DNA of 64,000 bases from Arenibacter sp. P308M17 (lineage in GTDB: Bacteria; Bacteroidota; Bacteroidia; Flavobacteriales; Flavobacteriaceae), in contig NZ_QVON01000008.1 in the NCBI RefSeq assembly GCF_003426735.1, forward strand, positions 62,001-126,000. Direction: 5' to 3'. The notes beneath the pieces are model-generated. The model worked only from the letters and a program-made list of their open reading frames with translations. It had not been told where the DNA came from and searched no databases. Below, in pieces: positions 1 through 64,000 of the stretch (its first letter is position 1; every line of letters starts with the position of its first letter). The position numbers were made by a program, and so were the translations under genes.

Positions 1-2333
1 TTTCTGGTATTTATGTTTTGGAGGAAAACCAAATTACCAATATTGAACCGCGTATTGTGGTGAATCATATGGCCGTATGGGAAGGTAAAATATTGGTTGC
101 GGGGGGGAACAATGGGCTAAGTTATTTACAAGGAAAAGAATTAGTGCCCATAAATGGAACTGATATGTTGAATTCCAAGATCGTAGTAGATATGGAATCG
201 ACCAACAATGGTCTGTTGATTGGGACTAAGCTTCATGGCGTATATTTTTTTAAGGATGGCCTTCTTCGATCCCTTGATGATGACATAAATATGGAGTTGA
301 AACAACACCAATTGAACCAAATTCTACCATTGATCAATGGACAAGTAGCCTTTGGAACTATAAAGAATGGAATATATTTTTATAATTTGGGGGATAGTAG
401 CTATTATTCTGTAAATAGGGAGGCGGGTCTTCAAAACAATACGGTTTTATCCCTTGAGCAATATAATGATCAACTATGGATTGGGTTGGATAATGGAATA
501 GACCGGCTGCAGTTGGATAATCCGCTTACATATTATACAGACTTAACGGGTATGGTAGGTACCGTCTATGATGTGGCCAAACACAAGGGTACCATATACT
601 TGGGCAGCAATACAGGTATTCATTATTTTGAGGGGAAAAAACTGAAATTTGTTGAGGGCTCACAGGGTCATATTTGGGATTTGGAGGTCATAGACGGAAA
701 ATTGTTTTGTGGACATAATACAGGTACGTTTATCCTTGAAAATGATAATTTAAATTTGATTTCCGAGATATCCGGGGGTTACCAAATGATTAAAGTACCT
801 AGTTCTGCATCACTATATCTTCAAGGAACTTATACCGGTCTGGCAAGGTATCTTAAGGAAGAACAAGGTAACTGGTCCGTAAAAGCGATTGAGGGAATAG
901 CTTTTCCTATAAAATATCTCTGTTTTGAAAATCCTACGACCCTATGGGTGGCGCATCCGTATAAGGGTTTATTTCGGGTATTCCTAAATGAAAATTATAC
1001 AAAGGTAGTGCGGATTCAGGAATTTAAGGAAGATAGTATACCGAATGTCTATAATATAAAACTCTATAATATTAAAAATCAGATCGTTCTCTATAGTGAT
1101 GGTATATGGTATAAATACGACCCCATAAGAAATGGGATTTTTGTTTTTGAAGAGTTTCAGGATTACAATTTTAAAGAATTGGTTCATTTTGATAGGGATT
1201 ATTATTGGTTCCGGGATCATGAGGGCGCTAAGGAATTAATTGTGACCAATCTGAATGATGATAATTTTGTTTTGGAGGATGCGCAATTGGGCAGACGTCT
1301 GGTGCCAGAGGCAGAAAATGTAATCAAGATCAATGACAGCATTTATTTTTTTACCCTAAGTGACGGTATAGGCAAACTCAACCTGGCAAATTTCCGTTCC
1401 CAATTGGGAAAATTTGAATTAACAGTACCTAGGCTTGTTTTCTTTAAGGATAAGGATGGTGCCCACGCTTTGGATGGTACTCCATTTGTGATAGAGAATA
1501 AACGGTCCCGTGAAATTGAAATGGAATTTGCCGCTCCCAACATGGTACAGCCTAAATATTTTTATATTTTAAAAGGACCGATGGAATTATCCTCCAATGT
1601 GGATAACGGAATTTTGAAGTTTCAAAATTTGCCATATGGTACATATGTTTTGGAGATTTTTACCGTGGGGATCAACAATGCGCGATCACAATCTCGAACT
1701 ATTGAATTTCAAATTAAACCGCCTTGGTATCTTTCCAATTTAAGTTTTGTGGGTTATGGATTAATGGGGCTTGCTATCATCTTTTTGGTCCGAGGGTACA
1801 ATAGTCGTAAATTGAGAAGGAAACACTCCCTTTTAAAAGAGAAACTGGAACGGGAACAGCAAGAGCAGCTGGCCCAATTGGAAAAGGAAAAACTGGCGAA
1901 GGAAATTAAGGTTAAACAAAAGGAACTGACCAGTACCACCTTGAGTATGGCCAGAAAGAACGAGCTTATCCTCGAACTTAAGAACCTTCTGTTGATGAAC
2001 AAATCCAAATTCGATAACCAGCAACGTTACCGTTCCTTTATGAAAAAACTGAACAGTGCCATTAGCGATGATGAGGATTGGAGGCATTTTGAAGTCAATT
2101 TCAAAGAACTGCACAACGATTTCTTTGAGACGCTATTGCAGCGTTATCCAAATCTTACCCCAAAGGACCTAAAATTGTGCGCTTACCTTAAAATGAACCT
2201 TACCTCCAAGGAAATGGCACCTCTTATGGGAATAAGTACAAGGGGGGTGGAGATACATCGTTATAGACTACGCAAAAAACTGGAATTGGACAGCGAACAC
2301 AACATTTCCAACTTCCTGATTACCCTGAAGTAA
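1..2333 (+). CDS. PUL sensor-regulator: beta-propeller sensor, Y_Y_Y domain, TM, LuxR-type HTH (5'-truncated)
   Basis: The open frame already runs at base 3, and the first in-frame start-like codon is a TTG at 18, so the true start lies left of the window and about 777 codons are visible. The first ~490 residues are repetitive sensor-propeller sequence (blades with L-W-I-G-L-D-N-G type motifs). A triple-tyrosine-like Ig domain follows at ~495-570, one membrane segment at ~577-593, a charged coiled coil at ~595-650, and a helix-turn-helix at ~713-771 (LTPKDLKL...TSKEMAPLMGIS...VEIHRYRLRKKL). Proteins of this architecture sit in the inner membrane, sense glycan fragments in the periplasm and activate the neighbouring susCD genes. 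It lies 241 bp upstream of the SusC gene in the same direction, which supports that role. There is no histidine-kinase or receiver domain, so it is not a classical hybrid two-component system. The ligand is inferred only from the downstream enzymes. Confidence 0.85.
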   Translation, partial: SGIYVLEENQITNIEPRIVVNHMAVWEGKILVAGGNNGLSYLQGKELVPINGTDMLNSKIVVDMESTNNGLLIGTKLHGVYFFKDGLLRSLDDDINMELKQHQLNQILPLINGQVAFGTIKNGIYFYNLGDSSYYSVNREAGLQNNTVLSLEQYNDQLWIGLDNGIDRLQLDNPLTYYTDLTGMVGTVYDVAKHKGTIYLGSNTGIHYFEGKKLKFVEGSQGHIWDLEVIDGKLFCGHNTGTFILENDNLNLISEISGGYQMIKVPSSASLYLQGTYTGLARYLKEEQGNWSVKAIEGIAFPIKYLCFENPTTLWVAHPYKGLFRVFLNENYTKVVRIQEFKEDSIPNVYNIKLYNIKNQIVLYSDGIWYKYDPIRNGIFVFEEFQDYNFKELVHFDRDYYWFRDHEGAKELIVTNLNDDNFVLEDAQLGRRLVPEAENVIKINDSIYFFTLSDGIGKLNLANFRSQLGKFELTVPRLVFFKDKDGAHALDGTPFVIENKRSREIEMEFAAPNMVQPKYFYILKGPMELSSNVDNGILKFQNLPYGTYVLEIFTVGINNARSQSRTIEFQIKPPWYLSNLSFVGYGLMGLAIIFLVRGYNSRKLRRKHSLLKEKLEREQQEQLAQLEKEKLAKEIKVKQKELTSTTLSMARKNELILELKNLLLMNKSKFDNQQRYRSFMKKLNSAISDDEDWRHFEVNFKELHNDFFETLLQRYPNLTPKDLKLCAYLKMNLTSKEMAPLMGISTRGVEIHRYRLRKKLELDSEHNISNFLITLK

Positions 2334-2574
2334 GAAAATCAAAGTATTAAGATAGGATTTCTCTGTTGTTTTGTGTATGTATCTACTACATCATTAATAC
2401 ATCTATCTGTTAAAAAATCTTAATAAATCTAGTTCATTACTACTGCAAGAACCTATTGAATGGGGCTTATGGGCATACTTTTTCCCTGATGTAGTTTTTA
2501 TGTACTATTCCCAAACCTAGCTGAGCCCTTGTTTTAGTAATTTAGTAATAATCTAACTCAATATTTACATAATT

Positions 2575-5500
2575 ATGAAAAATAGAAACGTTTTATTATT
2601 AATTTCGTTCCTGTTGCTCCAATGGTTTGTCTACGCCCAGGACAATATAACTGTACGTGGTACGATCATGGACAACGATAATTTGCCCCTACCTGGGGCT
2701 TCGGTTGTTGTTAAGGGAACAACTACCGGGACACAAACCGATTTTGATGGCAACTTTGTTTTGGACAATGTGCCTGGCAATGGTACTCTGGTCTTTAGTT
2801 ATTTGGGATATACCACTTTAGAGATTTCCGTTAATGGCCAGACCTCTTTTAGCATTCAACTTAAAGAGGATACCCAAGCCTTGGACGAGGTAGTGGTTGT
2901 AGGGTATGGAACACAAAAAAAAGCGGATTTAACGGGATCCATCACTACCATTAAATCTGAGGATATTACTAGGACACCTTCTGGTGCCGCAATGCAGGCT
3001 CTTCAAGGAAAAGTAGCGGGTTTACAGGTGGTAAGTAGTGGGGCCCCGGGTTCATCGCCCACAATTAGGGTTCGTGGTATAGGTTCTTATGTAGGGGGGG
3101 CATCCGATCCTTTATATATAGTAGACGGTACATTCTTTGACGATATCGATTTTTTGAACAGTGAGGATATTGAAACCATATCGGTACTTAAGGATGCATC
3201 CGCATCGGCAATCTATGGGGTAAGGGCTGCAAACGGGGTGGTACTTATAGAAACCAAGTCCGGAAAGGTAAATCAGAAACCACAGATTACTTATAATGGT
3301 TATCAAGGTGTTCAAGTAGCCCAAAATGTGGTGAAATTATCAAATTCTGAACAATTTGCTACCCTGGCCAGGGAGTCCGGCTCTGCTTCTGAAGCACAGT
3401 TTATAGAAAATGCGATCCAGCGCTACGGACGGAGTAGGATAAACCCTAACGTGCCCAATGTAAATACGGATTGGTACGATCTGGTTTTGCGCCATGCACT
3501 TCAGCAAAACCATAGCTTTGGGGTTACGGGAGGAACAGCAGGTACTACCTATTCCGTAGGCCTTAGTTATTTTGAACAAGAAGGTATTCTTAAAATGAAA
3601 AATGACTACGAACGATTAAATATCAGGAGCAAATTGAATTTTGATATAAGCGATCGTTTAGAGGTAGGTGTTTCTACCCTCTTGAGCAATGCAACCAAAT
3701 TTCGTCCGGAAAATACGGCTTTTGCATTGGCTTATTTTGCGGTGCCCACTATGCCCGTTCTTGATCCCTCCAAAACGGATGCATTTCCCAGACCTTATGC
3801 CAATGCACAGGATTTGGGCTATAGAGGTACCCAAAACCCTTTTCCTATAATGGAAAATACGGAAAACAGGGATAAAATCCGAAATACCTTAATGACCATA
3901 GATTTAAGCTATCAGCTTATTCCCGATAAATTAACTTTTAAAACAGCATATTACCACAATTTCGAAACCCTTGAAACCAGGGAAGTAAGGCTTCCATTCT
4001 TTTTTGGTAATGGCAATGCCTTTAGGGAAAATGCGGAGTTGATCAAAAAAATGGAAACGTTTTCCGAGCAAACTTGGGACAATACGTTGACCTATAACGA
4101 CAGTTTTGGAAAACACAATTTGACCGTTTTGGGAGGCAGCTCTTTTAGGGATAGGTCTTTGGAGCAGTTGGAAGCAAAAGGACTTAATTTTCCCAATGGC
4201 CCAGGAATTGGGGACGAATCCTATTATTTGGATCTGGCAAAAACCATAGATGTAGATGGTGTAGGGGACAATGGGGTAGGACAATACTTCTTCTCCTATT
4301 TTGGCCGTGTCGCTTATAATTTTGATAGTAAGTATTTGCTATACGGTACGTTCCGTGCAGATGGCACCAGCAAGTATCAGGAGAAATGGGGTTATTTCCC
4401 AACAGTGGGTGCCGGTTGGGTAGTTTCTGAAGAACCTTTTATGGAGAACAATGGTGTTTTCGATTTCCTAAAACTAAGGGCAAGCTGGGGAGAATTGGGG
4501 AATGCCAATGTAAACTCCAGCACAGGCGGAATAACTTCGGAAGAGGTTAGTGCTGCTTTTGGGGATACAAGATTTCCGGGATTGGTAACCAGTAGCGATT
4601 TTGAAGCCTTAAAATGGGAAGTGACCGCAGAAACGAATGCGGGTATGACAGCCAGATTGTTCAACAATCAATTATCCGTTGAAGCCGATTATTTTAGCAG
4701 GGAAACAAGGGATGCCGTAATACCGGTTTCAAGGCTTTTGGTACCTGGAGAAACCAGACAGAATGTTGGGATCATCAGAAATTCGGGAGTTGAGATAGTA
4801 TTAAATTGGAACAAGCAAGTCTCTGAAAATTTTAAGTATAGCATAGGGGCCAATTTTTCGACTTTGAAAAATGAAGTGTTGGATCTTGCTGGACAGGAAA
4901 ATTTAACTTCGGGAGGGGACACTGCACAGCGGACCGTTGTGGGTGGAACCATAAGCCCATTTTTTGGACTTGAGGTTGCAGGGGTATACCAAACGCCCGA
5001 AGAGATCCAGGCAGACCCCATGGCACAAGCTGCTATCACGGACGGATTGGTGGTACAGCCTGGGGATTTCAGGTTCGTGGACCACAATGGGGACCAGATG
5101 ATAGATGCACAGGATAGGGTAGATCTGGGGTCCTATATACCAACTTATTCCTTTGGGTTTAATATGGGGCTTAATTATAAGGCGTGGGATTTTTCCTTGA
5201 ACGTAATTGGGCAGGGGGGCAATGTCATAGCCAATCAAAAACGTTTTGCCATACGGCAAACGTCAGATCCCAATATGGATAAGGATTTTGCAGTCAACCG
5301 TTGGCATGGTGAGGGGACTTCCAATACATACCCTTCGGCAAGGGGGATTAGAAATCCGTGGAGCAATCAATTCCTGAATAGCTTTTTTGTGGAAAAGGGC
5401 GATTTTGTGAGGCTGCAAAACGTAACATTAGGCTACACCTTACCACAGTTAAAGGGCAAATTCAACCCCAACATCAGGTTTTATATGACCGCTGAAAGAC

Positions 5501-5613
5501 CGTTGACCTTGTTTGACTACAATGGCTTTACCCCCGAGGTTTCGGATGGTAGGGACAATCAAACCTATCCTATCCCCGGAGTGTATACTTTGGGCGTAAA
5601 TATTAAAATTTAA
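2575..5613 (+). CDS. SusC-like TonB-dependent outer-membrane transporter (PUL 1)
   Basis: This 1012-residue protein is an outer-membrane channel that imports oligosaccharides using TonB energy. A Sec signal (hydrophobic residues ~5-20, ending YAQ) precedes a carboxypeptidase-regulatory-like domain at ~25-105 (GTIMDNDNLPLPGASVVVKG). A TonB box/plug follows from ~103 (DEVVVVGYGTQKKADLTGS) with plug motifs ASASAIYGVRAANGVVLI, then the 22-strand barrel ending in YTLGVNIKI. It has no STN domain, so it is unlikely to signal through an anti-sigma factor; this agrees with the neighbouring propeller regulator. It is followed 10 bp later by its SusD partner. The 241 bp upstream are AT-rich and should hold the promoter, but I see no clear -7/-33 boxes. 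Confidence 0.95.
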   Translation: MKNRNVLLLISFLLLQWFVYAQDNITVRGTIMDNDNLPLPGASVVVKGTTTGTQTDFDGNFVLDNVPGNGTLVFSYLGYTTLEISVNGQTSFSIQLKEDTQALDEVVVVGYGTQKKADLTGSITTIKSEDITRTPSGAAMQALQGKVAGLQVVSSGAPGSSPTIRVRGIGSYVGGASDPLYIVDGTFFDDIDFLNSEDIETISVLKDASASAIYGVRAANGVVLIETKSGKVNQKPQITYNGYQGVQVAQNVVKLSNSEQFATLARESGSASEAQFIENAIQRYGRSRINPNVPNVNTDWYDLVLRHALQQNHSFGVTGGTAGTTYSVGLSYFEQEGILKMKNDYERLNIRSKLNFDISDRLEVGVSTLLSNATKFRPENTAFALAYFAVPTMPVLDPSKTDAFPRPYANAQDLGYRGTQNPFPIMENTENRDKIRNTLMTIDLSYQLIPDKLTFKTAYYHNFETLETREVRLPFFFGNGNAFRENAELIKKMETFSEQTWDNTLTYNDSFGKHNLTVLGGSSFRDRSLEQLEAKGLNFPNGPGIGDESYYLDLAKTIDVDGVGDNGVGQYFFSYFGRVAYNFDSKYLLYGTFRADGTSKYQEKWGYFPTVGAGWVVSEEPFMENNGVFDFLKLRASWGELGNANVNSSTGGITSEEVSAAFGDTRFPGLVTSSDFEALKWEVTAETNAGMTARLFNNQLSVEADYFSRETRDAVIPVSRLLVPGETRQNVGIIRNSGVEIVLNWNKQVSENFKYSIGANFSTLKNEVLDLAGQENLTSGGDTAQRTVVGGTISPFFGLEVAGVYQTPEEIQADPMAQAAITDGLVVQPGDFRFVDHNGDQMIDAQDRVDLGSYIPTYSFGFNMGLNYKAWDFSLNVIGQGGNVIANQKRFAIRQTSDPNMDKDFAVNRWHGEGTSNTYPSARGIRNPWSNQFLNSFFVEKGDFVRLQNVTLGYTLPQLKGKFNPNIRFYMTAERPLTLFDYNGFTPEVSDGRDNQTYPIPGVYTLGVNIKI

Positions 5614-5623
5614 AAAAACAGCT

Positions 5624-7174
5624 ATGACTCAGTATATAAAAACAAACAGATTTCCGCTGCTTTTAGCCATGTTGGTAGTTATGTTAACAGCTTGTTCCGA
5701 TCAATTGGACCAACCCGAGCTTAATAACAATTTTGCAGGAGGTACGGACTTTTCCAAAACCGATGATATGATTTTTTCCCTTATCGGGGCCTATCAGGCG
5801 GTAAGTGACAGAGGTTGGGAACAACCGTTGGTCGTCTCAACAAGAGGGGACGATGTAAATGCGGCCGGAGATCAGCAAGGCCTTAAAAACCAAGATCGCT
5901 ATGTCTACGATAACTCTTTTTTTGGTTCAAGAACCTTATGGGAAACCTATTATGGGGATATTATCCGCGCCCATACGGCAATGGAACAAATTGAGCGGTA
6001 TATGGAATTTGCGGATGCCGATGGAATAGATAAGGGAAACCAATATATTGCCGAGATAAAAGTGCTCAGGTCGATATTGCTCTTTCAACTATCCCAAGTT
6101 TATGGGGCGGTTTTTATACCGGAATCTTCCGATCTTGACGCTTTTGCCGATGTAACTTCAGTACCAACAAAGGACGAGGTTATGCAGCATATCTCCGATC
6201 AAATGGATGGGGCAATTTCATTTTTGCCCGATATGCGCCCCAATGAGCGTACGGATTTACCGGGTGGGGTTACCAAGTACACCGCTTTAATGGTCAAGGC
6301 GGTAGCCAATCAGGAATTGAAGAACTATCAGGAGGTAGCTGATGCTGCCGGACAGATTATAAGTTCAGGAAAGTTTAGTTTGTTCAACGATTTTTACGAA
6401 CTCTTTAAAACACCCGGAAAATTGAGCGATGAAAGTCTCTTTGAATTTCAATATTCCGATTTTGGTACTGGTGAAGGAGAGAGAGTGGGCCATCTTTATG
6501 CACCTTACGGTCCTAATTCTTGGACACCTACGGTAGCAGGGGCCTCCAATGGCTGGGGCTTTTTTGAGCCTAGTATGAAATATGTTACGTTTATGTTGGA
6601 CCGGGGGGAAACCGAACGCTTGGAAACCTCCGTGTTTTTTAGCCAAAAAGGAATCGATAGCCTTATAGCCACTACCTCCTATACCGCTGAAACATTGCCC
6701 GCCTTTGTTTCTCCCACTACTAGGGACGGTGATATTAATACTTCAACTGTAAGATCTATATTCTCCAGTGGAAAGCACTATTTGCCAACGAATCAGTTAA
6801 TTTCTGGGCGTACGGAGTATGGCAGTAATAAAAATTATATCGTGTTCCGTTATGCCGAAACACTTTTGATATATGCGGAAGCGCTACTGCAAGGGGCCTC
6901 GAATTCTGCAATGACCGCAGAACAGGCTGTTAATTTGGTAAGGGGAAGAGCTGGTATGGACCCGTTGTCGGGGGTGACCCTGGATCAGGTTATAGACGAA
7001 AAGTATGCCGAATTGAGCATGGAATGGGGCAAGCGGTTTTTTGATATGGTCAGGTTGGGCAGAAACGAGGAGCTAAGTTATGAAGGAAGGACCTTTACCG
7101 CTAATAAAGCGTTTGTAACCTATCACCAGGACCAAATAGATGAATTCCCGATTTTGGGGGAAATAAGTAACTAA
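5624..7174 (+). CDS. SusD-like surface glycan-binding lipoprotein (PUL 1)
   Basis: This 516-residue protein is the SusD partner that caps the SusC channel and binds glycan on the cell surface. The leader ends in a lipobox (VVMLTACSDQ), so it should be lipid anchored. Family hallmarks are visible: TPR-like helices with LRSILLFQLSQVYGAVFIPE, the YIVFRYAETLLIYAEALLQ segment, AVNLVRGRAGMDPL, and ELSMEWGKRFFDMVRLGR near the C-terminus. The start at 5624 is an ATG 10 bp after the SusC stop, so the pair is cotranscribed. The substrate cannot be read from the sequence; beta-1,2-glucan is inferred from the GH144/GH3 genes downstream. Confidence 0.95.
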   Translation: MTQYIKTNRFPLLLAMLVVMLTACSDQLDQPELNNNFAGGTDFSKTDDMIFSLIGAYQAVSDRGWEQPLVVSTRGDDVNAAGDQQGLKNQDRYVYDNSFFGSRTLWETYYGDIIRAHTAMEQIERYMEFADADGIDKGNQYIAEIKVLRSILLFQLSQVYGAVFIPESSDLDAFADVTSVPTKDEVMQHISDQMDGAISFLPDMRPNERTDLPGGVTKYTALMVKAVANQELKNYQEVADAAGQIISSGKFSLFNDFYELFKTPGKLSDESLFEFQYSDFGTGEGERVGHLYAPYGPNSWTPTVAGASNGWGFFEPSMKYVTFMLDRGETERLETSVFFSQKGIDSLIATTSYTAETLPAFVSPTTRDGDINTSTVRSIFSSGKHYLPTNQLISGRTEYGSNKNYIVFRYAETLLIYAEALLQGASNSAMTAEQAVNLVRGRAGMDPLSGVTLDQVIDEKYAELSMEWGKRFFDMVRLGRNEELSYEGRTFTANKAFVTYHQDQIDEFPILGEISN

Positions 7175-7191
7175 CAAACAATTTGGAAAAA

Positions 7192-8946
7192 ATGAAAAAT
7201 ATAAAATTAATATATGCCAGCTTGATCGCCGTATTTCTTTTCTACGGTTGTGATCAGGGAATAGACGCAATCACACAAGTGGATCCGGGAGCGGACGCCA
7301 CCGCACCACAGATAAAGATCAATTACCCTACGGAAGGGGTGAAAATTAAAGTATTGGAGGTGGTAACCGCTATTATGATCGATTTTGAAGTGACCGATGA
7401 TATAGAAATCGCCAAAGTAGAGGTGATGCTGGATGGGAATACTATAGGAACCTTTAACAATTTTAAGGATTACCGTAGATTTTTGAAAAAAGACCTGGTC
7501 TATGATAAACTGACCGATGGTGCCCATGAACTTTCTGTTAGCGCCACGGATTTGGAAGGAAAAACTACCGTAACGGCCATAAATTTTGAAAAAGAACCTG
7601 CTTATACACCATTATTTGCAGGAGAGACCTTTTATATGCCGTTCGATGGGGACTATTTTGATCTAGTGGGCCTTAACCAAGCGGAGAAGGTTGGAACTCC
7701 CGGATTTGCGGGCGAGGGATTGATAGGGACAAATGCCTACAAAGGGGCAACGGATGCCTATTTAGCATATCCAACGGATGGTTTATTGGGCGCCGAGTTT
7801 ACCGCAGCTTTTTGGTATAAGGTAGATGCCAGTCCAGACCGTGCAGGGATTCTTGTAATCGGGGATGATGCCGATGATCGTTTTCAAGGGATTCGTTTGT
7901 TCAGGGAGGGCAATGCAACCAATCAGACCATAAAAGCGAATGTGGGAATTGGCACTGGCGAAAGTTGGAACGATGGCGGGGTGCTCGACGTTGCTGCTGG
8001 TGAGTGGGTGCATATTGCCCTGTCTATCTCCGCTACACAAAGTACCATCTTCTTTAACGGGGTAGCCGTCAGGACTGCCGCTTTAAGTTCGCCTGTAGAT
8101 TGGACGGGTTGTGATGAAATGGTAATAGGTTCAGGAGGACCTACTTTTAGCTATTGGGACCATAAATCCGACAACAGCCCCATGGATGAACTACGTTTGT
8201 TCAATACAGCGTTGACAGAAACCGAGATACAGGATATGATCAATATTACCAATCCCTATACTGGGGAGTTTGATGGTGAGATGTTCTATCTTCCTTTTGA
8301 TGGGGACACCAAAAATAAATTCACCAATGCAGAGGCTACAATTGTGGGAGCTCCTAGTTTTGCTGGAGAAAGTATTAGAGGGGCAGATGCCTATGCCGGA
8401 GCTGTCGATTCTTATTTAAGCTTTCCGACAACCGGACTGACCACAGCCGAGTTTAGCGCTACCTTTTGGTATAAGGTAAATGCAGCGCCTGATAGAGGAG
8501 GGATTCTTGTTATGGGTCCGGAAGATTTGGAAAGACCGGAATATCCAACAGTACAAAACTTACGAACCAATGGATTTAGATTTTTTAGGGAAGGCAACGC
8601 TACCAATCAGACATTTAAATTAAATGTGGGTAATGGAACAGCTGATACATGGGTAGATGGTGGAGCTGCTGCATCGTTGGATCCTACCTCTACCGGTTGG
8701 GTGCATATGGCATTTACGATCGGGAACGGAAAGGCCATTGTGTATTTTGATGGTGAAATTGTTAAAGAAGTAGATTTTACAGGTGTGGATTGGACGGGAT
8801 GCGACCTACTCTCCATAGGATCCGGGGCACCTAGGTTTAGCGAGTGGGGACATTTGTCAGATTCAAGTTTTATAGATGAACTTCGATTGTATAATAAGGC
8901 ATTGACCCAAGAGGAAGTGCAAAATATTAGAAACGCCGATTTATAG
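7192..8946 (+). CDS. Surface lipoprotein with Ig-like domain and two LamG-type domains (putative SGBP)
   Basis: This ~584-residue lipoprotein (lipobox LFYGCDQG) has an N-terminal Ig-like domain at ~45-135. Two concanavalin/LamG-like domains follow (roughly 150-350 and 360-584). They are internal repeats of each other: FWYKVDASPDRAGILV and FWYKVNAAPDRGGILV, LFREGNATNQT and FFREGNATNQT, and VDWTGCDEMVIGSG and VDWTGCDLLSIGSG. Its third position after SusC/SusD is typical of a surface glycan-binding protein that helps hold the polymer at the cell. An in-frame TTG lies three codons upstream (7183), but the ATG at 7192 directly starts a good lipoprotein leader, so I chose it. No hydrolase residues were recognised. 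A catalytic LamG lyase is possible but not favoured. Confidence 0.85.
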   Translation: MKNIKLIYASLIAVFLFYGCDQGIDAITQVDPGADATAPQIKINYPTEGVKIKVLEVVTAIMIDFEVTDDIEIAKVEVMLDGNTIGTFNNFKDYRRFLKKDLVYDKLTDGAHELSVSATDLEGKTTVTAINFEKEPAYTPLFAGETFYMPFDGDYFDLVGLNQAEKVGTPGFAGEGLIGTNAYKGATDAYLAYPTDGLLGAEFTAAFWYKVDASPDRAGILVIGDDADDRFQGIRLFREGNATNQTIKANVGIGTGESWNDGGVLDVAAGEWVHIALSISATQSTIFFNGVAVRTAALSSPVDWTGCDEMVIGSGGPTFSYWDHKSDNSPMDELRLFNTALTETEIQDMINITNPYTGEFDGEMFYLPFDGDTKNKFTNAEATIVGAPSFAGESIRGADAYAGAVDSYLSFPTTGLTTAEFSATFWYKVNAAPDRGGILVMGPEDLERPEYPTVQNLRTNGFRFFREGNATNQTFKLNVGNGTADTWVDGGAAASLDPTSTGWVHMAFTIGNGKAIVYFDGEIVKEVDFTGVDWTGCDLLSIGSGAPRFSEWGHLSDSSFIDELRLYNKALTQEEVQNIRNADL

Positions 8947-8957
8947 AATATTGAATT

Positions 8958-10328
8958 ATGAGATCAACAATAATATTGGTCGTTGCAATCCTGTTACAGG
9001 GTTGCAACGACCAAAAAAAAACAGTTGCCAAAAATAAGGACGGTACGGAAGACCTGATTACGGAAGATTTAAGGGATGCGGAATTATTGGATAAGGTTCA
9101 AAAACAGACCTTCGATTATTTTTGGGACGGTGCCGAGCCTATTTCCGGCTTGGCCAGGGAGCGTATCCATATGGACAATATCTATCCAAGCCATGATAAG
9201 GATATAATCACTATTGGGGGTTCGGGATTTGGACTGATGGCAATTTTAGTGGGAGTGGAACGTGGGCTTATTACCCAAGAACAAGCAGTGGAACGTTATA
9301 TTCGGGTATTGGATTTTTTGGAAAAGGCAGATCGTTTTCACGGGGTCTGGCCACACTGGTTAAAACCTGACGGAACCACGGCACCTTTTAGTAAAAAAGA
9401 TGATGGGGGAGATCTTGTGGAAACCGCGTTTTTAGTACAGGGGCTGCTTACGGTAAAGGAATTTTTTGATAGCCGGGGCACTACAGAGAAGGAAAAATCC
9501 ATTAGTAGTAGAATTCAAAAATTATGGGAAGAAGTAGAATGGGACTGGTACACCAAAGGAGGTGAAGATGTGTTGTATTGGCATTGGTCCCCTAACTATG
9601 GTTGGGAAATGAATTTTCCTGTAGGCGGATACAATGAAGCCCTTATCATGTATGTTTTGGCCGCCGCCTCTCCCACACATGCCATAGATAAAGAAGTATA
9701 TGATAAGGGGTGGGCCCTGAATGGGGAAATTGCTAAGGACACCGTCTATTATGGATTGGAAACAGAATTGAACCACTACGAGCATGATAAAGCGCCCGTT
9801 GGCCCCTTGTTTTGGGCCCATTACTCTTATCTGGGATTAAATCCAAAAGGATTGAAAGATCAGTATGGGGACTATTGGAAATTGAATCAAAATCACGCTT
9901 TGATCCATTACAAACATGCCGTCGCCAACCCTAATAATTATAAGGGGTACGGAGAGAATTTATGGGGACAGACATCTAGTTATTCTATGAAAGGATATGC
10001 GGGCCACAGACCGGATAAAGATCTAGGGGTAATTTCCCCTACGGCCGCCTTGTCCTCCATGCCCTATACCCCAAAAGAAAGTATGCATTTTTTAAGGTAT
10101 ATGTACCAGGAACAGGACTCTTTAATTGGCAAATACGGTCCCTATGATGCCTTTAGTTTAGAACACAACTGGAGTTTGCCAAGGTACTTGGCCATAGATC
10201 AAGGTCCCATTCCTGTGATGATCGAAAATTATAGGTCTGGAATGTTATGGAATTTATTTATGAAAAACCCCGATGTGGGGAAAGGCTTAAAAAAATTGGG
10301 ATTTACCTTTGAAAGAGAAAATGATTAA
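8958..10328 (+). CDS. GH144-family glucanase lipoprotein, first copy (putative beta-1,2-glucanase)
   Basis: This 456-residue lipoprotein (lipobox ILLQGCND) has the all-helical (alpha/alpha)6 domain once called the 'glucoamylase' domain and now GH144. Recognisable segments are QTFDYFWDGAEP, LARER, GGSGFGLMAILVGVERG, DRFHGVWPHWL, GGDLVETAFLVQGLL, YWHWSPNYGW, GYNEALIMYVLAAASP, HYSYLGLNP, GVISPTAALSSMPYTP and AIDQGPIPVMIENYRSGMLWNLFM. Characterised GH144 enzymes hydrolyse beta-1,2-glucan, either endo or releasing sophorose. The aromatic and acidic residues of the cleft look intact. It is followed with an 8-bp overlap by a second GH144 gene. The exact mode (endo or exo-sophorose release) cannot be told by eye. 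Confidence 0.88.
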   Translation: MRSTIILVVAILLQGCNDQKKTVAKNKDGTEDLITEDLRDAELLDKVQKQTFDYFWDGAEPISGLARERIHMDNIYPSHDKDIITIGGSGFGLMAILVGVERGLITQEQAVERYIRVLDFLEKADRFHGVWPHWLKPDGTTAPFSKKDDGGDLVETAFLVQGLLTVKEFFDSRGTTEKEKSISSRIQKLWEEVEWDWYTKGGEDVLYWHWSPNYGWEMNFPVGGYNEALIMYVLAAASPTHAIDKEVYDKGWALNGEIAKDTVYYGLETELNHYEHDKAPVGPLFWAHYSYLGLNPKGLKDQYGDYWKLNQNHALIHYKHAVANPNNYKGYGENLWGQTSSYSMKGYAGHRPDKDLGVISPTAALSSMPYTPKESMHFLRYMYQEQDSLIGKYGPYDAFSLEHNWSLPRYLAIDQGPIPVMIENYRSGMLWNLFMKNPDVGKGLKKLGFTFEREND

Positions 10329-11706
10329 AAACTTTGAATTAATTATTATTGCGCTGTTCTTTGTGTGTTGCTCCGGTGATGATGCCCAAGGGCTTACAGG
10401 TGAATCCCAATTGCCCGATCTACCTATAGTGAAACCACCGGTGGTAGAAGCGATTTCTGATGAGGAGCTGTTGGATCTCACCCAAAAGGAAACTTTTAAA
10501 TACTTTTGGGATTATGCGGAAACCAACTCTGGTTGCGCTAGGGAACGCTATCATCCGAATAATCCCGCCCACGATGCCAATACTGTCACAACCGGGGGCA
10601 CAGGTTTTGGACTGATGGCCATTTTAGTGGGAATAGAGCGAAATTATATTACAAGGGAACAGGCGGTAACAAGACTGCAAAAGATGTTGGGCTTTTTGGA
10701 AAGCGCTGACCGATTTCACGGTGCCTGGCCACATTGGCTGGATGGGAATACCGGAAAAGTAAGGCCCTTTAGTGAAATGGACAACGGGGGAGATTTGGTG
10801 GAAACGGCTTTTTTGGCGCAAGGGTTGATCAGTGTAAAGGAATATTTTAAAGAAGGTTCCCTGGCAGAAAAGGAATTGGCTGCTAAGGCCGATATTTTGT
10901 GGAAAGGGGTGGAATGGAATTGGTACACCCAGAATCAAAACGTATTATACTGGCATTGGAGCCCTAATAATGGCTTTGCCATCAATTTACAGCTCAAAGG
11001 CTACAATGAAACCTTGATTACCTACGTCTTGGCCGCAGCCTCTCCGGATTATTCCATTTCCAAAGAAGTATACACCAATGGCTGGGCCTCCAATGGAGGT
11101 ATAAAATCGAATAAAACGACCTATAATTACCCGTTGTTGGTAAAACATCCCGGTTCTGAAACCTATGGGGGACCCCTGTTTTTTTCCCATTATTCTTTTT
11201 TGGGCTTAAACCCTATAGGGCTAAAGGATGGGTTTGTGGATTATGGGGAGGTAAGTGTTAACCACGCCAATATCAATTATCGCTATGCCGTGGAGAACCC
11301 CAAACAATTTTTAGGTTACGGCCCTGATTGTTGGGGATTAACCGCTAGTTATTCCCGAAATTCGGATGGTAGTATGGGGTACAATGCCCATTCCCCGGCC
11401 AATGATGTAGGTGTTGTATCCCCAACCGCCGCCATAAGCTCTATACCCTATACTCCAGTGGAATCGCTTAAGGCCATGCAGTATTTTTATCAACATAAAG
11501 ATAAACTGTTGGGTCCCGCCGGATTTTATGATGCCTTTAGTCCACAGCATAATTTTTGGGTGGCAGAAGCGTATTTGGCAATAGATCAAGGGCCACAGAT
11601 CATTATGATCGAAAATTATAGATCAGGTTTGTTGTGGGGATTATTTATGCAGAACGAAGAGGTAAAAACGGGTTTAATCAAATTAGGATTTACATATGAA
11701 AGCTAA
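10321..11706 (+). CDS. GH144-family glucanase lipoprotein, second tandem copy
   Basis: This 461-residue paralogue of the preceding gene shares the same landmarks: KYFWDYAETNSGCARERY, GGTGFGLMAILVGIERN, DRFHGAWPHWLDG, GGDLVETAFLAQGL, YWHWSPNNGF, GYNETLITYVLAAASPDY, VVSPTAAISSIPYTP and AIDQGPQIIMIENYRSGLLWGLFM. The leader (ALFFVCCSGDD) suggests a lipoprotein. I place the start at the ATG at 10321, which overlaps the previous stop by 8 bp. A TTG at 10309 would extend it by four residues. By eye the two copies are about half identical, so this is an old duplication. Two copies usually mean a division of labour, for example an endo enzyme and a sophorose-releasing exo enzyme. Confidence 0.88.
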   Translation: MIKNFELIIIALFFVCCSGDDAQGLTGESQLPDLPIVKPPVVEAISDEELLDLTQKETFKYFWDYAETNSGCARERYHPNNPAHDANTVTTGGTGFGLMAILVGIERNYITREQAVTRLQKMLGFLESADRFHGAWPHWLDGNTGKVRPFSEMDNGGDLVETAFLAQGLISVKEYFKEGSLAEKELAAKADILWKGVEWNWYTQNQNVLYWHWSPNNGFAINLQLKGYNETLITYVLAAASPDYSISKEVYTNGWASNGGIKSNKTTYNYPLLVKHPGSETYGGPLFFSHYSFLGLNPIGLKDGFVDYGEVSVNHANINYRYAVENPKQFLGYGPDCWGLTASYSRNSDGSMGYNAHSPANDVGVVSPTAAISSIPYTPVESLKAMQYFYQHKDKLLGPAGFYDAFSPQHNFWVAEAYLAIDQGPQIIMIENYRSGLLWGLFMQNEEVKTGLIKLGFTYES

Positions 11707-13501
11707 AAATAAGATCCTTTTATCAATATTTTGCTTTGGCACCCTTGCTATCTATGCGCAGGAAGTGGTTCCGGAAACTTATATCAATCCTCTGGATATT
11801 GACTATACCTATATGGTTTATAATTCAAGTAAGAATATTTCCTACCGTTCCGGTGCAGATCCCGCAGTAATTGAATTTCGTGGTGAATACTACATGTTTG
11901 TCACTCGGTCTTTTGGTTATTGGCATTCTACCGATTTGATGAACTGGAAATTTATTAAACCCAAACAATGGTTTTTTGAGGGTTCCAATGCCCCAACCGC
12001 ATTTAATTATAAAGATTCGCTGGTATATTTTGCAGGTGATCCCGCAGGTTACGGAAGTATTCTTTATACCGATGACCCAAAAAAAGGGGAGTGGACACCT
12101 ACCGCTTCAATTACCAACAACATCCAGGATTCGGAATTGTTTATTGACGACGACGGGAAAACCTATCTGTATTGGGGTTCGTCAAACGTACATCCCCTTC
12201 GTGTAAAAATGCTGAATAAGGACGATCGTTTTCTTGAAACCGGAGTTGGGAAAGATCTTTTCAATTTGGTTGAAGAAGAACATGGTTGGGAACGTTTTGG
12301 CGAAAATAATTACCATCCAACCTTAAAGGAAGGATACATGGAAGGTGCCTCGATGACCAAACACGACGGGAAATACTATTTACAGTATGCAGCGCCCGGG
12401 ACGCAATTTAATGTGTATGCCGATGCTGCTTATATTGGTGAAACCCCACTTGGTCCTTTTACTTATATGAAAAATAATCCCATGAGTTTCAAGCCGGGCG
12501 GTTTTGCTAATGGGGCAGGCCACGGTATTACCGTAAAACAAACCAATGGTCAATACTGGCATTTTGCCACCATGGCATTGGCTTCAAATTCCCATTGGGA
12601 ACGTCGTTTAGCCATGTTCCCCACCTATTTCGATGATGAAGGGTTAATGTATTCCAACACCAGCTATGGCGATTACCCTTTATTCGGGCCAAATCATCCA
12701 ACAAAAGCAGGACAGCATAGTGGCTGGATGTTGCTTTCTTACAAAGGAAAAACAACGGTTTCATCTTCACAAATGCAGGTGAAAAAAAGTACTTCTACCG
12801 ATAATGATTTTGAAATCACCGAAATGCCACTTGAAAAGAATAGTGAAGGTGAAATTATTTCGAAGCTGTTAACCGATGAAAGCCCGAAATCCTTTTGGGT
12901 CGCTGAATCCAATGATGATCAGCAATGGGTTAAGATCGAAATGTCTTCATCTGGAAATATTTATGCTTTTCAATTGAATTTTCATGATCAGGAGTCGGGC
13001 ATTTATACCCGTACCGAAGGCCTACGACATCGATTCACACTGGAGGTTTCAGAGGATGGAAAAAACTGGGAAACTGTTGTGGACAGAAGTAGAAGTTATA
13101 AAGATGCGCCAAATGCCTACATCACCCTTGATCAATCTGTACGGGGAAAATACGTACGCTACAATAATGTGAAGGTTCCGGGGAGTAACCTGGCGTTATC
13201 AGAAATAAGGGTGTTTGGAAAAGGTTTAGGAAAGAAACCGGAAAAGGTGAAGGGATTTGAAGTATCCCGGGAGGAAGACAGAAGAGATGCCTCTTTTACC
13301 TGGAATCCGGTGAAAGGAGCACAGGGTTACAATATCCGCTGGGGTATTGCACCAGATAAATTATACCACTCCTGGTTGATTTATGATGTAACTGAACATT
13401 TTATGCGCAACCTCGATCGCGATACGCAATATTATTTTAGTATAGAAGCATTTAATGAAAATGGGGTATCGGAGAAATCAAAATTGATAAAAATAGAATA
13501 A
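11696..13501 (+). CDS. GH43-like five-bladed propeller glycosidase with F5/8-C and FN3 domains
   Basis: This 601-residue Sec-exported protein (leader ending IYAQ) has a GH43-type propeller with the expected acid triad: Asp55 (SGADPAV), Asp145 (NIQDSELFIDDDG) and Glu216 (EGYMEGASMTKHDGKYYL). A discoidin/F5-8C domain follows at ~390-505 (SPKSFWVAESNDDQQWVKIEM ... NLALSEIRVFG), then a fibronectin type III domain at ~515-600 (FEVSREEDRRDASFTWNPV). Its ATG overlaps the preceding GH144 stop by 11 bp, so it belongs to the operon. GH43 enzymes mostly remove arabinose, xylose or galactose, which is unexpected in a plain beta-1,2-glucan locus. The subfamily and sugar are unknown. A 476-bp inverted-repeat-bounded region follows directly. 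Confidence 0.85.
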   Translation: MKAKNKILLSIFCFGTLAIYAQEVVPETYINPLDIDYTYMVYNSSKNISYRSGADPAVIEFRGEYYMFVTRSFGYWHSTDLMNWKFIKPKQWFFEGSNAPTAFNYKDSLVYFAGDPAGYGSILYTDDPKKGEWTPTASITNNIQDSELFIDDDGKTYLYWGSSNVHPLRVKMLNKDDRFLETGVGKDLFNLVEEEHGWERFGENNYHPTLKEGYMEGASMTKHDGKYYLQYAAPGTQFNVYADAAYIGETPLGPFTYMKNNPMSFKPGGFANGAGHGITVKQTNGQYWHFATMALASNSHWERRLAMFPTYFDDEGLMYSNTSYGDYPLFGPNHPTKAGQHSGWMLLSYKGKTTVSSSQMQVKKSTSTDNDFEITEMPLEKNSEGEIISKLLTDESPKSFWVAESNDDQQWVKIEMSSSGNIYAFQLNFHDQESGIYTRTEGLRHRFTLEVSEDGKNWETVVDRSRSYKDAPNAYITLDQSVRGKYVRYNNVKVPGSNLALSEIRVFGKGLGKKPEKVKGFEVSREEDRRDASFTWNPVKGAQGYNIRWGIAPDKLYHSWLIYDVTEHFMRNLDRDTQYYFSIEAFNENGVSEKSKLIKIE

Positions 13502-13512
13502 AAAATAATAAT

Positions 13513-13988
13513 GAGGTCAGTAGATAAATACATATTTTATAAAAATGATAAGTAATTGATAATCAGCTATGTAGTATTTATTCTGTTGTCTGTTCGAGAC
13601 CCAAGAAATTTTATTTTTCAAGCGGATAAAATTACATTATTTCAAAAATTTGATATTGAGGTACATAACCAATACGGTACCTGTAAAGGGATAGTTAAAG
13701 GTTTCCGTTATAAATTGAAGGTTTCCAGGTCGTCATTTCGAATGCATATGAGAAATCGCACATATAGCTCCCTGCCAGAATATGCGACTTCTCGTCGTCC
13801 CGAAAAGGGACTCTGTCGAAGTGACTACTGTTGTCCGATTCATATCATTAATATTGAGATTCCCAGTAAAGATGTCAATGGTAGCGCAGTCGAGAACTAT
13901 TGGGAATCTAAAAACAGGTTTCGACTGCGCTCAACCAGACCTATGCCAACCTTATTAAATATTTTATAGGGAACTGTCTACTGACCTC
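13513..13988 (+). repeat. Nested inverted-repeat element, 476 bp, MITE-like (element 1)
   Basis: This fills the 500-bp gap between the GH43 and GH3 genes. The outer arms are an exact 12-bp inverted repeat: GAGGTCAGTAGA at 13513-13524 and TCTACTGACCTC at 13977-13988. Several smaller stems lie inside. AGCGCAGTCGA (13883-13893) pairs with TCGACTGCGCT (13921-13931). AGATTCCCAGTA pairs with TATTGGGAATCT around it. GAGAAATCGCACATAT pairs imperfectly with ATATGCGACTTCTC near 13750-13795. The 138-codon open frame across it (13556-13969) resembles no protein and is made of these repeats. The TCGAGCGCAGTCGAG motif is a common intergenic repeat in flavobacteria and recurs at 30926 and 36938. Confidence 0.6.
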
Positions 13989-14001
13989 TAAAACAATAAA
14001 A

Positions 14002-16272
14002 ATGAACATATCAAAAACAATTAAAACCATTGCCTTATTTTTTGCAGGGCTTTCAAGTCTACAAGGTCAGGAAAGGATCCCGCAAGTTGAAGAATTTCTT
14101 GCAAAAATGACCCTTGAAGAAAAAATAGGACAACTAAACTTACTTACTCCTGGAGGCGGGGTGGCCACCGGTGCGGTGGTCAGTGAGCATGTGGAAGCCA
14201 AAATCAAAGCGGGCCAGGTAGGCGGACTCTTTGGAGTGGCCGGTCCGGAAAAAATAAGGAAGGCCCAGGATTTCGCCATCAACCATACCCGTTTAAAAAT
14301 TCCGTTATTGTTCGGTTCCGATGTCATCCACGGATATAAGACCACCTTCCCCATTCCTTTGGGACTGTCGGCAAGTTGGGATATGGCCCTGATCGAGAGA
14401 ACGGCAAGGATAGCGGCTATTGAGGCAACAGCTGATGGGATCAACTGGAATTTTTCTCCCATGGTGGATATTGCCCGTGATCCTAGGTGGGGCCGTATTG
14501 CCGAAGGAGCCGGAGAAGATCCCTATTTGGGCTCGGCCATAGCAAAGGCGATGGTACAGGGTTATCAGGGAAGCGATCTTTCCCAAGCCAATACCATGCT
14601 GGCCACGGTAAAACACTTGGCACTCTACGGTGCTTCGGAAGGCGGACGCGACTATAATTCGGTGGATATGGGCAAAGTGAAAATGTTCAACCAGTATTTG
14701 CCGCCCTATAAAGCGGCCATTGATGCAGGGGCCTCAAGCGTTATGACCTCCTTTAACGATATAGATGGTATTCCCGCATCTGGAAACAAATGGCTGTTGA
14801 CCGATCTGCTGAGAGGGCAATGGGATTTTAAAGGATTTGTGGTGTCCGATTACACCTCGGTAAATGAGATGATTGCCCATGGACTCGGGGATCTACAGGC
14901 CGTGTCCGCTTTGGCCCTCAATGCGGGCCTCGATATGGATATGGTCGGGGAAGGCTTTTTTTCGACCCTAAAGAAATCTGTGGAAGAAGGGAAGGTCAGT
15001 GAGGAGCAAATCACCCAAGCCTGCCGTAGAATCTTGGAGGCAAAACATAAGTTGGGTCTTTTTGAAGATCCTTATCGCTATATCGACACCAAGAGACCGG
15101 CCAAGGATATCCTGAACGAAGAAAACAGAAAAGTGGCCAGAGAAGCTGCCGCACGTTCTTTTGTACTCCTAAAAAACCATAACAATACCTTACCCTTAAA
15201 AAAGAATATTAAAATAGCCTTGGTAGGACCTTTGGCCAATAATAAAAACAATATGTTGGGTACTTGGGCACCAACTGGAAACCCACAATTATCCGTTCCT
15301 ATTTTGGAGGGCTTTAAGAAAGCAGCCCCTATGGCAACAGTTTTGTATGCCAAAGGGGCCAATATTTCCGATGATCCTGAATTGGCTAAAAAGGTCAATG
15401 TATTTGGGCCAAGAATAGAAATTGATGGGCGTTCCCCAGAGGAAATGCTCAAAGAAGCTTTGGATCTGGCCCATACATCCGATGTGGTGGTCGCTGTAGT
15501 TGGAGAGGCCACCGAAATGAGCGGCGAAGCGGCCAGTAGAACAGATCTTTCCATTCCGGAAAGTCAGAAAAAAATGATTCGGGCCCTAGTAGCCACGGGT
15601 AAGCCTGTTGCCCTGGTGCTTATGAGCGGTAGGCCTTTGACCATTCCCGAAGAGTTGACTCTTCCGGTCAGCATACTGCAAGTTTGGCATCCGGGCGTAG
15701 AAGCTGGGAATGCTATTGCAGATGTAATTTTTGGGAACTATAATCCCGCAGGAAAACTAACGACCACATGGCCCGTAAATGTTGGGCAGATCCCCATTTA
15801 CCACAGTATGAAAAATACGGGTAGACCGGCAATTTCCCCCGTTTTTCAAAAATTCCAATCCAATTATTTGGATGCCCCCAATACGCCTTTAGTGCCTTTT
15901 GGTTACGGACTTAGCTATACCCAATTTGAGTATTCCGATCTTTCCATCGATAAAAAGGAAATAGGACAGGGAGAATCCGTGAAGGTTTCTGTAACCCTGA
16001 GAAATACGGGCAACTATCACGGAGAGGAAGTGGTTCAACTCTATCTTAGGGATGTGGTTAGGAGTATTACGCCGCCTATGCGGGAGTTAAAAGGTTTTAA
16101 AAAGGTATTCCTAAAACAAGGCGAAAGTATATTGGTTAGTATTACCCTTACTCCCGACGATTTAAAATTTTATAACAGTCAATTGGAATTTGTTTCGGAA
16201 CCAGGAGAATTTGAGGTATATGTGGGGACGGATTCCAATGCCTCGAACAAAGTAACCTTTAAATTAAAATAG
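14002..16272 (+). CDS. GH3 beta-glucosidase (PUL 1)
   Basis: This 756-residue Sec-exported protein (leader ending SLQGQ) has the standard GH3 layout: a TIM barrel at ~30-360, an (alpha/beta)6 sandwich at ~390-600, and a fibronectin-like C-terminal domain at ~660-756. The catalytic nucleophile is Asp283 in GFVVSDY. KHLALYG (the KH motif) and GRIAEGAGEDPYLG (substrate binding) are intact. GH3 proteins of this BglX-like type release glucose from beta-linked gluco-oligosaccharides in the periplasm. Next to two GH144 enzymes it would be the sophoro-oligosaccharide beta-glucosidase that completes beta-1,2-glucan breakdown. It is separated from GH43 by the repeat element and followed 44 bp later by a sulfatase. 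Confidence 0.93.
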   Translation: MNISKTIKTIALFFAGLSSLQGQERIPQVEEFLAKMTLEEKIGQLNLLTPGGGVATGAVVSEHVEAKIKAGQVGGLFGVAGPEKIRKAQDFAINHTRLKIPLLFGSDVIHGYKTTFPIPLGLSASWDMALIERTARIAAIEATADGINWNFSPMVDIARDPRWGRIAEGAGEDPYLGSAIAKAMVQGYQGSDLSQANTMLATVKHLALYGASEGGRDYNSVDMGKVKMFNQYLPPYKAAIDAGASSVMTSFNDIDGIPASGNKWLLTDLLRGQWDFKGFVVSDYTSVNEMIAHGLGDLQAVSALALNAGLDMDMVGEGFFSTLKKSVEEGKVSEEQITQACRRILEAKHKLGLFEDPYRYIDTKRPAKDILNEENRKVAREAAARSFVLLKNHNNTLPLKKNIKIALVGPLANNKNNMLGTWAPTGNPQLSVPILEGFKKAAPMATVLYAKGANISDDPELAKKVNVFGPRIEIDGRSPEEMLKEALDLAHTSDVVVAVVGEATEMSGEAASRTDLSIPESQKKMIRALVATGKPVALVLMSGRPLTIPEELTLPVSILQVWHPGVEAGNAIADVIFGNYNPAGKLTTTWPVNVGQIPIYHSMKNTGRPAISPVFQKFQSNYLDAPNTPLVPFGYGLSYTQFEYSDLSIDKKEIGQGESVKVSVTLRNTGNYHGEEVVQLYLRDVVRSITPPMRELKGFKKVFLKQGESILVSITLTPDDLKFYNSQLEFVSEPGEFEVYVGTDSNASNKVTFKLK

Positions 16273-16316
16273 ATCAACAGGGTCAAGCACTACGAATTGA
16301 CACAAAAGAATTGAAC

Positions 16317-17957
16317 ATGCATTACCTTAATAAATTACTGATTCTGGCTCTTATAGTGCTTAGCTTTTCCTGTAAACGGGAGCAACCAAAAAAAACCGTC
16401 GACAATAAAAGGCCCAACATTCTTTTTATAATGGCAGATGATCATGCAGTACAGGCCATTAGTGCCTATGACCATCCTATTGGAAAGGTGGCACCTACTC
16501 CTAATATAGATCGGATTGCCAAGAATGGAGCTCTTTTTACCCATAGTTATGTCACCAATTCTATCTGTGGACCCAGTAGGGCAGTGATTCTAACAGGGAA
16601 ACACAGCCATATCAACGGTTTTAGACAGAACGGCGACCGCTTTAACGGGAGTCAGCCCACCTTGCCCAAGATGCTGCAACAGGCAGGGTACCAAACTGCC
16701 CTTTTGGGAAAGTGGCATTTACATGGATACCCAGAGGGTTTTGATCACTGGAAAATAATAGTGGATCAAGGCAATTATTACAATCCCGATTTTATAGTAA
16801 ATGGGGATACCACAAGAATTAAGGGGTATGCCACAGACATTATTACAAATGACGCCTTGGATTGGCTAAAGAACAATCGTAAAGATAGTTTGCCATTTTT
16901 TCTGATGGTACAACACAAAGCCCCGCACAGGAATTGGATGCCGGCACTGCGTCATATTAATAAATATGATTCCGTACAATTTCCATTACCGGATACCTAT
17001 TTCCCCACTTTTGTAGAGCAAGATGCTGCGGAAGAGCAATTACAGACTATTTATAAGGACATGTACGAGGGGCACGACCTTAAGATGTCCAAAGAATATG
17101 GCAGCACGGAATTGGCCCATAACCCTTGGAAGACCGATTTTGAAAGGATGGGCCCGGAACAGTGGAAAAAATGGGACGCCGGATATTTGCCCAAGAATAA
17201 CGCTTTTCACAATTCCAATTTAAAAGGAAGGGAGTTGGCAATTTGGAAAGGACAGCGATATTTACAGGATTATATGGCAACCATAGCCTCGGTAGATGAA
17301 GGGGTAGGCCAATTGCTGGATTATCTGGAAGAAACGGGGTTGGCGGAAAACACTTTGGTAGTCTATACTTCCGACCAAGGGTTTTATTTGGGAGAAAATG
17401 GCTGGTTCGATAAGCGGTTTATGTACGAACCCTCCTTTAGGACTCCATTATTGATGCAATGGCCAAGAACGATCAATCCAGGAAAAAAAATTGATGCCAT
17501 GGTACAAAATCTGGATTTTGCCCAAACTTTTTTAGAAGTTGCAGGAGTTCCGGAAATGGGGAAGGAGATGCAAGGGGAATCGTTTAAGGGCCTTTTGGAT
17601 GGCAGTAGGTCAGAAACCGATTTTAGAGAAATTATTTACTATCATTATTATGATTTCCCTGCCTTCCATATGGTAAAAAAGCATTATGGGATACGCACAA
17701 ACCGCTATAAATTGATGCATTTTTATGACGATATCGATCAATGGGAACTTTATGACCTTAAAAAGGACCCTCTTGAAAAGAATAATTTAATAGAGGATGG
17801 GAAATATAGTGATGTATTAATTGAAATGCACCGTAAATTGGACAGTGTCCAGGATTTTTATAAGGTGACGGATAAGGAGTTCCAAAAAGCCCCCAAAGAA
17901 AAAGTGGAGAACGCCTATAAGTTATTTGAAAGGCTAAGGGGGCTATTGGATAAATGA
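16317..17957 (+). CDS. Formylglycine sulfatase lipoprotein, S1_11-like (PUL 1)
   Basis: This ~546-residue alkaline-phosphatase-superfamily enzyme has a lipobox leader (VLSFSCKRE). Metal-binding DD41-42 (FIMADDHA) and the maturation motif C84-G-P-S-R (NSICGPSRAVILTGKHSHINGF) are intact. Cys84 should become formylglycine. GKWHLHGYPEGFD and YTSDQGFYLGENGWFDKR carry further conserved active-site residues. The N-terminal block is very like sulfatases acting on 6-sulfated GlcNAc (S1_11), but that is recognition by eye. It sits 44 bp after GH3 and is the last gene of this PUL; its role in a glucan locus is unclear. The ATG at 16317 is preferred over an in-frame TTG at 16311 because it begins the lipoprotein leader. 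Confidence 0.88.
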   Translation: MHYLNKLLILALIVLSFSCKREQPKKTVDNKRPNILFIMADDHAVQAISAYDHPIGKVAPTPNIDRIAKNGALFTHSYVTNSICGPSRAVILTGKHSHINGFRQNGDRFNGSQPTLPKMLQQAGYQTALLGKWHLHGYPEGFDHWKIIVDQGNYYNPDFIVNGDTTRIKGYATDIITNDALDWLKNNRKDSLPFFLMVQHKAPHRNWMPALRHINKYDSVQFPLPDTYFPTFVEQDAAEEQLQTIYKDMYEGHDLKMSKEYGSTELAHNPWKTDFERMGPEQWKKWDAGYLPKNNAFHNSNLKGRELAIWKGQRYLQDYMATIASVDEGVGQLLDYLEETGLAENTLVVYTSDQGFYLGENGWFDKRFMYEPSFRTPLLMQWPRTINPGKKIDAMVQNLDFAQTFLEVAGVPEMGKEMQGESFKGLLDGSRSETDFREIIYYHYYDFPAFHMVKKHYGIRTNRYKLMHFYDDIDQWELYDLKKDPLEKNNLIEDGKYSDVLIEMHRKLDSVQDFYKVTDKEFQKAPKEKVENAYKLFERLRGLLDK

Positions 17958-17997
17958 TCGGTATAAGCTTAAAGGCTCCGCCCCATCCAAAACAGCA

Positions 17998-19794
17998 CTA
18001 TCCAACTCTCTTAAATAGTAACAAGCGCATATCCATAACTTCCTCTCCAGGTATTTCTATTGCTTTTAATGTTAAATTGCCCTTGCCCTTCTTCAGTTGA
18101 ATTTTCCCTAGATCCATAGGAATAAAATCCTTGGTATAGGATTCAATTCTGGGGGCACGGTCCCGATCTGCCCCTACTAGCAGCGGATCATGCGCCTTTG
18201 TAATGGTCGCCTTTAAGAAACTTTCCCCAAAGCGTAATTCAATTTGGGATCCTAAATCCCTTTCTTTCGCGGTATAATAAAGCTCCACTTCAAATTCACC
18301 GTCGGTCAACACTTCCATATCCCAGCTTATACTATCCTTGGGGCTCTTCCATTTTGTGAAAAAAGTACAGTTGGGATGCCTATTGCTCCGTTCTATATTA
18401 CCATGTGCCACCCCATCCCTGGCAGGAATTTGAGTATAGATATAATCAGGATGACCTAAAGTAAAGGGCCGCTCCTCTGTCTCTTTGGATTTTGGTGTTA
18501 CTTCTTGTAGCCAATCTCTTTTTAGCTGTTTCAAGGAATCCGTGAGTTGTGGTAGTTTCACTGAAAGGTCTATGGTCTGTCCACCATCCTTGATTATATC
18601 ATAAAGTCTGTCCCCACTATCCAAGCGATATCTTTGTGTTCGGATACTAGTACGGCCGTTCCAATGATTATAGACCACCCGATCATCCCAAAACGGCTTA
18701 TCGTCCATCAACAGCGGTTTTAAGCTTTTCCCATCCAAGGGTTTCAGCGTATTCATTCCTATTTGGGCCAAATCCGTTAAGGTGGGCAATATGTCTATGG
18801 AACTTGCTATTTGCGCTATATGTTTGCCCTTAGGCAGCATGTTCTTCCATTGCATTATCAAGGGGGAACGTACCCCGCCCTCATCAGTGGATCCCTTTCT
18901 GCCCCGCATCCCCGCATTCCAACGCCACCCATTTGGTCCGTTGTCCGACAAGTATATCACCAATGTATTTTCTTCCAGTTCCAAGTTCCTTAGTTTATCG
19001 AAAACCCTGCCAACATTGTAATCTATGTTTTCCACCATAGCCAGGGCTGCCCTCGTAAAGTTCTCGTTCTCTTCTTCCTCCCCGTGATATTTCATAGTCA
19101 GTTCCTTGTTCTTAAACCTGTTCCAATACTCATCCGGTACCTGCATAGGGCTATGGGGCGTATTATATGGAAGATAAAGGAAAAATGGCTTTTCCTTGTT
19201 CCTATCAATAAAATCCAATCCTTTGTTGGTAAGGTCGTCAATGATAAAGCCTTCACCCTTTACTACTTTCCCGTTGTGTTCCAACATGGGACTGAAATAA
19301 TTGCCCCAATGCCCAGAAGCAAACCCGTAAAAGTCATCAAAACCCTGGGCATTGGGATGGTAAGGAGGTTGCATCCCGTTATGCCATTTGCCATAAGCGG
19401 CAGTAGCATATCCGGCCTGCTTAAAAACTTCCGCAAGAGTGGTTTCATCCAAATTTAGGCGTTCACCACCCGATGAGGTGGAATAGACCCCTACCCTGGG
19501 ATAGTAACGCCCGGTCAAAAGTTCGGCCCTGGTGGGCGAACATACCGGACTAACGTAAAAATGATCAAAAGTGACCCCATTTTTTGCAATGGCATCTATG
19601 TTCGGGGTTGCCAGATTGGTATTCCCGGATATCCCCAAATCTCCCCATCCTTGATCATCGGCTAATATGAACACAATATTCGGTTTTTTATGCTGTAAAT
19701 TATCAGAATTTGATTCTGTTTTTACCGTTTCCATACATGAAAGAAATATTCCAAACATGACAATAATCATGCGTTTATGTAAGAAATACCCCAT
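17998..19794 (-). CDS. Arylsulfatase-family sulfatase with C-terminal beta domain (PUL 2)
   Basis: This 598-residue sulfatase has a short hydrophobic leader ending in LSCMET, probably lipidated. The N-terminal motif PNIVFILADDQGWGDLG contributes the metal aspartates, and the formylglycine motif is C85-S-P-T-R (VSPVCSPTRAELLTGRYYPR). KWHNG and LSDNGPNGWRWNAG complete the active site. After ~450 residues there is an added beta-rich domain (WDMEVLTDGEFEVELYYTAKERDLG), often seen in arylsulfatase A-like PUL enzymes. It is the last gene of the minus-strand PUL and converges with the previous sulfatase, 40 bp apart, with no obvious terminator between them. A start eight codons later (second ATG) is equally possible. 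Confidence 0.9.
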   Translation of the reverse strand: MGYFLHKRMIIVMFGIFLSCMETVKTESNSDNLQHKKPNIVFILADDQGWGDLGISGNTNLATPNIDAIAKNGVTFDHFYVSPVCSPTRAELLTGRYYPRVGVYSTSSGGERLNLDETTLAEVFKQAGYATAAYGKWHNGMQPPYHPNAQGFDDFYGFASGHWGNYFSPMLEHNGKVVKGEGFIIDDLTNKGLDFIDRNKEKPFFLYLPYNTPHSPMQVPDEYWNRFKNKELTMKYHGEEEENENFTRAALAMVENIDYNVGRVFDKLRNLELEENTLVIYLSDNGPNGWRWNAGMRGRKGSTDEGGVRSPLIMQWKNMLPKGKHIAQIASSIDILPTLTDLAQIGMNTLKPLDGKSLKPLLMDDKPFWDDRVVYNHWNGRTSIRTQRYRLDSGDRLYDIIKDGGQTIDLSVKLPQLTDSLKQLKRDWLQEVTPKSKETEERPFTLGHPDYIYTQIPARDGVAHGNIERSNRHPNCTFFTKWKSPKDSISWDMEVLTDGEFEVELYYTAKERDLGSQIELRFGESFLKATITKAHDPLLVGADRDRAPRIESYTKDFIPMDLGKIQLKKGKGNLTLKAIEIPGEEVMDMRLLLFKRVG

Positions 19795-19870
19795 ATGATT
19801 CCTTATTTTTAGTTTGGATTTTGAAACTTACTTATTGAAAAAATGTATGTTTTCTTAGAAAATTAACCCT

Positions 19871-21337
19871 TTACTTCCTTTCACCGGCTGTGTTCTGGAT
19901 ATATGCCGTTAGTTTTTGGGACAATTCCGAAGCCTTATCAGGATTTTGGGTATATAGGTTGTGACGTTCGCCTAAGTCATTGGACAGGTCGTACAACTGC
20001 CCTTCATATTCATCACGTGGAAGAATTTCAGGGAACTTATTCATAACAGCCTTGGAGAATCCACCAGGCCCCTTTCCGTTGATATACTTCCAATGGCCAT
20101 CAATTATACTGTACATATCTCCATTGTTATGGATAATGGGGGGTCTTTGAATGTTGTTTTTACCCGTAAGTAATGGAAGGAAGCTATAGCTATCTTCACC
20201 CGCATTTGCGGGCAAAGGCTTATCAAGAATATCGGCAAAGGTAGAAAGGACATCGGTAAAACAGATGGGATTATTATTTTCCAAACCTGGCTTTACCATA
20301 TTTGGCCACCTTACTATAAAGGGCATCCGATGGCCACCCTCAAGCAGGTCACTTTTCATGCCACTAAGGAAGCCAACGCTATTATGACCATATTTGGACA
20401 CGTCATTTGGATACCAAACAGGCCCATTGTCACTAGTAAATAAGACTATGGTGTTTTCGCTCAGTCCCAACTCATCCAATTTTTGTAGTACTTTCCCAAC
20501 ATAATGATCTGCCTGCATTACAAAATCTCCGTACATTCCTACTTGACTCTTCCCTTCAAATTCTGGTTCGGGTAACCAAGGGGTATGGGGTGCCGTCATT
20601 GCAAAGTACAGGAAGAAGGGTTTTTCCGATTCAGACTTTTTGTAGTCTTCAAGATATCCCGTAACCTTACCCGATAGTTCCTTTAGTATATTTTTATGTT
20701 CGTATCCTTCGGCAATTTTACCCTTTCTCCAAAAAGCACCTTGAATTGGGCTCCATCTTTCGCTGTTATTGTCGCCTATGCTGTCATAAAGGGAACCAAC
20801 GATTAGATCATTTTCTATAAAATAATAGGGCGGAATATCTAGTGAAGCCGGTAATCCGAAAAAATAATCGAAACCATTGTCTACCGGACCACCTCTAAGT
20901 CGCTCTCCCGCTTTCGGGTTTTTCTCATCAATGATACCCTGGTGCCACTTTCCGATGCATGCGGTTTGGTAATTGTTTTGTTGTAAAAACCCTCCTATTG
21001 TAATCTGTCCAGGAGCTATCAAAGATTCTTCGTACTTACGGTCATTCCTAAAAGGATATCTCCCAGTCAATAATCCATAGCGGGAAGGAATACACCAAGG
21101 TCCAGCGGCATGGGCGTTAGTAAACTTCATGCCGCTTTCTGCCAAGTTATTTATGTTTGGGGTTGCAATCTTAGAATTGATATTATAGCTAGCTGGATCA
21201 CCAAAACCCATGTCATCTGCGAGTATTACCAAAATATTCGGTGTTTTCTTTTCCTTAGTGGTCTTTTGTTCCGAACAACTAAAGAGCAATAGAGAAGTTA
21301 ATACAATTGAAAAAGTGGTTTTAATCGAAATTGTCAT
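19871..21337 (-). CDS. Formylglycine sulfatase lipoprotein (PUL 2)
   Basis: This 488-residue sulfatase has a lipobox leader (LLLFSCSEQ). It shows LADDMGFGDPASY with metal ligands DD41-42, and the maturation motif C82-I-P-S-R (GPWCIPSRYGLLTGRYPFR). The segments GKWHQG, MTAPHTPW and FTSDNGPVW are also present. It resembles S1 subfamilies that act on galactose- or hexosamine-6-sulfate, but the subfamily cannot be fixed by eye. It is followed 76 bp later by the other minus-strand sulfatase and preceded by SusD, from which it is separated by a 166-bp gap containing a strong inverted repeat (21412-21478). All three sulfatases in the window use cysteine-type motifs and so depend on a maturase not encoded here. 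Confidence 0.9.
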   Translation of the reverse strand: MTISIKTTFSIVLTSLLLFSCSEQKTTKEKKTPNILVILADDMGFGDPASYNINSKIATPNINNLAESGMKFTNAHAAGPWCIPSRYGLLTGRYPFRNDRKYEESLIAPGQITIGGFLQQNNYQTACIGKWHQGIIDEKNPKAGERLRGGPVDNGFDYFFGLPASLDIPPYYFIENDLIVGSLYDSIGDNNSERWSPIQGAFWRKGKIAEGYEHKNILKELSGKVTGYLEDYKKSESEKPFFLYFAMTAPHTPWLPEPEFEGKSQVGMYGDFVMQADHYVGKVLQKLDELGLSENTIVLFTSDNGPVWYPNDVSKYGHNSVGFLSGMKSDLLEGGHRMPFIVRWPNMVKPGLENNNPICFTDVLSTFADILDKPLPANAGEDSYSFLPLLTGKNNIQRPPIIHNNGDMYSIIDGHWKYINGKGPGGFSKAVMNKFPEILPRDEYEGQLYDLSNDLGERHNLYTQNPDKASELSQKLTAYIQNTAGERK

Positions 21338-21411
21338 ATCCTATTTTTTGGTGCTTTCGCATAATTTAGCGCTTTCTTTTTTGGATTTAATAAATGACCT
21401 CCTTTATGTGA

Positions 21412-21478
21412 AAGGACATATCACGTATTCGAATTACTGTCAGCGGTGCCAAACAGAAAGAGTAGGTGATATGTCCTT
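21412..21478 (-). promoter_or_regulatory. Intercistronic stem-loop between susD and sulfatase genes (PUL 2)
   Basis: A perfect 13-bp inverted repeat, AAGGACATATCAC (21412-21424) and GTGATATGTCCTT (21466-21478), with a 41-nt loop. It starts 26 nt after the SusD stop and ends 75 nt before the sulfatase start. On the minus-strand transcript this could be a partial terminator or a processing/stability hairpin that sets susCD expression above sulfatase expression. There is no long U-run directly after it. It could alternatively be an operator. Confidence 0.55.
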
Positions 21479-21503
21479 CTTGCATTATATGCGCTTTATA
21501 ATA

Positions 21504-23027
21504 TTATTGGCCATTGGTCAAATTTGGATTTGCTTGTACTTCGCTTAATGGAAAAGGAAACAACAAATGATTTTCACCATATGTTTTTCCCCAATTGTTG
21601 GTATAGCCCACAATATTTACATATTCTCCAGATGCATCATCCCTAATAAGCCGAGTCCTAGCTATATCAAACCACATTTTGTTCTCATAACATAGTTCAA
21701 AATAACGCTGATCCCAAACCTCTTTTCTAAAGGATTCCAAATCAAGATTCGTGAAGTCCAGAAGATTTGCGCGATTGCGTACTGCGTTCAGAGCATTTAT
21801 AGCCATTGTACTAGGGATTCCTTCTGCTTGCGATTGAGCCTCGGCATATAGTAGCAATACATCTGCATACCTGTAAATTGTCCAATTTAAACCAGACTGT
21901 CCAACAACATCAATTGCATTTTGATCAAAAAATTTATAGATGTATGACGCATTAAAATCCATAAGTTCAAGTTCAGGTGCCCCAGCCGAGAATTTACTTG
22001 GATGTCCCTTGTATGTGGTAAAAAAGAACTGTTTTTCCTCAGCTCTTTTATCTCCTTCAACATAGCTCTCCACAAAATTGGGTGTTGGGATTAAACTACC
22101 ATACTCTAGATTAAAGGCGGACATTCCACTTCTTGACGGCAATACTCCAGGAACCATTTCGTTGGTCCTTTTGTTGACAGAAAATTGTACTTGAAATATA
22201 AATTCCTGCCTATTATTATTTAATGGGTTGCGCAGATCGTCATACTCCGGAAACAATGAAAACATTTCTGAATTAATGATTTCCTCTGAACGTTTGGCCG
22301 ATTCCGCATAATATTGCGGTCCACCTTGCACAGGATATCCTGCATACGTAAGATAAACATCGGCCAGTAATGTTTTAACTGCAGCCATTGAAACCCTGCC
22401 CGTTTCCTCTTTAAAAGGCAATTCAGAATTTTCAGCAATGAGCAAGTCCGGAATTATGATGTCATCATAAATTTCTTTAATGGGGGATGGGGCCAACTGT
22501 AATTCTCCAAGTTCTGTTTGGGGTTCCATTACCTTAGGGATATCCCCAAAAATTCTAACCAAATAAAAATAATACATAGCCCTCATAAAGCGTACTTCTC
22601 CCTGATATCTGGAAATCAAGTTATCTTCGACACTTCCCTCAAATTCTGGAAGTTTTAATAGTGCCAAGTTACATTTTGCAATACCCGAATAAGAATCTTG
22701 CCACCATTCCTCAATAAACGGGGAACGTTCGCTAAGTACCAAATCTTCAAACTCCTTAAAATTACTTTGTGAATTTTCCGAAGCTGCCTTTCCTGTCATA
22801 TATTCCAATAGCAATACCGTATTTCCGCCCCAACTAAATGCTGGCTCGTTAAGTACTGTAGTATTGGAATAGCTACTATTCGTAAAGGCTAGAGCGGCTT
22901 CCTTACTTGTCAACCTACTTTCACTTGTAAGTGTACCCGTTGGTAATTCATTCAAAAAATCACTAGTACATGAGACCATAGAGGTTAACACAACTAATAT
23001 TAGATAAAATAATTTGTTCTTCATCAC
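21504..23027 (-). CDS. SusD/RagB-like glycan-binding lipoprotein (PUL 2)
   Basis: This 507-residue lipoprotein (TSMVSCTSDF lipobox) has SusD family features: a DFLNELPTG N-terminus, RFMRAMYYFYLVRIFGDIPKV, MAAVKTLLADVYLTYAGYP, YRYADVLLLYAEAQSQAEG, AINALNAVRNRANL, and DQRYFELCYENKMWFDIARTRL. It lies 10 bp downstream of its SusC gene in the same direction. It forms the lid of the SusCD import pair; the ligand is probably a sulfated glycan because two sulfatases follow. It diverges strongly from the SusD of PUL 1, so the two loci are not recent duplicates. Confidence 0.95.
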   Translation of the reverse strand: MMKNKLFYLILVVLTSMVSCTSDFLNELPTGTLTSESRLTSKEAALAFTNSSYSNTTVLNEPAFSWGGNTVLLLEYMTGKAASENSQSNFKEFEDLVLSERSPFIEEWWQDSYSGIAKCNLALLKLPEFEGSVEDNLISRYQGEVRFMRAMYYFYLVRIFGDIPKVMEPQTELGELQLAPSPIKEIYDDIIIPDLLIAENSELPFKEETGRVSMAAVKTLLADVYLTYAGYPVQGGPQYYAESAKRSEEIINSEMFSLFPEYDDLRNPLNNNRQEFIFQVQFSVNKRTNEMVPGVLPSRSGMSAFNLEYGSLIPTPNFVESYVEGDKRAEEKQFFFTTYKGHPSKFSAGAPELELMDFNASYIYKFFDQNAIDVVGQSGLNWTIYRYADVLLLYAEAQSQAEGIPSTMAINALNAVRNRANLLDFTNLDLESFRKEVWDQRYFELCYENKMWFDIARTRLIRDDASGEYVNIVGYTNNWGKTYGENHLLFPFPLSEVQANPNLTNGQ

Positions 23028-23037
23028 TGATTATTTT

Positions 23038-26000
23038 TTAAAAGTTAACATTTAGGCCTAATGTGTAGGTTCTGGCCCTAGGCTCTCCAAAATCATCGAT
23101 ACCCTGTCCAAAATCCCCATCAAAAGTGCTTATTTCAGGATCGTAGCCATTATACTTCGTTATAAGAAATAGGTTTTGCCCACTAGCATATAGCCTTAGC
23201 CGATCCAATCCTATTTTATCCAATATTTTTTTTGGGAAGTTGTAGCCAACGGTCAAATTCTGTAACCGAATAAATGAACCATCTTGCAGCCAATGGGTAT
23301 CGGGGTATGAATCGTAATAGGTTCTCATGTATCGTAATTCTCCTACCATGGTGTTTTGATTTTCTGGAGTCCATGCGTTCAATAATGTCCTAGAACCATT
23401 TGCAACTCCTGAACGATCCTCCCTATTATGGGTTCCAGCATTCATTACGTTAATTCCTTCTACGATTCTAATATCAAATAATAGGTCAAAATTCCTATAC
23501 GTCAACGTATTTGATATACCCATGGTCCATTTTGGCGAGTCAATTCCTATTATGCTATTGTCATTTGCGTCAATTTTTCCATCATTGTTAATGTCTGCAT
23601 ACTTTAAATCCCCGGGCAACCTGTTAAATGTTTCAGCTTCGGCAGCCTCTTCCGTACCCCATGTACCCAGTCTGGTTAGGCCCCAAAATGATCCAACGGG
23701 CTCACCAACCCTTAAAATTTTCATAAATCCCTGAGCATGGCTTGTGGTCAAAATATCCTCATCGTTCTCCCCCAATTTAATAACCCTGTTCTTATTTGTG
23801 GCAAATGAAAGCCTTGTGGACCAAGAAAAATCTTCTGAACTAATGTTATAGGAGTTAATAGACAGTTCAAAGCCTTTATTTCTTACAGAACCTATATTTT
23901 TCAGAACAAAAGGTAAACCGGAAGAGGAAGGGATGGGAGCATTCAAAAGTAGGTCATCCGTTGTTTTATGATAATAGTCCATTGTCATATCAACACGGTG
24001 ATTCAGTAAACTTATATCAAGCCCAAAATCTATCTGGGTAGTCGTTTCCCATTTAAGATCGGGGTTTCCAAAATTACTGTTGTACAAAGTTGATTGAAAT
24101 TCGTCTCCAAAAATCACGTTGTTTGAACCCAAGTTTTGTGAATATGCATAATTCCCTATTTCTTGGTTCCCTGTTTGACCAATACTGGTTCTTAACTTTA
24201 AATTGCTGATGTATTTATGGTCCTGTAAAAAATTTTCCTCGGATACCTTCCAGGCAAAAGCGAATGAAGGAAAGAAGGCATATCTGTTATTCTTTCCAAA
24301 TTTGGATGACCCATCATAACGTCCGGTAGCTGTAAATAAGTACTTATCTTTAAGAACATAATTTGCACGTGCAAAATAAGAGTTCAACGCCCATCTCCAA
24401 TCGCTTGATGAAGAAGGTTGAACTACTGTGCCTAGACCAATATTATGCCATTGATAAAAATCATCGATGAAATTGCGATGCTCCGCCCCCAAAAGTTCGG
24501 CATATCTTTGTTGCCAACTTAAACCCAATAGAACATTCAGTCTACTATCTTCGGTAAAATCCAAATTATAGTTAAAATAATTCTCATTCTGCCAATAGAG
24601 CTGTTTTTCAGTACTTATTTGGGCAACTCCTCCATTGGTTATGCCACCAAACTGAATTAGATTTTTCCCTACATAATAATTGGTCTTCCTGTGGGTGTTG
24701 TCAACTGCGAAAGTTGCCTTAAATCCCAGGTCATCCGTAATTTTAAAGTCGAGATATAGATCGGATAGAAACTGAGAGTTGCTAATTTCATTTACCATTT
24801 CTTCTAAATATCTTGCTGGGGTGTCTTGAACTGCACCGGGGAAATCCCGATTGCTGCCCCAAGATCCATCCGGATATTTAACAGGTATAATGGGAAGCGC
24901 TTCTTGTTGTAACCTTTTAATAATGTAATTCCCATATAGGTCATTTCCAATACTATTATTATAGGAAGCATTTATACCTATTTTTAACCAGTCCTTTACT
25001 TGGGAATCAATATTTAATTGACCACTATATCTTTTGAGGTAATTATTTACCATTAGTGCCTGTTGGTCAAGGTAATTCACAAAAAAACCATATGTGGTTT
25101 TTTCATTTCCTCCCCTAAAACCTAACTGATGATTTACCGAAACTGCAGTCCTATATGTTTCGTCCTCCCAATCGGTATCATATATAGGGTTTCCAGATGA
25201 ATCGAATAGATTGGGAAGATTTGCAGGATTTGCTCTCTGGTATCTACCTTGTGCAAATCCGGCGGGGTCGTATTTCTGAATATTATCATAACCGGTGTTA
25301 TATACGGACCACCACTCTTGGGCGTTAAGGAATTCCAAGTTTTGTTTTTTGTTCAAAACCCCAAAGGACATATAAGTATCGTAAGAAATTATACTTTCAC
25401 CATCTAACGGAATACCTCTTTTCGTGGTTATCAAAATTACTCCATTAGCCCCTCTTGCACCATAAATTGCCGTAGCAGATGCATCCTTTAAAACCTCAAG
25501 CGATTCAATATTGTTAGGGTTTATCAAATTTATATTAGAGACCCCAATAACACCATCTACAACAAATAAGGGTTCATTGGAAGCAGAAATGGAATTATTT
25601 CCTCGAACACGAATAGATACTTTACCGTCCGGTCTTCCCGAATTGGTAAATGCTTCTACGCCGGCAATTTTTCCAGATAAAGCTTGACCAACATTTACTG
25701 CTGGCTTATCCAACAAGTCCTTTGATTTTATATTGGAAACTGAACCGGTCAAGTCACTTTTCTTTTGGCTCCCATACCCAATTAAGACTACTTCATCCAA
25801 TCCGGCCGCGCTTTCCTCTAATGTAATGTTCAAAGTACGCTGTCCATTCACCCCAACTTCTTTTGTTGCAAATCCAATATAGGTAACCACTAAAACGACA
25901 TCTTCGTTTTCTACGGATATTGAAAAATTCCCATCAAAATCGGCGGTGACTCCGTTTGTTGTTCCTTTTTCTACAATATTGGCCCCAGGTAAGGGTTGGC

Positions 26001-26424
26001 CATTGCTGTCCATTATCGTTCCAGATACAGTGAATGTCTGAAGTACAGTATTGGAAGGTTCGGTAGCAATAATGATTATTTTATCCCCCTTGAGGTTCAA
26101 TTTAAAATCCTTGCCCGAAAAACAGATCTCCAATAGCTTATTGGCCAGAATAGTGCCCTTTTTTAATTGTACCTTAGGGACATCCTTAAAAAGATCCTCC
26201 TCGTAAATAAAAGTATAATCGGTCTGGTCCCTGAGTAAATCGAAAACGGCATCTATAGATACTGTCTGATCTTTGTCTATGTGGATTTTGGTGTTCTGTG
26301 AGAACACTTCGCTCGAAGTAAATCCGAAGGCAGTGGAGCAAAGCAAGAAAATGAATGTCCTCATAATGAACTTTAATAGCTTTTTCCGCTGACGGAAATG
26401 GTTGTTGGTACATTTAATTTTCAT
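23038..26424 (-). CDS. SusC-like TonB-dependent transducer with STN domain (PUL 2)
   Basis: This ~1128-residue outer-membrane protein has a signal peptide (FIMRTFIFLLCSTAFGFTS) and then an STN (secretin/TonB short N-terminal) domain at ~45-100 (VSIDAVFDLLRDQTDYTFIYEEDLF). A carboxypeptidase-regulatory-like domain follows (SGTIMDSNGQPLPGANIVEKGT), then the plug (DEVVLIGYGSQKKSDLTGSVSN; KDASATAIYGARGANGVILITTKRG) and the barrel ending TYTLGLNVNF. The STN domain is the hallmark of transporters that signal to a FecR-type anti-sigma factor, and fecR lies directly upstream. I start at the ATG at 26424; an in-frame ATG nine codons earlier (26451) would place extra residues before a plausible leader. 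Confidence 0.95.
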   Translation of the reverse strand: MKIKCTNNHFRQRKKLLKFIMRTFIFLLCSTAFGFTSSEVFSQNTKIHIDKDQTVSIDAVFDLLRDQTDYTFIYEEDLFKDVPKVQLKKGTILANKLLEICFSGKDFKLNLKGDKIIIIATEPSNTVLQTFTVSGTIMDSNGQPLPGANIVEKGTTNGVTADFDGNFSISVENEDVVLVVTYIGFATKEVGVNGQRTLNITLEESAAGLDEVVLIGYGSQKKSDLTGSVSNIKSKDLLDKPAVNVGQALSGKIAGVEAFTNSGRPDGKVSIRVRGNNSISASNEPLFVVDGVIGVSNINLINPNNIESLEVLKDASATAIYGARGANGVILITTKRGIPLDGESIISYDTYMSFGVLNKKQNLEFLNAQEWWSVYNTGYDNIQKYDPAGFAQGRYQRANPANLPNLFDSSGNPIYDTDWEDETYRTAVSVNHQLGFRGGNEKTTYGFFVNYLDQQALMVNNYLKRYSGQLNIDSQVKDWLKIGINASYNNSIGNDLYGNYIIKRLQQEALPIIPVKYPDGSWGSNRDFPGAVQDTPARYLEEMVNEISNSQFLSDLYLDFKITDDLGFKATFAVDNTHRKTNYYVGKNLIQFGGITNGGVAQISTEKQLYWQNENYFNYNLDFTEDSRLNVLLGLSWQQRYAELLGAEHRNFIDDFYQWHNIGLGTVVQPSSSSDWRWALNSYFARANYVLKDKYLFTATGRYDGSSKFGKNNRYAFFPSFAFAWKVSEENFLQDHKYISNLKLRTSIGQTGNQEIGNYAYSQNLGSNNVIFGDEFQSTLYNSNFGNPDLKWETTTQIDFGLDISLLNHRVDMTMDYYHKTTDDLLLNAPIPSSSGLPFVLKNIGSVRNKGFELSINSYNISSEDFSWSTRLSFATNKNRVIKLGENDEDILTTSHAQGFMKILRVGEPVGSFWGLTRLGTWGTEEAAEAETFNRLPGDLKYADINNDGKIDANDNSIIGIDSPKWTMGISNTLTYRNFDLLFDIRIVEGINVMNAGTHNREDRSGVANGSRTLLNAWTPENQNTMVGELRYMRTYYDSYPDTHWLQDGSFIRLQNLTVGYNFPKKILDKIGLDRLRLYASGQNLFLITKYNGYDPEISTFDGDFGQGIDDFGEPRARTYTLGLNVNF

Positions 26425-26472
26425 AAATTTGAGTATTAGTTGGTTAAGCATTTTTAATCGACTGATTCAAAA

Positions 26473-26521
26473 AAAGGGGACAAAAGCACAGTACTGTCCA
26501 GGTATACACTTTGTTCCCTTT
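26473..26521 (-). terminator. Hairpin after fecR (terminator or attenuator before susC)
   Basis: AAAGGGGACAAAAG (26473-26486) faces CTTTGTTCCCTTT (26509-26521), an imperfect stem with one bulge, directly after the FecR stop and ~50 bp before the SusC start. It resembles the perfect AAAGGGACAAC/GTTGTCCCTTT hairpin at 44181-44223, which sits between convergent genes. It may separate anti-sigma from transporter expression. Confidence 0.5.
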
Positions 26522-26523
26522 CC

Positions 26524-27690
26524 TTATTTTAGGATGATCTTCTTGTTGTTTATCTCATAGGCTTTAATAGAATTTGTGGTTAGGATAGTATTTAATATTT
26601 CTTCTATTGTTTCTTCTTTTCTTAAAACACCATTAAATCTTACATTTTTAAGTGCTGGTCTGGAAAATTCGATATCCACATCGTACCATCTAGACAATAC
26701 CATGGCAATCTCTTCCAGAGACTTTCCCTTAAAACTAAAGAGACCCCTTCTCCATGAAATCTCTTGATTTACGTCTGTCTGGTGAACACTTACGTGATTG
26801 TTTTTAAGATCTAAATTGGACTGTTGACTGGGCTTCAGGACCTGCTTTGTTGTAGCAGTGCTAATGGACACTTTACCTTCTACCAGTGTGGTGTAAATAT
26901 TTGTTTCGTCCCTGTAGGCCTTTAGGTTAAACGACGTTCCCAGCACCTCTATCTCTTGCGATGGATGCAAAACCCTAAATGTGGCCCCCTTGTGCTCCGT
27001 ACTCGGGGATACCTCAAAATAGGCCTCTCCATAGACCAATTCCACGGTTCTTGTTTTTCCCTCCGTAAAGGCAACGGGATATTTTAACCGACTTTCAGAG
27101 TTGAGCCAAACCAAAGTTCCATCGGCTAGTTTTATATGAAATTGCCCCCCTCTCGGAATGGTCAAATAGTTATAAGCGATCTCGGTACTTGGTATGTTGG
27201 AGGAATCATAAATTAATTCTTCCCCATTGCTTTGACCATTTTTTGTACGTACTGTTTTTCCTTTTTCCAAATCTATACTGGAACCGTCTTCCAAGGTAAG
27301 GGTAGCCTTGTCCGTACCCACCTCAATTTTGTTGTCCAAGGTTACGGGCATTGAAGTATTCGAATCTATTGAAGTAGGTGTATTGTTAAGAAACCCATTT
27401 TTAAAGAGGAAACCAATCCCTAGAAAAATCAAGATTACCGCGGCATATTTTACAATATGGAAGGTTTGGCGCATTTTATGGGCCTTCTTTTCCTTTTCGA
27501 TAAATTTGAGCAACAATTCTTTGGATTTATCCGTACCATACTTTTTCATGTTGAAATCGATTGCATGATTGATTTTTACATATTGTATAAACTCCTCCTT
27601 ATGGGCAGGGTCTTCGATCCACTTGGTAAGCTCATCCAACTCGGAGAGGGATGCTTGTTTTGTGAAATATTTTGCGATTAGGTTTTGCAT
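26524..27690 (-). CDS. FecR-family anti-sigma factor
   Basis: This 388-residue inner-membrane protein has an N-terminal cytoplasmic sigma-binding segment (~1-75: LSELDELTKWIEDPAHKEEFIQYVKI) and one TM helix at ~77-97 (YAAVILIFLGIGFLF). The periplasmic FecR domain is at ~175-275 (TIPRGGQFHIKLADGTLVWLNSESRLKYPVAF...RTVELVYGEAYFEV). A C-terminal STN-like DUF4974 domain is at ~310-388 (FSFKGKSLEEIAMVLSRWYDVDIEF). It would hold the ECF sigma factor until the STN domain of the SusC protein signals substrate binding. The sigma gene is divergent rather than cotranscribed; most Bacteroidota sigma/FecR pairs are in tandem. Confidence 0.93.
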   Translation of the reverse strand: MQNLIAKYFTKQASLSELDELTKWIEDPAHKEEFIQYVKINHAIDFNMKKYGTDKSKELLLKFIEKEKKAHKMRQTFHIVKYAAVILIFLGIGFLFKNGFLNNTPTSIDSNTSMPVTLDNKIEVGTDKATLTLEDGSSIDLEKGKTVRTKNGQSNGEELIYDSSNIPSTEIAYNYLTIPRGGQFHIKLADGTLVWLNSESRLKYPVAFTEGKTRTVELVYGEAYFEVSPSTEHKGATFRVLHPSQEIEVLGTSFNLKAYRDETNIYTTLVEGKVSISTATTKQVLKPSQQSNLDLKNNHVSVHQTDVNQEISWRRGLFSFKGKSLEEIAMVLSRWYDVDIEFSRPALKNVRFNGVLRKEETIEEILNTILTTNSIKAYEINNKKIILK

Positions 27691-27826
27691 TATTTAAGAT
27701 ATCAAACACGTAAATCCATAATTTAAACGCAACAATTTTATACAACCCTTGCTTTTTTGATAATTATTTTTCTATTTTGGCAAATATCTACATAGATTAT
27801 TACAAATTTCCCATAATGAAACCGAC

Positions 27827-27875
27827 ATGACCAAAATAATCATTGCTCTGTGTGTCCAAAGATTATTTTGGTCAT
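27827..27875. repeat. Covarying hairpin element, copy 1
   Basis: A perfect 15-bp inverted repeat, ATGACCAAAATAATC (27827-27841) and GATTATTTTGGTCAT (27861-27875), with the 19-nt loop ATTGCTCTGTGTGTCCAAA. It lies in the divergent fecR/ECF-sigma region. A second copy with the same loop core but a compensated stem (ACC/GGT replaced by TTT/AAA) is at 29479-29528. It is either a protein-binding palindrome or a repeated structured element. Confidence 0.7.
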
Positions 27876-27882
27876 CAAAGGT

Positions 27883-27925
27883 TACATTTGACCAATGAAA
27901 AACCTGTTTGCCGAACAGGTAGGCA
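27883..27925 (+). promoter_or_regulatory. Candidate -7 box and leader hairpin of the ECF sigma gene
   Basis: TACATTTG (27883-27890) fits the Bacteroidota -7 consensus TAnnTTTG; no convincing -33 box is seen at the right distance. Just downstream is CCTGTTTGCCGAACAGG, a hairpin with a 6-bp stem and TGCCG loop. The response-regulator leader (complement of 29340-29390) has a near-identical stretch: ACATTTGAAAAACCTGT, then CTGCCGAACAGG. If transcription starts ~7 bp after the box, the ATG at 27895 would be at or before +1, which supports translation from the ATG at 27946. Confidence 0.4.
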
Positions 27926-27945
27926 ATAAAAATAAACACATTAAA

Positions 27946-28536
27946 ATGGAGTACATCAACGAAGTTTCCTTTGTTCAAGGCCTCAAAAAAGGGGATTCAA
28001 AAGCCTATACCTGTTTGGTGGAAACCTACCATCATAGGCTCTGTACGTATGCCTTTGGGTTAACTGGCGGTTACGATTTGTCCGAGGATATCGTTCAGAA
28101 TGTATTTATTAAGATCTGGAAACAACGTAAAAAGTTGAAGGACGATGTTGACCTAAAGAATTATTTGTACAAATCCGTATACAATGGGTTTGTTGACCAT
28201 TACCGGAAAATAAGACCTGTTTTTTCCCTGGAAAAAGTGCACATCGACACTTTGGGGGTATTTGTTCAAGAGGATTCCGAAAGTTCGTTTGAAAGAATTA
28301 TTTTACAAGTGAAAAAGGAAATTGATAATCTACCACCAAAATGCAAACAAGCTTTTGTGCTGAGTAAACAAGAGGGGCTTACCAATATTGAAATTGCAGA
28401 GTACTTGAACATTTCCACAAAATCTGTAGAAGGCCATATTACCAAGGCGTTTACTATTTTACGAAAATCCTTGGATAGTAAAATGAAAGGTGTTTTCCTA
28501 TTGCTTTTTGGAGTGGATTTGAAAAGGGGGGTCTAG
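27946..28536 (+). CDS. ECF-type RNA polymerase sigma factor (sigma-70 family)
   Basis: This ~196-residue protein has sigma region 2 at ~12-82 (KGDSKAYTCLVETYHHRLCTYAFGL...SEDIVQNVFIKIWKQRKKL) and region 4 at ~125-180 (IDNLPPKCKQAFVLSKQEGLTNIEIAEYLNISTKSVEGHITKAF), with no region 1 or 3. It is the typical SigW/FecI-like factor of Bacteroidota PULs, kept inactive by the adjacent FecR. An ATG 17 codons upstream (27895) is open, but that segment encodes a repeat hairpin shared with the unrelated response-regulator leader, so I chose 27946. Divergent orientation from fecR means the pair is controlled from the shared 27691-27945 region, which contains the hairpin element. Confidence 0.92.
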   Translation: MEYINEVSFVQGLKKGDSKAYTCLVETYHHRLCTYAFGLTGGYDLSEDIVQNVFIKIWKQRKKLKDDVDLKNYLYKSVYNGFVDHYRKIRPVFSLEKVHIDTLGVFVQEDSESSFERIILQVKKEIDNLPPKCKQAFVLSKQEGLTNIEIAEYLNISTKSVEGHITKAFTILRKSLDSKMKGVFLLLFGVDLKRGV

Positions 28537-28592
28537 TGAATATAGGACACGGACGTCTTTACCAAGGCTTTTATCTTCGCCCAACGCATAAA

Positions 28593-29339
28593 TTACCCCT
28601 CCTCTTTAGGGGAGCTAAAATTCTTCGGGGCAATGGCGTTCCCTGAAAAGATGAGTTCCCTCGCCCGTTTTAAATATATCCTGCCAATGGGGATGCTTTT
28701 TGAATCAATTTCGATACTGTTCCCATCAACGGCGGTAATTTTGTCAATGGCTATGGCATAAGATTTGTGTACCCTAACAAAATTTTCGGAAGGCAGCTCC
28801 TCAACAATGCTAGACAATGCCTTATAGGCTACTAAATAACCCTTGGTGGTGTGAATTTTGATATAATCCTTCAGACTTTCTATAAATAGAATTTCATTTA
28901 AATTCACTTTCACCATTTTCTTATCCACTTTTACAAATACATGGGGGTCCAACATGGGGTGTCCCTTGTTTTCATTTTTGGCCTTAAGGCGATCTACAAG
29001 CTTATTGGCCGATTTCAAAAATCGGTTAAAAGGGATAGGTTTTACCAAATAATCAAGCACGTCAAGCTCGTAACTCTCCAGGGCATATTCCCTATAGGCC
29101 GTTGTTATTATAATTAAAGGGTGATTTTTTAGGGTGCGGAGAAATTCCAGTCCGTTTATTCGGGACATATTGATGTCCAAAAATATAACGTCTATGTTCC
29201 CCTCCTTAATATCGGAAAGGGCATCTACCGCATTGGTATATGAATTTACAATATTCATATAGTCCAGGGTTTTGATGTAGGATTCCAAAATACTTATGGC
29301 AAGGGGCTCATCATCAATTATTAGACAATTAATTTTCAT
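28593..29339 (-). CDS. LytTR-type response regulator
   Basis: This 248-residue two-component regulator has a receiver domain at 1-120 with acidic pocket DDE9-11, phospho-acceptor Asp55 (VIFLDINMSRINGLEFL), and the conserved T/Lys switch residues (IITTAYREYALESYELDVLDYLVKPI). A LytTR DNA-binding domain is at ~130-235 (VFVKVDKKMVKVNLNEILFIESLKDYIKIHT...FVRVHKSYAIAI). I start at 29339; an open extension of 17 codons upstream encodes a hairpin repeat rather than receiver sequence. The kinase gene is 196 bp upstream in the same direction, but a hairpin element and a GC-rich repeat lie between them. Confidence 0.93.
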   Translation of the reverse strand: MKINCLIIDDEPLAISILESYIKTLDYMNIVNSYTNAVDALSDIKEGNIDVIFLDINMSRINGLEFLRTLKNHPLIIITTAYREYALESYELDVLDYLVKPIPFNRFLKSANKLVDRLKAKNENKGHPMLDPHVFVKVDKKMVKVNLNEILFIESLKDYIKIHTTKGYLVAYKALSSIVEELPSENFVRVHKSYAIAIDKITAVDGNSIEIDSKSIPIGRIYLKRARELIFSGNAIAPKNFSSPKEEG

Positions 29340-29384
29340 CTGTTTATATTTATTTCTGCCTGTTCGGCAGACAGGTTTTTCAAA

Positions 29385-29447
29385 TGTCACACCGGCCCGA
29401 CAAGGTCATTCCCGTCCGTACCGGAACGGGCGGACTGGCGGGTGTAA
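29385..29447 (-). repeat. GC-rich leader repeat, copy a (upstream of response regulator)
   Basis: Read on the minus strand this is TTACACCCGCCAGTCCGCCC, then GTTCCGGTACGGACGGGAAT and GACCTTGTCGGGCCGGTGTG. The core CCCGTTCCGGTACGGACGGG folds into a 7-bp stem. It ends ~45 bp before the response-regulator ATG. A partial second core (CCCGTCCATACCGGCACGG) is attached at 29451-29474. Copies b-e lie at 34278, 35461, 52582 and 54667, all in the sense orientation of the next gene. Confidence 0.7.
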
Positions 29448-29478
29448 CCTCCGGTCCGTGCCGGTATGGACGGGTTTG

Positions 29479-29528
29479 ATGTTTAAAAATAATCATTCCT
29501 CTGTGTGTTTAAGGATTATTTTAAACAT
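29479..29528. repeat. Covarying hairpin element, copy 2
   Basis: ATGTTTAAAAATAATC (29479-29494) and GATTATTTTAAACAT (29514-29528) form a 15-bp stem with one extra A. The 19-nt loop is ATTCCTCTGTGTGTTTAAG. Compared with 27827-27875, the inner stem and the CTCTGTGTGT loop are conserved, while the outer triplet changes on both sides (ACC/GGT to TTT/AAA). It lies between the kinase stop and the response-regulator leader. Confidence 0.7.
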
Positions 29529-29535
29529 GTAGGTT

Positions 29536-30597
29536 TCATTTTATTGGGATTTTTAAGACCACTATATAATGACTGCCTGAAGGATAATTCTCCAATTCAA
29601 ACTGGTTTCCATATAATAATTCCAGTCTCCTTTTTATGTTTATAAGTCCAATTCCGGAGTTGTCTCGTGCATTTTTGTTTTTTTCAAAATCATTTTTAAG
29701 GTAAAATTCCAAATGCCCTTCATTTCTAATAAATTTCATTTCCATAAATATCTTTCCATTCTCCAATTGTCCGTGTTTAAAACAATTTTCAACAAAGGGC
29801 AGAAAAAGAAATGGTGGAAGCATTACATCATCAACCTGTCCTATAATTTCAATATTGGATGTTACCAGATCCTTTTTTCTTATCCTTTCCAATTCAATAT
29901 AATTTTCTACGTAGTTGATTTCTTTACGCAGGGATATTTTTTTTTTGTTCAGGTCATATATCATATACTCCATGATTTCGGACAGTTTTAAAACGACCTC
30001 GGCCGCTTTTTTTGATCTTTTAAGGGTAAGGGCATATAGATTGTTCAATGTATTGAAGAAGAAATGGGGTTGAATCTGGGCTTTAAGATATTTCATTTCA
30101 GTTTCGGACTGAAGCTCCAAAAGAAGATTGTTCTTGTTCAGTTCAATTACATAATCTATAGTGAACTTAATGGCGGAGACCAAGCCAATAACATAGATTT
30201 CACCCAAGGTAACCGTAACAATATGGTTAAAACTGAACAAGCCGTGGGCAGCCTGCACTTCAGTAGCGGTGTTACTGGGGATAAGCCAATGAAAAAGGCC
30301 TATTCGAACAAAATAATGGATCGCAAGTACAATGGAAAAAAGGGCTAGGTAGGTTTTATACTTCTTGCCTATTATAAATTTGGGAACCAAATAATATATA
30401 TTAAAATAGACGATAATAATATGCAGCGGAAACTCTACCAGATTGGATTTGAAAGAATGCCAATAATCACCAAAATAGCTTCCCCAACGAATGGAGTTGA
30501 AGGTAAAATATATGATCCAAAATATAATATGGTACCTTCTAGGTATTGTAGGCCTGGCATGTTCCCCCTTTTCTTGGAGCAGCTTTTTAATTTGCAT
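29536..30597 (-). CDS. LytS/YpdA-type sensor histidine kinase
   Basis: This ~353-residue integral membrane kinase has four hydrophobic stretches at the N-terminus (FWIIYFTFNSI, FPLHIIIVYFNIYYLVP, LALFSIVLAIHYF, EIYVIGLVSAIKF). A His_kinase (PF06580) dimerisation/phospho-acceptor region follows (MKYLKAQIQPHFFFNTLNNLYALTL, His in QPHFFFN), then an HATPase domain (LPPFLFLPFVENCFKHG, GIGLINIKRRLELLYG). It would phosphorylate the LytTR regulator downstream. No extracytoplasmic sensor domain is visible, so the signal probably acts in the membrane. An in-frame ATG 17 codons upstream (30648) is possible; the shorter start gives a normal basic N-terminus. Confidence 0.9.
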   Translation of the reverse strand: MQIKKLLQEKGEHARPTIPRRYHIIFWIIYFTFNSIRWGSYFGDYWHSFKSNLVEFPLHIIIVYFNIYYLVPKFIIGKKYKTYLALFSIVLAIHYFVRIGLFHWLIPSNTATEVQAAHGLFSFNHIVTVTLGEIYVIGLVSAIKFTIDYVIELNKNNLLLELQSETEMKYLKAQIQPHFFFNTLNNLYALTLKRSKKAAEVVLKLSEIMEYMIYDLNKKKISLRKEINYVENYIELERIRKKDLVTSNIEIIGQVDDVMLPPFLFLPFVENCFKHGQLENGKIFMEMKFIRNEGHLEFYLKNDFEKNKNARDNSGIGLINIKRRLELLYGNQFELENYPSGSHYIVVLKIPIK

Positions 30598-30854
30598 TGG
30601 ATTCCTTGGAATTAGATTGAAAAGTAGGGATATAAGTGGTTCCGGCAAAATATTCCAAAAACAAAATTTAAACAGTTTTTGTGATCAATGGCCTAATTTT
30701 CAATGTAATAAATACGGATATCCATTGCAGGATGTAGTTGATTATAAAAAGAATGCTGTTGGGATAAAAAGCGGAATGCGCATTAATAAAAATAATAACT
30801 TCGGATAAAGGATAATCCATTGGATTTATCTACCTGAATAACAATTATTTAAAT

Positions 30855-31046
30855 AACGTGAGTTCGACATAAAAATAATTTTAAGACATTGATTTCGTGT
30901 AAATTAAAAAATTGCTATTGTCTCCTCGAGCGGAGTCGAGAGGTTATTTTACTGTAACGCTTTTACAATGAGGTCTCGACTCCGCTCGACCGGACAGATG
31001 TTATATAAATAACTGATTTAAACAAAATATTTATCGAACTCACGTT
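30855..31046. repeat. Nested inverted-repeat element, 192 bp (element 2)
   Basis: The outer arms are AACGTGAGTTCGA (30855-30867) and TCGAACTCACGTT (31034-31046), 13 bp perfect. The inner arms are TCGAGCGGAGTCGAGA (30926-30941) and TCTCGACTCCGCTCGA (30974-30989), 16 bp perfect. It lies in the ~570-bp divergent gap between the histidine-kinase and acyltransferase genes; the rest of that gap is AT-rich with no gene I can support. The architecture matches elements 1 and 3. Confidence 0.65.
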
Positions 31047-31165
31047 AAATAGTCTTCTTTGGGAAGAAGTTAAATTCAAATTTGGGACCTAGGGGCAATT
31101 GCCAGCGGTATCCAAGCCTATAATTGGGGAAGGGATACCAATAAGCTATAAAATTGATACAAAAC

Positions 31166-32338
31166 ATGAGATTGTATTCCATTGATATTTTAAGGGCACT
31201 TACCATGTTTTTGATGATTTGGGTCAATGATTTCTGGACATTGAACGATGTTCCCAAATGGTTGCTGCATGCCAAGGAAAATGAAGATTATTTAGGGTTT
31301 TCGGATATCATATTTCCCTTGTTCCTTTTCATCGTTGGCTTAAGTATTCCTTTTGCCATAAAAAGTCGCTTGGACAAGGGCCATAGCTTACGGGAAATTG
31401 GTAAGCATATCATAATACGGTCTTTTTCCCTCCTACTGATCGGTCTTTTTATGGTCAATTACGAGACTGCCTACGATTTGGGAATTCCAATTGGAAAATA
31501 TTTTTGGGGCATCTTAATGGCCCTTGCCATATTCCTTATATGGACCGATTGGAAAAAGAGCCCCGTCTCCAGGAAATGGCAGCTTCCATTGCAGATTTTG
31601 GGTATTCTTGTTTTACTTTTTCTAGCGATGATTTATGAAGGGGGTGCCTCTGGGGAGTATTGGATGCGACCCCAGTGGTGGGGCATATTAGGGCTTATTG
31701 GTTGGGCCTATCTGGTAAATGCGCTTATCTTTCTCCTTTCGCGCGGCAAATGGACCGTGATAGTGTCCTTTTGGCTTTTATTCAATGTGCTGTCTGTTTG
31801 GAACCAAACCGATGCCGCCTTTGAACTTCAAGGGATATTCAGTTATTTTTCAACTATCGCGCAGGGAACGATTCCCGCATTTACCACCTCGGGAATGGTA
31901 GCCTCCTTGGTGCTTATTAAATGGTCCGGGCCAAGTTTAAAAAAAAGGTATGCCATATTAGTTCTTTTGGGGTTGGCAAGTATAGCATTTGCCCTAGTTG
32001 CCCGTCCTTTATGGGGAATCTCCAAATTGGGAGCTACACCTTCATGGTTGGCCATCTGTTCCGGACTGGGCTTTTTGGTTTTTGCAATTTTCCATTACCT
32101 CGCGGACCAAAAGGGGATTATCCATTGGGCAAAATTTATAGCCCCGGCGGGAACGGCAACATTAACCTGTTATATGTTGCCATACCTAATCTACCCCATA
32201 AGAAATCTAAGTACGTTCAGATTGCCACCTTTCTTTAATACCGGGGTTGTGGGTCTTTTAGGCTCCCTGGTTTTTGCCTATATGGTTGTTTTACTTACCG
32301 GATGGTTGGTAAAAAAAGGAATAAAACTGAAACTTTAA
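31166..32338 (+). CDS. HGSNAT/NagX-like membrane acyltransferase (DUF5009 type)
   Basis: This ~390-residue polytopic membrane protein has about ten hydrophobic helices. The N-terminus (RLYSIDILRALTMFLMIWVNDF) and the first loop (DIIFPLFLFIVGLSIPFAI) match the heparan-alpha-glucosaminide N-acetyltransferase / DUF5009 family. Members acetylate terminal amino sugars using acyl-CoA across the membrane, or are NagX-like proteins linked to N-acetylglucosamine use. It opens a run of ten same-strand genes and is followed after 7 bp by the cytochrome protein. An amino-sugar substrate would fit the DgaE-like enzyme and deacetylase further on. The ATG at 31166 is preferred over a TTG at 31154. Confidence 0.85.
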   Translation: MRLYSIDILRALTMFLMIWVNDFWTLNDVPKWLLHAKENEDYLGFSDIIFPLFLFIVGLSIPFAIKSRLDKGHSLREIGKHIIIRSFSLLLIGLFMVNYETAYDLGIPIGKYFWGILMALAIFLIWTDWKKSPVSRKWQLPLQILGILVLLFLAMIYEGGASGEYWMRPQWWGILGLIGWAYLVNALIFLLSRGKWTVIVSFWLLFNVLSVWNQTDAAFELQGIFSYFSTIAQGTIPAFTTSGMVASLVLIKWSGPSLKKRYAILVLLGLASIAFALVARPLWGISKLGATPSWLAICSGLGFLVFAIFHYLADQKGIIHWAKFIAPAGTATLTCYMLPYLIYPIRNLSTFRLPPFFNTGVVGLLGSLVFAYMVVLLTGWLVKKGIKLKL

Positions 32339-32345
32339 AACACGG

Positions 32346-34124
32346 ATGGCCATGAGAGGGACATTTTTTAAGAAGTACATTTTCTTCCCATCGATCATTT
32401 TAATTGGGATTTTACTTTTTGTAAAATGTAATTCCAATAATGACCTCCCTGCCGGGGATAAGGACAATGGCGGACTTTATTTGCCCGGGGATTTTGAGGC
32501 GGTAGTGGTGATAGACAGTCTAAAGGGCAGGGCCAGGCACCTAACGGTAAACACCAATGGGGATATTTATGTGAAGCTGAGGTTTCCGGATTCCCTTGGG
32601 GGCAATGCTGCACTTCGGGATACCGACAATGATGGGAAGGCGGATATTGTTAAAACTTTCGATGATTATCTGGACAGGAGCAGTTATGGAACCGAAATGA
32701 AAATTCACAATGGGTATCTATATTTTAGTTCGGTGACGCGTATTTTTCGCCAAAAACTTACCAAAGATTTGGTGCCGGATACTGAGTTGGAGTTAATATT
32801 GTCAGAAACGGAACGTCCCGGACAACATGCAACCAAGCCTTTGGCCTTTGATGATCAGGGCAATATGTACACTATTTTTGGTGCGCCTTCGGATGCTTGT
32901 CAGGTGGATGACAGATCGCCCATGTCCCCTGGTATTTTTCCATGTCCGTTATTGGAGCACAGGGCGGGCATATGGAAATTTGATGCCAACAAAAAGGGGC
33001 AGTTCCAACAGGACGGAACAAAATTTGCCACCGGACTTAGAAGTGTGGTAGGATTAAGTTGGAACAAGCAGGATAACAACCTGTATGCCGTGGTTCATGG
33101 TCGCGATTACCTCCACAATACCTGGCCAAGGGAATTTACTGCCTGGGAAGGTGCGGTCTTGCCCTCAGAGGTCTTCCTAAGACTTAGGGAAGGGGACGAT
33201 GCCGGTTGGCCCTACCATTATTATGATCAGATCAAGAAAGGCTATTATCTTAATCCAGAGTATGGGGGCGATGGGGAAAAGCAGGGCGACATAAGTAAAC
33301 TTACAGAGCCTGTAGTGGGTTTTCCGGGTCATTTTGCCCCCAATGACCTCCTGTTTTATGAAGGCGACCAATTTCCGGATCGATACAGGAACGGGGCATT
33401 TATAGCCTTTCACGGGTCTACCAGTAGTTCCCCTTATCCACAATCCGGTTATTTTGTAGGCTTTGTACCCATGCAAAATGGTATTCCTACGGGGCCATGG
33501 GAGGTATTTGCCGATGGTTTTGCGGGCAGGGATACCGTGGCGAACACTAGTGAAGCCAAATATAGGCCTATGGGATTGGCTGTTGGGCCAGACGGATCAT
33601 TGTATGTTTCCGATTCCAAAATGGGAAAAATATGGAGAATTATGTACAAGGGGAACAAAGCGGATTTTGGGAGTTCCCAGCTTGCTGCCATGGATAAAAG
33701 AAAAAGGACCGCCACTAATATAAAGACACCTGATGAAAAAGAGGATATACTCGTTCCCGATGGATATTTTGGGGAAGTAGAGGAGGATAAATTGTCCAAA
33801 GGCGGCCAACTGTACAATATTTTTTGTTCGGTCTGCCACCAAAGGGACGGGAAGGGCAATGAGCGTTTTCCACCTTTGGACAATTCGGAATGGGTCCTAG
33901 GGGATAAAACGAAATTGATCAATGTTATCCTTCAAGGGCTTAGGGGAGAGATAATGGTGAAAGGGAAGTCCTATAACAATGCCATGCCCAAATTACATAT
34001 GTTGAAGGATGAAGAAATTTCTGAAATCCTGACTTTCATAAGGCAAAATTTTGGCAACAATGCCTCACCTATTGAACCCGAGGAAGTTGCGAATGTTAGA
34101 AAGACTGTTCCCAATGGCCCTTGA
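32346..34124 (+). CDS. Six-bladed propeller (sorbosone/glucose dehydrogenase-like) with C-terminal cytochrome c
   Basis: This 592-residue exported protein is probably membrane anchored by its N-terminal helix (FFPSIILIGILLFVKC; the lipobox is poor). Residues ~40-450 form a PQQ-dependent sugar dehydrogenase/sorbosone dehydrogenase-like propeller (GRARHLTVNTNGDIYVKLR, TGLRSVVGLSWNKQDNNLYAVVHGRDYL, GLAVGPDGSLYVSDSKMGKIWRI). Residues ~480-575 are a class I cytochrome c with one heme site, C-S-V-C-H at ~494-498, and a likely methionine ligand in MPKLHML. It would oxidise a sugar or sugar acid in the periplasm and pass electrons to the respiratory chain. Its partner may be the second propeller/cytochrome protein at the other end of the cluster (41959-44175). 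Confidence 0.85.
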   Translation: MAMRGTFFKKYIFFPSIILIGILLFVKCNSNNDLPAGDKDNGGLYLPGDFEAVVVIDSLKGRARHLTVNTNGDIYVKLRFPDSLGGNAALRDTDNDGKADIVKTFDDYLDRSSYGTEMKIHNGYLYFSSVTRIFRQKLTKDLVPDTELELILSETERPGQHATKPLAFDDQGNMYTIFGAPSDACQVDDRSPMSPGIFPCPLLEHRAGIWKFDANKKGQFQQDGTKFATGLRSVVGLSWNKQDNNLYAVVHGRDYLHNTWPREFTAWEGAVLPSEVFLRLREGDDAGWPYHYYDQIKKGYYLNPEYGGDGEKQGDISKLTEPVVGFPGHFAPNDLLFYEGDQFPDRYRNGAFIAFHGSTSSSPYPQSGYFVGFVPMQNGIPTGPWEVFADGFAGRDTVANTSEAKYRPMGLAVGPDGSLYVSDSKMGKIWRIMYKGNKADFGSSQLAAMDKRKRTATNIKTPDEKEDILVPDGYFGEVEEDKLSKGGQLYNIFCSVCHQRDGKGNERFPPLDNSEWVLGDKTKLINVILQGLRGEIMVKGKSYNNAMPKLHMLKDEEISEILTFIRQNFGNNASPIEPEEVANVRKTVPNGP

Positions 34125-34240
34125 GACCTAATAAAAGAAAAACCAACTTCTATATGCAGTCAAAATGAATAAACCGTATTTTTAGATCACTTCTAAAACA
34201 AAACCGTATGAAATATCCATTAGCAAAATTTTCAAACCTT

Positions 34241-34254
34241 CCGATAATTATCGG
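34241..34254. repeat. CCGATAATTATCGG palindrome, copy 1
   Basis: A perfect 14-bp palindrome followed by GAC, 24 bp before GC-rich repeat copy b. The same palindrome plus GAC is at 52498-52511, ahead of copy d. Both precede a lipoprotein gene, so palindrome and repeat may form one composite element. Confidence 0.55.
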
Positions 34255-34277
34255 GACGAAAATGATTTCTTGGATAT

Positions 34278-34339
34278 TTTACCCGCCTGTCCGCCCTTTC
34301 CGGTACGGACGGGAATGAAGAAGTCGGGCAGGTCTGACC
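34278..34339 (+). repeat. GC-rich leader repeat, copy b
   Basis: The element reads ACCCGCCTGTCCGCCC, then TTTCCGGTACGGACGGGAAT and GAAGAAGTCGGGCAGGTCTG, closely matching copy d. It ends 26 bp before the ATG of the SMP-30-like gene, in the sense direction. An open frame runs through it (from 34270), but the encoded residues are repeat-derived, which decides for the ATG at 34366. Confidence 0.7.
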
Positions 34340-34365
34340 TATTAAAAATAAATAAAAAAGAACAG

Positions 34366-35340
34366 ATGAAATACCAATCCAGTCCATTTATAATTTTCAA
34401 TTCAACCGTTTTATGTCTACTGCTATTGGTTGCCGGATGTAAGGACAAACAACCCAAGGATACACCAATGGTACCTAGTGATATTGTCCAAGAAGCAAAA
34501 TCGTCCTTGTACCATAGTTCCCAATTTACCAAACCTTCCGGTTTTCCATCGGGAATTGAAGGTCCTGCGGTAGACGCCAATGGAATTTTATACGCCGTTA
34601 ATTTTGAAAAACCGGGAACCATAGGACAGGTAGATCCCCAAGGAACGGCCTCCTTATTTGTGAATTTGCCGGAAGGCAGCATAGGCAATGGGATCCGTTT
34701 TAACAGCAAAGGTGAAATGTTCATAGCAGATTATACAAAGCATAACATTTTAAAAGTGGATATGGACACCAAAGAGATCAGCGTTTTTGCCCATAACGGG
34801 GATATGAACCAGCCCAATGATATTGCAATAATGGACAACGATATTCTTTTTGCCAGTGATCCTGACTGGAAGAATTCCAAAGGGCAGATCTGGAGAATCG
34901 ATACCGAGGGAAAAATAACCCTATTGGAAGGGGATATGGGTACCACCAACGGAATTGAGGTTAGTCCGGATAACAGAACTCTTTATGTAAACGAATCCGT
35001 ACAGCGCAATGTTTGGGCCTACGATCTTTCGCCGGAAGGAGGGATTGCCAATAAGCGTTTGTTAATAAAATTTGAGGATTTTGGGATGGATGGAATGCGT
35101 ACCGATACCGAGGGAAATCTGTACATTACCCGCCATGGAAAAGGTACTGTGGTCATAGTTTCGCCCGAAGGGGTTATTCTTGAAGAAATTAAGTTAAAGG
35201 GGAAGACACCCTCCAATATTGCTTTTGGGGGAAAGGATGGCAGAGCTGCTTTTATTACACTTCAAGATAATGGCAATTTTGAAACCTTTGAAACGGAACA
35301 TCCGGGGAGGGAATTTATTATGATGGACAAAAGCAAATAA
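34366..35340 (+). CDS. SMP-30/gluconolactonase-like propeller lipoprotein
   Basis: This 324-residue lipoprotein (lipobox LLLVAGCKDK) has an SMP-30/gluconolactonase/LRE-like six-bladed propeller: SGIEGPAVDANGILYAVNFEKPGTIGQVD, GNGIRFNSKGEMFIADYTKHNILKVDM, QPNDIAIMDNDILFASDPDW, TNGIEVSPDNRTLYVNESVQRNVWAYDL and FGMDGMRTDTEGNLYITRHGKGTVVIV. The Glu of the EGPAVD motif and the Asn/Asp metal ligands (NGI, PND, TNGIE, DGMR) are present, so a calcium-dependent lactonase is plausible. Next to a sugar-dehydrogenase-like protein it would open an aldonolactone. Other members only bind ligands, so the activity is inferred. Confidence 0.85.
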   Translation: MKYQSSPFIIFNSTVLCLLLLVAGCKDKQPKDTPMVPSDIVQEAKSSLYHSSQFTKPSGFPSGIEGPAVDANGILYAVNFEKPGTIGQVDPQGTASLFVNLPEGSIGNGIRFNSKGEMFIADYTKHNILKVDMDTKEISVFAHNGDMNQPNDIAIMDNDILFASDPDWKNSKGQIWRIDTEGKITLLEGDMGTTNGIEVSPDNRTLYVNESVQRNVWAYDLSPEGGIANKRLLIKFEDFGMDGMRTDTEGNLYITRHGKGTVVIVSPEGVILEEIKLKGKTPSNIAFGGKDGRAAFITLQDNGNFETFETEHPGREFIMMDKSK

Positions 35341-35460
35341 TTTTATAGATCCCATAATATCAATTACGATAAAACGAACATTAAAAAATTTAAACCTGTG
35401 AAATGAGTATAAACTTTTTTAAGCATACCATACCGATATGATTAAAATAAGTTTTTGCAA

Positions 35461-35512
35461 ACCCGCCCAAACGTACCTTTTCGGTACGGGCGGGAACGAA
35501 GTGGTTACATCT
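35461..35512 (+). repeat. GC-rich leader repeat, copy c (divergent)
   Basis: ACCCGCCCAAACGTACCTTT, then TCGGTACGGGCGGGAACGAA, then GTGG. It is the most diverged copy but has the same order of arms. It lies ~55-100 bp before the amidohydrolase ATG in the sense direction. The remaining leader is AT-rich and ends AAACAGATG, as in copies a, b and d. Confidence 0.55.
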
Positions 35513-35566
35513 GTTTGTAAATTTTGTAATCACTTATTTTTTAGCTAATTATAAAATTTTAAACAG

Positions 35567-36811
35567 ATGAAAAGCAACCTTACCATCTATTTAGTTTCTA
35601 TGGCATTACTATTCCTTTCCAAATCGGTTCTTGGACAGGAATATGATTTATTGATCAAAAATGGGACACTGATAGATACCAAAAGTGAGATCAACAAAAA
35701 AATGGATGTCGCTATTTTTAATGGCAAAATAGCTGAAATTGCCAATAGCATTTCAGATAAAAAGGCAAAAACGGTTATAGATGCCAATGGGATGTTGGTA
35801 ACCCCCGGCCTTTTGGATATACATGGCCATGTCTTTTATGGTACGGACGAAAACAGTATGTACAGTGGAGGTATGAGCAGTGTAGCCCCGGATAATTTCA
35901 CCTTCCGTACCGGGGTTACCACAATAGTGGACGCGGGAAGTTCGGGATGGAGAAATTTTCATATTTTCAAAAAGCAGACCATTAACAATTCAAAAACAAG
36001 GGTTTTGGCCTTTTTGAATATTGTTGGTTCCGGAATGAAAGGGGGTGTCGTGGAGCAGGATGTTAACGATATGGATCCCAAGTTGACGGCAAAAACGGTA
36101 AAAAGCAATCCGGAAATAGTGGGGGTTAAACTGGCACATTACGAAGGCTACGAATGGGATCCTTTGGAAAGGGCGGTAGAAGCAGGGGTTATGGCCAATG
36201 TACCGGTAATGGTCGATTTTGGGGGCAGTAAACCCGCCCTATCGTTGAAAACCCTTTTTCTGGAAAAATTAAGGCCGGGCGATATTTTTACCCATGCCTA
36301 TGCTTCCTTAAATAGTAGGGGAAAAGTAGTGGATGATAATGGCAAGGTAGCCCCCTTTGTATTTGAGGCCCAGAAAAAGGGAATTATCTTCGATGTGGGA
36401 CACGGCGGAGGTAGTTTTGCATTTGAACAGGCCGTACCGGCAATGAATCAGGGTTTTAAACCCAATTCCATAAGTACGGATCTGCATATTGGGAGTATGA
36501 ACGGTGGTATGAAGGACCTACTAAATATCATGTCCAAATTTTTAAATATGAATATGGCATTGCCCGAGCTTATTGCAAGTGTTACCTGGAATCCTGCACA
36601 GTATATACATAGGCCGGAACTGGGACATTTGGAGGTAGGCGCCATTGCCGATGTGGCCGTTTTAAGTATTCGGCAGGGCCATTTTGGTTTTATGGATACC
36701 AAGGGGGTTAAGATCATGGGCAACCAAAAATTGGAATGCGAACTTACCATTAAGGATGGGGAAGTTGTTTACGATCTAAACGGACTTTCAGGTAAGAATT
36801 GGAAGGACTAA
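35567..36811 (+). CDS. Exported amidohydrolase/deacetylase (EF_0837/AHA_3915-like)
   Basis: This 414-residue metallo-dependent hydrolase has a Sec signal (residues ~5-22, ending LGQ). The TIM barrel shows H86-G-H88 (LLDIHGHVFYG), a likely carboxylated Lys in VGVKLAHYEGYEWDP, a later His in DIFTHAYASL, DVGHGGGSF, and the final Asp in SISTDLHIGSMNGG. This family is often encoded beside a SelA/DgaE-like PLP enzyme, and here that enzyme is the next gene, which supports the subfamily call. Those relatives are cytoplasmic; this one carries an export signal. The likely reaction is N-deacetylation or ring opening of an amide-bearing sugar acid or amino acid derivative. Confidence 0.85.
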   Translation: MKSNLTIYLVSMALLFLSKSVLGQEYDLLIKNGTLIDTKSEINKKMDVAIFNGKIAEIANSISDKKAKTVIDANGMLVTPGLLDIHGHVFYGTDENSMYSGGMSSVAPDNFTFRTGVTTIVDAGSSGWRNFHIFKKQTINNSKTRVLAFLNIVGSGMKGGVVEQDVNDMDPKLTAKTVKSNPEIVGVKLAHYEGYEWDPLERAVEAGVMANVPVMVDFGGSKPALSLKTLFLEKLRPGDIFTHAYASLNSRGKVVDDNGKVAPFVFEAQKKGIIFDVGHGGGSFAFEQAVPAMNQGFKPNSISTDLHIGSMNGGMKDLLNIMSKFLNMNMALPELIASVTWNPAQYIHRPELGHLEVGAIADVAVLSIRQGHFGFMDTKGVKIMGNQKLECELTIKDGEVVYDLNGLSGKNWKD

Positions 36812-36874
36812 GAAACTGTTTGAATTTTGGTTAGGGGGGTAGGATTATTGTTATCTTTTCCAGCATGGACCAAG

Positions 36875-36992
36875 CTAGTGTAATGTTAATCGTGAAATGA
36901 CTTCTCGATTGCGCTCGAAGTGACGAAGATTGTCTGGTCGAGCGCAGTCGAGACCTGAATTTAATGACATAACATCCTTAACATAACACTAG
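36875..36992. repeat. Nested inverted-repeat element, 118 bp (element 3)
   Basis: The outer arms are TAGTGTAATGTTAA (36876-36889) and TTAACATAACACTA (36978-36991), 13 of 14 paired, extended by a C/G pair. The inner arms are TCTCGATTGCGCTCGA (36903-36918) and TCGAGCGCAGTCGAGA (36938-36953), 16 bp with one G-T wobble. It occupies part of the 353-bp gap between the amidohydrolase and SelA-like genes. The rest of the gap holds the short amidohydrolase remnant at 37046-37071. Confidence 0.65.
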
Positions 36993-37045
36993 TTCTAAAA
37001 TTTAAACTACAGTACCAACAATTAGGGGAATGGCCGTGTTAGGGT

Positions 37046-37071
37046 TGGAGAAATTTTCATATCTTCAAAAA
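37046..37071 (+). pseudogene. Remnant matching the amidohydrolase gene (26 nt)
   Basis: TGGAGAAATTTTCATATCTT followed by CAAAAA matches 35948-35973 inside the amidohydrolase gene with one mismatch in 26 nt. In the matching frame it reads G-W-R-N-F-H-I-F-K, flanked by stop codons. Similarity fades quickly on both sides. It looks like a scar of a former duplicate or of recombination about 1.1 kb downstream of the parent. Confidence 0.45.
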
Positions 37072-37164
37072 CCGTGGGCCAATGGCACTCTGAAAACCAT
37101 ATAGGATTTTTAATGTATTGGTTTGGGAAGCGAAAACACATAGGAACAATAATAAATAGCAAGC

Positions 37165-38796
37165 ATGAACCGTAGGGAAATAATTAAACAGTTGGGTGTT
37201 GTTCCCATTGCAGGAAGTTTAATGGCCAGTGAGACCATGTTCGGGAGTGCCCTTGGTACAACGGGGCCTCTGGCGCCAGGACCGTACTCCGCCGGGCAAA
37301 GTATCTTTGAATCCATTGGGGTAGATACCATCATCAACTGTCGCGGTACCTTTACCATTTTAGGGGGTTCTACGGAACGTCCCGAAGTATTGAAGGCCAT
37401 GGAGGCCGCTACGGGCTATTTTGTGCAGTACGATGAATTGGCCTTTGGCATAGGACGCCGCTTGGCGGAACTCACCAAGGCACCATGGGGAATGGTATCA
37501 TCGGGTTGTGCCGCGGGTATGAAACACGTAACCGCCGCCTGTGTAACCGGGGGCAACCCGGAAAAGCTGATCAGGATTCCCAACTTGGAGGGTTTTGAGA
37601 AAAATGAGGTTATAATTCCCCGTAGCTCCAGAAATGTTTATGACCAAGCCATTCGAAATATAGGGGTAAAGGTAATTATGGTGGAAACTCCTGAGGAGTT
37701 GGAGCGGGCCATCAATTCCAGAACCGCAATGATCTATATAATGACCGGAAGGGATAACGAAACGGGGAGACCGCTTTCCCTGGAAGTGATCAGTGGGATC
37801 GCCAAACCAAAGAACATCCCTATTTTGGCCGATGCGGCCGCGGAGAATTTGAGTATTCCCTGTGTACATCTGGAAAGGGGCGCTACCGTAGTGGCCTATA
37901 GCGGTGGCAAGGCACTATGCGGACCACAATGTGCCGGCCTTTTATTGGGGGATAAGGACATATTGATGGCTGCTTGGCAGGCCAGTTCCCCACACCATGG
38001 CCCGGGAAGGGACAATAAGGTAGGGAAAGAGGAAATGCTGGGAATGCTGGCGGCCGTAGAGGCCTGGACCACTAGGGACCATGATAAGGAGTGGGACACT
38101 TGGCTGTCCTGGTTGGAGGAAATCTCTTCAAAACTCACCAAAATAGAGGGAATAAGCGCTGAAGTAGAATTGCCGACGGGTTTGGACAATAGGGCCCCCA
38201 GACTCATCCTGAAATGGGATCCGGACAGGCTTCATATTACCGGGGAAGAAATTGCCGAGGAGGTGGCACGCAACAGACCAAGGATAGCCATTGGAGGCAG
38301 ATCTTCCGAGGACGGGACAACAAGCATATCCATTACCCCCAGTCAAATGAGACCGGGAAATGCCAAGTTGGTGGCCAACCGACTTTATGATATATTATCC
38401 GCAGAGCGTAAGCCCCGATCGGACAAGATGGCCCCGGCAAGTGTTAACGTTACAGGGCATTGGGAAGTGGAGATACAGTTTTTTACCTCCAAAAGCACCC
38501 ATAAATTTTTCTTGGAACAGGAAGGGAATTGGATCAAGGGAACCCATACCAGCGATTATGCCATGCAGGAAATGGCCGGAATGATAGAGGGGGACGAGGT
38601 AAAACTTAGGAGTCATTTTAACGTTCCGGGAAACTCCATAAATTATTGGTTTTCGGGAAAAGTATCCAACGGAACCTTTAATGGATCCGTATTTTTGGGC
38701 GAATACCTTACGGCCAAGTTTACGGCCAAACAGCTGGCCTATAAAGCGGAACATAAAAAAATAAGCGTTCCGGGAGGTCCACCCTTGGCTACTTAG
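37165..38796 (+). CDS. Tat-exported SelA/DgaE-like PLP-dependent lyase with extra C-terminal beta domain
   Basis: This 543-residue protein has a twin-arginine leader (NRREIIKQLGVVPIAGSLMAS). Residues ~40-430 are a fold-type I PLP enzyme of the SelA / D-glucosaminate-6-phosphate ammonia-lyase type: NCRGTFTILGGS, GRRLAELTKAPWGMVSSGCAAGMKHVTAACV, ILADAAAE, and the Schiff-base lysine K249 in YSGGKALCGPQCAG. Residues ~445-535 are a separate beta-rich, lipocalin-like domain (GHWEVEIQFFTSKSTHKFFLEQEGNWIKG ... GSVFLGEYLTAKFTAK). Tat export suits a PLP enzyme because it leaves the cytoplasm folded with cofactor. The predicted reaction is beta-elimination of ammonia from an amino-sugar acid or amino acid, giving an enamine/imine; RidA, the next gene, would process it. 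Confidence 0.85.
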   Translation: MNRREIIKQLGVVPIAGSLMASETMFGSALGTTGPLAPGPYSAGQSIFESIGVDTIINCRGTFTILGGSTERPEVLKAMEAATGYFVQYDELAFGIGRRLAELTKAPWGMVSSGCAAGMKHVTAACVTGGNPEKLIRIPNLEGFEKNEVIIPRSSRNVYDQAIRNIGVKVIMVETPEELERAINSRTAMIYIMTGRDNETGRPLSLEVISGIAKPKNIPILADAAAENLSIPCVHLERGATVVAYSGGKALCGPQCAGLLLGDKDILMAAWQASSPHHGPGRDNKVGKEEMLGMLAAVEAWTTRDHDKEWDTWLSWLEEISSKLTKIEGISAEVELPTGLDNRAPRLILKWDPDRLHITGEEIAEEVARNRPRIAIGGRSSEDGTTSISITPSQMRPGNAKLVANRLYDILSAERKPRSDKMAPASVNVTGHWEVEIQFFTSKSTHKFFLEQEGNWIKGTHTSDYAMQEMAGMIEGDEVKLRSHFNVPGNSINYWFSGKVSNGTFNGSVFLGEYLTAKFTAKQLAYKAEHKKISVPGGPPLAT

Positions 38797-38846
38797 AAAC
38801 GAAACTATAAATCGATATATTACAATAACAATTAAATCTTATAATT

Positions 38847-39323
38847 ATGGAAAACAAAACAACAAGAAGGGCATCTTTTAAAAAATTAGGAATGGGATTG
38901 GCGGCTATGTTTGGAGTAGGTGCCACCGCTAGGGCAATAGACGGGGGCGAAAGGCCAAAAAAGGAAGTAGTGGGAGACATTGTCATGGACCAGGACATAC
39001 CTTTGTTCTCTGGTGGGGTAAAACATGGAAATACACTTTATATAGCGGGCAAGGGGGCACATGTGGAGCCTTTTGAGATCAAGGCACATACCGAGATTGT
39101 TTTGCAGGAATTGGAAAAGGAGCTAAAAAAGCATGGTTCTTCCATGGACAAAGTATTGAAAGTGAATGTTTATTTGGCTGATTTGGCAGATTATAAGGGA
39201 ATGAACGAAGTTTTTAGGGGGCGTTTTGGACCCAACCCCCCGGTTAGGACCACCGTGGCCACTTATGGGGGAGTACCAGGGAATTCATTGGTAGAAATGG
39301 ACTGTATAGCCGCTTTGGACTAG
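38847..39323 (+). CDS. Tat-exported RidA (YjgF/UK114) family imine deaminase
   Basis: This 158-residue protein has a Tat leader (TTRRASFKKLGMGLAAMFG, cleavage after ATARA) followed by a complete RidA domain (~45-158): FSGGVKHGNTLYIAGKGA, LQELEKELKKHGSSMDKVLKVNVYL, GPNPPVRTTVATYGG and LVEMDCIAAL. Arg134 matches the arginine that archetypal RidA needs for 2-aminoacrylate/imine hydrolysis, so it is predicted active. RidA proteins normally work in the cytoplasm. Export together with a Tat-exported PLP lyase 50 bp upstream suggests they handle the same imine in the periplasm. Confidence 0.9.
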   Translation: MENKTTRRASFKKLGMGLAAMFGVGATARAIDGGERPKKEVVGDIVMDQDIPLFSGGVKHGNTLYIAGKGAHVEPFEIKAHTEIVLQELEKELKKHGSSMDKVLKVNVYLADLADYKGMNEVFRGRFGPNPPVRTTVATYGGVPGNSLVEMDCIAALD

Positions 39324-39356
39324 ATAACGATGTATTATCCTTTAAAAACTTTTTAA

Positions 39357-40283
39357 ATGAAGTTCCATAGAATTGCACTATTCTTTTTTGGTTTTTGTAT
39401 CACCTATAATGCCTTTTCACAGACCCTTCCCAAGGAGGAATTGATTTTTTTGACCTCCGAATGGAAAGGGGCACGCTTTGATGATGGCCGGCCAAAAATA
39501 CCGGACGACCTATTGGAACGGGCAAAAAAAATTGGGATAGACGATGCATGGACCGTCCTTGAAAATGAAGGCTATAAAAATCAGTTCGAGGGCAATTGGA
39601 AAATGGTCCATAACGATGTCCCCGTTGTAGGCAGGGCACTCACCGCCCTGTTCATGCCAAGTCGGCCGGATGTGGAGAGGAACATCAAGGAAAGGGGCAC
39701 AACCTCCCAAGGGAGGAAGGGCAATACCAATTCTTGGCCCATAGAGGTCCTTACCAAGGGCGATGTATATGTGGCCGATAGTTTTGGTAAGATAGATGCA
39801 GGCACCCTTATGGGAGCCACCTTGGCAACTTCCATATACAGCAAATCCGGTAACGGGGTAGTTTTTAACGGAAGTGCAAGGGACCTTGAGAGCATAAGCC
39901 AGATGGAAGGATTCAATGCCTTTGTCCGGGATTTTCACCCGTCCTTTTTGGAAGAGGAAGTACTGATGGGGCTCAACACCCCAATACGTATTGGGCAGGT
40001 AATGGTGTTGCCGGGCGATCTTGTCCTGGCCAAGAGGGAGGGAGTACTGTTCATTCCTGCACATTTGGCCGAACAAGTAGTTAGTACTGCCGAATTCGTA
40101 GCCCTTAAGGACCAGTTTGGCTTTGAGATGGTAAGGACCAAGAAATATTCCACAGGAGAGATAGATAGTCAATGGACAGAGCAGTTAAAAAAAGAATTTC
40201 TGGCCTGGTTGGACAAACATCCGGAATTGGGAAGGATGTCCAAGGAGACTTTGGATAAGGTTTTAAGCAAAAGAACATGGTAA
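39357..40283 (+). CDS. Exported RraA-like/HMG-aldolase-family protein
   Basis: This 308-residue protein has a Sec signal (residues ~5-20, ending AFSQ). The RraA/HMG-CHA aldolase fold spans ~60-250: ALTALFMPSRPDVE, GDVYVADSFGKIDAGTLMGATLATSI, GVVFNGSARDLESISQM and VLPGDLVLAKREGVLFIPA. R175-D176 (SARDLESI) matches the catalytic Arg and metal-binding Asp of HMG/CHA-type aldolases, so catalysis is possible; RNase-E inhibition is not, because the protein is exported. An insertion at ~100-130 and the long C-terminal tail make it larger than typical 160-240-residue members. It may cleave or decarboxylate the keto-acid produced by the PLP lyase and RidA. Confidence 0.82.
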   Translation: MKFHRIALFFFGFCITYNAFSQTLPKEELIFLTSEWKGARFDDGRPKIPDDLLERAKKIGIDDAWTVLENEGYKNQFEGNWKMVHNDVPVVGRALTALFMPSRPDVERNIKERGTTSQGRKGNTNSWPIEVLTKGDVYVADSFGKIDAGTLMGATLATSIYSKSGNGVVFNGSARDLESISQMEGFNAFVRDFHPSFLEEEVLMGLNTPIRIGQVMVLPGDLVLAKREGVLFIPAHLAEQVVSTAEFVALKDQFGFEMVRTKKYSTGEIDSQWTEQLKKEFLAWLDKHPELGRMSKETLDKVLSKRTW

Positions 40284-40795
40284 TCGGAGTACAGAAGTGG
40301 ATGAATAGGGTAAGCTGCGGCTGGCTCATGACCGTTGTACCAATGTTAATTTTGTTTGGGTGCAAACAAAATGTGGATCAAACTAAGACCCTGCTTTTGG
40401 GGGAGGACGTTCAAATTACAATGGATGAAGTGCAACGGGCCGTGTCCACTTTTAATGAAGCCATGGTAAATCCGACCGCGGAATTCATGGAGGCCCTTTG
40501 TGCAGATGCACTCACCTACGGACATTCCAGTGGACTGATCCAAAACAAGGCCGAATTTATAGACGATATTGTAAACGGGCCCTTCAATTTCTCCTCTGTG
40601 GAGGCCCCTGATCAGACTATACATATATCTGGAAACACAGCAATCGTCCGTCATATTTTTTTGGCCAAGGCCACCAATGCCGGAGTGCCCGTAGATATCC
40701 GTATCGGTAATATACAGGTATACCAAAAGGATAAGGATGGCAAGCTCAAACTTTTGGCCAGACAGGCCTATAAATTGCCAGTAGAAACCAATTAA
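40277..40795 (+). CDS. SnoaL/NTF2-like (DUF4440-type) lipoprotein
   Basis: This up to 172-residue lipoprotein (lipobox LILFGCKQN) has a nuclear-transport-factor-2-like domain: MDEVQRAVSTFNEAMVNPTAEFMEALCADALTYGHSSGLIQNKAEFIDDI, IHISGNTAIVRHIFLAKA and DIRIGNIQVYQKDKDGKLKLLARQAYKL. Its ATG at 40277 overlaps the RraA stop by 7 bp. A second ATG at 40301 gives a more usual leader length and may be the real start. SnoaL-like folds act as small isomerases, hydrolases or binding proteins; the role here is unknown, but cotranscription with RraA and RidA ties it to the pathway. Confidence 0.8.
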   Translation: MVIGVQKWMNRVSCGWLMTVVPMLILFGCKQNVDQTKTLLLGEDVQITMDEVQRAVSTFNEAMVNPTAEFMEALCADALTYGHSSGLIQNKAEFIDDIVNGPFNFSSVEAPDQTIHISGNTAIVRHIFLAKATNAGVPVDIRIGNIQVYQKDKDGKLKLLARQAYKLPVETN

Positions 40796-40811
40796 TCCAA
40801 ACCGACCAATT

Positions 40812-41909
40812 TTGAAAAAACCAACCATTCATTCCATTTGCCTTGGCATGGCCGCTATATTGCTGTTAGTTGTTCTGGGCATGATCCTTACAGATAACAT
40901 AGAAAATGCGGGGCTTTTAATAATGGCCTTTTTTGCACTTCTGGCCGTTGGCTTTAGTGGGTATAAATCCCTGAGCAGTTATGTTTTTACCGCCTCCATA
41001 TTTGCAGGGGTAGCCTTGGCACTATATTACCCGCAATACTTTCTGCAAATAGGCGATTTTAAGCTTACGGGATTGATCATACCCTTGATCCAACTTATTA
41101 TGTTCGGCATGGGGACCTCCATGAGTATTGGCGATTTTGCCGAGGTGGTCAAATCCCCCAAAGGGGTAATGGTGGGTGTCTCTGCACAGTTGTGCATAAT
41201 GCCCATAATGGGCTTTGTGCTGGCAAAGGTCAGTAATTTTCCACCGGAGATCGCGGCAGGGATCGTTTTGATCGGTTGCTCTCCCAGTGGGGTGGCATCC
41301 AACGTAATGGCCTATTTGGCAAAGGCCAATCTGGCCCTCTCCATTACAATTACTTCCATATCAACACTACTTGCACCTTTTGTAACTCCCCTTCTTATGA
41401 AGTTATTGGCCGGGGAATTTATAGAAATAGAGGTGCTGGACATGATGTGGAGTATTGTAAAGATGATTATTTTGCCGCTTGGGGCAGGAATTCTATTAAA
41501 CCGTTTTAGAGGGGACAAGGCCAAATGGATGGACAGGGCACTTCCCATAATCTCCATGTTGGGCATTGGCCTTATAATCGTGGTCATAACGGCCGCAGGT
41601 AGGGATAGCCTATTGGATATTGGCGGAATCTTAATGCTATTGGTATTGATCCATAATTTGTTTGGGTATATGCTAGGTTATTGGTACGCCCGTCTACTGC
41701 GTTTGAACGAGCAGGATTCGCGCACCATTGCCTTGGAAGTAGGCATGCAGAACGGGGGCTTGGCCTCTGGCATAGCCAATTCCTTGGGGAAAATAGCCAC
41801 CATGGGTCTGGCTCCGGCCGTATTTGGGCCCTTGATGAATATAACAGGGTCCATTCTGGCCTCCTATTGGCATAAAAGGCCTCCAAAAACGGCTAAGGAT
41901 ACGGATTAA
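40812..41909 (+). CDS. BASS-family (bile acid:sodium symporter-like) transporter
   Basis: This ~365-residue inner-membrane protein has about ten helices. The family core is visible: LIMFGMGTSMSIGDFAEVVKSPKGVMVG, IGCSPSGVASNVMAYLAKANLALSIT, LAPFVTPLLMKLLAG, and EVGMQNGGLASGIANSLG (the second Asn-rich crossover). BASS members move organic anions, for example bile acids, pantoate or keto acids, with sodium. Here it is the only solute carrier of the cluster and would import the acid made by the exported enzymes upstream. The first codon appears to be TTG at 40812; an ATG at 40848 is the alternative and would shorten the first helix. Confidence 0.85.
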   Translation: MKKPTIHSICLGMAAILLLVVLGMILTDNIENAGLLIMAFFALLAVGFSGYKSLSSYVFTASIFAGVALALYYPQYFLQIGDFKLTGLIIPLIQLIMFGMGTSMSIGDFAEVVKSPKGVMVGVSAQLCIMPIMGFVLAKVSNFPPEIAAGIVLIGCSPSGVASNVMAYLAKANLALSITITSISTLLAPFVTPLLMKLLAGEFIEIEVLDMMWSIVKMIILPLGAGILLNRFRGDKAKWMDRALPIISMLGIGLIIVVITAAGRDSLLDIGGILMLLVLIHNLFGYMLGYWYARLLRLNEQDSRTIALEVGMQNGGLASGIANSLGKIATMGLAPAVFGPLMNITGSILASYWHKRPPKTAKDTD

Positions 41910-41958
41910 TAATGTAATTTGACCAGGCAAAATATATATAAATAGCATTATATTGATT

Positions 41959-44175
41959 ATGATCAAATTAAGGTCGGTTTTGCTTCTTCTTGTGATTGTA
42001 AATTGTGGGAAAAAAGAATACAAGGATAAAATTTATGTAAAACCAGAAATTGTAAGGGAAGCACCTTCCGATTTTCTTTCTCCCGAAGAAAGTTTGAAAA
42101 GATTTTATCTGCCCGAGGGGTATAGGATAGAATTGGTGGCATCCGAGCCAATGGTGAATGAACCTGTGGCTATTGCCTGGGATGGTGATGGCAAGATGTA
42201 TGTGGCCGAAATGGACACCTATATGCAAAATGTGGATGGTACAGGGGAGGATGAACCTATTAGTCAGATAAAACTTTTAGAGGATTTGGATGGGGATGGA
42301 AAAATGGACAAGAGCACCGTCTTTATTGATAGTTTAGTATTGCCAAGGATGATCTTACCGCTCGATGACCGACTTATTGTAAATGAAACCTATTCGTATG
42401 ATCTATGGAGCTATAGGGATACCGATAATGATGGAGTGGCCGATGAAAAGATCAGGGTTTATGAAAATCCAAAAAGAAGGGGGGGCAATCTAGAGCACCA
42501 ACAGAGTGGTCTGGTTTGGAACTTGGACAATTGGGTGTATACCACCTACAACCCATTGCGATTTAGGTTTAATAAGAACGGAATACAAGTAGATTCCCTG
42601 GTAGATGGTTCCAGTGGACAATGGGGCTTGACCCAAGATGATTTAGGAAATATGTACTATTCTTCTGCAGGTGGAGAAACTGCGGCGTATGGTTTTCAGG
42701 TACCGCCAATTTATGGTGAAGTGGATTTGGAAGGACAGATCTCGGAAGGATTTATGGAACCATGGCCGATTGTTGGCACCCCTGATGTACAGGGTGGTGC
42801 CGAATTAAGGTTGAAGGAGGATGGTACTTTGAATAAATTTACCGGGGTAGCCGGCCAAGAAATATTTAGGGGCGATAAATTACCCCCATCCACTTATGGG
42901 GATCTATTTATTCCCGAACCAGTGGGCAGGTTGATCCGTAGGGCAAAAATAAAAAATGAGAACGGTAAAAAAGTGTTGTATAATGCCTACGACCAAGCAG
43001 AATTTTTAGCCTCTACGGATTTGAACTTTAGACCGGTGCAGGCACAAACAGGACCTGATGGGAGCCTTTATATTGTAGACATGTACCGTGGCATTATCCA
43101 AGAAGGCAATTGGACCAGGGAAGGGAGCCATTTAAGACCCGTAATTCTTAGGAAAGGTTTGGACAAGAATATTGGAAGAGGTAGAATATATCGTATTGTC
43201 CATGAGGAGATCAAACCAGGTGGAAAACCCAAACTTTTGGATAAATCCGCCAAAGAGCTGGTAGATTACTTAGGTCATCCCAATGGATGGTATAGAAATA
43301 CCGCCCAAAAGCTGATCATATTAAAAGGAGATATGGCTGTGGTGCCCAAACTTAAGGATATTACAAGGGATAATGAGTCTTTTTGGACAGAAAACTTTGG
43401 AGATAAAGACTATCCCCGTGAAAGGATCCATGCCTTATGGACTTTGGAGGGTTTAGGTGTTGTGGATAAGTCACTTATTCTTGAAAAGTTAAATGATGTG
43501 GATCCAAGGGTTCGAATGACGGCCATAAGGTTAAGTGAAGAGTTTTTGAAGAAAGGGGATCAAGACATTTTGCAAGCGTTGGCCAAATTACAAAAGGATA
43601 TGGACATTAATGTTGTAAATCAATTGGCATTAAGTTTAGGACATTCCAAAAGTGCCGATGGCTCCGCTCTGTTGGGTTCTATCTCGGAAGAATACGGGGA
43701 CAATGAACTGGTAGCGGCTTCGGTAAAGCTCAGTTTAAAGGCAAATGATTCTGAATTGCAGAAATTAAAGAACAGGATAGCCCACAGGAGCAATGGAGAA
43801 AAATATAGGACTATAGATGGTTATGATATTTATAAACAGACCTGCATTACCTGCCACGGCCCTGATCTAAAAGGGGTTCCCAATGGAGAGAATTCTCTGA
43901 TTGCACCATCTTTAATTGGGTCACCTAGGGTAATTGGTGATAAAGAAGTGCTTATAAAAATCCTTTTAAATGGCCTTACAGGTCCTATTGAAGGTAAGGA
44001 GTATGGTATAATGTTGCCTATGGGAAGTAACGATGATGATTGGATCGGCCATGTGGCCACTTACATTCGCTCTATGAACGATACTACTATGGTCCATGAA
44101 AATGAGGTTAGGGATATCCGTGCCAAAAACGCGGAAAGGAAAAGCTATTGGACGTTACAGGAACTCATGAAATAA
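41959..44175 (+). CDS. Membrane-bound dehydrogenase-type propeller with HEAT-like repeats and cytochrome c
   Basis: This ~738-residue lipoprotein-like protein (VIVNCGKKE) has a propeller domain at ~50-420 typical of the 'putative membrane-bound dehydrogenase' family of Planctomycetes and Bacteroidota (FYLPEGYRIELVASEPMVNEPVAIAWDGDGKMYVAEM ... PDGSLYIVDMYRGIIQ). A helical HEAT-like stretch is at ~430-600, and a cytochrome c domain at ~615-715 has one heme site, C-I-T-C-H (~628-632). It closes the run of ten same-strand genes and mirrors the cytochrome protein that opens it. The substrate is unknown. An in-frame TTG two codons upstream was not used. Confidence 0.83.
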   Translation: MIKLRSVLLLLVIVNCGKKEYKDKIYVKPEIVREAPSDFLSPEESLKRFYLPEGYRIELVASEPMVNEPVAIAWDGDGKMYVAEMDTYMQNVDGTGEDEPISQIKLLEDLDGDGKMDKSTVFIDSLVLPRMILPLDDRLIVNETYSYDLWSYRDTDNDGVADEKIRVYENPKRRGGNLEHQQSGLVWNLDNWVYTTYNPLRFRFNKNGIQVDSLVDGSSGQWGLTQDDLGNMYYSSAGGETAAYGFQVPPIYGEVDLEGQISEGFMEPWPIVGTPDVQGGAELRLKEDGTLNKFTGVAGQEIFRGDKLPPSTYGDLFIPEPVGRLIRRAKIKNENGKKVLYNAYDQAEFLASTDLNFRPVQAQTGPDGSLYIVDMYRGIIQEGNWTREGSHLRPVILRKGLDKNIGRGRIYRIVHEEIKPGGKPKLLDKSAKELVDYLGHPNGWYRNTAQKLIILKGDMAVVPKLKDITRDNESFWTENFGDKDYPRERIHALWTLEGLGVVDKSLILEKLNDVDPRVRMTAIRLSEEFLKKGDQDILQALAKLQKDMDINVVNQLALSLGHSKSADGSALLGSISEEYGDNELVAASVKLSLKANDSELQKLKNRIAHRSNGEKYRTIDGYDIYKQTCITCHGPDLKGVPNGENSLIAPSLIGSPRVIGDKEVLIKILLNGLTGPIEGKEYGIMLPMGSNDDDWIGHVATYIRSMNDTTMVHENEVRDIRAKNAERKSYWTLQELMK

Positions 44176-44180
44176 TAGAA

Positions 44181-44223
44181 AAAGGGACAACTAGAAATTT
44201 ACAGTTGTATACGTTGTCCCTTT
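44181..44223. terminator. Bidirectional terminator hairpin between convergent genes
   Basis: AAAGGGACAAC (44181-44191) and GTTGTCCCTTT (44213-44223) form a perfect 11-bp stem with a 21-nt loop; A and T tracts on both sides give U-runs on each transcript. It begins 6 bp after the propeller/cytochrome stop and overlaps the last codons of the convergent oxidoreductase gene. Confidence 0.8.
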
Positions 44224-45194
44224 AAATTACTTTCTTCCAACTTTTCAATTACCAGCATATTCTTAACGGCATCCTCTAGTGGAGTGGGGACTGGGGTATT
44301 ATTTTGTATGGCCAAGGCAAAAAGGTCGGCCTGGATGGTGTATTGATTACAGATATCAAATTCAATGGTTTGGCACTCTTCGTCTATGGTGAGCCATATT
44401 TTTGCCGGCCTATCAATGGGGGGGTTAAAGGGTAGTTCAAATTTTATATTTCCTTTGGTTCCGAAAACTTGTGCCTGTTGATTGTACGCCAATTGTGTAG
44501 CGCTGAAGAATACTGAAGTGCCGGTTTCGAACTCCAATATGCCTGAGGCTAATATATCTACCTTAAAATCTGGGTGATACTCTATAACGGAAGAAATACT
44601 CTTTGGCTCCGAATTGAACAAAAAACGGGATAGGGATATAGGGTAGCATCCTATATCCATTAAACTTCCACCCCCAAATTCTTTATTGTTTACGATACTA
44701 TTGGGGTCATCTTCATAGAACGAAAAGGACGATTGAATGGCCTTAATGTCACCTATAACCTTTTGGTCCACTAGTTCCTTGGCTTTTATCCATTGGGGGT
44801 GATGCCTGTACATAAAGGCTTCCATTACCTTTAAGTGAGGGTATTTAAGGGAAGTTTTTAATAATTTTTCAGCTTCCTTACTGGACAGGCCAACTGGTTT
44901 TTCAACCAGCACATGTTTGTTCGCTTCCAAGGCCTTAATGGCCCATTTCACATGTAGGTGATTGGGCAAAGGAATATAGATGGCCTCTACTTCCCTATCG
45001 GACAATAATTCCTCATACGAACCATATGGTTTTTCTATCCCGTACAGCTTGGATATTGTTTTGGCCTTCTCCAAATTTCTCGAGGCAATGGCATGAACAT
45101 CCCCATGTAGGCAGTTGAGCATTGCTGGAATTACCTGCTCCGTTGCAATATGGGCAGTGCCCAAAATTCCCCATTTAAGTTTCTTATCCACCAT
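44199..45194 (-). CDS. Gfo/Idh/MocA-family NAD(P)-dependent oxidoreductase
   Basis: This 331-residue cytoplasmic protein has no signal peptide. The N-terminal Rossmann fold starts KWGILGTAHIATEQVIPAML, and the family motif VEKPVGLSSKEAEKLL (Glu-Lys-Pro) is at ~97-112. The C-terminal alpha/beta domain includes GGGSLMDIGCYPISLSRFLF with the Asp-x-x-x-His/Tyr type active site. Such enzymes oxidise or reduce sugar or inositol carbons. It lies 3 bp after a DHDPS/NAL-family aldolase gene, so the two are cotranscribed and probably act on the same sugar acid. Its 3' end is shared with a bidirectional terminator. Confidence 0.9.
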   Translation of the reverse strand: MVDKKLKWGILGTAHIATEQVIPAMLNCLHGDVHAIASRNLEKAKTISKLYGIEKPYGSYEELLSDREVEAIYIPLPNHLHVKWAIKALEANKHVLVEKPVGLSSKEAEKLLKTSLKYPHLKVMEAFMYRHHPQWIKAKELVDQKVIGDIKAIQSSFSFYEDDPNSIVNNKEFGGGSLMDIGCYPISLSRFLFNSEPKSISSVIEYHPDFKVDILASGILEFETGTSVFFSATQLAYNQQAQVFGTKGNIKFELPFNPPIDRPAKIWLTIDEECQTIEFDICNQYTIQADLFALAIQNNTPVPTPLEDAVKNMLVIEKLEESNLKGQRIQL

Positions 45195-45197
45195 TTT

Positions 45198-46109
45198 TTA
45201 TATGACCTGGAATCCAGCGAACTGGTCTAAATATTCCTTGACTTTTTCCCTTTCCCTGTTTTCAAATTTTCTCAGTGGTAGGGCCATATGGTCCTCGCAG
45301 ATATCCATTACCGATAGGGCACATTTGATGCCCTTGGTTATTCTGGAAGCATTCTTGCCCACACAATAAATACTGTTGTTAACAAATGCCACCTTAGAGC
45401 GCAGTATTTTTATGTCTTCCAAATTATTGGCCAGTGAGGCATTATATAGATCGACAAATAATTCTGGCAGGAAGTTAGCGCCCCCTGCAACGGCCCCATG
45501 ACCACCATAAATGATGGTTTCCGGTAAAAACATTTCGGTGCCCACAATGATGGAAAATTCCGGGCTCTCCTTAAAAGCTTCGATCAATGAGTAGAAATAG
45601 GACATGTCGCCAGAGCTGTCCTTAATACCTATGGCACCCAATTCCTTAGCTTTTTTTACGGTCTCTAGGGAAAGGTGTAGTTTGGTGCAACTTGGCATAT
45701 TGTACATCATTACGGGCAAGGGCAATTGCGGAATTAAGCGCTCCAAATAGTTCATCATTTCCTCTTGCGATATGGGAAGATAATAAGGTGGGGCTACCAC
45801 CACGGCATCTGCCCCGGCTTCTTTGGAGTGGGCCGCAATGTCCAGGGAGCCATCAAAGGAGGTGTCGGTAATTCCTACCAGTACGGGTACCCTACCCCCT
45901 ATAAATGTACAGGCCTTTGTAATAAGTTCCTTTCGCAATGCATAACTAAGACTGGGAGCTTCCCCATTGGTTCCCAAAAGGAATATACCGTGTACCCCGC
46001 CATTTATAAGGTGCTCTATGAGCCTTTCCAATCCTTTTACATCTAAACCGCCGTCCACGTTAAGAGGGGTTACCATTGGAGGGATGATTCCTTTTAATTC
46101 TAATGCCAT
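45198..46109 (-). CDS. DHDPS/N-acetylneuraminate-lyase-family aldolase
   Basis: This 303-residue cytoplasmic TIM-barrel class I aldolase keeps every hallmark: GTNGE at 46-50, Tyr136 in MMYNMPS, and the Schiff-base lysine Lys163 in GIKDSSGDMSYF. Members cleave or form pyruvate adducts (sialic acid, 2-keto-3-deoxy acids, dihydrodipicolinate). With the neighbouring oxidoreductase and secreted glycosidase-like genes, catabolic cleavage of a keto-deoxy acid is more likely than lysine synthesis. It starts a transcription unit after a terminator hairpin at 46144-46197. Confidence 0.9.
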   Translation of the reverse strand: MALELKGIIPPMVTPLNVDGGLDVKGLERLIEHLINGGVHGIFLLGTNGEAPSLSYALRKELITKACTFIGGRVPVLVGITDTSFDGSLDIAAHSKEAGADAVVVAPPYYLPISQEEMMNYLERLIPQLPLPVMMYNMPSCTKLHLSLETVKKAKELGAIGIKDSSGDMSYFYSLIEAFKESPEFSIIVGTEMFLPETIIYGGHGAVAGGANFLPELFVDLYNASLANNLEDIKILRSKVAFVNNSIYCVGKNASRITKGIKCALSVMDICEDHMALPLRKFENREREKVKEYLDQFAGFQVI

Positions 46110-46143
46110 ATATTATATTTAACAGGACAAAGTAACTTTAAAA

Positions 46144-46197
46144 GGCAAGGGTGTACCACTATTATATTATTTAAAACAGATAATATATTGACCCTTG
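46144..46197 (-). terminator. Terminator after the divergent DHDPS-like gene
   Basis: GCAAGGGT (46144-46151) pairs with ACCCTTGC (46190-46197), with a long A/T stem inside. On the minus strand it is followed by CCTTTTAAAG, a short U-run. It lies ~65 bp past the stop of the gene ending at 46263 and before the next minus-strand gene, splitting the cluster into two transcripts. Confidence 0.65.
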
Positions 46198-46262
46198 CGT
46201 ATTTTATGTCAAAGTGATGTTGGATAGTGTTTAGGCCGTATTTGCCATGGGTATATCCAAGA

Positions 46263-47195
46263 TCAATAGTTATGGCCATTTTGGACCTTAAGCTGGTTTT
46301 CAAGGTAAATTATGGTGTCTATATGTTTGTCCGCCAATTTTTTATGTATGGCATCAAAGGGAAGGATAGGATTTCGAACAATGGGGGTGTTGTAAATGCC
46401 TTGCCGGTACAATAACCGTTTAAAGAAATGAATGGAAATGTCCAAATGTTGATTGGAAAAGGCCAGTACTGGAATTATTTTCCCGAACAGGGCTTCCGCT
46501 TCTTCCGTTCTACCTTCTGTAAACATCCGGTATATGGCAGTATAAATGAAATGCATTCCAGTAGGCATAAAAGCATGTACGCCCCTTTGAAGCCCTTCCA
46601 TCATTTGGGTAACCGCCCAGCCCCCACTTACGTTCAATTTTCCATGTGTGAGTTCTAGAATTCTGGAATATTTGGGTCCGGCAGGAACGGTTTCGATCTT
46701 TAGACATTGGAAGGCGGCCACCTTATCGAATAAATCCACTATAAGGGCATCCGAAAGGCCATACCCTGTAGCATCCCAATCTTGTAGCATGATCATTTCC
46801 GGGTCAAGGGCAGCCAATTCCATAAAATGTTTTCTGAACTGTTGTTCCTCTATAAAAGGTATTTGGAACAGCACATTTTTACAACCTATTCGCATATAGG
46901 CCTGAAGCAGTTCCTTGCTTTTGGACAGATCCTGTTCCCCGGCACCTCCAATAACCGGAATTTTGTCCCCTACGGTTTCCAATACCGTAGATAGCATTTC
47001 CAATCTTTCCGAAGGGGATAATCTATATACTTCCGCTGCCATAGCAGGCACCAATATTCCGGCAACCCTGGCCCTTAATGCCTCCTCTACATTGCACTTT
47101 AAGGCGGCATGGTCAATGGTATTCTCCTTGGTAAAGGGAGTATTTAGTACGCTAACAATTCCCTTTAGGGGGAAGGGTTCCTCTTGGGAAAACAT
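46263..47195 (-). CDS. Divergent DHDPS-fold protein (retains lysine, lacks YNxP and GTTGE motifs)
   Basis: This ~310-residue TIM-barrel protein belongs to the DHDPS/NAL superfamily by order of segments (GIVSVLNTPFTKENTIDHAAL ... PVIGGAGEQDLSKSKELLQAYMRIGCKNVLF ... SGGWAVTQMMEGLQRGVHAFMPTG). The Schiff-base lysine appears to be Lys166 (QCLKIETVPAG). Where typical members have GTTGE it reads PAMAAE, and where they have the proton-relay tyrosine (YNxP) it reads LQDWDATG. The chemistry is therefore probably not a standard pyruvate aldolase; a dehydratase or decarboxylase is possible. The ATG at 47195 follows the upstream stop by 4 nt; an ATG at 47222 would overlap that gene. Confidence 0.8.
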   Translation of the reverse strand: MFSQEEPFPLKGIVSVLNTPFTKENTIDHAALKCNVEEALRARVAGILVPAMAAEVYRLSPSERLEMLSTVLETVGDKIPVIGGAGEQDLSKSKELLQAYMRIGCKNVLFQIPFIEEQQFRKHFMELAALDPEMIMLQDWDATGYGLSDALIVDLFDKVAAFQCLKIETVPAGPKYSRILELTHGKLNVSGGWAVTQMMEGLQRGVHAFMPTGMHFIYTAIYRMFTEGRTEEAEALFGKIIPVLAFSNQHLDISIHFFKRLLYRQGIYNTPIVRNPILPFDAIHKKLADKHIDTIIYLENQLKVQNGHNY

Positions 47196-47199
47196 CTTA

Positions 47200-49539
47200 T
47201 TATTGTTTAATAAGCCAGACATCGGTTACTCGAGATTGTTTTCTCCAATTGAGGTGTTCCTCATCGGGCTTGTCAAAGCTTATTTTTAGCTGTCCGTCCT
47301 TGATCAACTCTTTCGGAAGTGGAAACTCCTTGAACTCCTCAAAGCCCTTTTCGTATTTGGTAGGTGATAGACGTTCTCCATTGGCTCTTAAAAGGGCCTC
47401 TCCATAACCTGATACTCGAATTAAATAATTGGAATCCGGATTCAACCCTTGGTATTCCAGGGTAGGGGTAAATTGGAACAATTGGGTAGAGAGCCGCTTT
47501 CTGCTTAAACCATCGTTTTCCCAAAGGAAGTCTATGGCATCATCTGTTTTTGAGGTTACATGTCTGGCATCTGCACTGGAAATATTGTCGTAAAAACTAC
47601 CTTCGCCCGGAGATTCATAGTTTTTGATAAATTCTAGTCGCGCCAGCTTTTCGGCTTCCGACTTATATTTACCAATTTTTTTAAATTCATCTTCCAGCCA
47701 CCATCTATTATTAAGGGGATAATCTATAAAATCCAAAATGGCCCCTCTTTCCGCACTACGTGCCTGATATTTTTCCACGCTGGTCTGAGCCCCTATGGAT
47801 TGAAATAGTTTTTCACCATATTCAAAAACCTTTTCCTTCAGGTCTTGGGAGACCAATTCGGTATCTGCCTTATGGATATGCTGTAGGGCATCGCCCATGG
47901 CTTTATCGGCCCCAATGGTATTGGCCTGTGCCAATATTTCATAAGCTTCGGCCTCCAGCCTTTTTTCGTAGGCAAGTCGGTCTTTTATATAAGCATCGTA
48001 ATAGGCCCGCATGATCAACTGCTGCCACCTCCAATTCTTTTCCAGCTCAGGGTTGTTTTCTTCCAAGCTTTTCCATAAGGATAAGGTTTTTTTAATGGAT
48101 TCGTTTTCCAAAATGGGTCCGTCCCAATTCTTTTCCAGATCAAATATGCCTTGGGCCGCTTTTGCGGCCACCTTGGAGCCAAAGAAGAATTGGGCATATT
48201 CATGAATGATATCTTTGGGATTTTTCTTGGAATCCCAGCCCAATTGGCTCCATAGTACTTTATTAACATCGTCATGGGAACCATCGGAATAGGTAATAAA
48301 GCCATCGGTATATTTGATGTCCCTGTTAAATAGTTGGGTATACATAATTGGTTGAGGATTTATCGGTTCCCTTCCCAGGGTCAATGCATATGCCTGATCC
48401 CAATTATCTACCGGATAATGGCATCTTACGGTGTGGGTTATATCCGGATAAAAGCGGTGCAGGTATTTTTTCGGCAACATTTCCCGTTCCAATTCTATGG
48501 GCGGACTACTGGGACCATAGACAACTCCCTTGAGCCAATCAGGGCTTTCGGAATTTAGGTAATTAAAAAAATATTCCACTTTTTCCTTGTTAAAACCTTG
48601 TAATGAAACCCATATACCGGCATTTGGATGGTATTTGTGCAATATCTCCGACAAATCGTATAAATAAGGTATTAGTTGGGCAGGATGGTTTTCTCCTGGA
48701 TCCCCTCCCGGAACAAATACTCCGTCCAATCTTGGGCATTTTGCGTAAAATGCTTCCTGCTCCGCAAGTCCGTCCTGATGGGCATTTGTTAGGGTCAGGT
48801 CGTGTGGGGCCGGCGTCCAGACCCAATAATCGGCATCGTATTTCTCACATATTTTGCTTAGTTCCACTTCCATGACCTGGGGATCTACCTTAAAATGTGG
48901 ACTTGAATCGGGTTCTTGAAAAGGAATGTTTTCAAAACTATTGGCCCCAAAAAGTACTTGTTCCCTAAAATGCTGATCAAACTGCTCAATGGTCCAGGCA
49001 TCCCAGGAATTGGCCGTGTTCCTATATCCGAATTGATGCCCACGAAGGGCGTATTCCGGGGATTCGGAAAAATCAATATTGGGGTTCAGCGTTATTTTGC
49101 CGTTTTCCATTTTGGCCGTTCTCAATAGTTTGCCAATTCCGTAGAGCACTCCTCTTGCGTCTGCCCCTATGATCCATAAGGTATTCTGATTATCTGTTAC
49201 CTCATGAAAAATACGATAGCCTTCTTTTTTTAATTCGGGGGTATTTTCCCCATCACGGGCCGGTACTTTTGTTCCTAACAATTCCTTTTCGTTCGCCAAG
49301 GCCAAGGCAATGTTGGTTTTGTTGTCCCAACTGTTGTTTAATCCGAGTTGAAGGTCGGTTCGTTTTTTAATTTCTTCCACCAGGATATTAGCGGCCGTTT
49401 CTTGGATGGGAGATGTAATCTGGGCCGATATCACAATGTTTGCTTGGGAAAGATCCAAGGTTTTGGGCTGTTCCTTTTTGCAGGAAAGCATAATGCCAAT
49501 ACCCATCAGTACCAACCAAAATCTCAATTGTTTTTTCAT
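47200..49539 (-). CDS. Large secreted GH20/GH67-like lipoprotein, function unknown
   Basis: This 779-residue lipoprotein (lipobox GIMLSCKKE) has an N-terminal alpha/beta domain at ~30-130 like the non-catalytic domain of GH20 hexosaminidases and GH67 alpha-glucuronidases (ANIVISAQITSPIQETAANILVEEIKKRT ... GADARGVLYGIGKLLR). A TIM-barrel-like region is at ~145-480 (YALRGHQFGYRNTANSWDAW, DADYWVWTPAPHD, GVFVPGGDPGENHP, GIWVSLQGFN, GDP-E near 280). A helical part follows, then a C-terminal beta domain ending IKISFDKP-type sequence. The exact family is not recognised. It is the main exported candidate hydrolase of this minus-strand operon, and the two aldolase-like genes downstream could use its product. 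Confidence 0.75.
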   Translation of the reverse strand: MKKQLRFWLVLMGIGIMLSCKKEQPKTLDLSQANIVISAQITSPIQETAANILVEEIKKRTDLQLGLNNSWDNKTNIALALANEKELLGTKVPARDGENTPELKKEGYRIFHEVTDNQNTLWIIGADARGVLYGIGKLLRTAKMENGKITLNPNIDFSESPEYALRGHQFGYRNTANSWDAWTIEQFDQHFREQVLFGANSFENIPFQEPDSSPHFKVDPQVMEVELSKICEKYDADYWVWTPAPHDLTLTNAHQDGLAEQEAFYAKCPRLDGVFVPGGDPGENHPAQLIPYLYDLSEILHKYHPNAGIWVSLQGFNKEKVEYFFNYLNSESPDWLKGVVYGPSSPPIELEREMLPKKYLHRFYPDITHTVRCHYPVDNWDQAYALTLGREPINPQPIMYTQLFNRDIKYTDGFITYSDGSHDDVNKVLWSQLGWDSKKNPKDIIHEYAQFFFGSKVAAKAAQGIFDLEKNWDGPILENESIKKTLSLWKSLEENNPELEKNWRWQQLIMRAYYDAYIKDRLAYEKRLEAEAYEILAQANTIGADKAMGDALQHIHKADTELVSQDLKEKVFEYGEKLFQSIGAQTSVEKYQARSAERGAILDFIDYPLNNRWWLEDEFKKIGKYKSEAEKLARLEFIKNYESPGEGSFYDNISSADARHVTSKTDDAIDFLWENDGLSRKRLSTQLFQFTPTLEYQGLNPDSNYLIRVSGYGEALLRANGERLSPTKYEKGFEEFKEFPLPKELIKDGQLKISFDKPDEEHLNWRKQSRVTDVWLIKQ

Positions 49540-49585
49540 TTTGTGAGTTTTTCTAAATTATAATATTTTTTATCAGTGCATGGTT

Positions 49586-50281
49586 CTAATCGATATCCTT
49601 TACACATCGTATGCCAACAGGGTATACGTGTATTTTTTCCGGTAACACATAATAGCGTTGTGAGGTGCGGATAAAGGAGTGGTTGTTAAAATTGGATCCG
49701 CCCCGCATTACTTTGTAGGTTTCACCATATTGTTCCATGGGTACGGTATTGCCAGGGTAGGGTTTATACCAGTCCGATGTCCATTCCCACACCCCCCCGG
49801 CCATATCATAGCAACCATATGGACTTGCAGGCTTGGCAATGGAAGTTCCGCGTGTCTCTTTTTGGTCCCACACAACATAGGTATTGTCATAGGTGTCTCC
49901 CCAAGGAAATATTCGGCCATCGATACCCCTGGCCGCCTTTTCCCATTCTTTTTCCGTGGGCAGACGTTTCCCTGCCCATTTAGCATAGGCGTCCGCTTTA
50001 GACCAGGTGACAACTGCAGCATTGTTCTTTTTTTCCGGAGGGTATTTAAAAGTAGGGTCAAATTTGGCAAACTCCGTATTGCTAACCTCGTACGTATCTA
50101 TAAAGAACGCCTTTGTGCTTGCAATTTGTTGTGGTCTTTCATCCGGATCGCCATAGGTACTGCCCATAATGAACTCTCCGGCGGGAACATAAACCATTCC
50201 ATCGGGCGGAGTGGGATTTTCCTGCCCAACAACATAAAGTATAGGTATTAATAAAGTGAGGAGGGTTAAATGAGATTTCAT
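49586..50281 (-). CDS. SUMF1/FGE-fold secreted protein lacking maturase cysteines
   Basis: This ~231-residue protein has a Sec signal (LTLLTLLIPILYVVGQ) and then a SUMF1 domain: GMVYVPAGEFIMGSTYGDPDERPQQ, FFIDTYEVSNTEFAKF, VTWSKADAYAKWAGKRLPTEKEWEKAARG, YGCYDMAGGVWEWTSDWY, KVMRGGSNFNNHSFIRTS and GIRCVKD. A true formylglycine-generating enzyme has two catalytic cysteines in the segment after GGS; here that segment (NNHSFIRTSQRYYVLPEK) has none. It is therefore unlikely to mature the window's sulfatases and is more likely a binding or structural protein of the operon. The ATG at 50281 is preferred over 50308 because it begins the leader and avoids overlapping the upstream gene. Confidence 0.85.
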   Translation of the reverse strand: MKSHLTLLTLLIPILYVVGQENPTPPDGMVYVPAGEFIMGSTYGDPDERPQQIASTKAFFIDTYEVSNTEFAKFDPTFKYPPEKKNNAAVVTWSKADAYAKWAGKRLPTEKEWEKAARGIDGRIFPWGDTYDNTYVVWDQKETRGTSIAKPASPYGCYDMAGGVWEWTSDWYKPYPGNTVPMEQYGETYKVMRGGSNFNNHSFIRTSQRYYVLPEKIHVYPVGIRCVKDID

Positions 50282-50301
50282 ACGCTTCCTATTATTTGAG
50301 A

Positions 50302-51522
50302 TTACCATTTTTCATCAATTATTCCGTAATACCTACCAAACCAATAATTTCTGATCATGGCGGCTGCAGTATGCTCTTCCTCGGAACGCACTATTTTAAA
50401 ACTACCGTCTTTTTGTGGAATTTTAAATTCCCTGCTAGTGCGTTCAAATCCCCACATGTCCTTAATGCCCTGCTTTTTCTCTTCGGTAAAAATGTCCTCC
50501 CCAGTAAGTACCTTATAGACCATTAAAAACCAGATATTGCTTTCCCAAGTAAATTCTATATCCTTCCAATCGTACCAATGTCTGTTTAAATTCATTCTGT
50601 ATTTATTGAGTAGATCGGGATCGGTCTCTAAACGCATCACCATATAGAGGGAACGGGCAGCGTGGTAATCGTCCCCTACATTGCGCCATTCTTTAGGGAA
50701 TAGTATTTTGGAATTAATTTGGTGGTCGTCATAATGATAGCGATCTATAAGCATGTGGTAAGCGGCATTGTAACGTTCCTTTCCGGTAATATGATGGGTA
50801 ACCTTAAGGGCGGCCAACATTTCCAATGAGTTGAGTTCCTGGTGCGGAAGGTTGGGACAGAAATTGCCCCACAAGGTCATTTTTCCGTCAAGATCCGTAA
50901 GCTTAAAATTGTTGTCCACTACCCGCCCAATAAATCGATCTAGGAGACCGGCTGCTTTCTCCTTGTATTCTGCATCGGCACATAATTCCCAAAATGTTCC
51001 CACGCCGTAAAATATGGAAGTGAACTTATCTGCGCTTAAATCCCCCAGCCATCGGTAACCGGGTATGGAGGACGATGGGTGCCATTCATGGTACCAAAAG
51101 ACCTCTTCGTGCCAAAGGGGTTGGCTGGTCCTATTGAAGCTACGCGCTACCAATCCTTCAACACCTGTTACTTTTTCCAATTTTAGTATGGCTTCAAAGA
51201 TGTCATTGGCTATTTTCTTGTCCCTCGGGTCTCCTGTAATGGCATACTTATGGGAATAGGCGGCCAACATTTCGGAAGTGGGATCAAGACAATCGGCCTG
51301 GGAACCTACTATAGGCTGCTCCAGTCCGGCAGGAGGAAAAATAACGTGCTGCATTATGGCGCCTTCGTTCCAGTGGTTGCCAAGCATCAACCTATCAAAC
51401 ATTTCCACCTTTTTGTATAATGGGTCTGTTTTCTTTGGGAATTCATTTACTTTTTGGGCAAGCAGTCCATGGCTTAAAAAAATGAAAACCGTAACCAAGG
51501 GCAATAATGAATATTTAAACAT
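50302..51522 (-). CDS. Secreted alpha/alpha-toroid-like protein, function unknown
   Basis: This 406-residue protein has a Sec signal (LLPLVTVFIFLSHGLLAQ). It is helical and rich in aromatic residues, with repeated helix pairs typical of (alpha/alpha)6 glycosidases and lyases: SEMLAAYSHKYAITGDPRDKKIANDIFEAI, VFWYHEWHPSSSIPGYRWLGDLSADKFTSIFYGV, WELCADAEYKEKAAGLLDRF and NSLEMLAALKVTHHITGKERYNAAYHMLIDRY. I do not recognise the family. It is the first gene of the minus-strand operon, upstream of the SUMF1-like and GH20/GH67-like genes, so a role in glycan degradation is likely but unproven. The upstream 51523-51750 stretch is very AT-rich and should hold the promoter. Confidence 0.75.
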   Translation of the reverse strand: MFKYSLLPLVTVFIFLSHGLLAQKVNEFPKKTDPLYKKVEMFDRLMLGNHWNEGAIMQHVIFPPAGLEQPIVGSQADCLDPTSEMLAAYSHKYAITGDPRDKKIANDIFEAILKLEKVTGVEGLVARSFNRTSQPLWHEEVFWYHEWHPSSSIPGYRWLGDLSADKFTSIFYGVGTFWELCADAEYKEKAAGLLDRFIGRVVDNNFKLTDLDGKMTLWGNFCPNLPHQELNSLEMLAALKVTHHITGKERYNAAYHMLIDRYHYDDHQINSKILFPKEWRNVGDDYHAARSLYMVMRLETDPDLLNKYRMNLNRHWYDWKDIEFTWESNIWFLMVYKVLTGEDIFTEEKKQGIKDMWGFERTSREFKIPQKDGSFKIVRSEEEHTAAAMIRNYWFGRYYGIIDEKW

Positions 51523-51921
51523 GGCTATTTCCTTTTGTAAGCATTTAAGTTTTGGTTGAAATGATTTTTGCTATAATTCTATGTGGCCCATTATACTCTT
51601 GGTGTTTCGTAAAGAATATACATTAAGCGCGTTTATTCTTTCTTCATTACATTAATGAAATAATATTAACTCAATTTAATGAATAAAACCAATAAAATAT
51701 TAGTTGAGGTTAATATATAATGCATATTAAGTAATATATATTATATGACACTTGCTAGAGGGGCTGCTTTTAAAATTGGTCCTGGGCAACCAAGGGAATT
51801 TTGTCGCTAGTTGGAGCTTACCTCCTGTACCTCTTTGTTGTTTTTTGGCCGTCATTTGGATTTCAACGCTTTCTAAGTTAATCTATAAGGGTTGGCAAAT
51901 ATTTTTAGGGAAAATGTCATG

Positions 51922-51942
51922 TGTAACAAAAGTTGCTGTGGA
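51922..51942. promoter_or_regulatory. 21-bp motif upstream of rhodanese, shared with the SQR-like gene
   Basis: TGTAACAAAAGTTGCTGTGG followed by A occurs here, 131 bp before the rhodanese ATG. The same 21 bases, with a single A-to-T change, occur at 62325-62345, 112 bp before the SQR-like gene. The core GTAACA..TGTTGC is a near-palindrome. This is probably an operator or activator site for sulfur-responsive genes. The rest of the 551-bp gap (51523-52073) is AT-rich; an 86-codon open frame there is not convincing. Confidence 0.6.
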
Positions 51943-52073
51943 CAAAAAATGGCCGGCCTATCTTTACGGTATAAATGTTTTGGTTGGTTGTATAAGGAAA
52001 CGGTCATTGTAAAAGGTGGCGGTTTCCTTTTTTTGAACTAGGACTTTGGAATAACTCAAAAAAAAGAAATAAT

Positions 52074-52418
52074 ATGTCTATTTTTAGTACACTTTTCGGA
52101 ACAAGACAGGAGAAATCGGATAAAATTGAAATTTTGGATCAAGCCGACTTTTCAGCCGCCATAGCGGGTAAAAAAGTACAACTTATTGATGTTCGTACGC
52201 CTAATGAATATGCTGACGGTCATATAAAAAATGCCGTAAATGTTGACTTTTTCAATGCCGCTGGCTTTGAAAGATACTGTGAAAAAATGTCCAGGGAAAA
52301 GCCAGTGTACCTATATTGTCATTCCGGTGCAAGAAGCCGGAGAGCGGCGCATAAATTGATCGGTATGGGTTTTGAAAAAGTGGTTGATCTAAAGGGAGGC
52401 TACATGGCTTGGAGATAA
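52074..52418 (+). CDS. Single-domain rhodanese (sulfurtransferase)
   Basis: This 114-residue cytoplasmic protein is one rhodanese domain: VQLIDVRTPNEYADGHIKNAVNVDFF at ~36-61, and the active-site loop C82-H-S-G-A-R-S (YLYCHSGARSRRAAHKLIGMGFEKVVDLKGG). The six-residue loop after Cys82 fits a sulfur rather than phosphate substrate. It would carry persulfide sulfur from thiosulfate or sulfide oxidation. Its upstream motif is shared with the SQR-like gene at 62458, which suggests common regulation. It is not in an operon; a 250-bp leader with repeats precedes the next gene. Confidence 0.93.
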   Translation: MSIFSTLFGTRQEKSDKIEILDQADFSAAIAGKKVQLIDVRTPNEYADGHIKNAVNVDFFNAAGFERYCEKMSREKPVYLYCHSGARSRRAAHKLIGMGFEKVVDLKGGYMAWR

Positions 52419-52497
52419 TGTCCTTGCTATGGGGAACATATAAGTATGGCTTAAATTAATGGTATGAAATGAGCCATAACAATAAAATGGATACCAA

Positions 52498-52511
52498 CCG
52501 ATAATTATCGG
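52498..52511. repeat. CCGATAATTATCGG palindrome, copy 2
   Basis: The same 14-bp perfect palindrome plus GAC as at 34241-34254, here 71 bp before GC-rich repeat copy d. Confidence 0.55.
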
Positions 52512-52581
52512 GACAAAATGTTAATAGGCGAAATCGAAGATTCATGAACTCCATTAAAAATAAGTCATAATGATGTGAATA

Positions 52582-52645
52582 ATTACACCTGCCTGTCCGC
52601 CCGTTCCGGTACGGACGGGAACGAAGAAGTCGGGCAGGTCTGACC
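52582..52645 (+). repeat. GC-rich leader repeat, copy d
   Basis: TTACACCTGCCTGTCCGCCC, then GTTCCGGTACGGACGGGAAC, then GAAGAAGTCGGGCAGGTCTG and ACC. The outer arms CCTGCC and GGCAGG can also pair around the inner 7-bp stem. It ends 23 bp before the ATG of the two-heme cytochrome gene, in the sense direction. Confidence 0.7.
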
Positions 52646-52668
52646 ATTAAAAACATAAATAGTAACAG

Positions 52669-53730
52669 ATGAATAAGGATGGGGGCAGGAATAAATCCAA
52701 AATTATGAACATTATGAAATATCTATCTTTTTTTACTATTCTATTAATGACCCTAGCAAGCTGTAAGGAGGCTAATAAAACGGATAACAAATTGGTAGAA
52801 ACCAAGGTAGATAGCTCATCGGTAGATCGGGCAAAGATACATCCAGGGAAAAAGATTATGGAGACAGAGTGCTATTTATGTCACAATCCCAAAGCTTCCC
52901 AAGTCAGCATGATTGCCCCTCCCATGGTGGCCATTAAGAGGCACTATATAGATTCAACGACTACTAAGGAACAATTCATAGAAGCTATTGTGGCTTGGAT
53001 CAATGATCCACAGGAGGAAAAATCCAAAATGCCCGGTGCACTTAATAGATTTGGTATAATGCCCTATCAACCCTATCCCGAAGAAACCATTGGCCTTATT
53101 GCCGAATACATGTATGATTATGAAATTGCACAACCTGAATGGTTCAATGAACATTATCAGAGGGAGCACGGAAGAAGAATGGGTAAAGGAAAAGGTATGG
53201 AAAAAGGAATGGACCCCGTTTCAAAACATGGATTACAACAGGATTATGGAGATATAGGTCTGGGTTATGCCTTGGCTGCCAAAGCGGCATTGGGGGAAAA
53301 TCTAATGAAGGCCATACAGGAAAAAGGTACGGATGGAGCCGTAGCATTTTGTAACCTTCGTGCCATAGAATTAACAGATAGTATTTCAGTAATGAACAAT
53401 GCCCAGATTAAAAGGGTCTCCGATAAAGCTAGAAATCCCCTGAATAAGGCCAACAAGGAGGAACTTGGATATATCACTACTTTTAAAGAGAAGCTTGCCT
53501 CCGGTATTGAAGTAGATCCCATTGTAGTTCCAGGCAACGAAGAAGTAACGGTATATTATCCTATAATTACAAATGCCATGTGCCTTCAATGCCATGGGAA
53601 ACCCAATGAACAGGTCAGGCCTTCCACAATGGCCACTTTAAGAAAATTATACCCGGAAGATAAGGCTGTCGGTTATAAAGTAAATGAGGTCCGCGGACTA
53701 TGGGGTGTGGTTTTTGATAAAAATAAGTAG
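52669..53730 (+). CDS. Cytochrome c fused to a Tll0287-like (DUF3365) heme domain, lipoprotein
   Basis: This up to 353-residue periplasmic lipoprotein (TLLMTLASCKEAN lipobox) has two heme sites. The first, C-Y-L-C-H (~68-72), is in a class I cytochrome c domain at ~55-150 (GKKIMETECYLCH ... EETIGLIAEYMYDY). The second, C-L-Q-C-H (~306-310), is in a Tll0287-like sensor/heme domain at ~190-350 (LGENLMKAIQEKGTDGAVAFCNLRAIELTDSISVMNN ... YYPIITNAMCLQCHGKPNE). A glycine/lysine-rich linker joins them. It would accept or sense electrons in the periplasm, perhaps linked to the nearby sulfur genes. The ATGs at 52705 and 52714 are possible alternative starts nearer the leader. Confidence 0.85.
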   Translation: MNKDGGRNKSKIMNIMKYLSFFTILLMTLASCKEANKTDNKLVETKVDSSSVDRAKIHPGKKIMETECYLCHNPKASQVSMIAPPMVAIKRHYIDSTTTKEQFIEAIVAWINDPQEEKSKMPGALNRFGIMPYQPYPEETIGLIAEYMYDYEIAQPEWFNEHYQREHGRRMGKGKGMEKGMDPVSKHGLQQDYGDIGLGYALAAKAALGENLMKAIQEKGTDGAVAFCNLRAIELTDSISVMNNAQIKRVSDKARNPLNKANKEELGYITTFKEKLASGIEVDPIVVPGNEEVTVYYPIITNAMCLQCHGKPNEQVRPSTMATLRKLYPEDKAVGYKVNEVRGLWGVVFDKNK

Positions 53731-53985
53731 ATATTTCTTTTGGTCCTTTAGTTTTATAGATTGAATGTCCTTATTGCCTTGAGAAGAAAATGTACCTAAT
53801 TTCGATATCGGGCGTAGCGCTATTTAGCAAGAAATAAGAATGTGAAGGCATTTAATGAAAAGAATTTGTTTCACATAAAGCCCATATACTATCCCAAAAT
53901 ATATTTTATAAATGTTTGGAAATAAATTAAATAACAAAGAATTATTGGCATTGTCCTTTTGGAATTAAAAAAATTTGTACATTTA

Positions 53986-54013
53986 TTAACCATTTGGTTA
54001 AACTATTTAGTTA
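53986..54013. promoter_or_regulatory. Autoregulatory operator of the TetR gene
   Basis: Two adjacent palindromes run up to the TetR start codon: TTAACCATTTGGTTAA (53986-54001) and AACTATTTAGTT (54001-54012). The spacing and position, ending one base before the ATG, fit a TetR-family operator. The 255 bp before it are AT-rich with no gene. Confidence 0.6.
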
Positions 54014-54616
54014 ATGAAAGATCAGAGCACAGAAGAAAACATATTAAAGGCGGCCATAAGCGTCTTCCAAAAGAAAGGTATGGCAGGAGCCCGTATGCAG
54101 GAGATTGCGGATGAGGCAAAAATTAACAAGGCCATGCTGCACTACTATTACAAGAGTAAGCAAAAATTGTTCGAGGCGGTATTTAGGCAGGCCTTTGAAA
54201 AGTTTGCTCCCCATATCAACCAGGTCTTTAATTCCGATAAAAGCGTTTTTGAAAAAATAACGGAATTTACAGATAGCTATATTTCCTTTGTCATGGAGAA
54301 TCCATACCTCCCCAACTTTCTTATTCAGGAAATAAATAACAATCCGGAGTTTGCCGATATATTTTTTGGCTCCGAAATCGCACCCAACCCCTTGCGCTTT
54401 AAGAAGCAGATAGCGGAGGAAATTGAGATGGGAATTTTAAGGCCCATAGACCCTAAACAATTGTTGTTAAACCTTTTTTCCTTGACCGCATTTTCATTTG
54501 TAGGGACTGGCCTGGTCCGTGGAATATTGAACTTGGACGAAAAAACATTTAAATCCATGATGGAGGAACGTAAGATTTTGATTCCAGAGCTTTTAATTAA
54601 TTCTATTAAAAAATGA
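54014..54616 (+). CDS. TetR/AcrR-family transcriptional regulator
   Basis: This 200-residue regulator has an N-terminal TetR helix-turn-helix (ENILKAAISVFQKKGMAGARMQEIADEAKINKAMLHYYYKSKQKLFEAVF, residues ~7-55) and a helical ligand-binding domain after ~80. It is the first gene of the exporter locus and is followed, after a 137-bp leader containing repeat copy e, by TolC, HlyD and ABC genes. It most likely represses that operon and itself through the palindromes at its own start, and is released by an exported compound. The ligand is unknown. Confidence 0.92.
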   Translation: MKDQSTEENILKAAISVFQKKGMAGARMQEIADEAKINKAMLHYYYKSKQKLFEAVFRQAFEKFAPHINQVFNSDKSVFEKITEFTDSYISFVMENPYLPNFLIQEINNNPEFADIFFGSEIAPNPLRFKKQIAEEIEMGILRPIDPKQLLLNLFSLTAFSFVGTGLVRGILNLDEKTFKSMMEERKILIPELLINSIKK

Positions 54617-54666
54617 AACATACATGCATAGTTTTAAACGCACGGGGTAAAAGATTATTTGGATGT

Positions 54667-54728
54667 TGCACCCGCCAGTCCGCCCGTTCCGGTACGGACA
54701 GGAATGACTTTGTCGGCCTAGTGCTCCC
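54667..54728 (+). repeat. GC-rich leader repeat, copy e
   Basis: TGCACCCGCCAGTCCGCCC, then GTTCCGGTACGGACAGGAAT, then GACTTTGTCGGCCTAGTGCT. The left flank (TTGGATGTTGCACCCGCC) also matches copy b (TTGGATATTTTACCCGCC), so the element extends to the left. It ends ~26 bp before the TolC ATG, in the sense direction, between the TetR and efflux genes. Confidence 0.7.
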
Positions 54729-54753
54729 ACTGAAAATCAATAAATAAATACAC

Positions 54754-56019
54754 ATGAAAAGACTTTTTTTAATATTAATTTTCACTATACCTCTTGGCGC
54801 CTTGGCCCAGCAAACCCTAAGGTTGGAAGAGTGTTTTGAACTTGTTGCGAATAATTATCCTTTAGCCAAACAAACCGGATTATTGGAAAACCAGGTACAA
54901 TTGGATATTGAAGCCTTAAGAACGGGGTATTTGCCCAAACTGGACCTGAACGCTCAGGCCACCTACCAGTCCGATGTAACAAGTTTGCCGATCCAGCTTC
55001 CGAATGTAACCTTAGAACCTCCCAATAAGGACCAATATCGTGCCACCTTGGATGTAAACCAAATGATTTACAACGGGGGTTTGATCAATGCTTCATCCAA
55101 GGTGAAGGAGTTAGCCTCAAAGGTAAACCAACAGCAGTTGGAAGTGAGCCTCTACGGATTAAAAAGCCAGGTCAATTCCATTTACTTATCGGTCTTATTG
55201 CTACAGGAAAACCAGGCATTGCTCCAAGCCAAGGAAGAGCAATTGAAGGCTCGTTTAGAAGATGTTAAGGCCGGCGTAAAATATGGGACTTTGTTGGGGT
55301 CTTCTGAAAAAACACTGGAAGCGGAACTCTTAAAATTAAGACAACAGTTTACGGAGTTGAGGTATAATAAATTGGAGTTGTTACAACGGTTATCCTTGCT
55401 TGTTGGTATGGAATTATCGTCCAATGTAAGCCTTGAAAGACCAGCTATTTTTATGTCGGAAACCCAATCCCAACGACCAGAAATTCGGCTTTTCGATCTT
55501 CAAAAGGATCAGATAGATTTTTCCTCCAAACTAATTTCAAAGACCAATCTCCCAAAAATCAATGCTTTCGCCCAAGGGGGTTATGGCAATCCGGGGCTGA
55601 ATATGTTGGACAATTCTTTTAAAACCTTCTATATGGCAGGTTTAAAATTGAATCTGAACATTTTTGACTGGAACAAGACTAGGACCGAGAAAAAATCCCT
55701 TGAAATAAACAAGGAAATAATAGATACCCAAAAAGAGACCTTTGAACTGAACAACAATTTGGAATTGGTAAAACTCAAGTCTGAAATTGATAAGATCGAT
55801 GCCTTGATTTTCACCGATAGGGAGATTATAGTACTACGGGAAGATATTCTAAAAACAGCGGAATCCCAATTGAACAACGGTGTAATTACAGCATCGGCCT
55901 ATATTACCGAATTTACAAATTTATATGAGGCAAAAAGCAATTTAAATCTACACGAAACACAATTGCTATTGCACAAAATTCAATACGAAATTACTAAAGG
56001 AAGCTATTACAATAACTGA
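54754..56019 (+). CDS. TolC-family outer-membrane efflux channel
   Basis: This 421-residue protein has a Sec signal (ending GALAQQ). Two homologous halves of long coiled-coil helices show the TolC pattern: LRLEECFELVANNYPLAKQTGLLENQVQLDIEALRTGYLPKLDLNAQATYQ in the first half, and a second-half repeat with NLPKINAFAQGGYGNPG ... LKLNLNIFDWNKTRTEKKSLEINKEIIDTQ. It forms the outer-membrane duct for the HlyD adaptor and ABC transporter encoded immediately downstream (21 bp to the next gene). Confidence 0.93.
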   Translation: MKRLFLILIFTIPLGALAQQTLRLEECFELVANNYPLAKQTGLLENQVQLDIEALRTGYLPKLDLNAQATYQSDVTSLPIQLPNVTLEPPNKDQYRATLDVNQMIYNGGLINASSKVKELASKVNQQQLEVSLYGLKSQVNSIYLSVLLLQENQALLQAKEEQLKARLEDVKAGVKYGTLLGSSEKTLEAELLKLRQQFTELRYNKLELLQRLSLLVGMELSSNVSLERPAIFMSETQSQRPEIRLFDLQKDQIDFSSKLISKTNLPKINAFAQGGYGNPGLNMLDNSFKTFYMAGLKLNLNIFDWNKTRTEKKSLEINKEIIDTQKETFELNNNLELVKLKSEIDKIDALIFTDREIIVLREDILKTAESQLNNGVITASAYITEFTNLYEAKSNLNLHETQLLLHKIQYEITKGSYYNN

Positions 56020-56040
56020 TATAAACAATACCTGAGTAAA

Positions 56041-56943
56041 ATGAAACATCCATATTTAATATTAACAAGTCTTCTCATAAGCATTTTAGGTTCATGTACC
56101 GGCAGTGGGGATAAAGCAGATGGTTACGGTAATTTTGAAGCTACGGAAATAACTATTTCAGCAGAGGCCAATGGAAAAATTTTGTTCCTGGATGCGGAAG
56201 AAGGAAATTTGCTGGCCCAGAATAAGGTTGTTGGCGTTATAGACACCGTTCAACTTTCCTTAAAGCGCGACCAATTATTGGCTTCCAAAAACACCATTTT
56301 TTCAAAATCCAGAAATGTGCTATCACAAAGGGAAGTGCTTAAAGAACAATTAAAAGTGGTCCAAAATGATAGGACTAGGATAGAGAACCTATTGCAGGCA
56401 AAAGCTGCAACTACCAAACAATTGGACGACATTAATGGACAGATCAACATTATCAAAGAACAGATTAAGAGTGTGGAAACTCAAAATTCTCCCATTATCA
56501 ATGAGATAAAAAGTATAGAAATACAAATACGGCAAATTGAAGACCAGATCAATAAAAGTGTCATTCAGAACCCTGTGAAGGGCACGGTCCTGGTTAAATA
56601 TGCCGAACCCAATGAAATTACTGCATTTGGGAAACCCTTATATAAAATAGCCAACCTGGAAGACATGATTTTAAGGGTCTATATCAGTGAAAACCAATTG
56701 TCCAAACTGAAAATTGGGCAGGAGGTAAGCGTAAAAATTGATGCAGGCGAGGAGATGAAATCTTATCCAGGGGTAGTATCCTGGATCGCGGAAAGCGCAG
56801 AATTTACTCCTAAAATTATTCAAACCAAAGAAGAACGTGTCAATCTGGTCTACGCAGTTAAAGTTAAAGTCCGTAATGATGGAAGTTTAAAAATTGGGAT
56901 GCCTGCAGAAATGTGGATTGTCACAAAAACTAATGAAGAATGA
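56041..56943 (+). CDS. HlyD/YbhG-like membrane-fusion (adaptor) lipoprotein
   Basis: This 300-residue protein has a lipobox-like leader (LISILGSCTGS). A split biotinyl-lipoyl domain (YGNFEATEITISAEANGKILFLDAEEGNLL ... NPVKGTVLVKYAEPNEITAFGKPLYKIANL) is interrupted by a long coiled coil at ~75-175. The barrel domain follows (RVYISENQLSKLKIGQEVSVKIDAG). It bridges the ABC transporter and TolC. Its stop overlaps the next ATG by 4 bp (ATGA), so the downstream small membrane protein is translationally coupled. Confidence 0.92.
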   Translation: MKHPYLILTSLLISILGSCTGSGDKADGYGNFEATEITISAEANGKILFLDAEEGNLLAQNKVVGVIDTVQLSLKRDQLLASKNTIFSKSRNVLSQREVLKEQLKVVQNDRTRIENLLQAKAATTKQLDDINGQINIIKEQIKSVETQNSPIINEIKSIEIQIRQIEDQINKSVIQNPVKGTVLVKYAEPNEITAFGKPLYKIANLEDMILRVYISENQLSKLKIGQEVSVKIDAGEEMKSYPGVVSWIAESAEFTPKIIQTKEERVNLVYAVKVKVRNDGSLKIGMPAEMWIVTKTNEE

Positions 56944-57320
56944 AAACTACCTTGATCATCGCGACCATAGTTGCTAGCCTCATAGGCATCCTATCCGTAT
57001 TCTCAGGCTCCATGGTCCTTTTGGGACTACGTTCCGTGGATTATAGGGTATTGGATTGGTTGGTGATCTACAACGTTGCCCTTGGAATTATATCCATTTT
57101 GGTGGCCTATCAAATAGGTAAGCAACACAGCAGGTCTAAATTAATGATAATGACCATCCTGCTTTTGCACTTTTTGGTATTGGTCTATTTGTACTTTTTT
57201 AATGATATGGTAGCTGATGAGAGTATAAAGGCAATGGCCTTTAGGGTAGGCATATGGGCAGCAATACTAATTCTGGTACTTCTAAACCATACAAAAACAT
57301 TAAGCAACAATATAAAATAA
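56940..57320 (+). CDS. Small four-helix membrane protein of the exporter operon
   Basis: This 126-residue protein has four hydrophobic helices (IIATIVASLIGILSVFSGSMVLLG, VLDWLVIYNVALGIISILVAY, LMIMTILLLHFLVLVYLYFF, VGIWAAILILVLLNH) and few other features. I do not recognise a family. Its ATG overlaps the HlyD stop, so it is made with the exporter. It could be an accessory subunit or stabiliser. Confidence 0.75.
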   Translation: MKTTLIIATIVASLIGILSVFSGSMVLLGLRSVDYRVLDWLVIYNVALGIISILVAYQIGKQHSRSKLMIMTILLLHFLVLVYLYFFNDMVADESIKAMAFRVGIWAAILILVLLNHTKTLSNNIK

Positions 57321-57326
57321 TGAACC

Positions 57327-57392
57327 ATGAAATTAACAATCACCTTCCTGATAGTGCTATCCTTAGTTTTTATTGAGCGGTTAAGAAAATGA
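57327..57392 (+). CDS. Putative 21-residue single-TM peptide coupled to the ABC ATPase
   Basis: The short frame starts at ATG 57327, 6 bp after the previous stop. It encodes 21 residues beginning MKLTITFLIVLSLVFIE and ending in a basic LRK tail, a clean single membrane helix. Its TGA stop (57390-57392) overlaps the ABC ATPase ATG (57389-57391) as ATGA, the usual sign of coupled translation. It may be a real small membrane protein or a coupling leader; it could also be chance. Confidence 0.4.
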   Translation: MKLTITFLIVLSLVFIERLRK

Positions 57393-58300
57393 GCATCATT
57401 CTAAACAATATCAGCAAATCGTACAACAAAGTAAAAACTGTGGACGATATTTCCTTTGATGTAAAGCCAGGGGAACTGTTTGGTTTGATCGGTCCGGACG
57501 GCGCAGGAAAGACAACACTTTTCCGAATCTTGACCACCTTATTGATTCAGGATAAGGGAAATGCTACCGTTGCCGGATATGATGTTCTAAAGCAATACAA
57601 GGATATCAGAAATCACGTGGGTTATATGCCGGGGAGGTTTTCCTTGTACCAAGATCTTACGGTGGAAGAAAACCTTAATTTTTTCGCTACTATTTTTGGA
57701 ACTACAATAGCGGAGAACTATGATTTGATCAAGGATATTTATGTCCAATTAGAACCATTTAAAGATCGTAGGGCAGGAAAATTATCGGGTGGGATGAAAC
57801 AAAAACTGGCCCTATGCTGCGCTTTGATCCATAAACCCAAGGTGTTGTTTTTGGATGAGCCTACCACAGGGGTAGATCCCGTTTCCCGTAAAGAGTTTTG
57901 GGAGATGTTAAAACGGTTACAGCAAAAGGATATCACTATTTTGGTGTCTACCCCGTACATGGATGAAGCCGAACTTTGTGATAGGATTGCGTTGATCACC
58001 AACGGAAAAATATTGCAGATCAATACGCCCAGGGCAATTATCGCATCTTTCCCAAAGAAAATTTTTAAGGTACGTAGTTCCAACACCTATAAATTAATCG
58101 AAGACTTGAGAATTTACCCCGATATCCATAGCGCTTATCCATTTGGAGAATATCTTCATTTTACCCCTAAGTCCGAAGCATTTAGGCCAATGGATTTAAC
58201 TAGGTATTTGGAGGAAAGACAGCATAGGGATATTGAGGTTAAAGAGACGGTGGCAACTATTGAGGATACCTTTATGGATCTATCTAAAGTAAATGAATAG
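57389..58300 (+). CDS. ABC transporter ATP-binding protein, first (YbhF N-half-like)
   Basis: This 303-residue ABC ATPase has a Walker A at 35-42 (GPDGAGKT, with Asp where Asn is usual), Q-loop region, signature LSGGMKQ at 132-138, Walker B VLFLDE at 152-157 and an H-loop-like region where TPYMDEAEL replaces the more common TH.MDEAE. The missing histidine of the H-loop may lower activity and is seen in some members of this subgroup. The C-terminal ~90 residues are a regulatory extension. It abuts the second ATPase (stop at 58300, next ATG at 58301), matching the two halves of E. coli YbhF encoded as separate genes. Confidence 0.92.
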   Translation: MSIILNNISKSYNKVKTVDDISFDVKPGELFGLIGPDGAGKTTLFRILTTLLIQDKGNATVAGYDVLKQYKDIRNHVGYMPGRFSLYQDLTVEENLNFFATIFGTTIAENYDLIKDIYVQLEPFKDRRAGKLSGGMKQKLALCCALIHKPKVLFLDEPTTGVDPVSRKEFWEMLKRLQQKDITILVSTPYMDEAELCDRIALITNGKILQINTPRAIIASFPKKIFKVRSSNTYKLIEDLRIYPDIHSAYPFGEYLHFTPKSEAFRPMDLTRYLEERQHRDIEVKETVATIEDTFMDLSKVNE

Positions 58301-59035
58301 ATGACAAAAGATAATATGATACAGGTCGAGAACTTGACCAAAATGTTCGGGGATTTCACCGCTGTAAATAACATCTCATTTGAGGTGGGAAAAGGTGAGG
58401 TTTTTGGATTTTTGGGTGCCAATGGGGCCGGAAAGACAACTGCTATGAAAATGTTGATTGGAATATCCGAACCTTCCCACGGTAATGCCACGGTGGCCGG
58501 TTATAATGTGCTTACTCAGGCCGAACAGGTAAAAAAGAATATTGGGTATATGAGCCAACGTTTCTCCCTGTACAATGATTTGACCATTAAGGAAAATATT
58601 GTCTTTTTTGGAGGTATATATGGCTTGTCATCGGCAGACATCAAAGAAAAATCGCAAGCCATGATCAATGAACTGGGATTGCATGATATGGCCGATTCCC
58701 TAGTGGGTTCCCTTCCTTTGGGATGGAAACAAAAAGTAGCCTTTTCCGTTGCCCTGCTCCACAATCCAAAAATTGTTTTTTTGGATGAACCCACTGGAGG
58801 AGTAGACCCCATAACCAGGCGCCAATTTTGGGAAATGATCTATAAGCAGGCCAATAGAGGGGTTACCATTTTTGTAACCACCCATTATATGGATGAGGCC
58901 GAATATTGTGATCGGGTGTCCATTATGGTGGCCGGAAAGATAGAGGCTTTGGACACGCCAAAGAATCTAAAACATCAGTTTCAAGTGGATTCCATGAATC
59001 AGGTATTCCTAAAACTGGCAAGGAACATAGAATAA
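58301..59035 (+). CDS. ABC transporter ATP-binding protein, second (YbhF C-half-like)
   Basis: This 244-residue ABC ATPase has a Walker A at 39-46 (GANGAGKT), Walker B IVFLDE at 157-162, and an H-loop in VTTHYMDEAEYCD. The signature is degenerate, LPLGWKQ at 137-143 instead of LSGGxxQ, as is usual for the second nucleotide-binding domain of YbhF/RbbA-type exporters. Together with the first ATPase it gives an asymmetric heterodimer with two unequal sites. It starts immediately after the first ATPase stop. Confidence 0.92.
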   Translation: MTKDNMIQVENLTKMFGDFTAVNNISFEVGKGEVFGFLGANGAGKTTAMKMLIGISEPSHGNATVAGYNVLTQAEQVKKNIGYMSQRFSLYNDLTIKENIVFFGGIYGLSSADIKEKSQAMINELGLHDMADSLVGSLPLGWKQKVAFSVALLHNPKIVFLDEPTGGVDPITRRQFWEMIYKQANRGVTIFVTTHYMDEAEYCDRVSIMVAGKIEALDTPKNLKHQFQVDSMNQVFLKLARNIE

Positions 59036-59045
59036 TAAAGGCAAA

Positions 59046-60152
59046 ATGAACAGATTTATAGGATTCATCAAAAAGGAATTTTACCATATTTTAAGGGATA
59101 GGCGTTCGCTGTTTATCTTGTTCGGTATGCCTATAGTGCAGGTGATGCTTTTTGGTTTTGCCATTACCAATGAGATCAATAATGTAGATATCGCCATTTT
59201 GGATCATTCCAAGGATGTAAATACCAAAGAGATCATAAATAAAATAGCAACTTCAAAATATTTCAGTATCAAAGGGTTTATAAGCCATGAGGATGAGATC
59301 GAACCTACCTTTAGAAAAGGCAAAATAAAGGCAGTACTCAATTTTGAAAAGGATTTTAGCAAAAACCTGGTTACCCAAAAAAAAGCTACCGTTCAAATTC
59401 TTACGGATGCCACCGATCCGAATACGGCGAATACGATAAGCAATTATATAGGGTCTATTTTACAGAATTACCAACAGGAATTAAATCAAGGACTAAACCT
59501 TCCTTACCAAATAATACCAAAAACAAGGATGGTATTTAATCCGGAACTAAAAAGTGTATATATGTTTGTGCCAGGGGTGATGACCATTATCCTAATGCTG
59601 GTATCGGCCATGATGACCTCAATATCCATTACCAAGGAAAAGGAATTGGGAACCATGGAAATTTTGCTGGTATCTCCTCTAAACCCGTTCCAAGTTATTG
59701 TGGGGAAGGTAGTTCCTTATATTTTGCTGTCCATTATTAACGCCGTGGTGATTATTCTTTTAAGCATTTTTGTTTTTAAAATGCCGGTGCAGGGCAGTTT
59801 GTTTTTATTGGGGGCAGAGAGTACTTTATTTATCATAAATGCGCTGTCGTTGGGCATTCTAATCTCCACAATTGCCGCGACCCAACAAGCAGCCATGATG
59901 ACCTCATTAATGGGACTGATGTTGCCGGTTATATTATTGTCCGGTTTTATTTTTCCTATTTCCAGTATGCCTTTACCATTACAGATGATCAGTAATATAA
60001 TTCCTGCCAAATGGTTTATAATCATCATAAAGGGAATAATGCTAAAAGGAGTGGGATTGGCCTATGTCTGGAAAGAAACTGTAATATTGATTGGAATGAC
60101 CATATTTTTTATAGGCTTGAGCGTAAAAAAATATAAAATAAGATTGGAGTGA
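59046..60152 (+). CDS. ABC-2 type exporter permease (YbhS-like)
   Basis: This 368-residue membrane protein has one N-terminal helix (RDRRSLFILFGMPIVQVMLFGFAI), a ~140-residue periplasmic domain (NEINNVDIAILDHSKDVNTKEII...) and five C-terminal helices with the ABC-2 motif SITKEKELGTMEILLVSPLNPFQVIVGK. It is half of the heterodimeric permease. The 124 bp before the next permease gene are AT-rich with no gene. Confidence 0.93.
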   Translation: MNRFIGFIKKEFYHILRDRRSLFILFGMPIVQVMLFGFAITNEINNVDIAILDHSKDVNTKEIINKIATSKYFSIKGFISHEDEIEPTFRKGKIKAVLNFEKDFSKNLVTQKKATVQILTDATDPNTANTISNYIGSILQNYQQELNQGLNLPYQIIPKTRMVFNPELKSVYMFVPGVMTIILMLVSAMMTSISITKEKELGTMEILLVSPLNPFQVIVGKVVPYILLSIINAVVIILLSIFVFKMPVQGSLFLLGAESTLFIINALSLGILISTIAATQQAAMMTSLMGLMLPVILLSGFIFPISSMPLPLQMISNIIPAKWFIIIIKGIMLKGVGLAYVWKETVILIGMTIFFIGLSVKKYKIRLE

Positions 60153-60276
60153 AGGTAATTTGGCAGGTAGTTAAAGACAATGCAAATGAATTATGGTCAA
60201 AAGATAAGGCCTTAAAAATCAATTTAAATTTCATCATCCCAATACTAACTTCTTAATACTTAGTACTTAAAAGTAT

Positions 60277-61398
60277 ATGAACATCATCCGCTATATCATC
60301 CAAAAGGAGTTTAAACAGATCTTTAGAAATAAGGCGATGTTGCCCATTATTTTTGTCTTGCCGTTGATACAACTGATCATTCTGTCCAACGCCGCCACCT
60401 TTGAAGTAAAAAATATAAAGTTTGCCTTTGTTGATAATGATAAAACTTCGCTTTCAAGAGAGTTGGTGGAAAAATTTGAAGCCTCGACCTATTTCAACGT
60501 GGTGGCCCAATTTCCATCGGCTAAACAGGCAGGTATGGCAATGCTGGAGGGCAATGTGGATGTAATTCTAGAGATTCCCTCTTATTTTGAAAGGCAGCTT
60601 CTTAAAAATGAAAAAGCAGATCTGTCGGTTATAATCAATGCTATTGATGGAGCAGCTGCGGGGGTGGAAAATGTGTATATCAATCAGATTGTGCAACAGT
60701 TCAATAAAAAGGCACTGGTAGAATTATCCCTTTTTAACAGGTCGGGGAACCAGCCGATGAATATTGAAACCATCCCGTCTTTCTGGTACAATGAGACCTT
60801 GAATTACAAAACCTTTATGGTACCAGGAATATTGGTCCTCTTGGTGACCATGATTACCCTTTTTCTATCTGGAATGAATATTGTTCGGGAAAAAGAAATT
60901 GGTACTTTGGAACAAATTAACGTTACCCCCATAAAAAAACACCAGTTTATTATTGGAAAATTATTTCCTTTTTTGGTTTTGGGTATGGTCTTGTTGACAG
61001 TGGGTCTCATTATTTCTAAACTATTGTTCCACATTCCAATAGTCGGAAGCATAACCTTAATGTATCTCTATACCATTATCTACATTTTGGTGATTTTGGG
61101 CATGGGTCTCTTTATTTCCAATTTTACGGATACCCAACAGCAGGCCATGTTTATAGCCTGGTTTTTTATGGTTATTTTTATTCTTATGAGCGGTTTGTTT
61201 ACCCCTATAGAAAGTATGCCGCAATGGGCACAGCTGTTAACGGAATTCAATCCTATTAAATATTTTGTACAGGTAATGCGAATGGTCATGTTAAAAGGGG
61301 CCGGCCTTTCCGATATTTACCCCCAAGTATTGAAAACATTGGTATTTGCCATAGTCATGAATGCTTTGGCAGTGATGAGTTATAAAAAAGTAAGTTAA
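60277..61398 (+). CDS. ABC-2 type exporter permease (YbhR-like)
   Basis: This 373-residue paralogue of the preceding permease has an N-terminal helix (KAMLPIIFVLPLIQLIILSNAATFEV), a periplasmic domain at ~35-175 and five helices from ~180, with MNIVREKEIGTLEQINVTPIKKHQFIIGK. It completes the HlyD-ABC-ABC-permease-permease set of a YbhGFSR-like exporter. In E. coli such exporters remove cationic drugs and sodium; the substrate here is unknown. Its stop overlaps the LOG-family ATG by one base. Confidence 0.93.
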   Translation: MNIIRYIIQKEFKQIFRNKAMLPIIFVLPLIQLIILSNAATFEVKNIKFAFVDNDKTSLSRELVEKFEASTYFNVVAQFPSAKQAGMAMLEGNVDVILEIPSYFERQLLKNEKADLSVIINAIDGAAAGVENVYINQIVQQFNKKALVELSLFNRSGNQPMNIETIPSFWYNETLNYKTFMVPGILVLLVTMITLFLSGMNIVREKEIGTLEQINVTPIKKHQFIIGKLFPFLVLGMVLLTVGLIISKLLFHIPIVGSITLMYLYTIIYILVILGMGLFISNFTDTQQQAMFIAWFFMVIFILMSGLFTPIESMPQWAQLLTEFNPIKYFVQVMRMVMLKGAGLSDIYPQVLKTLVFAIVMNALAVMSYKKVS

Positions 61399-62138
61399 TG
61401 GAAAATAACCACAACAACAACCGTTTACAACCAGAAGAGTCACGTTTTCTAAGTGGGCCGCGCTCCAGGTTTAAAGAACTGTTTTTTACTTTTAGGGTAC
61501 AATACAGTTTTATCAGGGCATTTAGAAAAATGCACTTTATTGGCCCCTGCGTAACGGTTTTTGGATCGGCCAGATTTGACAAGACCAATCCATTTTACAA
61601 AAAGGCCGAACAGGTTGGTGCCGCCTTGGCCAATATGGGGTTTACGGTGATGACGGGCGGGGGTCCCGGCATTATGGAAGCCGCCAATAAAGGGGCTTAT
61701 GAAGCGGGAGGTTATTCCGTAGGCTGCAATATAATACTGCCCTTTGAACAAAAACCGAACCCCTATCTCCACAAATGGATCAACATTAGGTATTTTTTTG
61801 TACGAAAGTTCCTGTTGATCAAATATTCGTATGCCTTTGTGGTTATGCCCGGCGGCATGGGTACATTGGACGAGCTTTTTGAATCCATTACCCTGATACA
61901 AACCAAGATGATCCAAAATTTTCCAGTAGTCATTTTCGGGTCCGAGTACCATAAAGAGCTCTGTGAACACATAAGGATTATGGCGGAGAATGAAAGTATA
62001 AGCCCTAAGGACATGGAGTTGTTGTTCGTAACCGACTCTGTGGAGGAGATGGCAGCGCACATAAAGACCCATGCTATTGAAAGGTTTAAATTGGTTAAAA
62101 AACCTCAAAGACCTAATTGGTTGTTTGGGGAAAAATAG
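61398..62138 (+). CDS. LOG-family (TIGR00730) nucleotide phosphoribohydrolase-like protein
   Basis: This 246-residue Rossmann-fold protein contains TVFGSARF, TGGGPGIMEAANKGAYEAGG (~87-106) and PGGMGTLDELFE (~151-162), the LOG/cytokinin-activating signature. Members cleave the N-glycosidic bond of nucleoside 5'-monophosphates (AMP and similar). Its ATG overlaps the permease stop (TAATG), so it is the last gene of the exporter operon. A link to export is not obvious; it may be a housekeeping gene with shared transcription. Confidence 0.9.
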   Translation: MENNHNNNRLQPEESRFLSGPRSRFKELFFTFRVQYSFIRAFRKMHFIGPCVTVFGSARFDKTNPFYKKAEQVGAALANMGFTVMTGGGPGIMEAANKGAYEAGGYSVGCNIILPFEQKPNPYLHKWINIRYFFVRKFLLIKYSYAFVVMPGGMGTLDELFESITLIQTKMIQNFPVVIFGSEYHKELCEHIRIMAENESISPKDMELLFVTDSVEEMAAHIKTHAIERFKLVKKPQRPNWLFGEK

Positions 62139-62324
62139 GCATCGCAGGATTGAGCTATAAAAGATTTATTTTACATGGCCTTAGGTTCTTCAATTAGGGG
62201 TCACTTCCTTTTCTTATAGAAAATATATGTAACTCTGGAATCATGTTTATTTGGCATCTGTTAGTTTAGGCTCATAATTGGTTTTTTTAAAACGCCAATT
62301 ATTGAAATGGTTTTATAATGTCTC

Positions 62325-62345
62325 TGTAACAAATGTTGCTGTGGA
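62325..62345. promoter_or_regulatory. 21-bp motif upstream of the SQR-like gene, shared with rhodanese
   Basis: TGTAACAAATGTTGCTGTGG followed by A, identical to 51922-51942 except for one base. It lies 112 bp before the ATG at 62458, in a 319-bp gap with no other gene. The central GTAACA-AA-TGTTGC is a near dyad, as expected for a dimeric regulator such as a Crp/Fnr-type or ArsR-type protein. Confidence 0.6.
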
Positions 62346-62457
62346 AATAATTTTAAAGTCTCAAATTTATATTCGCAATAATATTTAACATGCTGATAAT
62401 AATCATATTAAGTGTTTGGGCGAAGCATTAAATTTATCTTTAATAAATCCGATCGCA

Positions 62458-63915
62458 ATGTCAAAAATAGTCATTCTGGGTGCTGGAATCTCAGGTCATG
62501 TGGCCGCAGCGCACCTCCGTAGAAAACTATCCAAGGAACACGAAGTTTTAGTGGTCTCCCCCAATAGCAATTACCAATGGATCCCTTCCAATATTTGGAT
62601 AGGAATTGGAAGAATGGAACCAAAGGATATTATCTTTCCTTTGGCCCCACTTTACAAAAAGAAAAAAATAGGGTATATGCAGGCAAAGGTGGTCACTTTT
62701 CATCCCGAAGGGGATAAGGAAGTGGAAAAACCTTTTGTTATGGTGGAATATGTTACGGAGGACCAAAAAGGGAAACAGGAAAAGGTTACCTACGATTATC
62801 TGATCAATGCAACAGGTCCCAAACTGGCCTTTGATATGACGGAGGGTCTGGTACCTGGCACCAACAAGGCCTATTCTGTTTGTACCTACCATCACGCCAA
62901 CCAGGCTTGGAAAGCTCTTGATGATTTGATACAGCAGATGAAACAAGGTAAAAAGGCCAAAATATTGATTGGTACCGGCCATGCCAAGTCTACCTGCCAA
63001 GGTGCTGCTTTTGAGTACATTTTAAATGTAGAACAAGAATTAAGACGGCATAAGGTCCGGGATATGGCAGAATTGGTCTGGATTGCCAACGAGCCGCAAT
63101 TGGGGGATTTTGGAATGGATGGGATGCTTTTGAGCTACGGCAACAACATCATGAAGTCGAGCGAAATGGTAGAAATGGTTTTTGAAGACCGTGGCATAAA
63201 ATGGATCATTGGTGCCGGGGTAAATAAAATTGAAGATGGATTGGCTCACTATGAAACCTTGGATGGGGAATACCATAGGGAAACATACGATTTTGCGATG
63301 TTGATTCCTGCTTTTTCGGGCCATGGCTTTAAGGCCTTTGATAAGAGTGGCCAAGATATTACGGAAAAATTGTTCAAAGGTTTTATGATCGTAGATGCCG
63401 ACTATACCCCTAAACCCTATGAGGAATGGTCCGTTCAGGATTGGCCGGAGACCTATCAAAATCCTTCCTATCCCAATATATTTGCCCCGGGCATAGCTTT
63501 TGCGCCCCCGCATGCCATATCAAAACCCAGGGTAAGCAAAAATGGTACGGCTATTTCTCCATCGCCTCCACGAACGGGGATGCCGTCCGGCATAACCGCA
63601 AAGTTGGTGGCCGACAATATTATAGATACCATAAAGAATGGCAAGACCTCCCTACATCACCGGGGCTCCATGGGCAATATGGGTGCCGCATGTATAGCCT
63701 CTGCAGGTTATGGGATGACCAAGGGAAGCGGTATTAGTATAACCACTTTTCCCATAGTCCCGGATTATAATAAGTATCCCGATACCCAAGGACGGCAATT
63801 GGGGAAAACCTTCGGAGAAATTGGTTTGGCGGGCCATTGGCTTAAGTTGGCTTTACACTATGCCTTTTTGTATAAGGCCAAAATGAAACCTTTTTGGTGG
63901 TTGATTCCGGAATAA
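62458..63915 (+). CDS. SQR-like NAD(P)/FAD-dependent oxidoreductase (sulfide:quinone reductase family)
   Basis: This 485-residue flavoprotein has an N-terminal FAD Rossmann motif GAGISG (8-13), a second motif around GTGHAKS, and the FAD-binding C-terminal IFAPGIAFAPPHAISKPRVSKNG. Three cysteines sit where sulfide:quinone reductases have redox or structural cysteines: Cys142 (SVCTYHH), Cys180 (STCQGAAFEY) and Cys412 (GAACIASAGYG). It probably oxidises sulfide to persulfide/sulfur and reduces quinone. The amphipathic C-terminus (WLKLALHYAFLYKAKMKPFWWL) would hold it on the membrane. An upstream TTG (62416) would add 14 non-conserved residues, so the ATG at 62458 is preferred. Confidence 0.87.
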   Translation: MSKIVILGAGISGHVAAAHLRRKLSKEHEVLVVSPNSNYQWIPSNIWIGIGRMEPKDIIFPLAPLYKKKKIGYMQAKVVTFHPEGDKEVEKPFVMVEYVTEDQKGKQEKVTYDYLINATGPKLAFDMTEGLVPGTNKAYSVCTYHHANQAWKALDDLIQQMKQGKKAKILIGTGHAKSTCQGAAFEYILNVEQELRRHKVRDMAELVWIANEPQLGDFGMDGMLLSYGNNIMKSSEMVEMVFEDRGIKWIIGAGVNKIEDGLAHYETLDGEYHRETYDFAMLIPAFSGHGFKAFDKSGQDITEKLFKGFMIVDADYTPKPYEEWSVQDWPETYQNPSYPNIFAPGIAFAPPHAISKPRVSKNGTAISPSPPRTGMPSGITAKLVADNIIDTIKNGKTSLHHRGSMGNMGAACIASAGYGMTKGSGISITTFPIVPDYNKYPDTQGRQLGKTFGEIGLAGHWLKLALHYAFLYKAKMKPFWWLIPE

Positions 63916-63946
63916 AAGCTGTTTCCAATAACGATAGGGACGCCAT

Positions 63947-64000
63947 ATGGCAATTACAAAACCCATTAACCCAAAAATCAAGAATATGACACGCAGAATA
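63947..64000 (+). CDS. Possible 5' end of a further gene (cut by window edge)
   Basis: An open frame starts at ATG 63947 (or at ATG 63986 in the same frame) and runs off the right edge after 18 codons (MAITKPINPKIKNMTRRI). It follows the SQR-like gene by 31 bp on the same strand, so it could be cotranscribed. Too little is visible to name a function. Confidence 0.3.
   Translation, partial: MAITKPINPKIKNMTRRI

Follow-up and report, generated by a model that had tools for sequence, protein, structure and literature searches.

A gene cluster of Arenibacter sp. P308M17 suggestive of an extracytoplasmic Entner-Doudoroff-like route for N-acyl amino sugars

A candidate catabolic gene cluster

Judging from gene content, conservation, N-termini, folds and residue patterns, we lean towards the view that a gene cluster of Arenibacter sp. 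P308M17 (Bacteroidota) encodes an extracytoplasmic, unphosphorylated Entner-Doudoroff-like route for an N-acyl amino sugar. The cluster lies within a 64-kb stretch of contig NZ_QVON01000008.1, the whole of which was analysed and is referred to as the window. In the proposed route, a propeller-cytochrome c protein would oxidize the sugar at C1 and pass the electrons to its own haem, an SMP-30 protein would open the lactone, and an amidohydrolase would take the acyl group off the amino-aldonate. A PLP enzyme would then eliminate water and release an enamine/imine, which RidA would hydrolyse to a 2-keto-3-deoxy acid and ammonia; an RraA-like protein would cleave this acid to pyruvate and an aldehyde, and a BASS carrier would import the 2-oxoacid.

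Six of the genes had been listed in a preliminary description of this DNA, and all of them were found on the plus strand within the span given there: a Sec-like exported amidohydrolase/deacetylase, the proposed N-deacylase (35567..36811); a DgaE/SelA-like PLP enzyme with a Tat-like signal and a C-terminal beta domain, the proposed ammonia lyase (37165..38796); a Tat-like exported RidA, the proposed enamine/imine hydrolase (38847..39323; PF01042); a Sec-like exported RraA-like protein, the proposed 2-keto-3-deoxy acid aldolase (39357..40283; PF03737); a DUF4440 (SnoaL-like) lipoprotein (40277..40795; PF14534); and a BASS-family carrier, the proposed 2-oxoacid importer (40812..41909; SBF above the Pfam cut-off). 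The catalytic residues named earlier (HxH 86/88, Lys249, Arg134, Arg175-Asp176) are likewise each in place. The gap of 353 bases between the amidohydrolase and PLP genes (36812..37164) contains an 11-codon relic of an amidohydrolase gene (tblastn E 4e-5), and 34 bases of it are 91% identical to positions 35940-35973. Downstream follows a PVC-type haem-binding propeller/HEAT/cytochrome protein (41953..44175, plus strand; TIGR02604 above cut-off); in one further genome of the genus (locus L063), its gene has the same neighbours in the same order.

The gene set begins upstream of the amidohydrolase, and the pathway drawn up earlier had missed the corresponding oxidation step. Encoded here, on the plus strand, are a lipoprotein-like protein with a PQQ-type sugar-dehydrogenase-like beta-propeller and a C-terminal cytochrome c (32346..34124; GSDH and cytochrome c by Pfam, and fold) and an SMP-30/gluconolactonase-like lipoprotein (SGL; 34363..35340; PF08450, 142.9 bits; start chosen in this analysis).

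Conservation of the neighbourhood

Thirty stretches from 25 genomes were picked by DgaE homology; they are partly related, 14 of them stemming from the same genus. As control, 20 stretches were taken arbitrarily from these genomes. RidA is encoded in 28 of the DgaE stretches, the amidohydrolase in 27, the propeller-cytochrome protein in 22, a CBM9 protein in 19, BASS in 12, and RraA and SGL in 11 each. The control stretches yielded one weak amidohydrolase (19.7 bits), one propeller-cytochrome protein, and no RidA, BASS, RraA or SGL. Among the 16 stretches from outside the genus, the counts are 15 for RidA and for the amidohydrolase, 13 for the propeller, 10 for SGL and BASS, and 9 for RraA. 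The association of the DgaE-like gene with RidA, the amidohydrolase and the propeller dehydrogenase is not due to chance.

The cleavage/import tail occurs in only 11-12 of the 30 DgaE stretches (9-10 of the 16 from outside the genus); RraA and BASS are absent from 18-19 of the 30, and hence the tail is optional, while SGL is missing from 19. An all-or-nothing cluster can be rejected, as ten genus-level loci (L062, L064-L072) have no RraA or BASS in the stretch. Across 392 genomes, the eight with DgaE are all among the 24 with a close RraA homologue. A wider set of 80 loci whose PLP enzyme carries the C-terminal domain, with no Planctomycetes among those kept, includes 30 with none of the six partners; some of these are short contigs, or GC-rich ones on which the ORF caller fails. 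Because this program retains only the longest frame, a real gene can be lost, so that partner counts in GC-rich contigs (e.g. L093, L101, L106, L153) are lower bounds. The non-exported C-domain relatives L091, L093, L099, L101 and L106 have no consistent partner among their neighbours.

The RraA-like protein and the dehydratase swap

The RraA-like protein exceeds the PF03737 cut-off (67.2 bits; cut-off 24.5), and its pair R175-D176 is invariant (18/18 rows). It has A154 where most homologues have an Asp 21 residues before the Arg, the first residue of what we take to be the D-X20-R-D motif of RraA-like class II pyruvate aldolases; this Asp is found in 13 of 20 rows from a DgaE context and in 13 of 17 from a dehydratase context. 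The missing motif Asp and the optional RraA/BASS tail both count against the proposed route. To the other RraA-like gene of the genome it is only distantly similar in the part that was matched (22% over 143 columns). The BASS carrier scores below the cut-offs of both TIGR00841 (238.8 bits; cut-off 326.3) and the PanS model NF047939 (232.5 bits; cut-off 400).

A clue to the substrate of RraA comes from 18 stretches in which the RraA gene, predicted to encode an exported protein, is found without DgaE. In 15 of them an enolase-superfamily dehydratase bearing a twin-arginine (RR) signal adjoins RraA, and three have neither head; an amidohydrolase, RidA or propeller is absent from all 18. Such a dehydratase beside RraA occurs in none of the 20 control and none of the 30 DgaE stretches, and in 4 of the 80 C-domain loci. 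The RraA tree needs five changes of context, at least four of them forced (four and three without L103, a row with both contexts). In L103, the gene of a twin-Arg dehydratase lies between those for BASS and RraA, and DgaE, amidohydrolase and RidA genes are present as well; strict exclusion of one head by the other can therefore be rejected. Since a dehydratase stands beside RraA where DgaE, amidohydrolase and RidA are absent, the substrate of RraA is most likely a 2-keto-3-deoxy acid, formed either by dehydration of a sugar acid or by deacylation and deamination of an amino-sugar acid.

As a tentative generalization, Bacteroidota may carry out every step of an Entner-Doudoroff-type pathway, from oxidation of the sugar to cleavage of the carbon-carbon bond, without phosphorylation and outside the inner membrane, a pathway in which largely interchangeable heads lead to one exported RraA, often with BASS, and in which periplasmic enamine chemistry goes together with RidA. 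For plain sugar acids, the head would be an aldonate dehydratase exported by Tat; for amino-sugar acids, it would be a deacylase with a PLP ammonia lyase and RidA.

A different substrate, an amino-uronic or amino-aldaric acid, would have the lyase form a 2-keto-3-deoxy-hexarate and RraA, instead of being an aldolase, dehydrate and decarboxylate it to alpha-ketoglutarate semialdehyde. FlDet, which is RraA-like and comes from a marine Flavobacterium, is indeed reported as a KDGR dehydratase/decarboxylase (PMC8563752), and the window carries genes for glycan degradation (GH43, glycoamylase and GH20b/GH67N families; sulfatase-like ORFs, recognized by eye). The accessible text of PMC8563752, however, does not mention export of FlDet or contain the word 'periplasm'. 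Moreover, the best NCBIfam match of the enolase-superfamily proteins beside RraA is galactonate dehydratase (below cut-off), with a UxuA-type enzyme only once, which points to aldonates; we therefore regard this alternative as unlikely.

The DgaE-like PLP enzyme

The PLP enzyme falls below the cut-offs of TIGR01437 (DgaE; 149.7 bits; cut-off 385.3) and NF047797 (138.3 bits; cut-off 600). The column of the PLP lysine, Lys249, which is also that of the lysine of the characterized ammonia lyase DGL, is occupied by Lys in all 140 rows of the DgaE family. The His pair of DGL and its phosphate-binding arginines (Arg-301/332/346), as described in the accessible part of PMC9529869, fare otherwise: of the 140 rows, 3 have a His at position 162, a single one has it at 163, and 13 have some His in the 162/163 loop; at least two of the arginines are found in no row and one in 11, the Arg332/346 columns lying in a gappy region of the alignment. 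The window enzyme has an Arg at the 301 column. By alignment, it is without the phosphate clamp and the proton-donor His of its characterized relative. Its C-terminal beta domain (about residues 430-523) matches no Pfam family; the lyase subfamily with this domain spans five phyla, with predicted export signals in the majority of rows examined.

When DGL lacks His163, the enamine is set free (PMC9529869, in the part available), and loss of the His is a possible reason for enamine release by the putatively exported lyase. A rule that links loss of this His to the presence of RidA was considered and rejected: cytoplasmic enzymes of the Rhizobium type have His162/163 and yet adjoin RidA, and the His-less L165 and L174 stretches carry no RidA label. 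Loss of the His alone therefore does not explain RidA.

Rather than being an ammonia lyase, the enzyme could resemble Cap15 in depending on both O2 and PLP, with RidA clearing its imine by-product. The O2-dependent Cap15 is the best match by Foldseek (8t7j; E 3.6e-26, TMt 0.83), slightly ahead of DGL (7lc0; E 1.4e-25, TMt 0.84), and the His pair of DGL is absent. In fold, however, 7lc0 is equally close, by profile it scores higher (201.9 versus 172.9 bits), and near RraA the DgaE-type genes stand in for a sugar-acid dehydratase, which fits a 2-keto-3-deoxy product; a Cap15-like activity thus appears rather improbable to us. The RidA protein exceeds the cut-off of PF01042, falls below those of TIGR00004 and RutC, and has the Arg134 column occupied by Arg in 66 of 66 rows.

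Amidohydrolase and upstream oxidation

The amidohydrolase, from its sequence the putative N-deacylase of the amino-aldonate, belongs to the PRK09237 family (NF006689; 441.3 bits; cut-off 371), a group for which we presume an acetyl-(R)-mandelate activity. In the alignment, H86 and H88 are kept in 111/111 rows, K188 in 102, H243 in 109, H279 in 88 and D305 in 110. The genome encodes only two amidohydrolases of this family above cut-off, each adjoining one of its two DgaE-like genes. A second amidohydrolase might take the place of the lactonase. Over loci L044-L153, the counts are as follows: where SGL is absent, 25 loci have at least two amidohydrolases and 31 have one; where SGL is present, 7 have at least two, 9 have one, and 3 have SGL alone.

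For the model of the propeller protein (pLDDT 86.5), the first 22 Foldseek matches are all sugar dehydrogenases, whether AA12, PQQ-type or others for glucose/aldose, with AA12/CcPDH on top. By profile, AA12 (6i1q) is matched with 38 bits over positions 80-400, most of the domain; repeat propellers (teneurin-like, Pizza) reach equal scores, but over single blades. PqqC was absent from a search of the genome; the same search was silent in all 14 control genomes, so that nothing follows from its non-detection.

The substrates might also be N-acyl-D-amino acids or a different kind of amino compound (e.g. derived from peptidoglycan), the sugar genes nearby being incidental. The superfamily of the amidohydrolase is a wide one (58 NCBIfam matches), and OngB, its counterpart in function, has D-aminoacylases as its nearest relatives according to the accessible text of PMC12017989. 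The propeller, CBM9 and SGL proteins of the DgaE stretches and the swap with a sugar-acid dehydratase nevertheless indicate sugars, and we consider such substrates improbable.

Export signals

The four normally cytoplasmic enzymes, which had been said to carry export signals, all possess signal-like N-terminal extensions. The match to the family model starts at residue 25 in the amidohydrolase (model position 2), at 46-47 in the PLP enzyme (positions 1-2), at 53 in RidA (position 15) and at 49 in RraA (position 7), and the structure model of the PLP enzyme has low confidence over residues 9-43. A twin Arg and a hydrophobic region are present in the PLP enzyme and RidA of the window; no Pfam Tat signal was found in either, and the PLP enzyme stays below the Tat model TIGR02811 (18.4 bits; cut-off 48.45). 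Its homologue at L063, which is 36% identical, is narrowly above TIGR01409 (16.9 bits; cut-off 16.7). Twin arginines with a hydrophobic stretch are present in 124 of the 140 DgaE-family rows by script and in five more by eye; six have no signal and five are cut off or ambiguous. The 66 RidA homologues comprise 39 N-termini with a twin-Arg or near variant, 15 with a lipobox and 12 others, mostly lipobox- or Sec-like by eye. TatC is encoded in the genome. All four enzymes are thus predicted to be exported. Periplasmic PLP enzymes have precedents (e.g. PvdN).

That the extensions are membrane anchors or wrongly called starts of cytoplasmic enzymes is very improbable: the twin-Arg stretches of the window itself pass no curated Tat model, but signal-like N-termini recur among homologues of every step by differing routes (twin-Arg, Sec-like, lipobox), and of the 13 aligned DgaE relatives that are encoded on plasmids, 11 have no RR signal, while the two from Granulicella do.

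Implications of the proposed route

The core of the preliminary description, namely deacylation, PLP/RidA-mediated deamination and cleavage outside the inner membrane followed by import of the acid, gains support from the conserved neighbourhoods, from cytoplasmic pairings of DgaE with an amidohydrolase (Klebsiella, Aminobacter, Salipiger) and/or RidA (also Rhizobium), and from the replacement of the nitrogen-handling genes by a putatively exported dehydratase beside the same RraA; it is weakened by the scarcity of the tail. If true, a complete carbon- and nitrogen-releasing catabolic sequence, with PLP-enamine chemistry and RidA, would operate outside the inner membrane, an unusual place for such chemistry. 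Respiratory electrons would be gained at the first oxidation, only small acids would be imported, and ammonia would be released outside. RidA is discussed in the accessible text of PMC9529869 as a shield of PLP enzymes from free enamines, and if an exported RidA is paired with an exported lyase, its role in catalysis could be put to a direct test. A literature term search, with subscription papers mostly outside its scope, returned no description of an exported version of this lyase system.

Comparison with known systems

The DgaE/DGL systems of Salmonella and Klebsiella resemble the window in the fold and lysine of the PLP enzyme, in the amidohydrolase family, and in having an aldolase and a lactonase nearby (in Klebsiella in the order amidohydrolase-DgaE-KDGP aldolase-lactonase). 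They are cytoplasmic, whereas the window enzymes carry signal-like extensions; their aldolase and lactonase come from other families; the Klebsiella stretch, unlike the window, has no RidA; and neither the His pair nor the three-arginine phosphate cluster of DGL is kept in window-type enzymes. The Salmonella DGL system is PTS-coupled and uses a phosphorylated substrate, as stated in the available part of PMC9529869.

The Ong pathway of Pseudoalteromonas likewise combines a deacetylase (OngB), a PLP deaminase (OngC) and a RidA-family protein (OngD) for an unphosphorylated amino-aldonate, each of them required for growth on N-acetylglucosaminate. Its enzymes, by contrast, are predicted to be cytoplasmic, OngB and OngC are D-aminoacylase-like and D-amino acid deaminase-like rather than of the PRK09237 and DgaE types, and the kinase KdgK acts where the window set would cleave directly (all from the accessible text of PMC9537276).

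ABC-transporter loci of Rhizobium, Aminobacter and Salipiger have, as in the window, RidA near a DgaE-family class-V PLP enzyme, with an amidohydrolase in the Aminobacter and Salipiger loci and none within the Rhizobium stretch. Their enzymes differ in that they have no signal extension, uptake preceding the chemistry, and retain both His as well as two of the three arginines.

With the HMG/CHA aldolase and RraA family, the window RraA shares the family and the Arg-Asp pair; it differs in its predicted export, in a longer C-terminus, and in its Ala, which aligns next to Gly-101 of the HMG/CHA aldolase, where that enzyme has an Asp. In non-phosphorylative Entner-Doudoroff pathways, an aldonate is converted to a 2-keto-3-deoxy acid and then to pyruvate and an aldehyde without phosphorylation, and the same sequence is proposed here; to our knowledge, however, the known pathways of this kind are cytoplasmic and employ other aldolases.

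Gene content of the cluster

The six genes at 35567-41909 on the + strand encode, in this order, an amidohydrolase, a DgaE-like PLP enzyme, RidA, an RraA-like protein, a DUF4440 lipoprotein and a BASS carrier; the genes lie where the preliminary description placed them, and family models and alignments bore out the families and the catalytic residues that it named. Immediately upstream of these, 31154-32338 encodes a membrane protein of the YeiB/HGSNAT-like kind, and 32346-34124 a lipoprotein-like protein in which a GSDH-like propeller is fused to cytochrome c; an SMP-30/gluconolactonase-like (SGL) lipoprotein follows at about 34363-35340. A PVC-type haem protein is encoded downstream of the cluster. 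The DgaE-like enzyme carries an additional C-terminal domain with eight beta strands in the predicted structure, for which a Pfam search returned no match.

In the 5.04 Mb genome (G000), where the window occupies C25:62001-126000, only two of the eight amidohydrolase matches exceed the family cut-off. The genome's two DgaE-like genes each have one of these as neighbour, and the same two loci also account for two of its five RidA genes. The second exported set (L044; G000:C25:150000-169999) comprises DUF1501, PSCyt, CBM9_2, amidohydrolase, DgaE-like and lipoprotein-like RidA genes together with a DUF1553-like fragment recognized by eye, and its DgaE-like protein is 34% identical to the window copy. 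An 11-codon amidohydrolase relic is present in the gap between the amidohydrolase and DgaE-like genes of the window (36812-37164), and the close relative G156 possesses two DgaE and two amidohydrolase genes at this place (L045); the window may thus have lost one such pair.

Several other features of the region should be recorded. The - strand at 44199-47222, opposite the cluster, encodes a Gfo/Idh oxidoreductase and two DHDPS-family proteins, and in another genome of the same genus (L063) reading frames in the same order and of near-identical lengths (330, 303 and 319 aa) follow the PVC gene. The G+C content of 36001-40000 is 0.465, the highest of the 16 four-kb blocks (the rest, 0.377-0.444), and blastn of the window detected a partly inverted short intergenic repeat at 36892-36966, 30917-30996 and 13909-13940.

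Conservation of the gene neighbourhood

DgaE-like relatives (E value of 1e-30 or better) are sparse and, with the own genome included in each count, occur in 9 of 149 genomes of the family, 11 of 18 of the genus and 8 of 392 of the phylum. We inspected 30 stretches from 25 genomes, each spanning roughly 15-20 kb around a gene of this kind; 14 of the stretches are from the own genus. RidA is encoded in 28 of these stretches, the amidohydrolase in 27, the propeller-cytochrome in 22, a CBM9 protein in 19, BASS in 12, and RraA and SGL in 11 each; in the 16 stretches from outside the genus, the corresponding counts are 15 for RidA and for the amidohydrolase, 13 for the propeller, 10 for SGL and for BASS, 9 for RraA and 8 for CBM9. 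Twenty arbitrary control stretches of the same genomes contained no DgaE, RidA, RraA, SGL or BASS gene, and yielded a single amidohydrolase (19.7 bits) and a single propeller/cytochrome match (65 bits). Hence, within the Bacteroidota, the proposed linkage of the PLP enzyme with RidA is conserved (28/30 versus 0/20), whereas the suggested PLP-RidA-RraA trio holds only in part, as RraA accompanies DgaE in just 11 of the 30 stretches.

A wider scan of one genome each for 84,980 species gave at least 594 stretches, at least 582 of which encode relatives. The best 80 of these derive, according to their titles, from Bacteroidota, Acidobacteriota, Chloroflexota, Gemmatimonadota and Latescibacterota, and have the amidohydrolase at 45 loci, RidA at 22, the propeller at 21, RraA at 9, SGL at 8 and BASS at 7. 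Culturable genera in which the scan placed a DgaE-like enzyme with the extra C-terminal domain include Sinomicrobium, Flagellimonas, Chryseolinea and Dyadobacter. At least one of these six partners is present at 50 of the best 80 loci and at least two at 33; the 30 loci with none include short contigs and GC-rich contigs on which the ORF caller fails.

RraA is joined to two different sets of enzymes

A close homologue of the window RraA (E value of 1e-30 or better) is present in 24 of the 392 phylum genomes, including all eight DgaE genomes. We assessed 18 RraA stretches without DgaE nearby (L207-L224), which represent all 16 genomes lacking DgaE at this threshold (one at two places) and a second place in G408; some of those genomes have further RraA places outside this sample. 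In 15 of the 18 stretches, RraA is adjoined by an enolase-superfamily protein with a twin-arginine N-terminus. Those of these proteins that were compared with family models belong to MR_MLE and have galactonate dehydratase as their best NCBIfam match, below the cut-off; L213 has, in addition, a UxuA-type protein next to RraA. None of the 18 stretches contains a labelled amidohydrolase, RidA or propeller-cytochrome. Such a twin-arginine dehydratase is absent from the 20 control and the 30 DgaE stretches, and was found at four of the best 80 (of at least 582) loci encoding DgaE-like enzymes with the extra C-terminal domain. One locus (L103; 83-12260) carries both arrangements, with the dehydratase gene placed between BASS and RraA, and a C-domain DgaE, two amidohydrolases and RidA alongside.

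A tree of 40 RraA proteins requires five changes of context, four of which are forced by well-supported branches; without L103, four changes are required and three are forced. Together with the dehydratase neighbours and the control counts, this suggests that one type of exported RraA has, on several occasions, come to be linked with either a dehydratase or the set of deacylase, PLP lyase and RidA. The former would deliver a 2-keto-3-deoxy acid to RraA through dehydration, while the latter would generate the same kind of 2-keto-3-deoxy acid from an amino-sugar acid. In our view, nothing speaks more strongly for the proposed order of steps than this exchange, as read from gene context.

The pairing of exported RraA with the twin-arginine dehydratase (15/18), and the presence of BASS in 7 of these 18 stretches, point to a wider exported sugar-acid pathway.

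The Arg-Asp pair of RraA is conserved in 18 of 18 aligned rows. Position 154 is Ala in the window protein and its nearest relatives, and Asp in 13 of 20 rows from the DgaE context and 13 of 17 from the dehydratase context. Since another RraA-like enzyme, from a marine Flavobacterium, is described in PMC8563752 as a dehydratase/decarboxylase, the window RraA is likely, but not certainly, an aldolase.

Putative export signals

All four enzymes possess an N-terminal extension ahead of the family model, which starts at residue 25 in the amidohydrolase, 46-47 in the PLP enzyme, 53 in RidA (model position 15) and 49 in RraA (model position 7). Among homologues, the extension resembles a twin-arginine signal in the PLP enzyme and a Sec signal in the amidohydrolase and RraA, while that of RidA looks either twin-arginine-like or lipoprotein/Sec-like. 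TatC is present in the genome. None of the window's own twin-arginine stretches passes a curated Tat model; that of a same-genus PLP homologue (36% identical) passes narrowly.

An RR pair followed by a hydrophobic stretch was detected by script in 124 of 140 DgaE-family rows, and by eye in five more (L107, L108, L113, L143, L149); five are truncated or unclear (L114, L119, L134, L144, L152). Six rows have no signal by eye: L091 (Latescibacterota), L093, L099 and L141 (Chloroflexota), and L101 and L106 (Gemmatimonadota). These six are C-domain-type relatives whose best segment is 59-65% identical to the window protein; export thus appears to have been gained or lost inside the C-domain subfamily.

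Active site of the proposed PLP lyase

In the characterised DgaE-family ammonia lyase (DGL; structure 7lc0), as described in PMC9529869, a phosphate is modelled close to Arg301, Arg332 and Arg346, and His163 donates a proton to C3; an enamine is released when this residue is absent. The same source numbers the DGL lysine 217; the SGxK lysine is residue 213 in the chain numbering that fits the paper's other residues. This lysine is kept in all 140 DgaE-family rows. Two or more of the phosphate arginines occur in none of them and one in 11, the window protein included; a histidine is found at 162 in three rows, at 163 in one, and somewhere in that loop in 13. This pattern agrees with a substrate that carries no phosphate, as would be expected outside the cell, and with a product that may leave as an enamine.

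The Klebsiella and Lacticaseibacillus enzymes keep all five residues, with no RidA in the stretches seen; the Lacticaseibacillus gene adjoins PTS genes. A connection between the lost histidine and the presence of RidA is suggestive only, because the ABC-linked enzymes of Rhizobium, Aminobacter and Salipiger keep both histidines and two arginines and have RidA, and the stretches of the His-less relatives from Sinorhizobium medicae (L165) and Natronococcus (L174) contain no RidA label. The S. medicae relative (37%; L165:7929-9530) is plasmid-borne and lies in a phosphonate-like set with PEP mutase, cytidylyltransferase, CDP-alcohol transferase and P450.

Front end and carrier

The propeller protein gives a good structure model (pLDDT 86.5). 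All of the 22 structures closest to it are AA12, PQQ-type or other glucose/aldose sugar dehydrogenases, and enzymes of the AA12/pyranose-dehydrogenase type head the list. A sequence-profile comparison likewise matches AA12 across most of the propeller domain at 38 bits, but repeat propellers reach equal scores over single blades. Together with the SGL protein, these matches suggest C1 oxidation and lactone opening. For the BASS carrier, the best named match after the general BASS model is the keto-pantoate carrier PanS, both below cut-off.

Comparison with known pathways

Gene context supports, in outline, the preliminary interpretation of the cluster as an exported deacylation-deamination-cleavage pathway, which the upstream propeller and SGL genes and the exchange of enzymes ahead of RraA now extend. 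A search by terms of the literature, in a coverage with few subscription papers, turned up no account of an exported form. The cytoplasmic Ong pathway for N-acetylglucosaminate, described in PMC9537276, combines deacetylase and PLP deaminase steps with a protein of the RidA family that is required for growth and whose role is, according to the authors, unknown. The Klebsiella gene set, like that of the window, combines the same amidohydrolase and DgaE families, and has an aldolase and a lactonase in addition. The window set reads as an exported counterpart of these two; it varies known pathways and does not introduce a new kind of chemistry, and it stands out through an unusual location and a modular logic open to direct testing.
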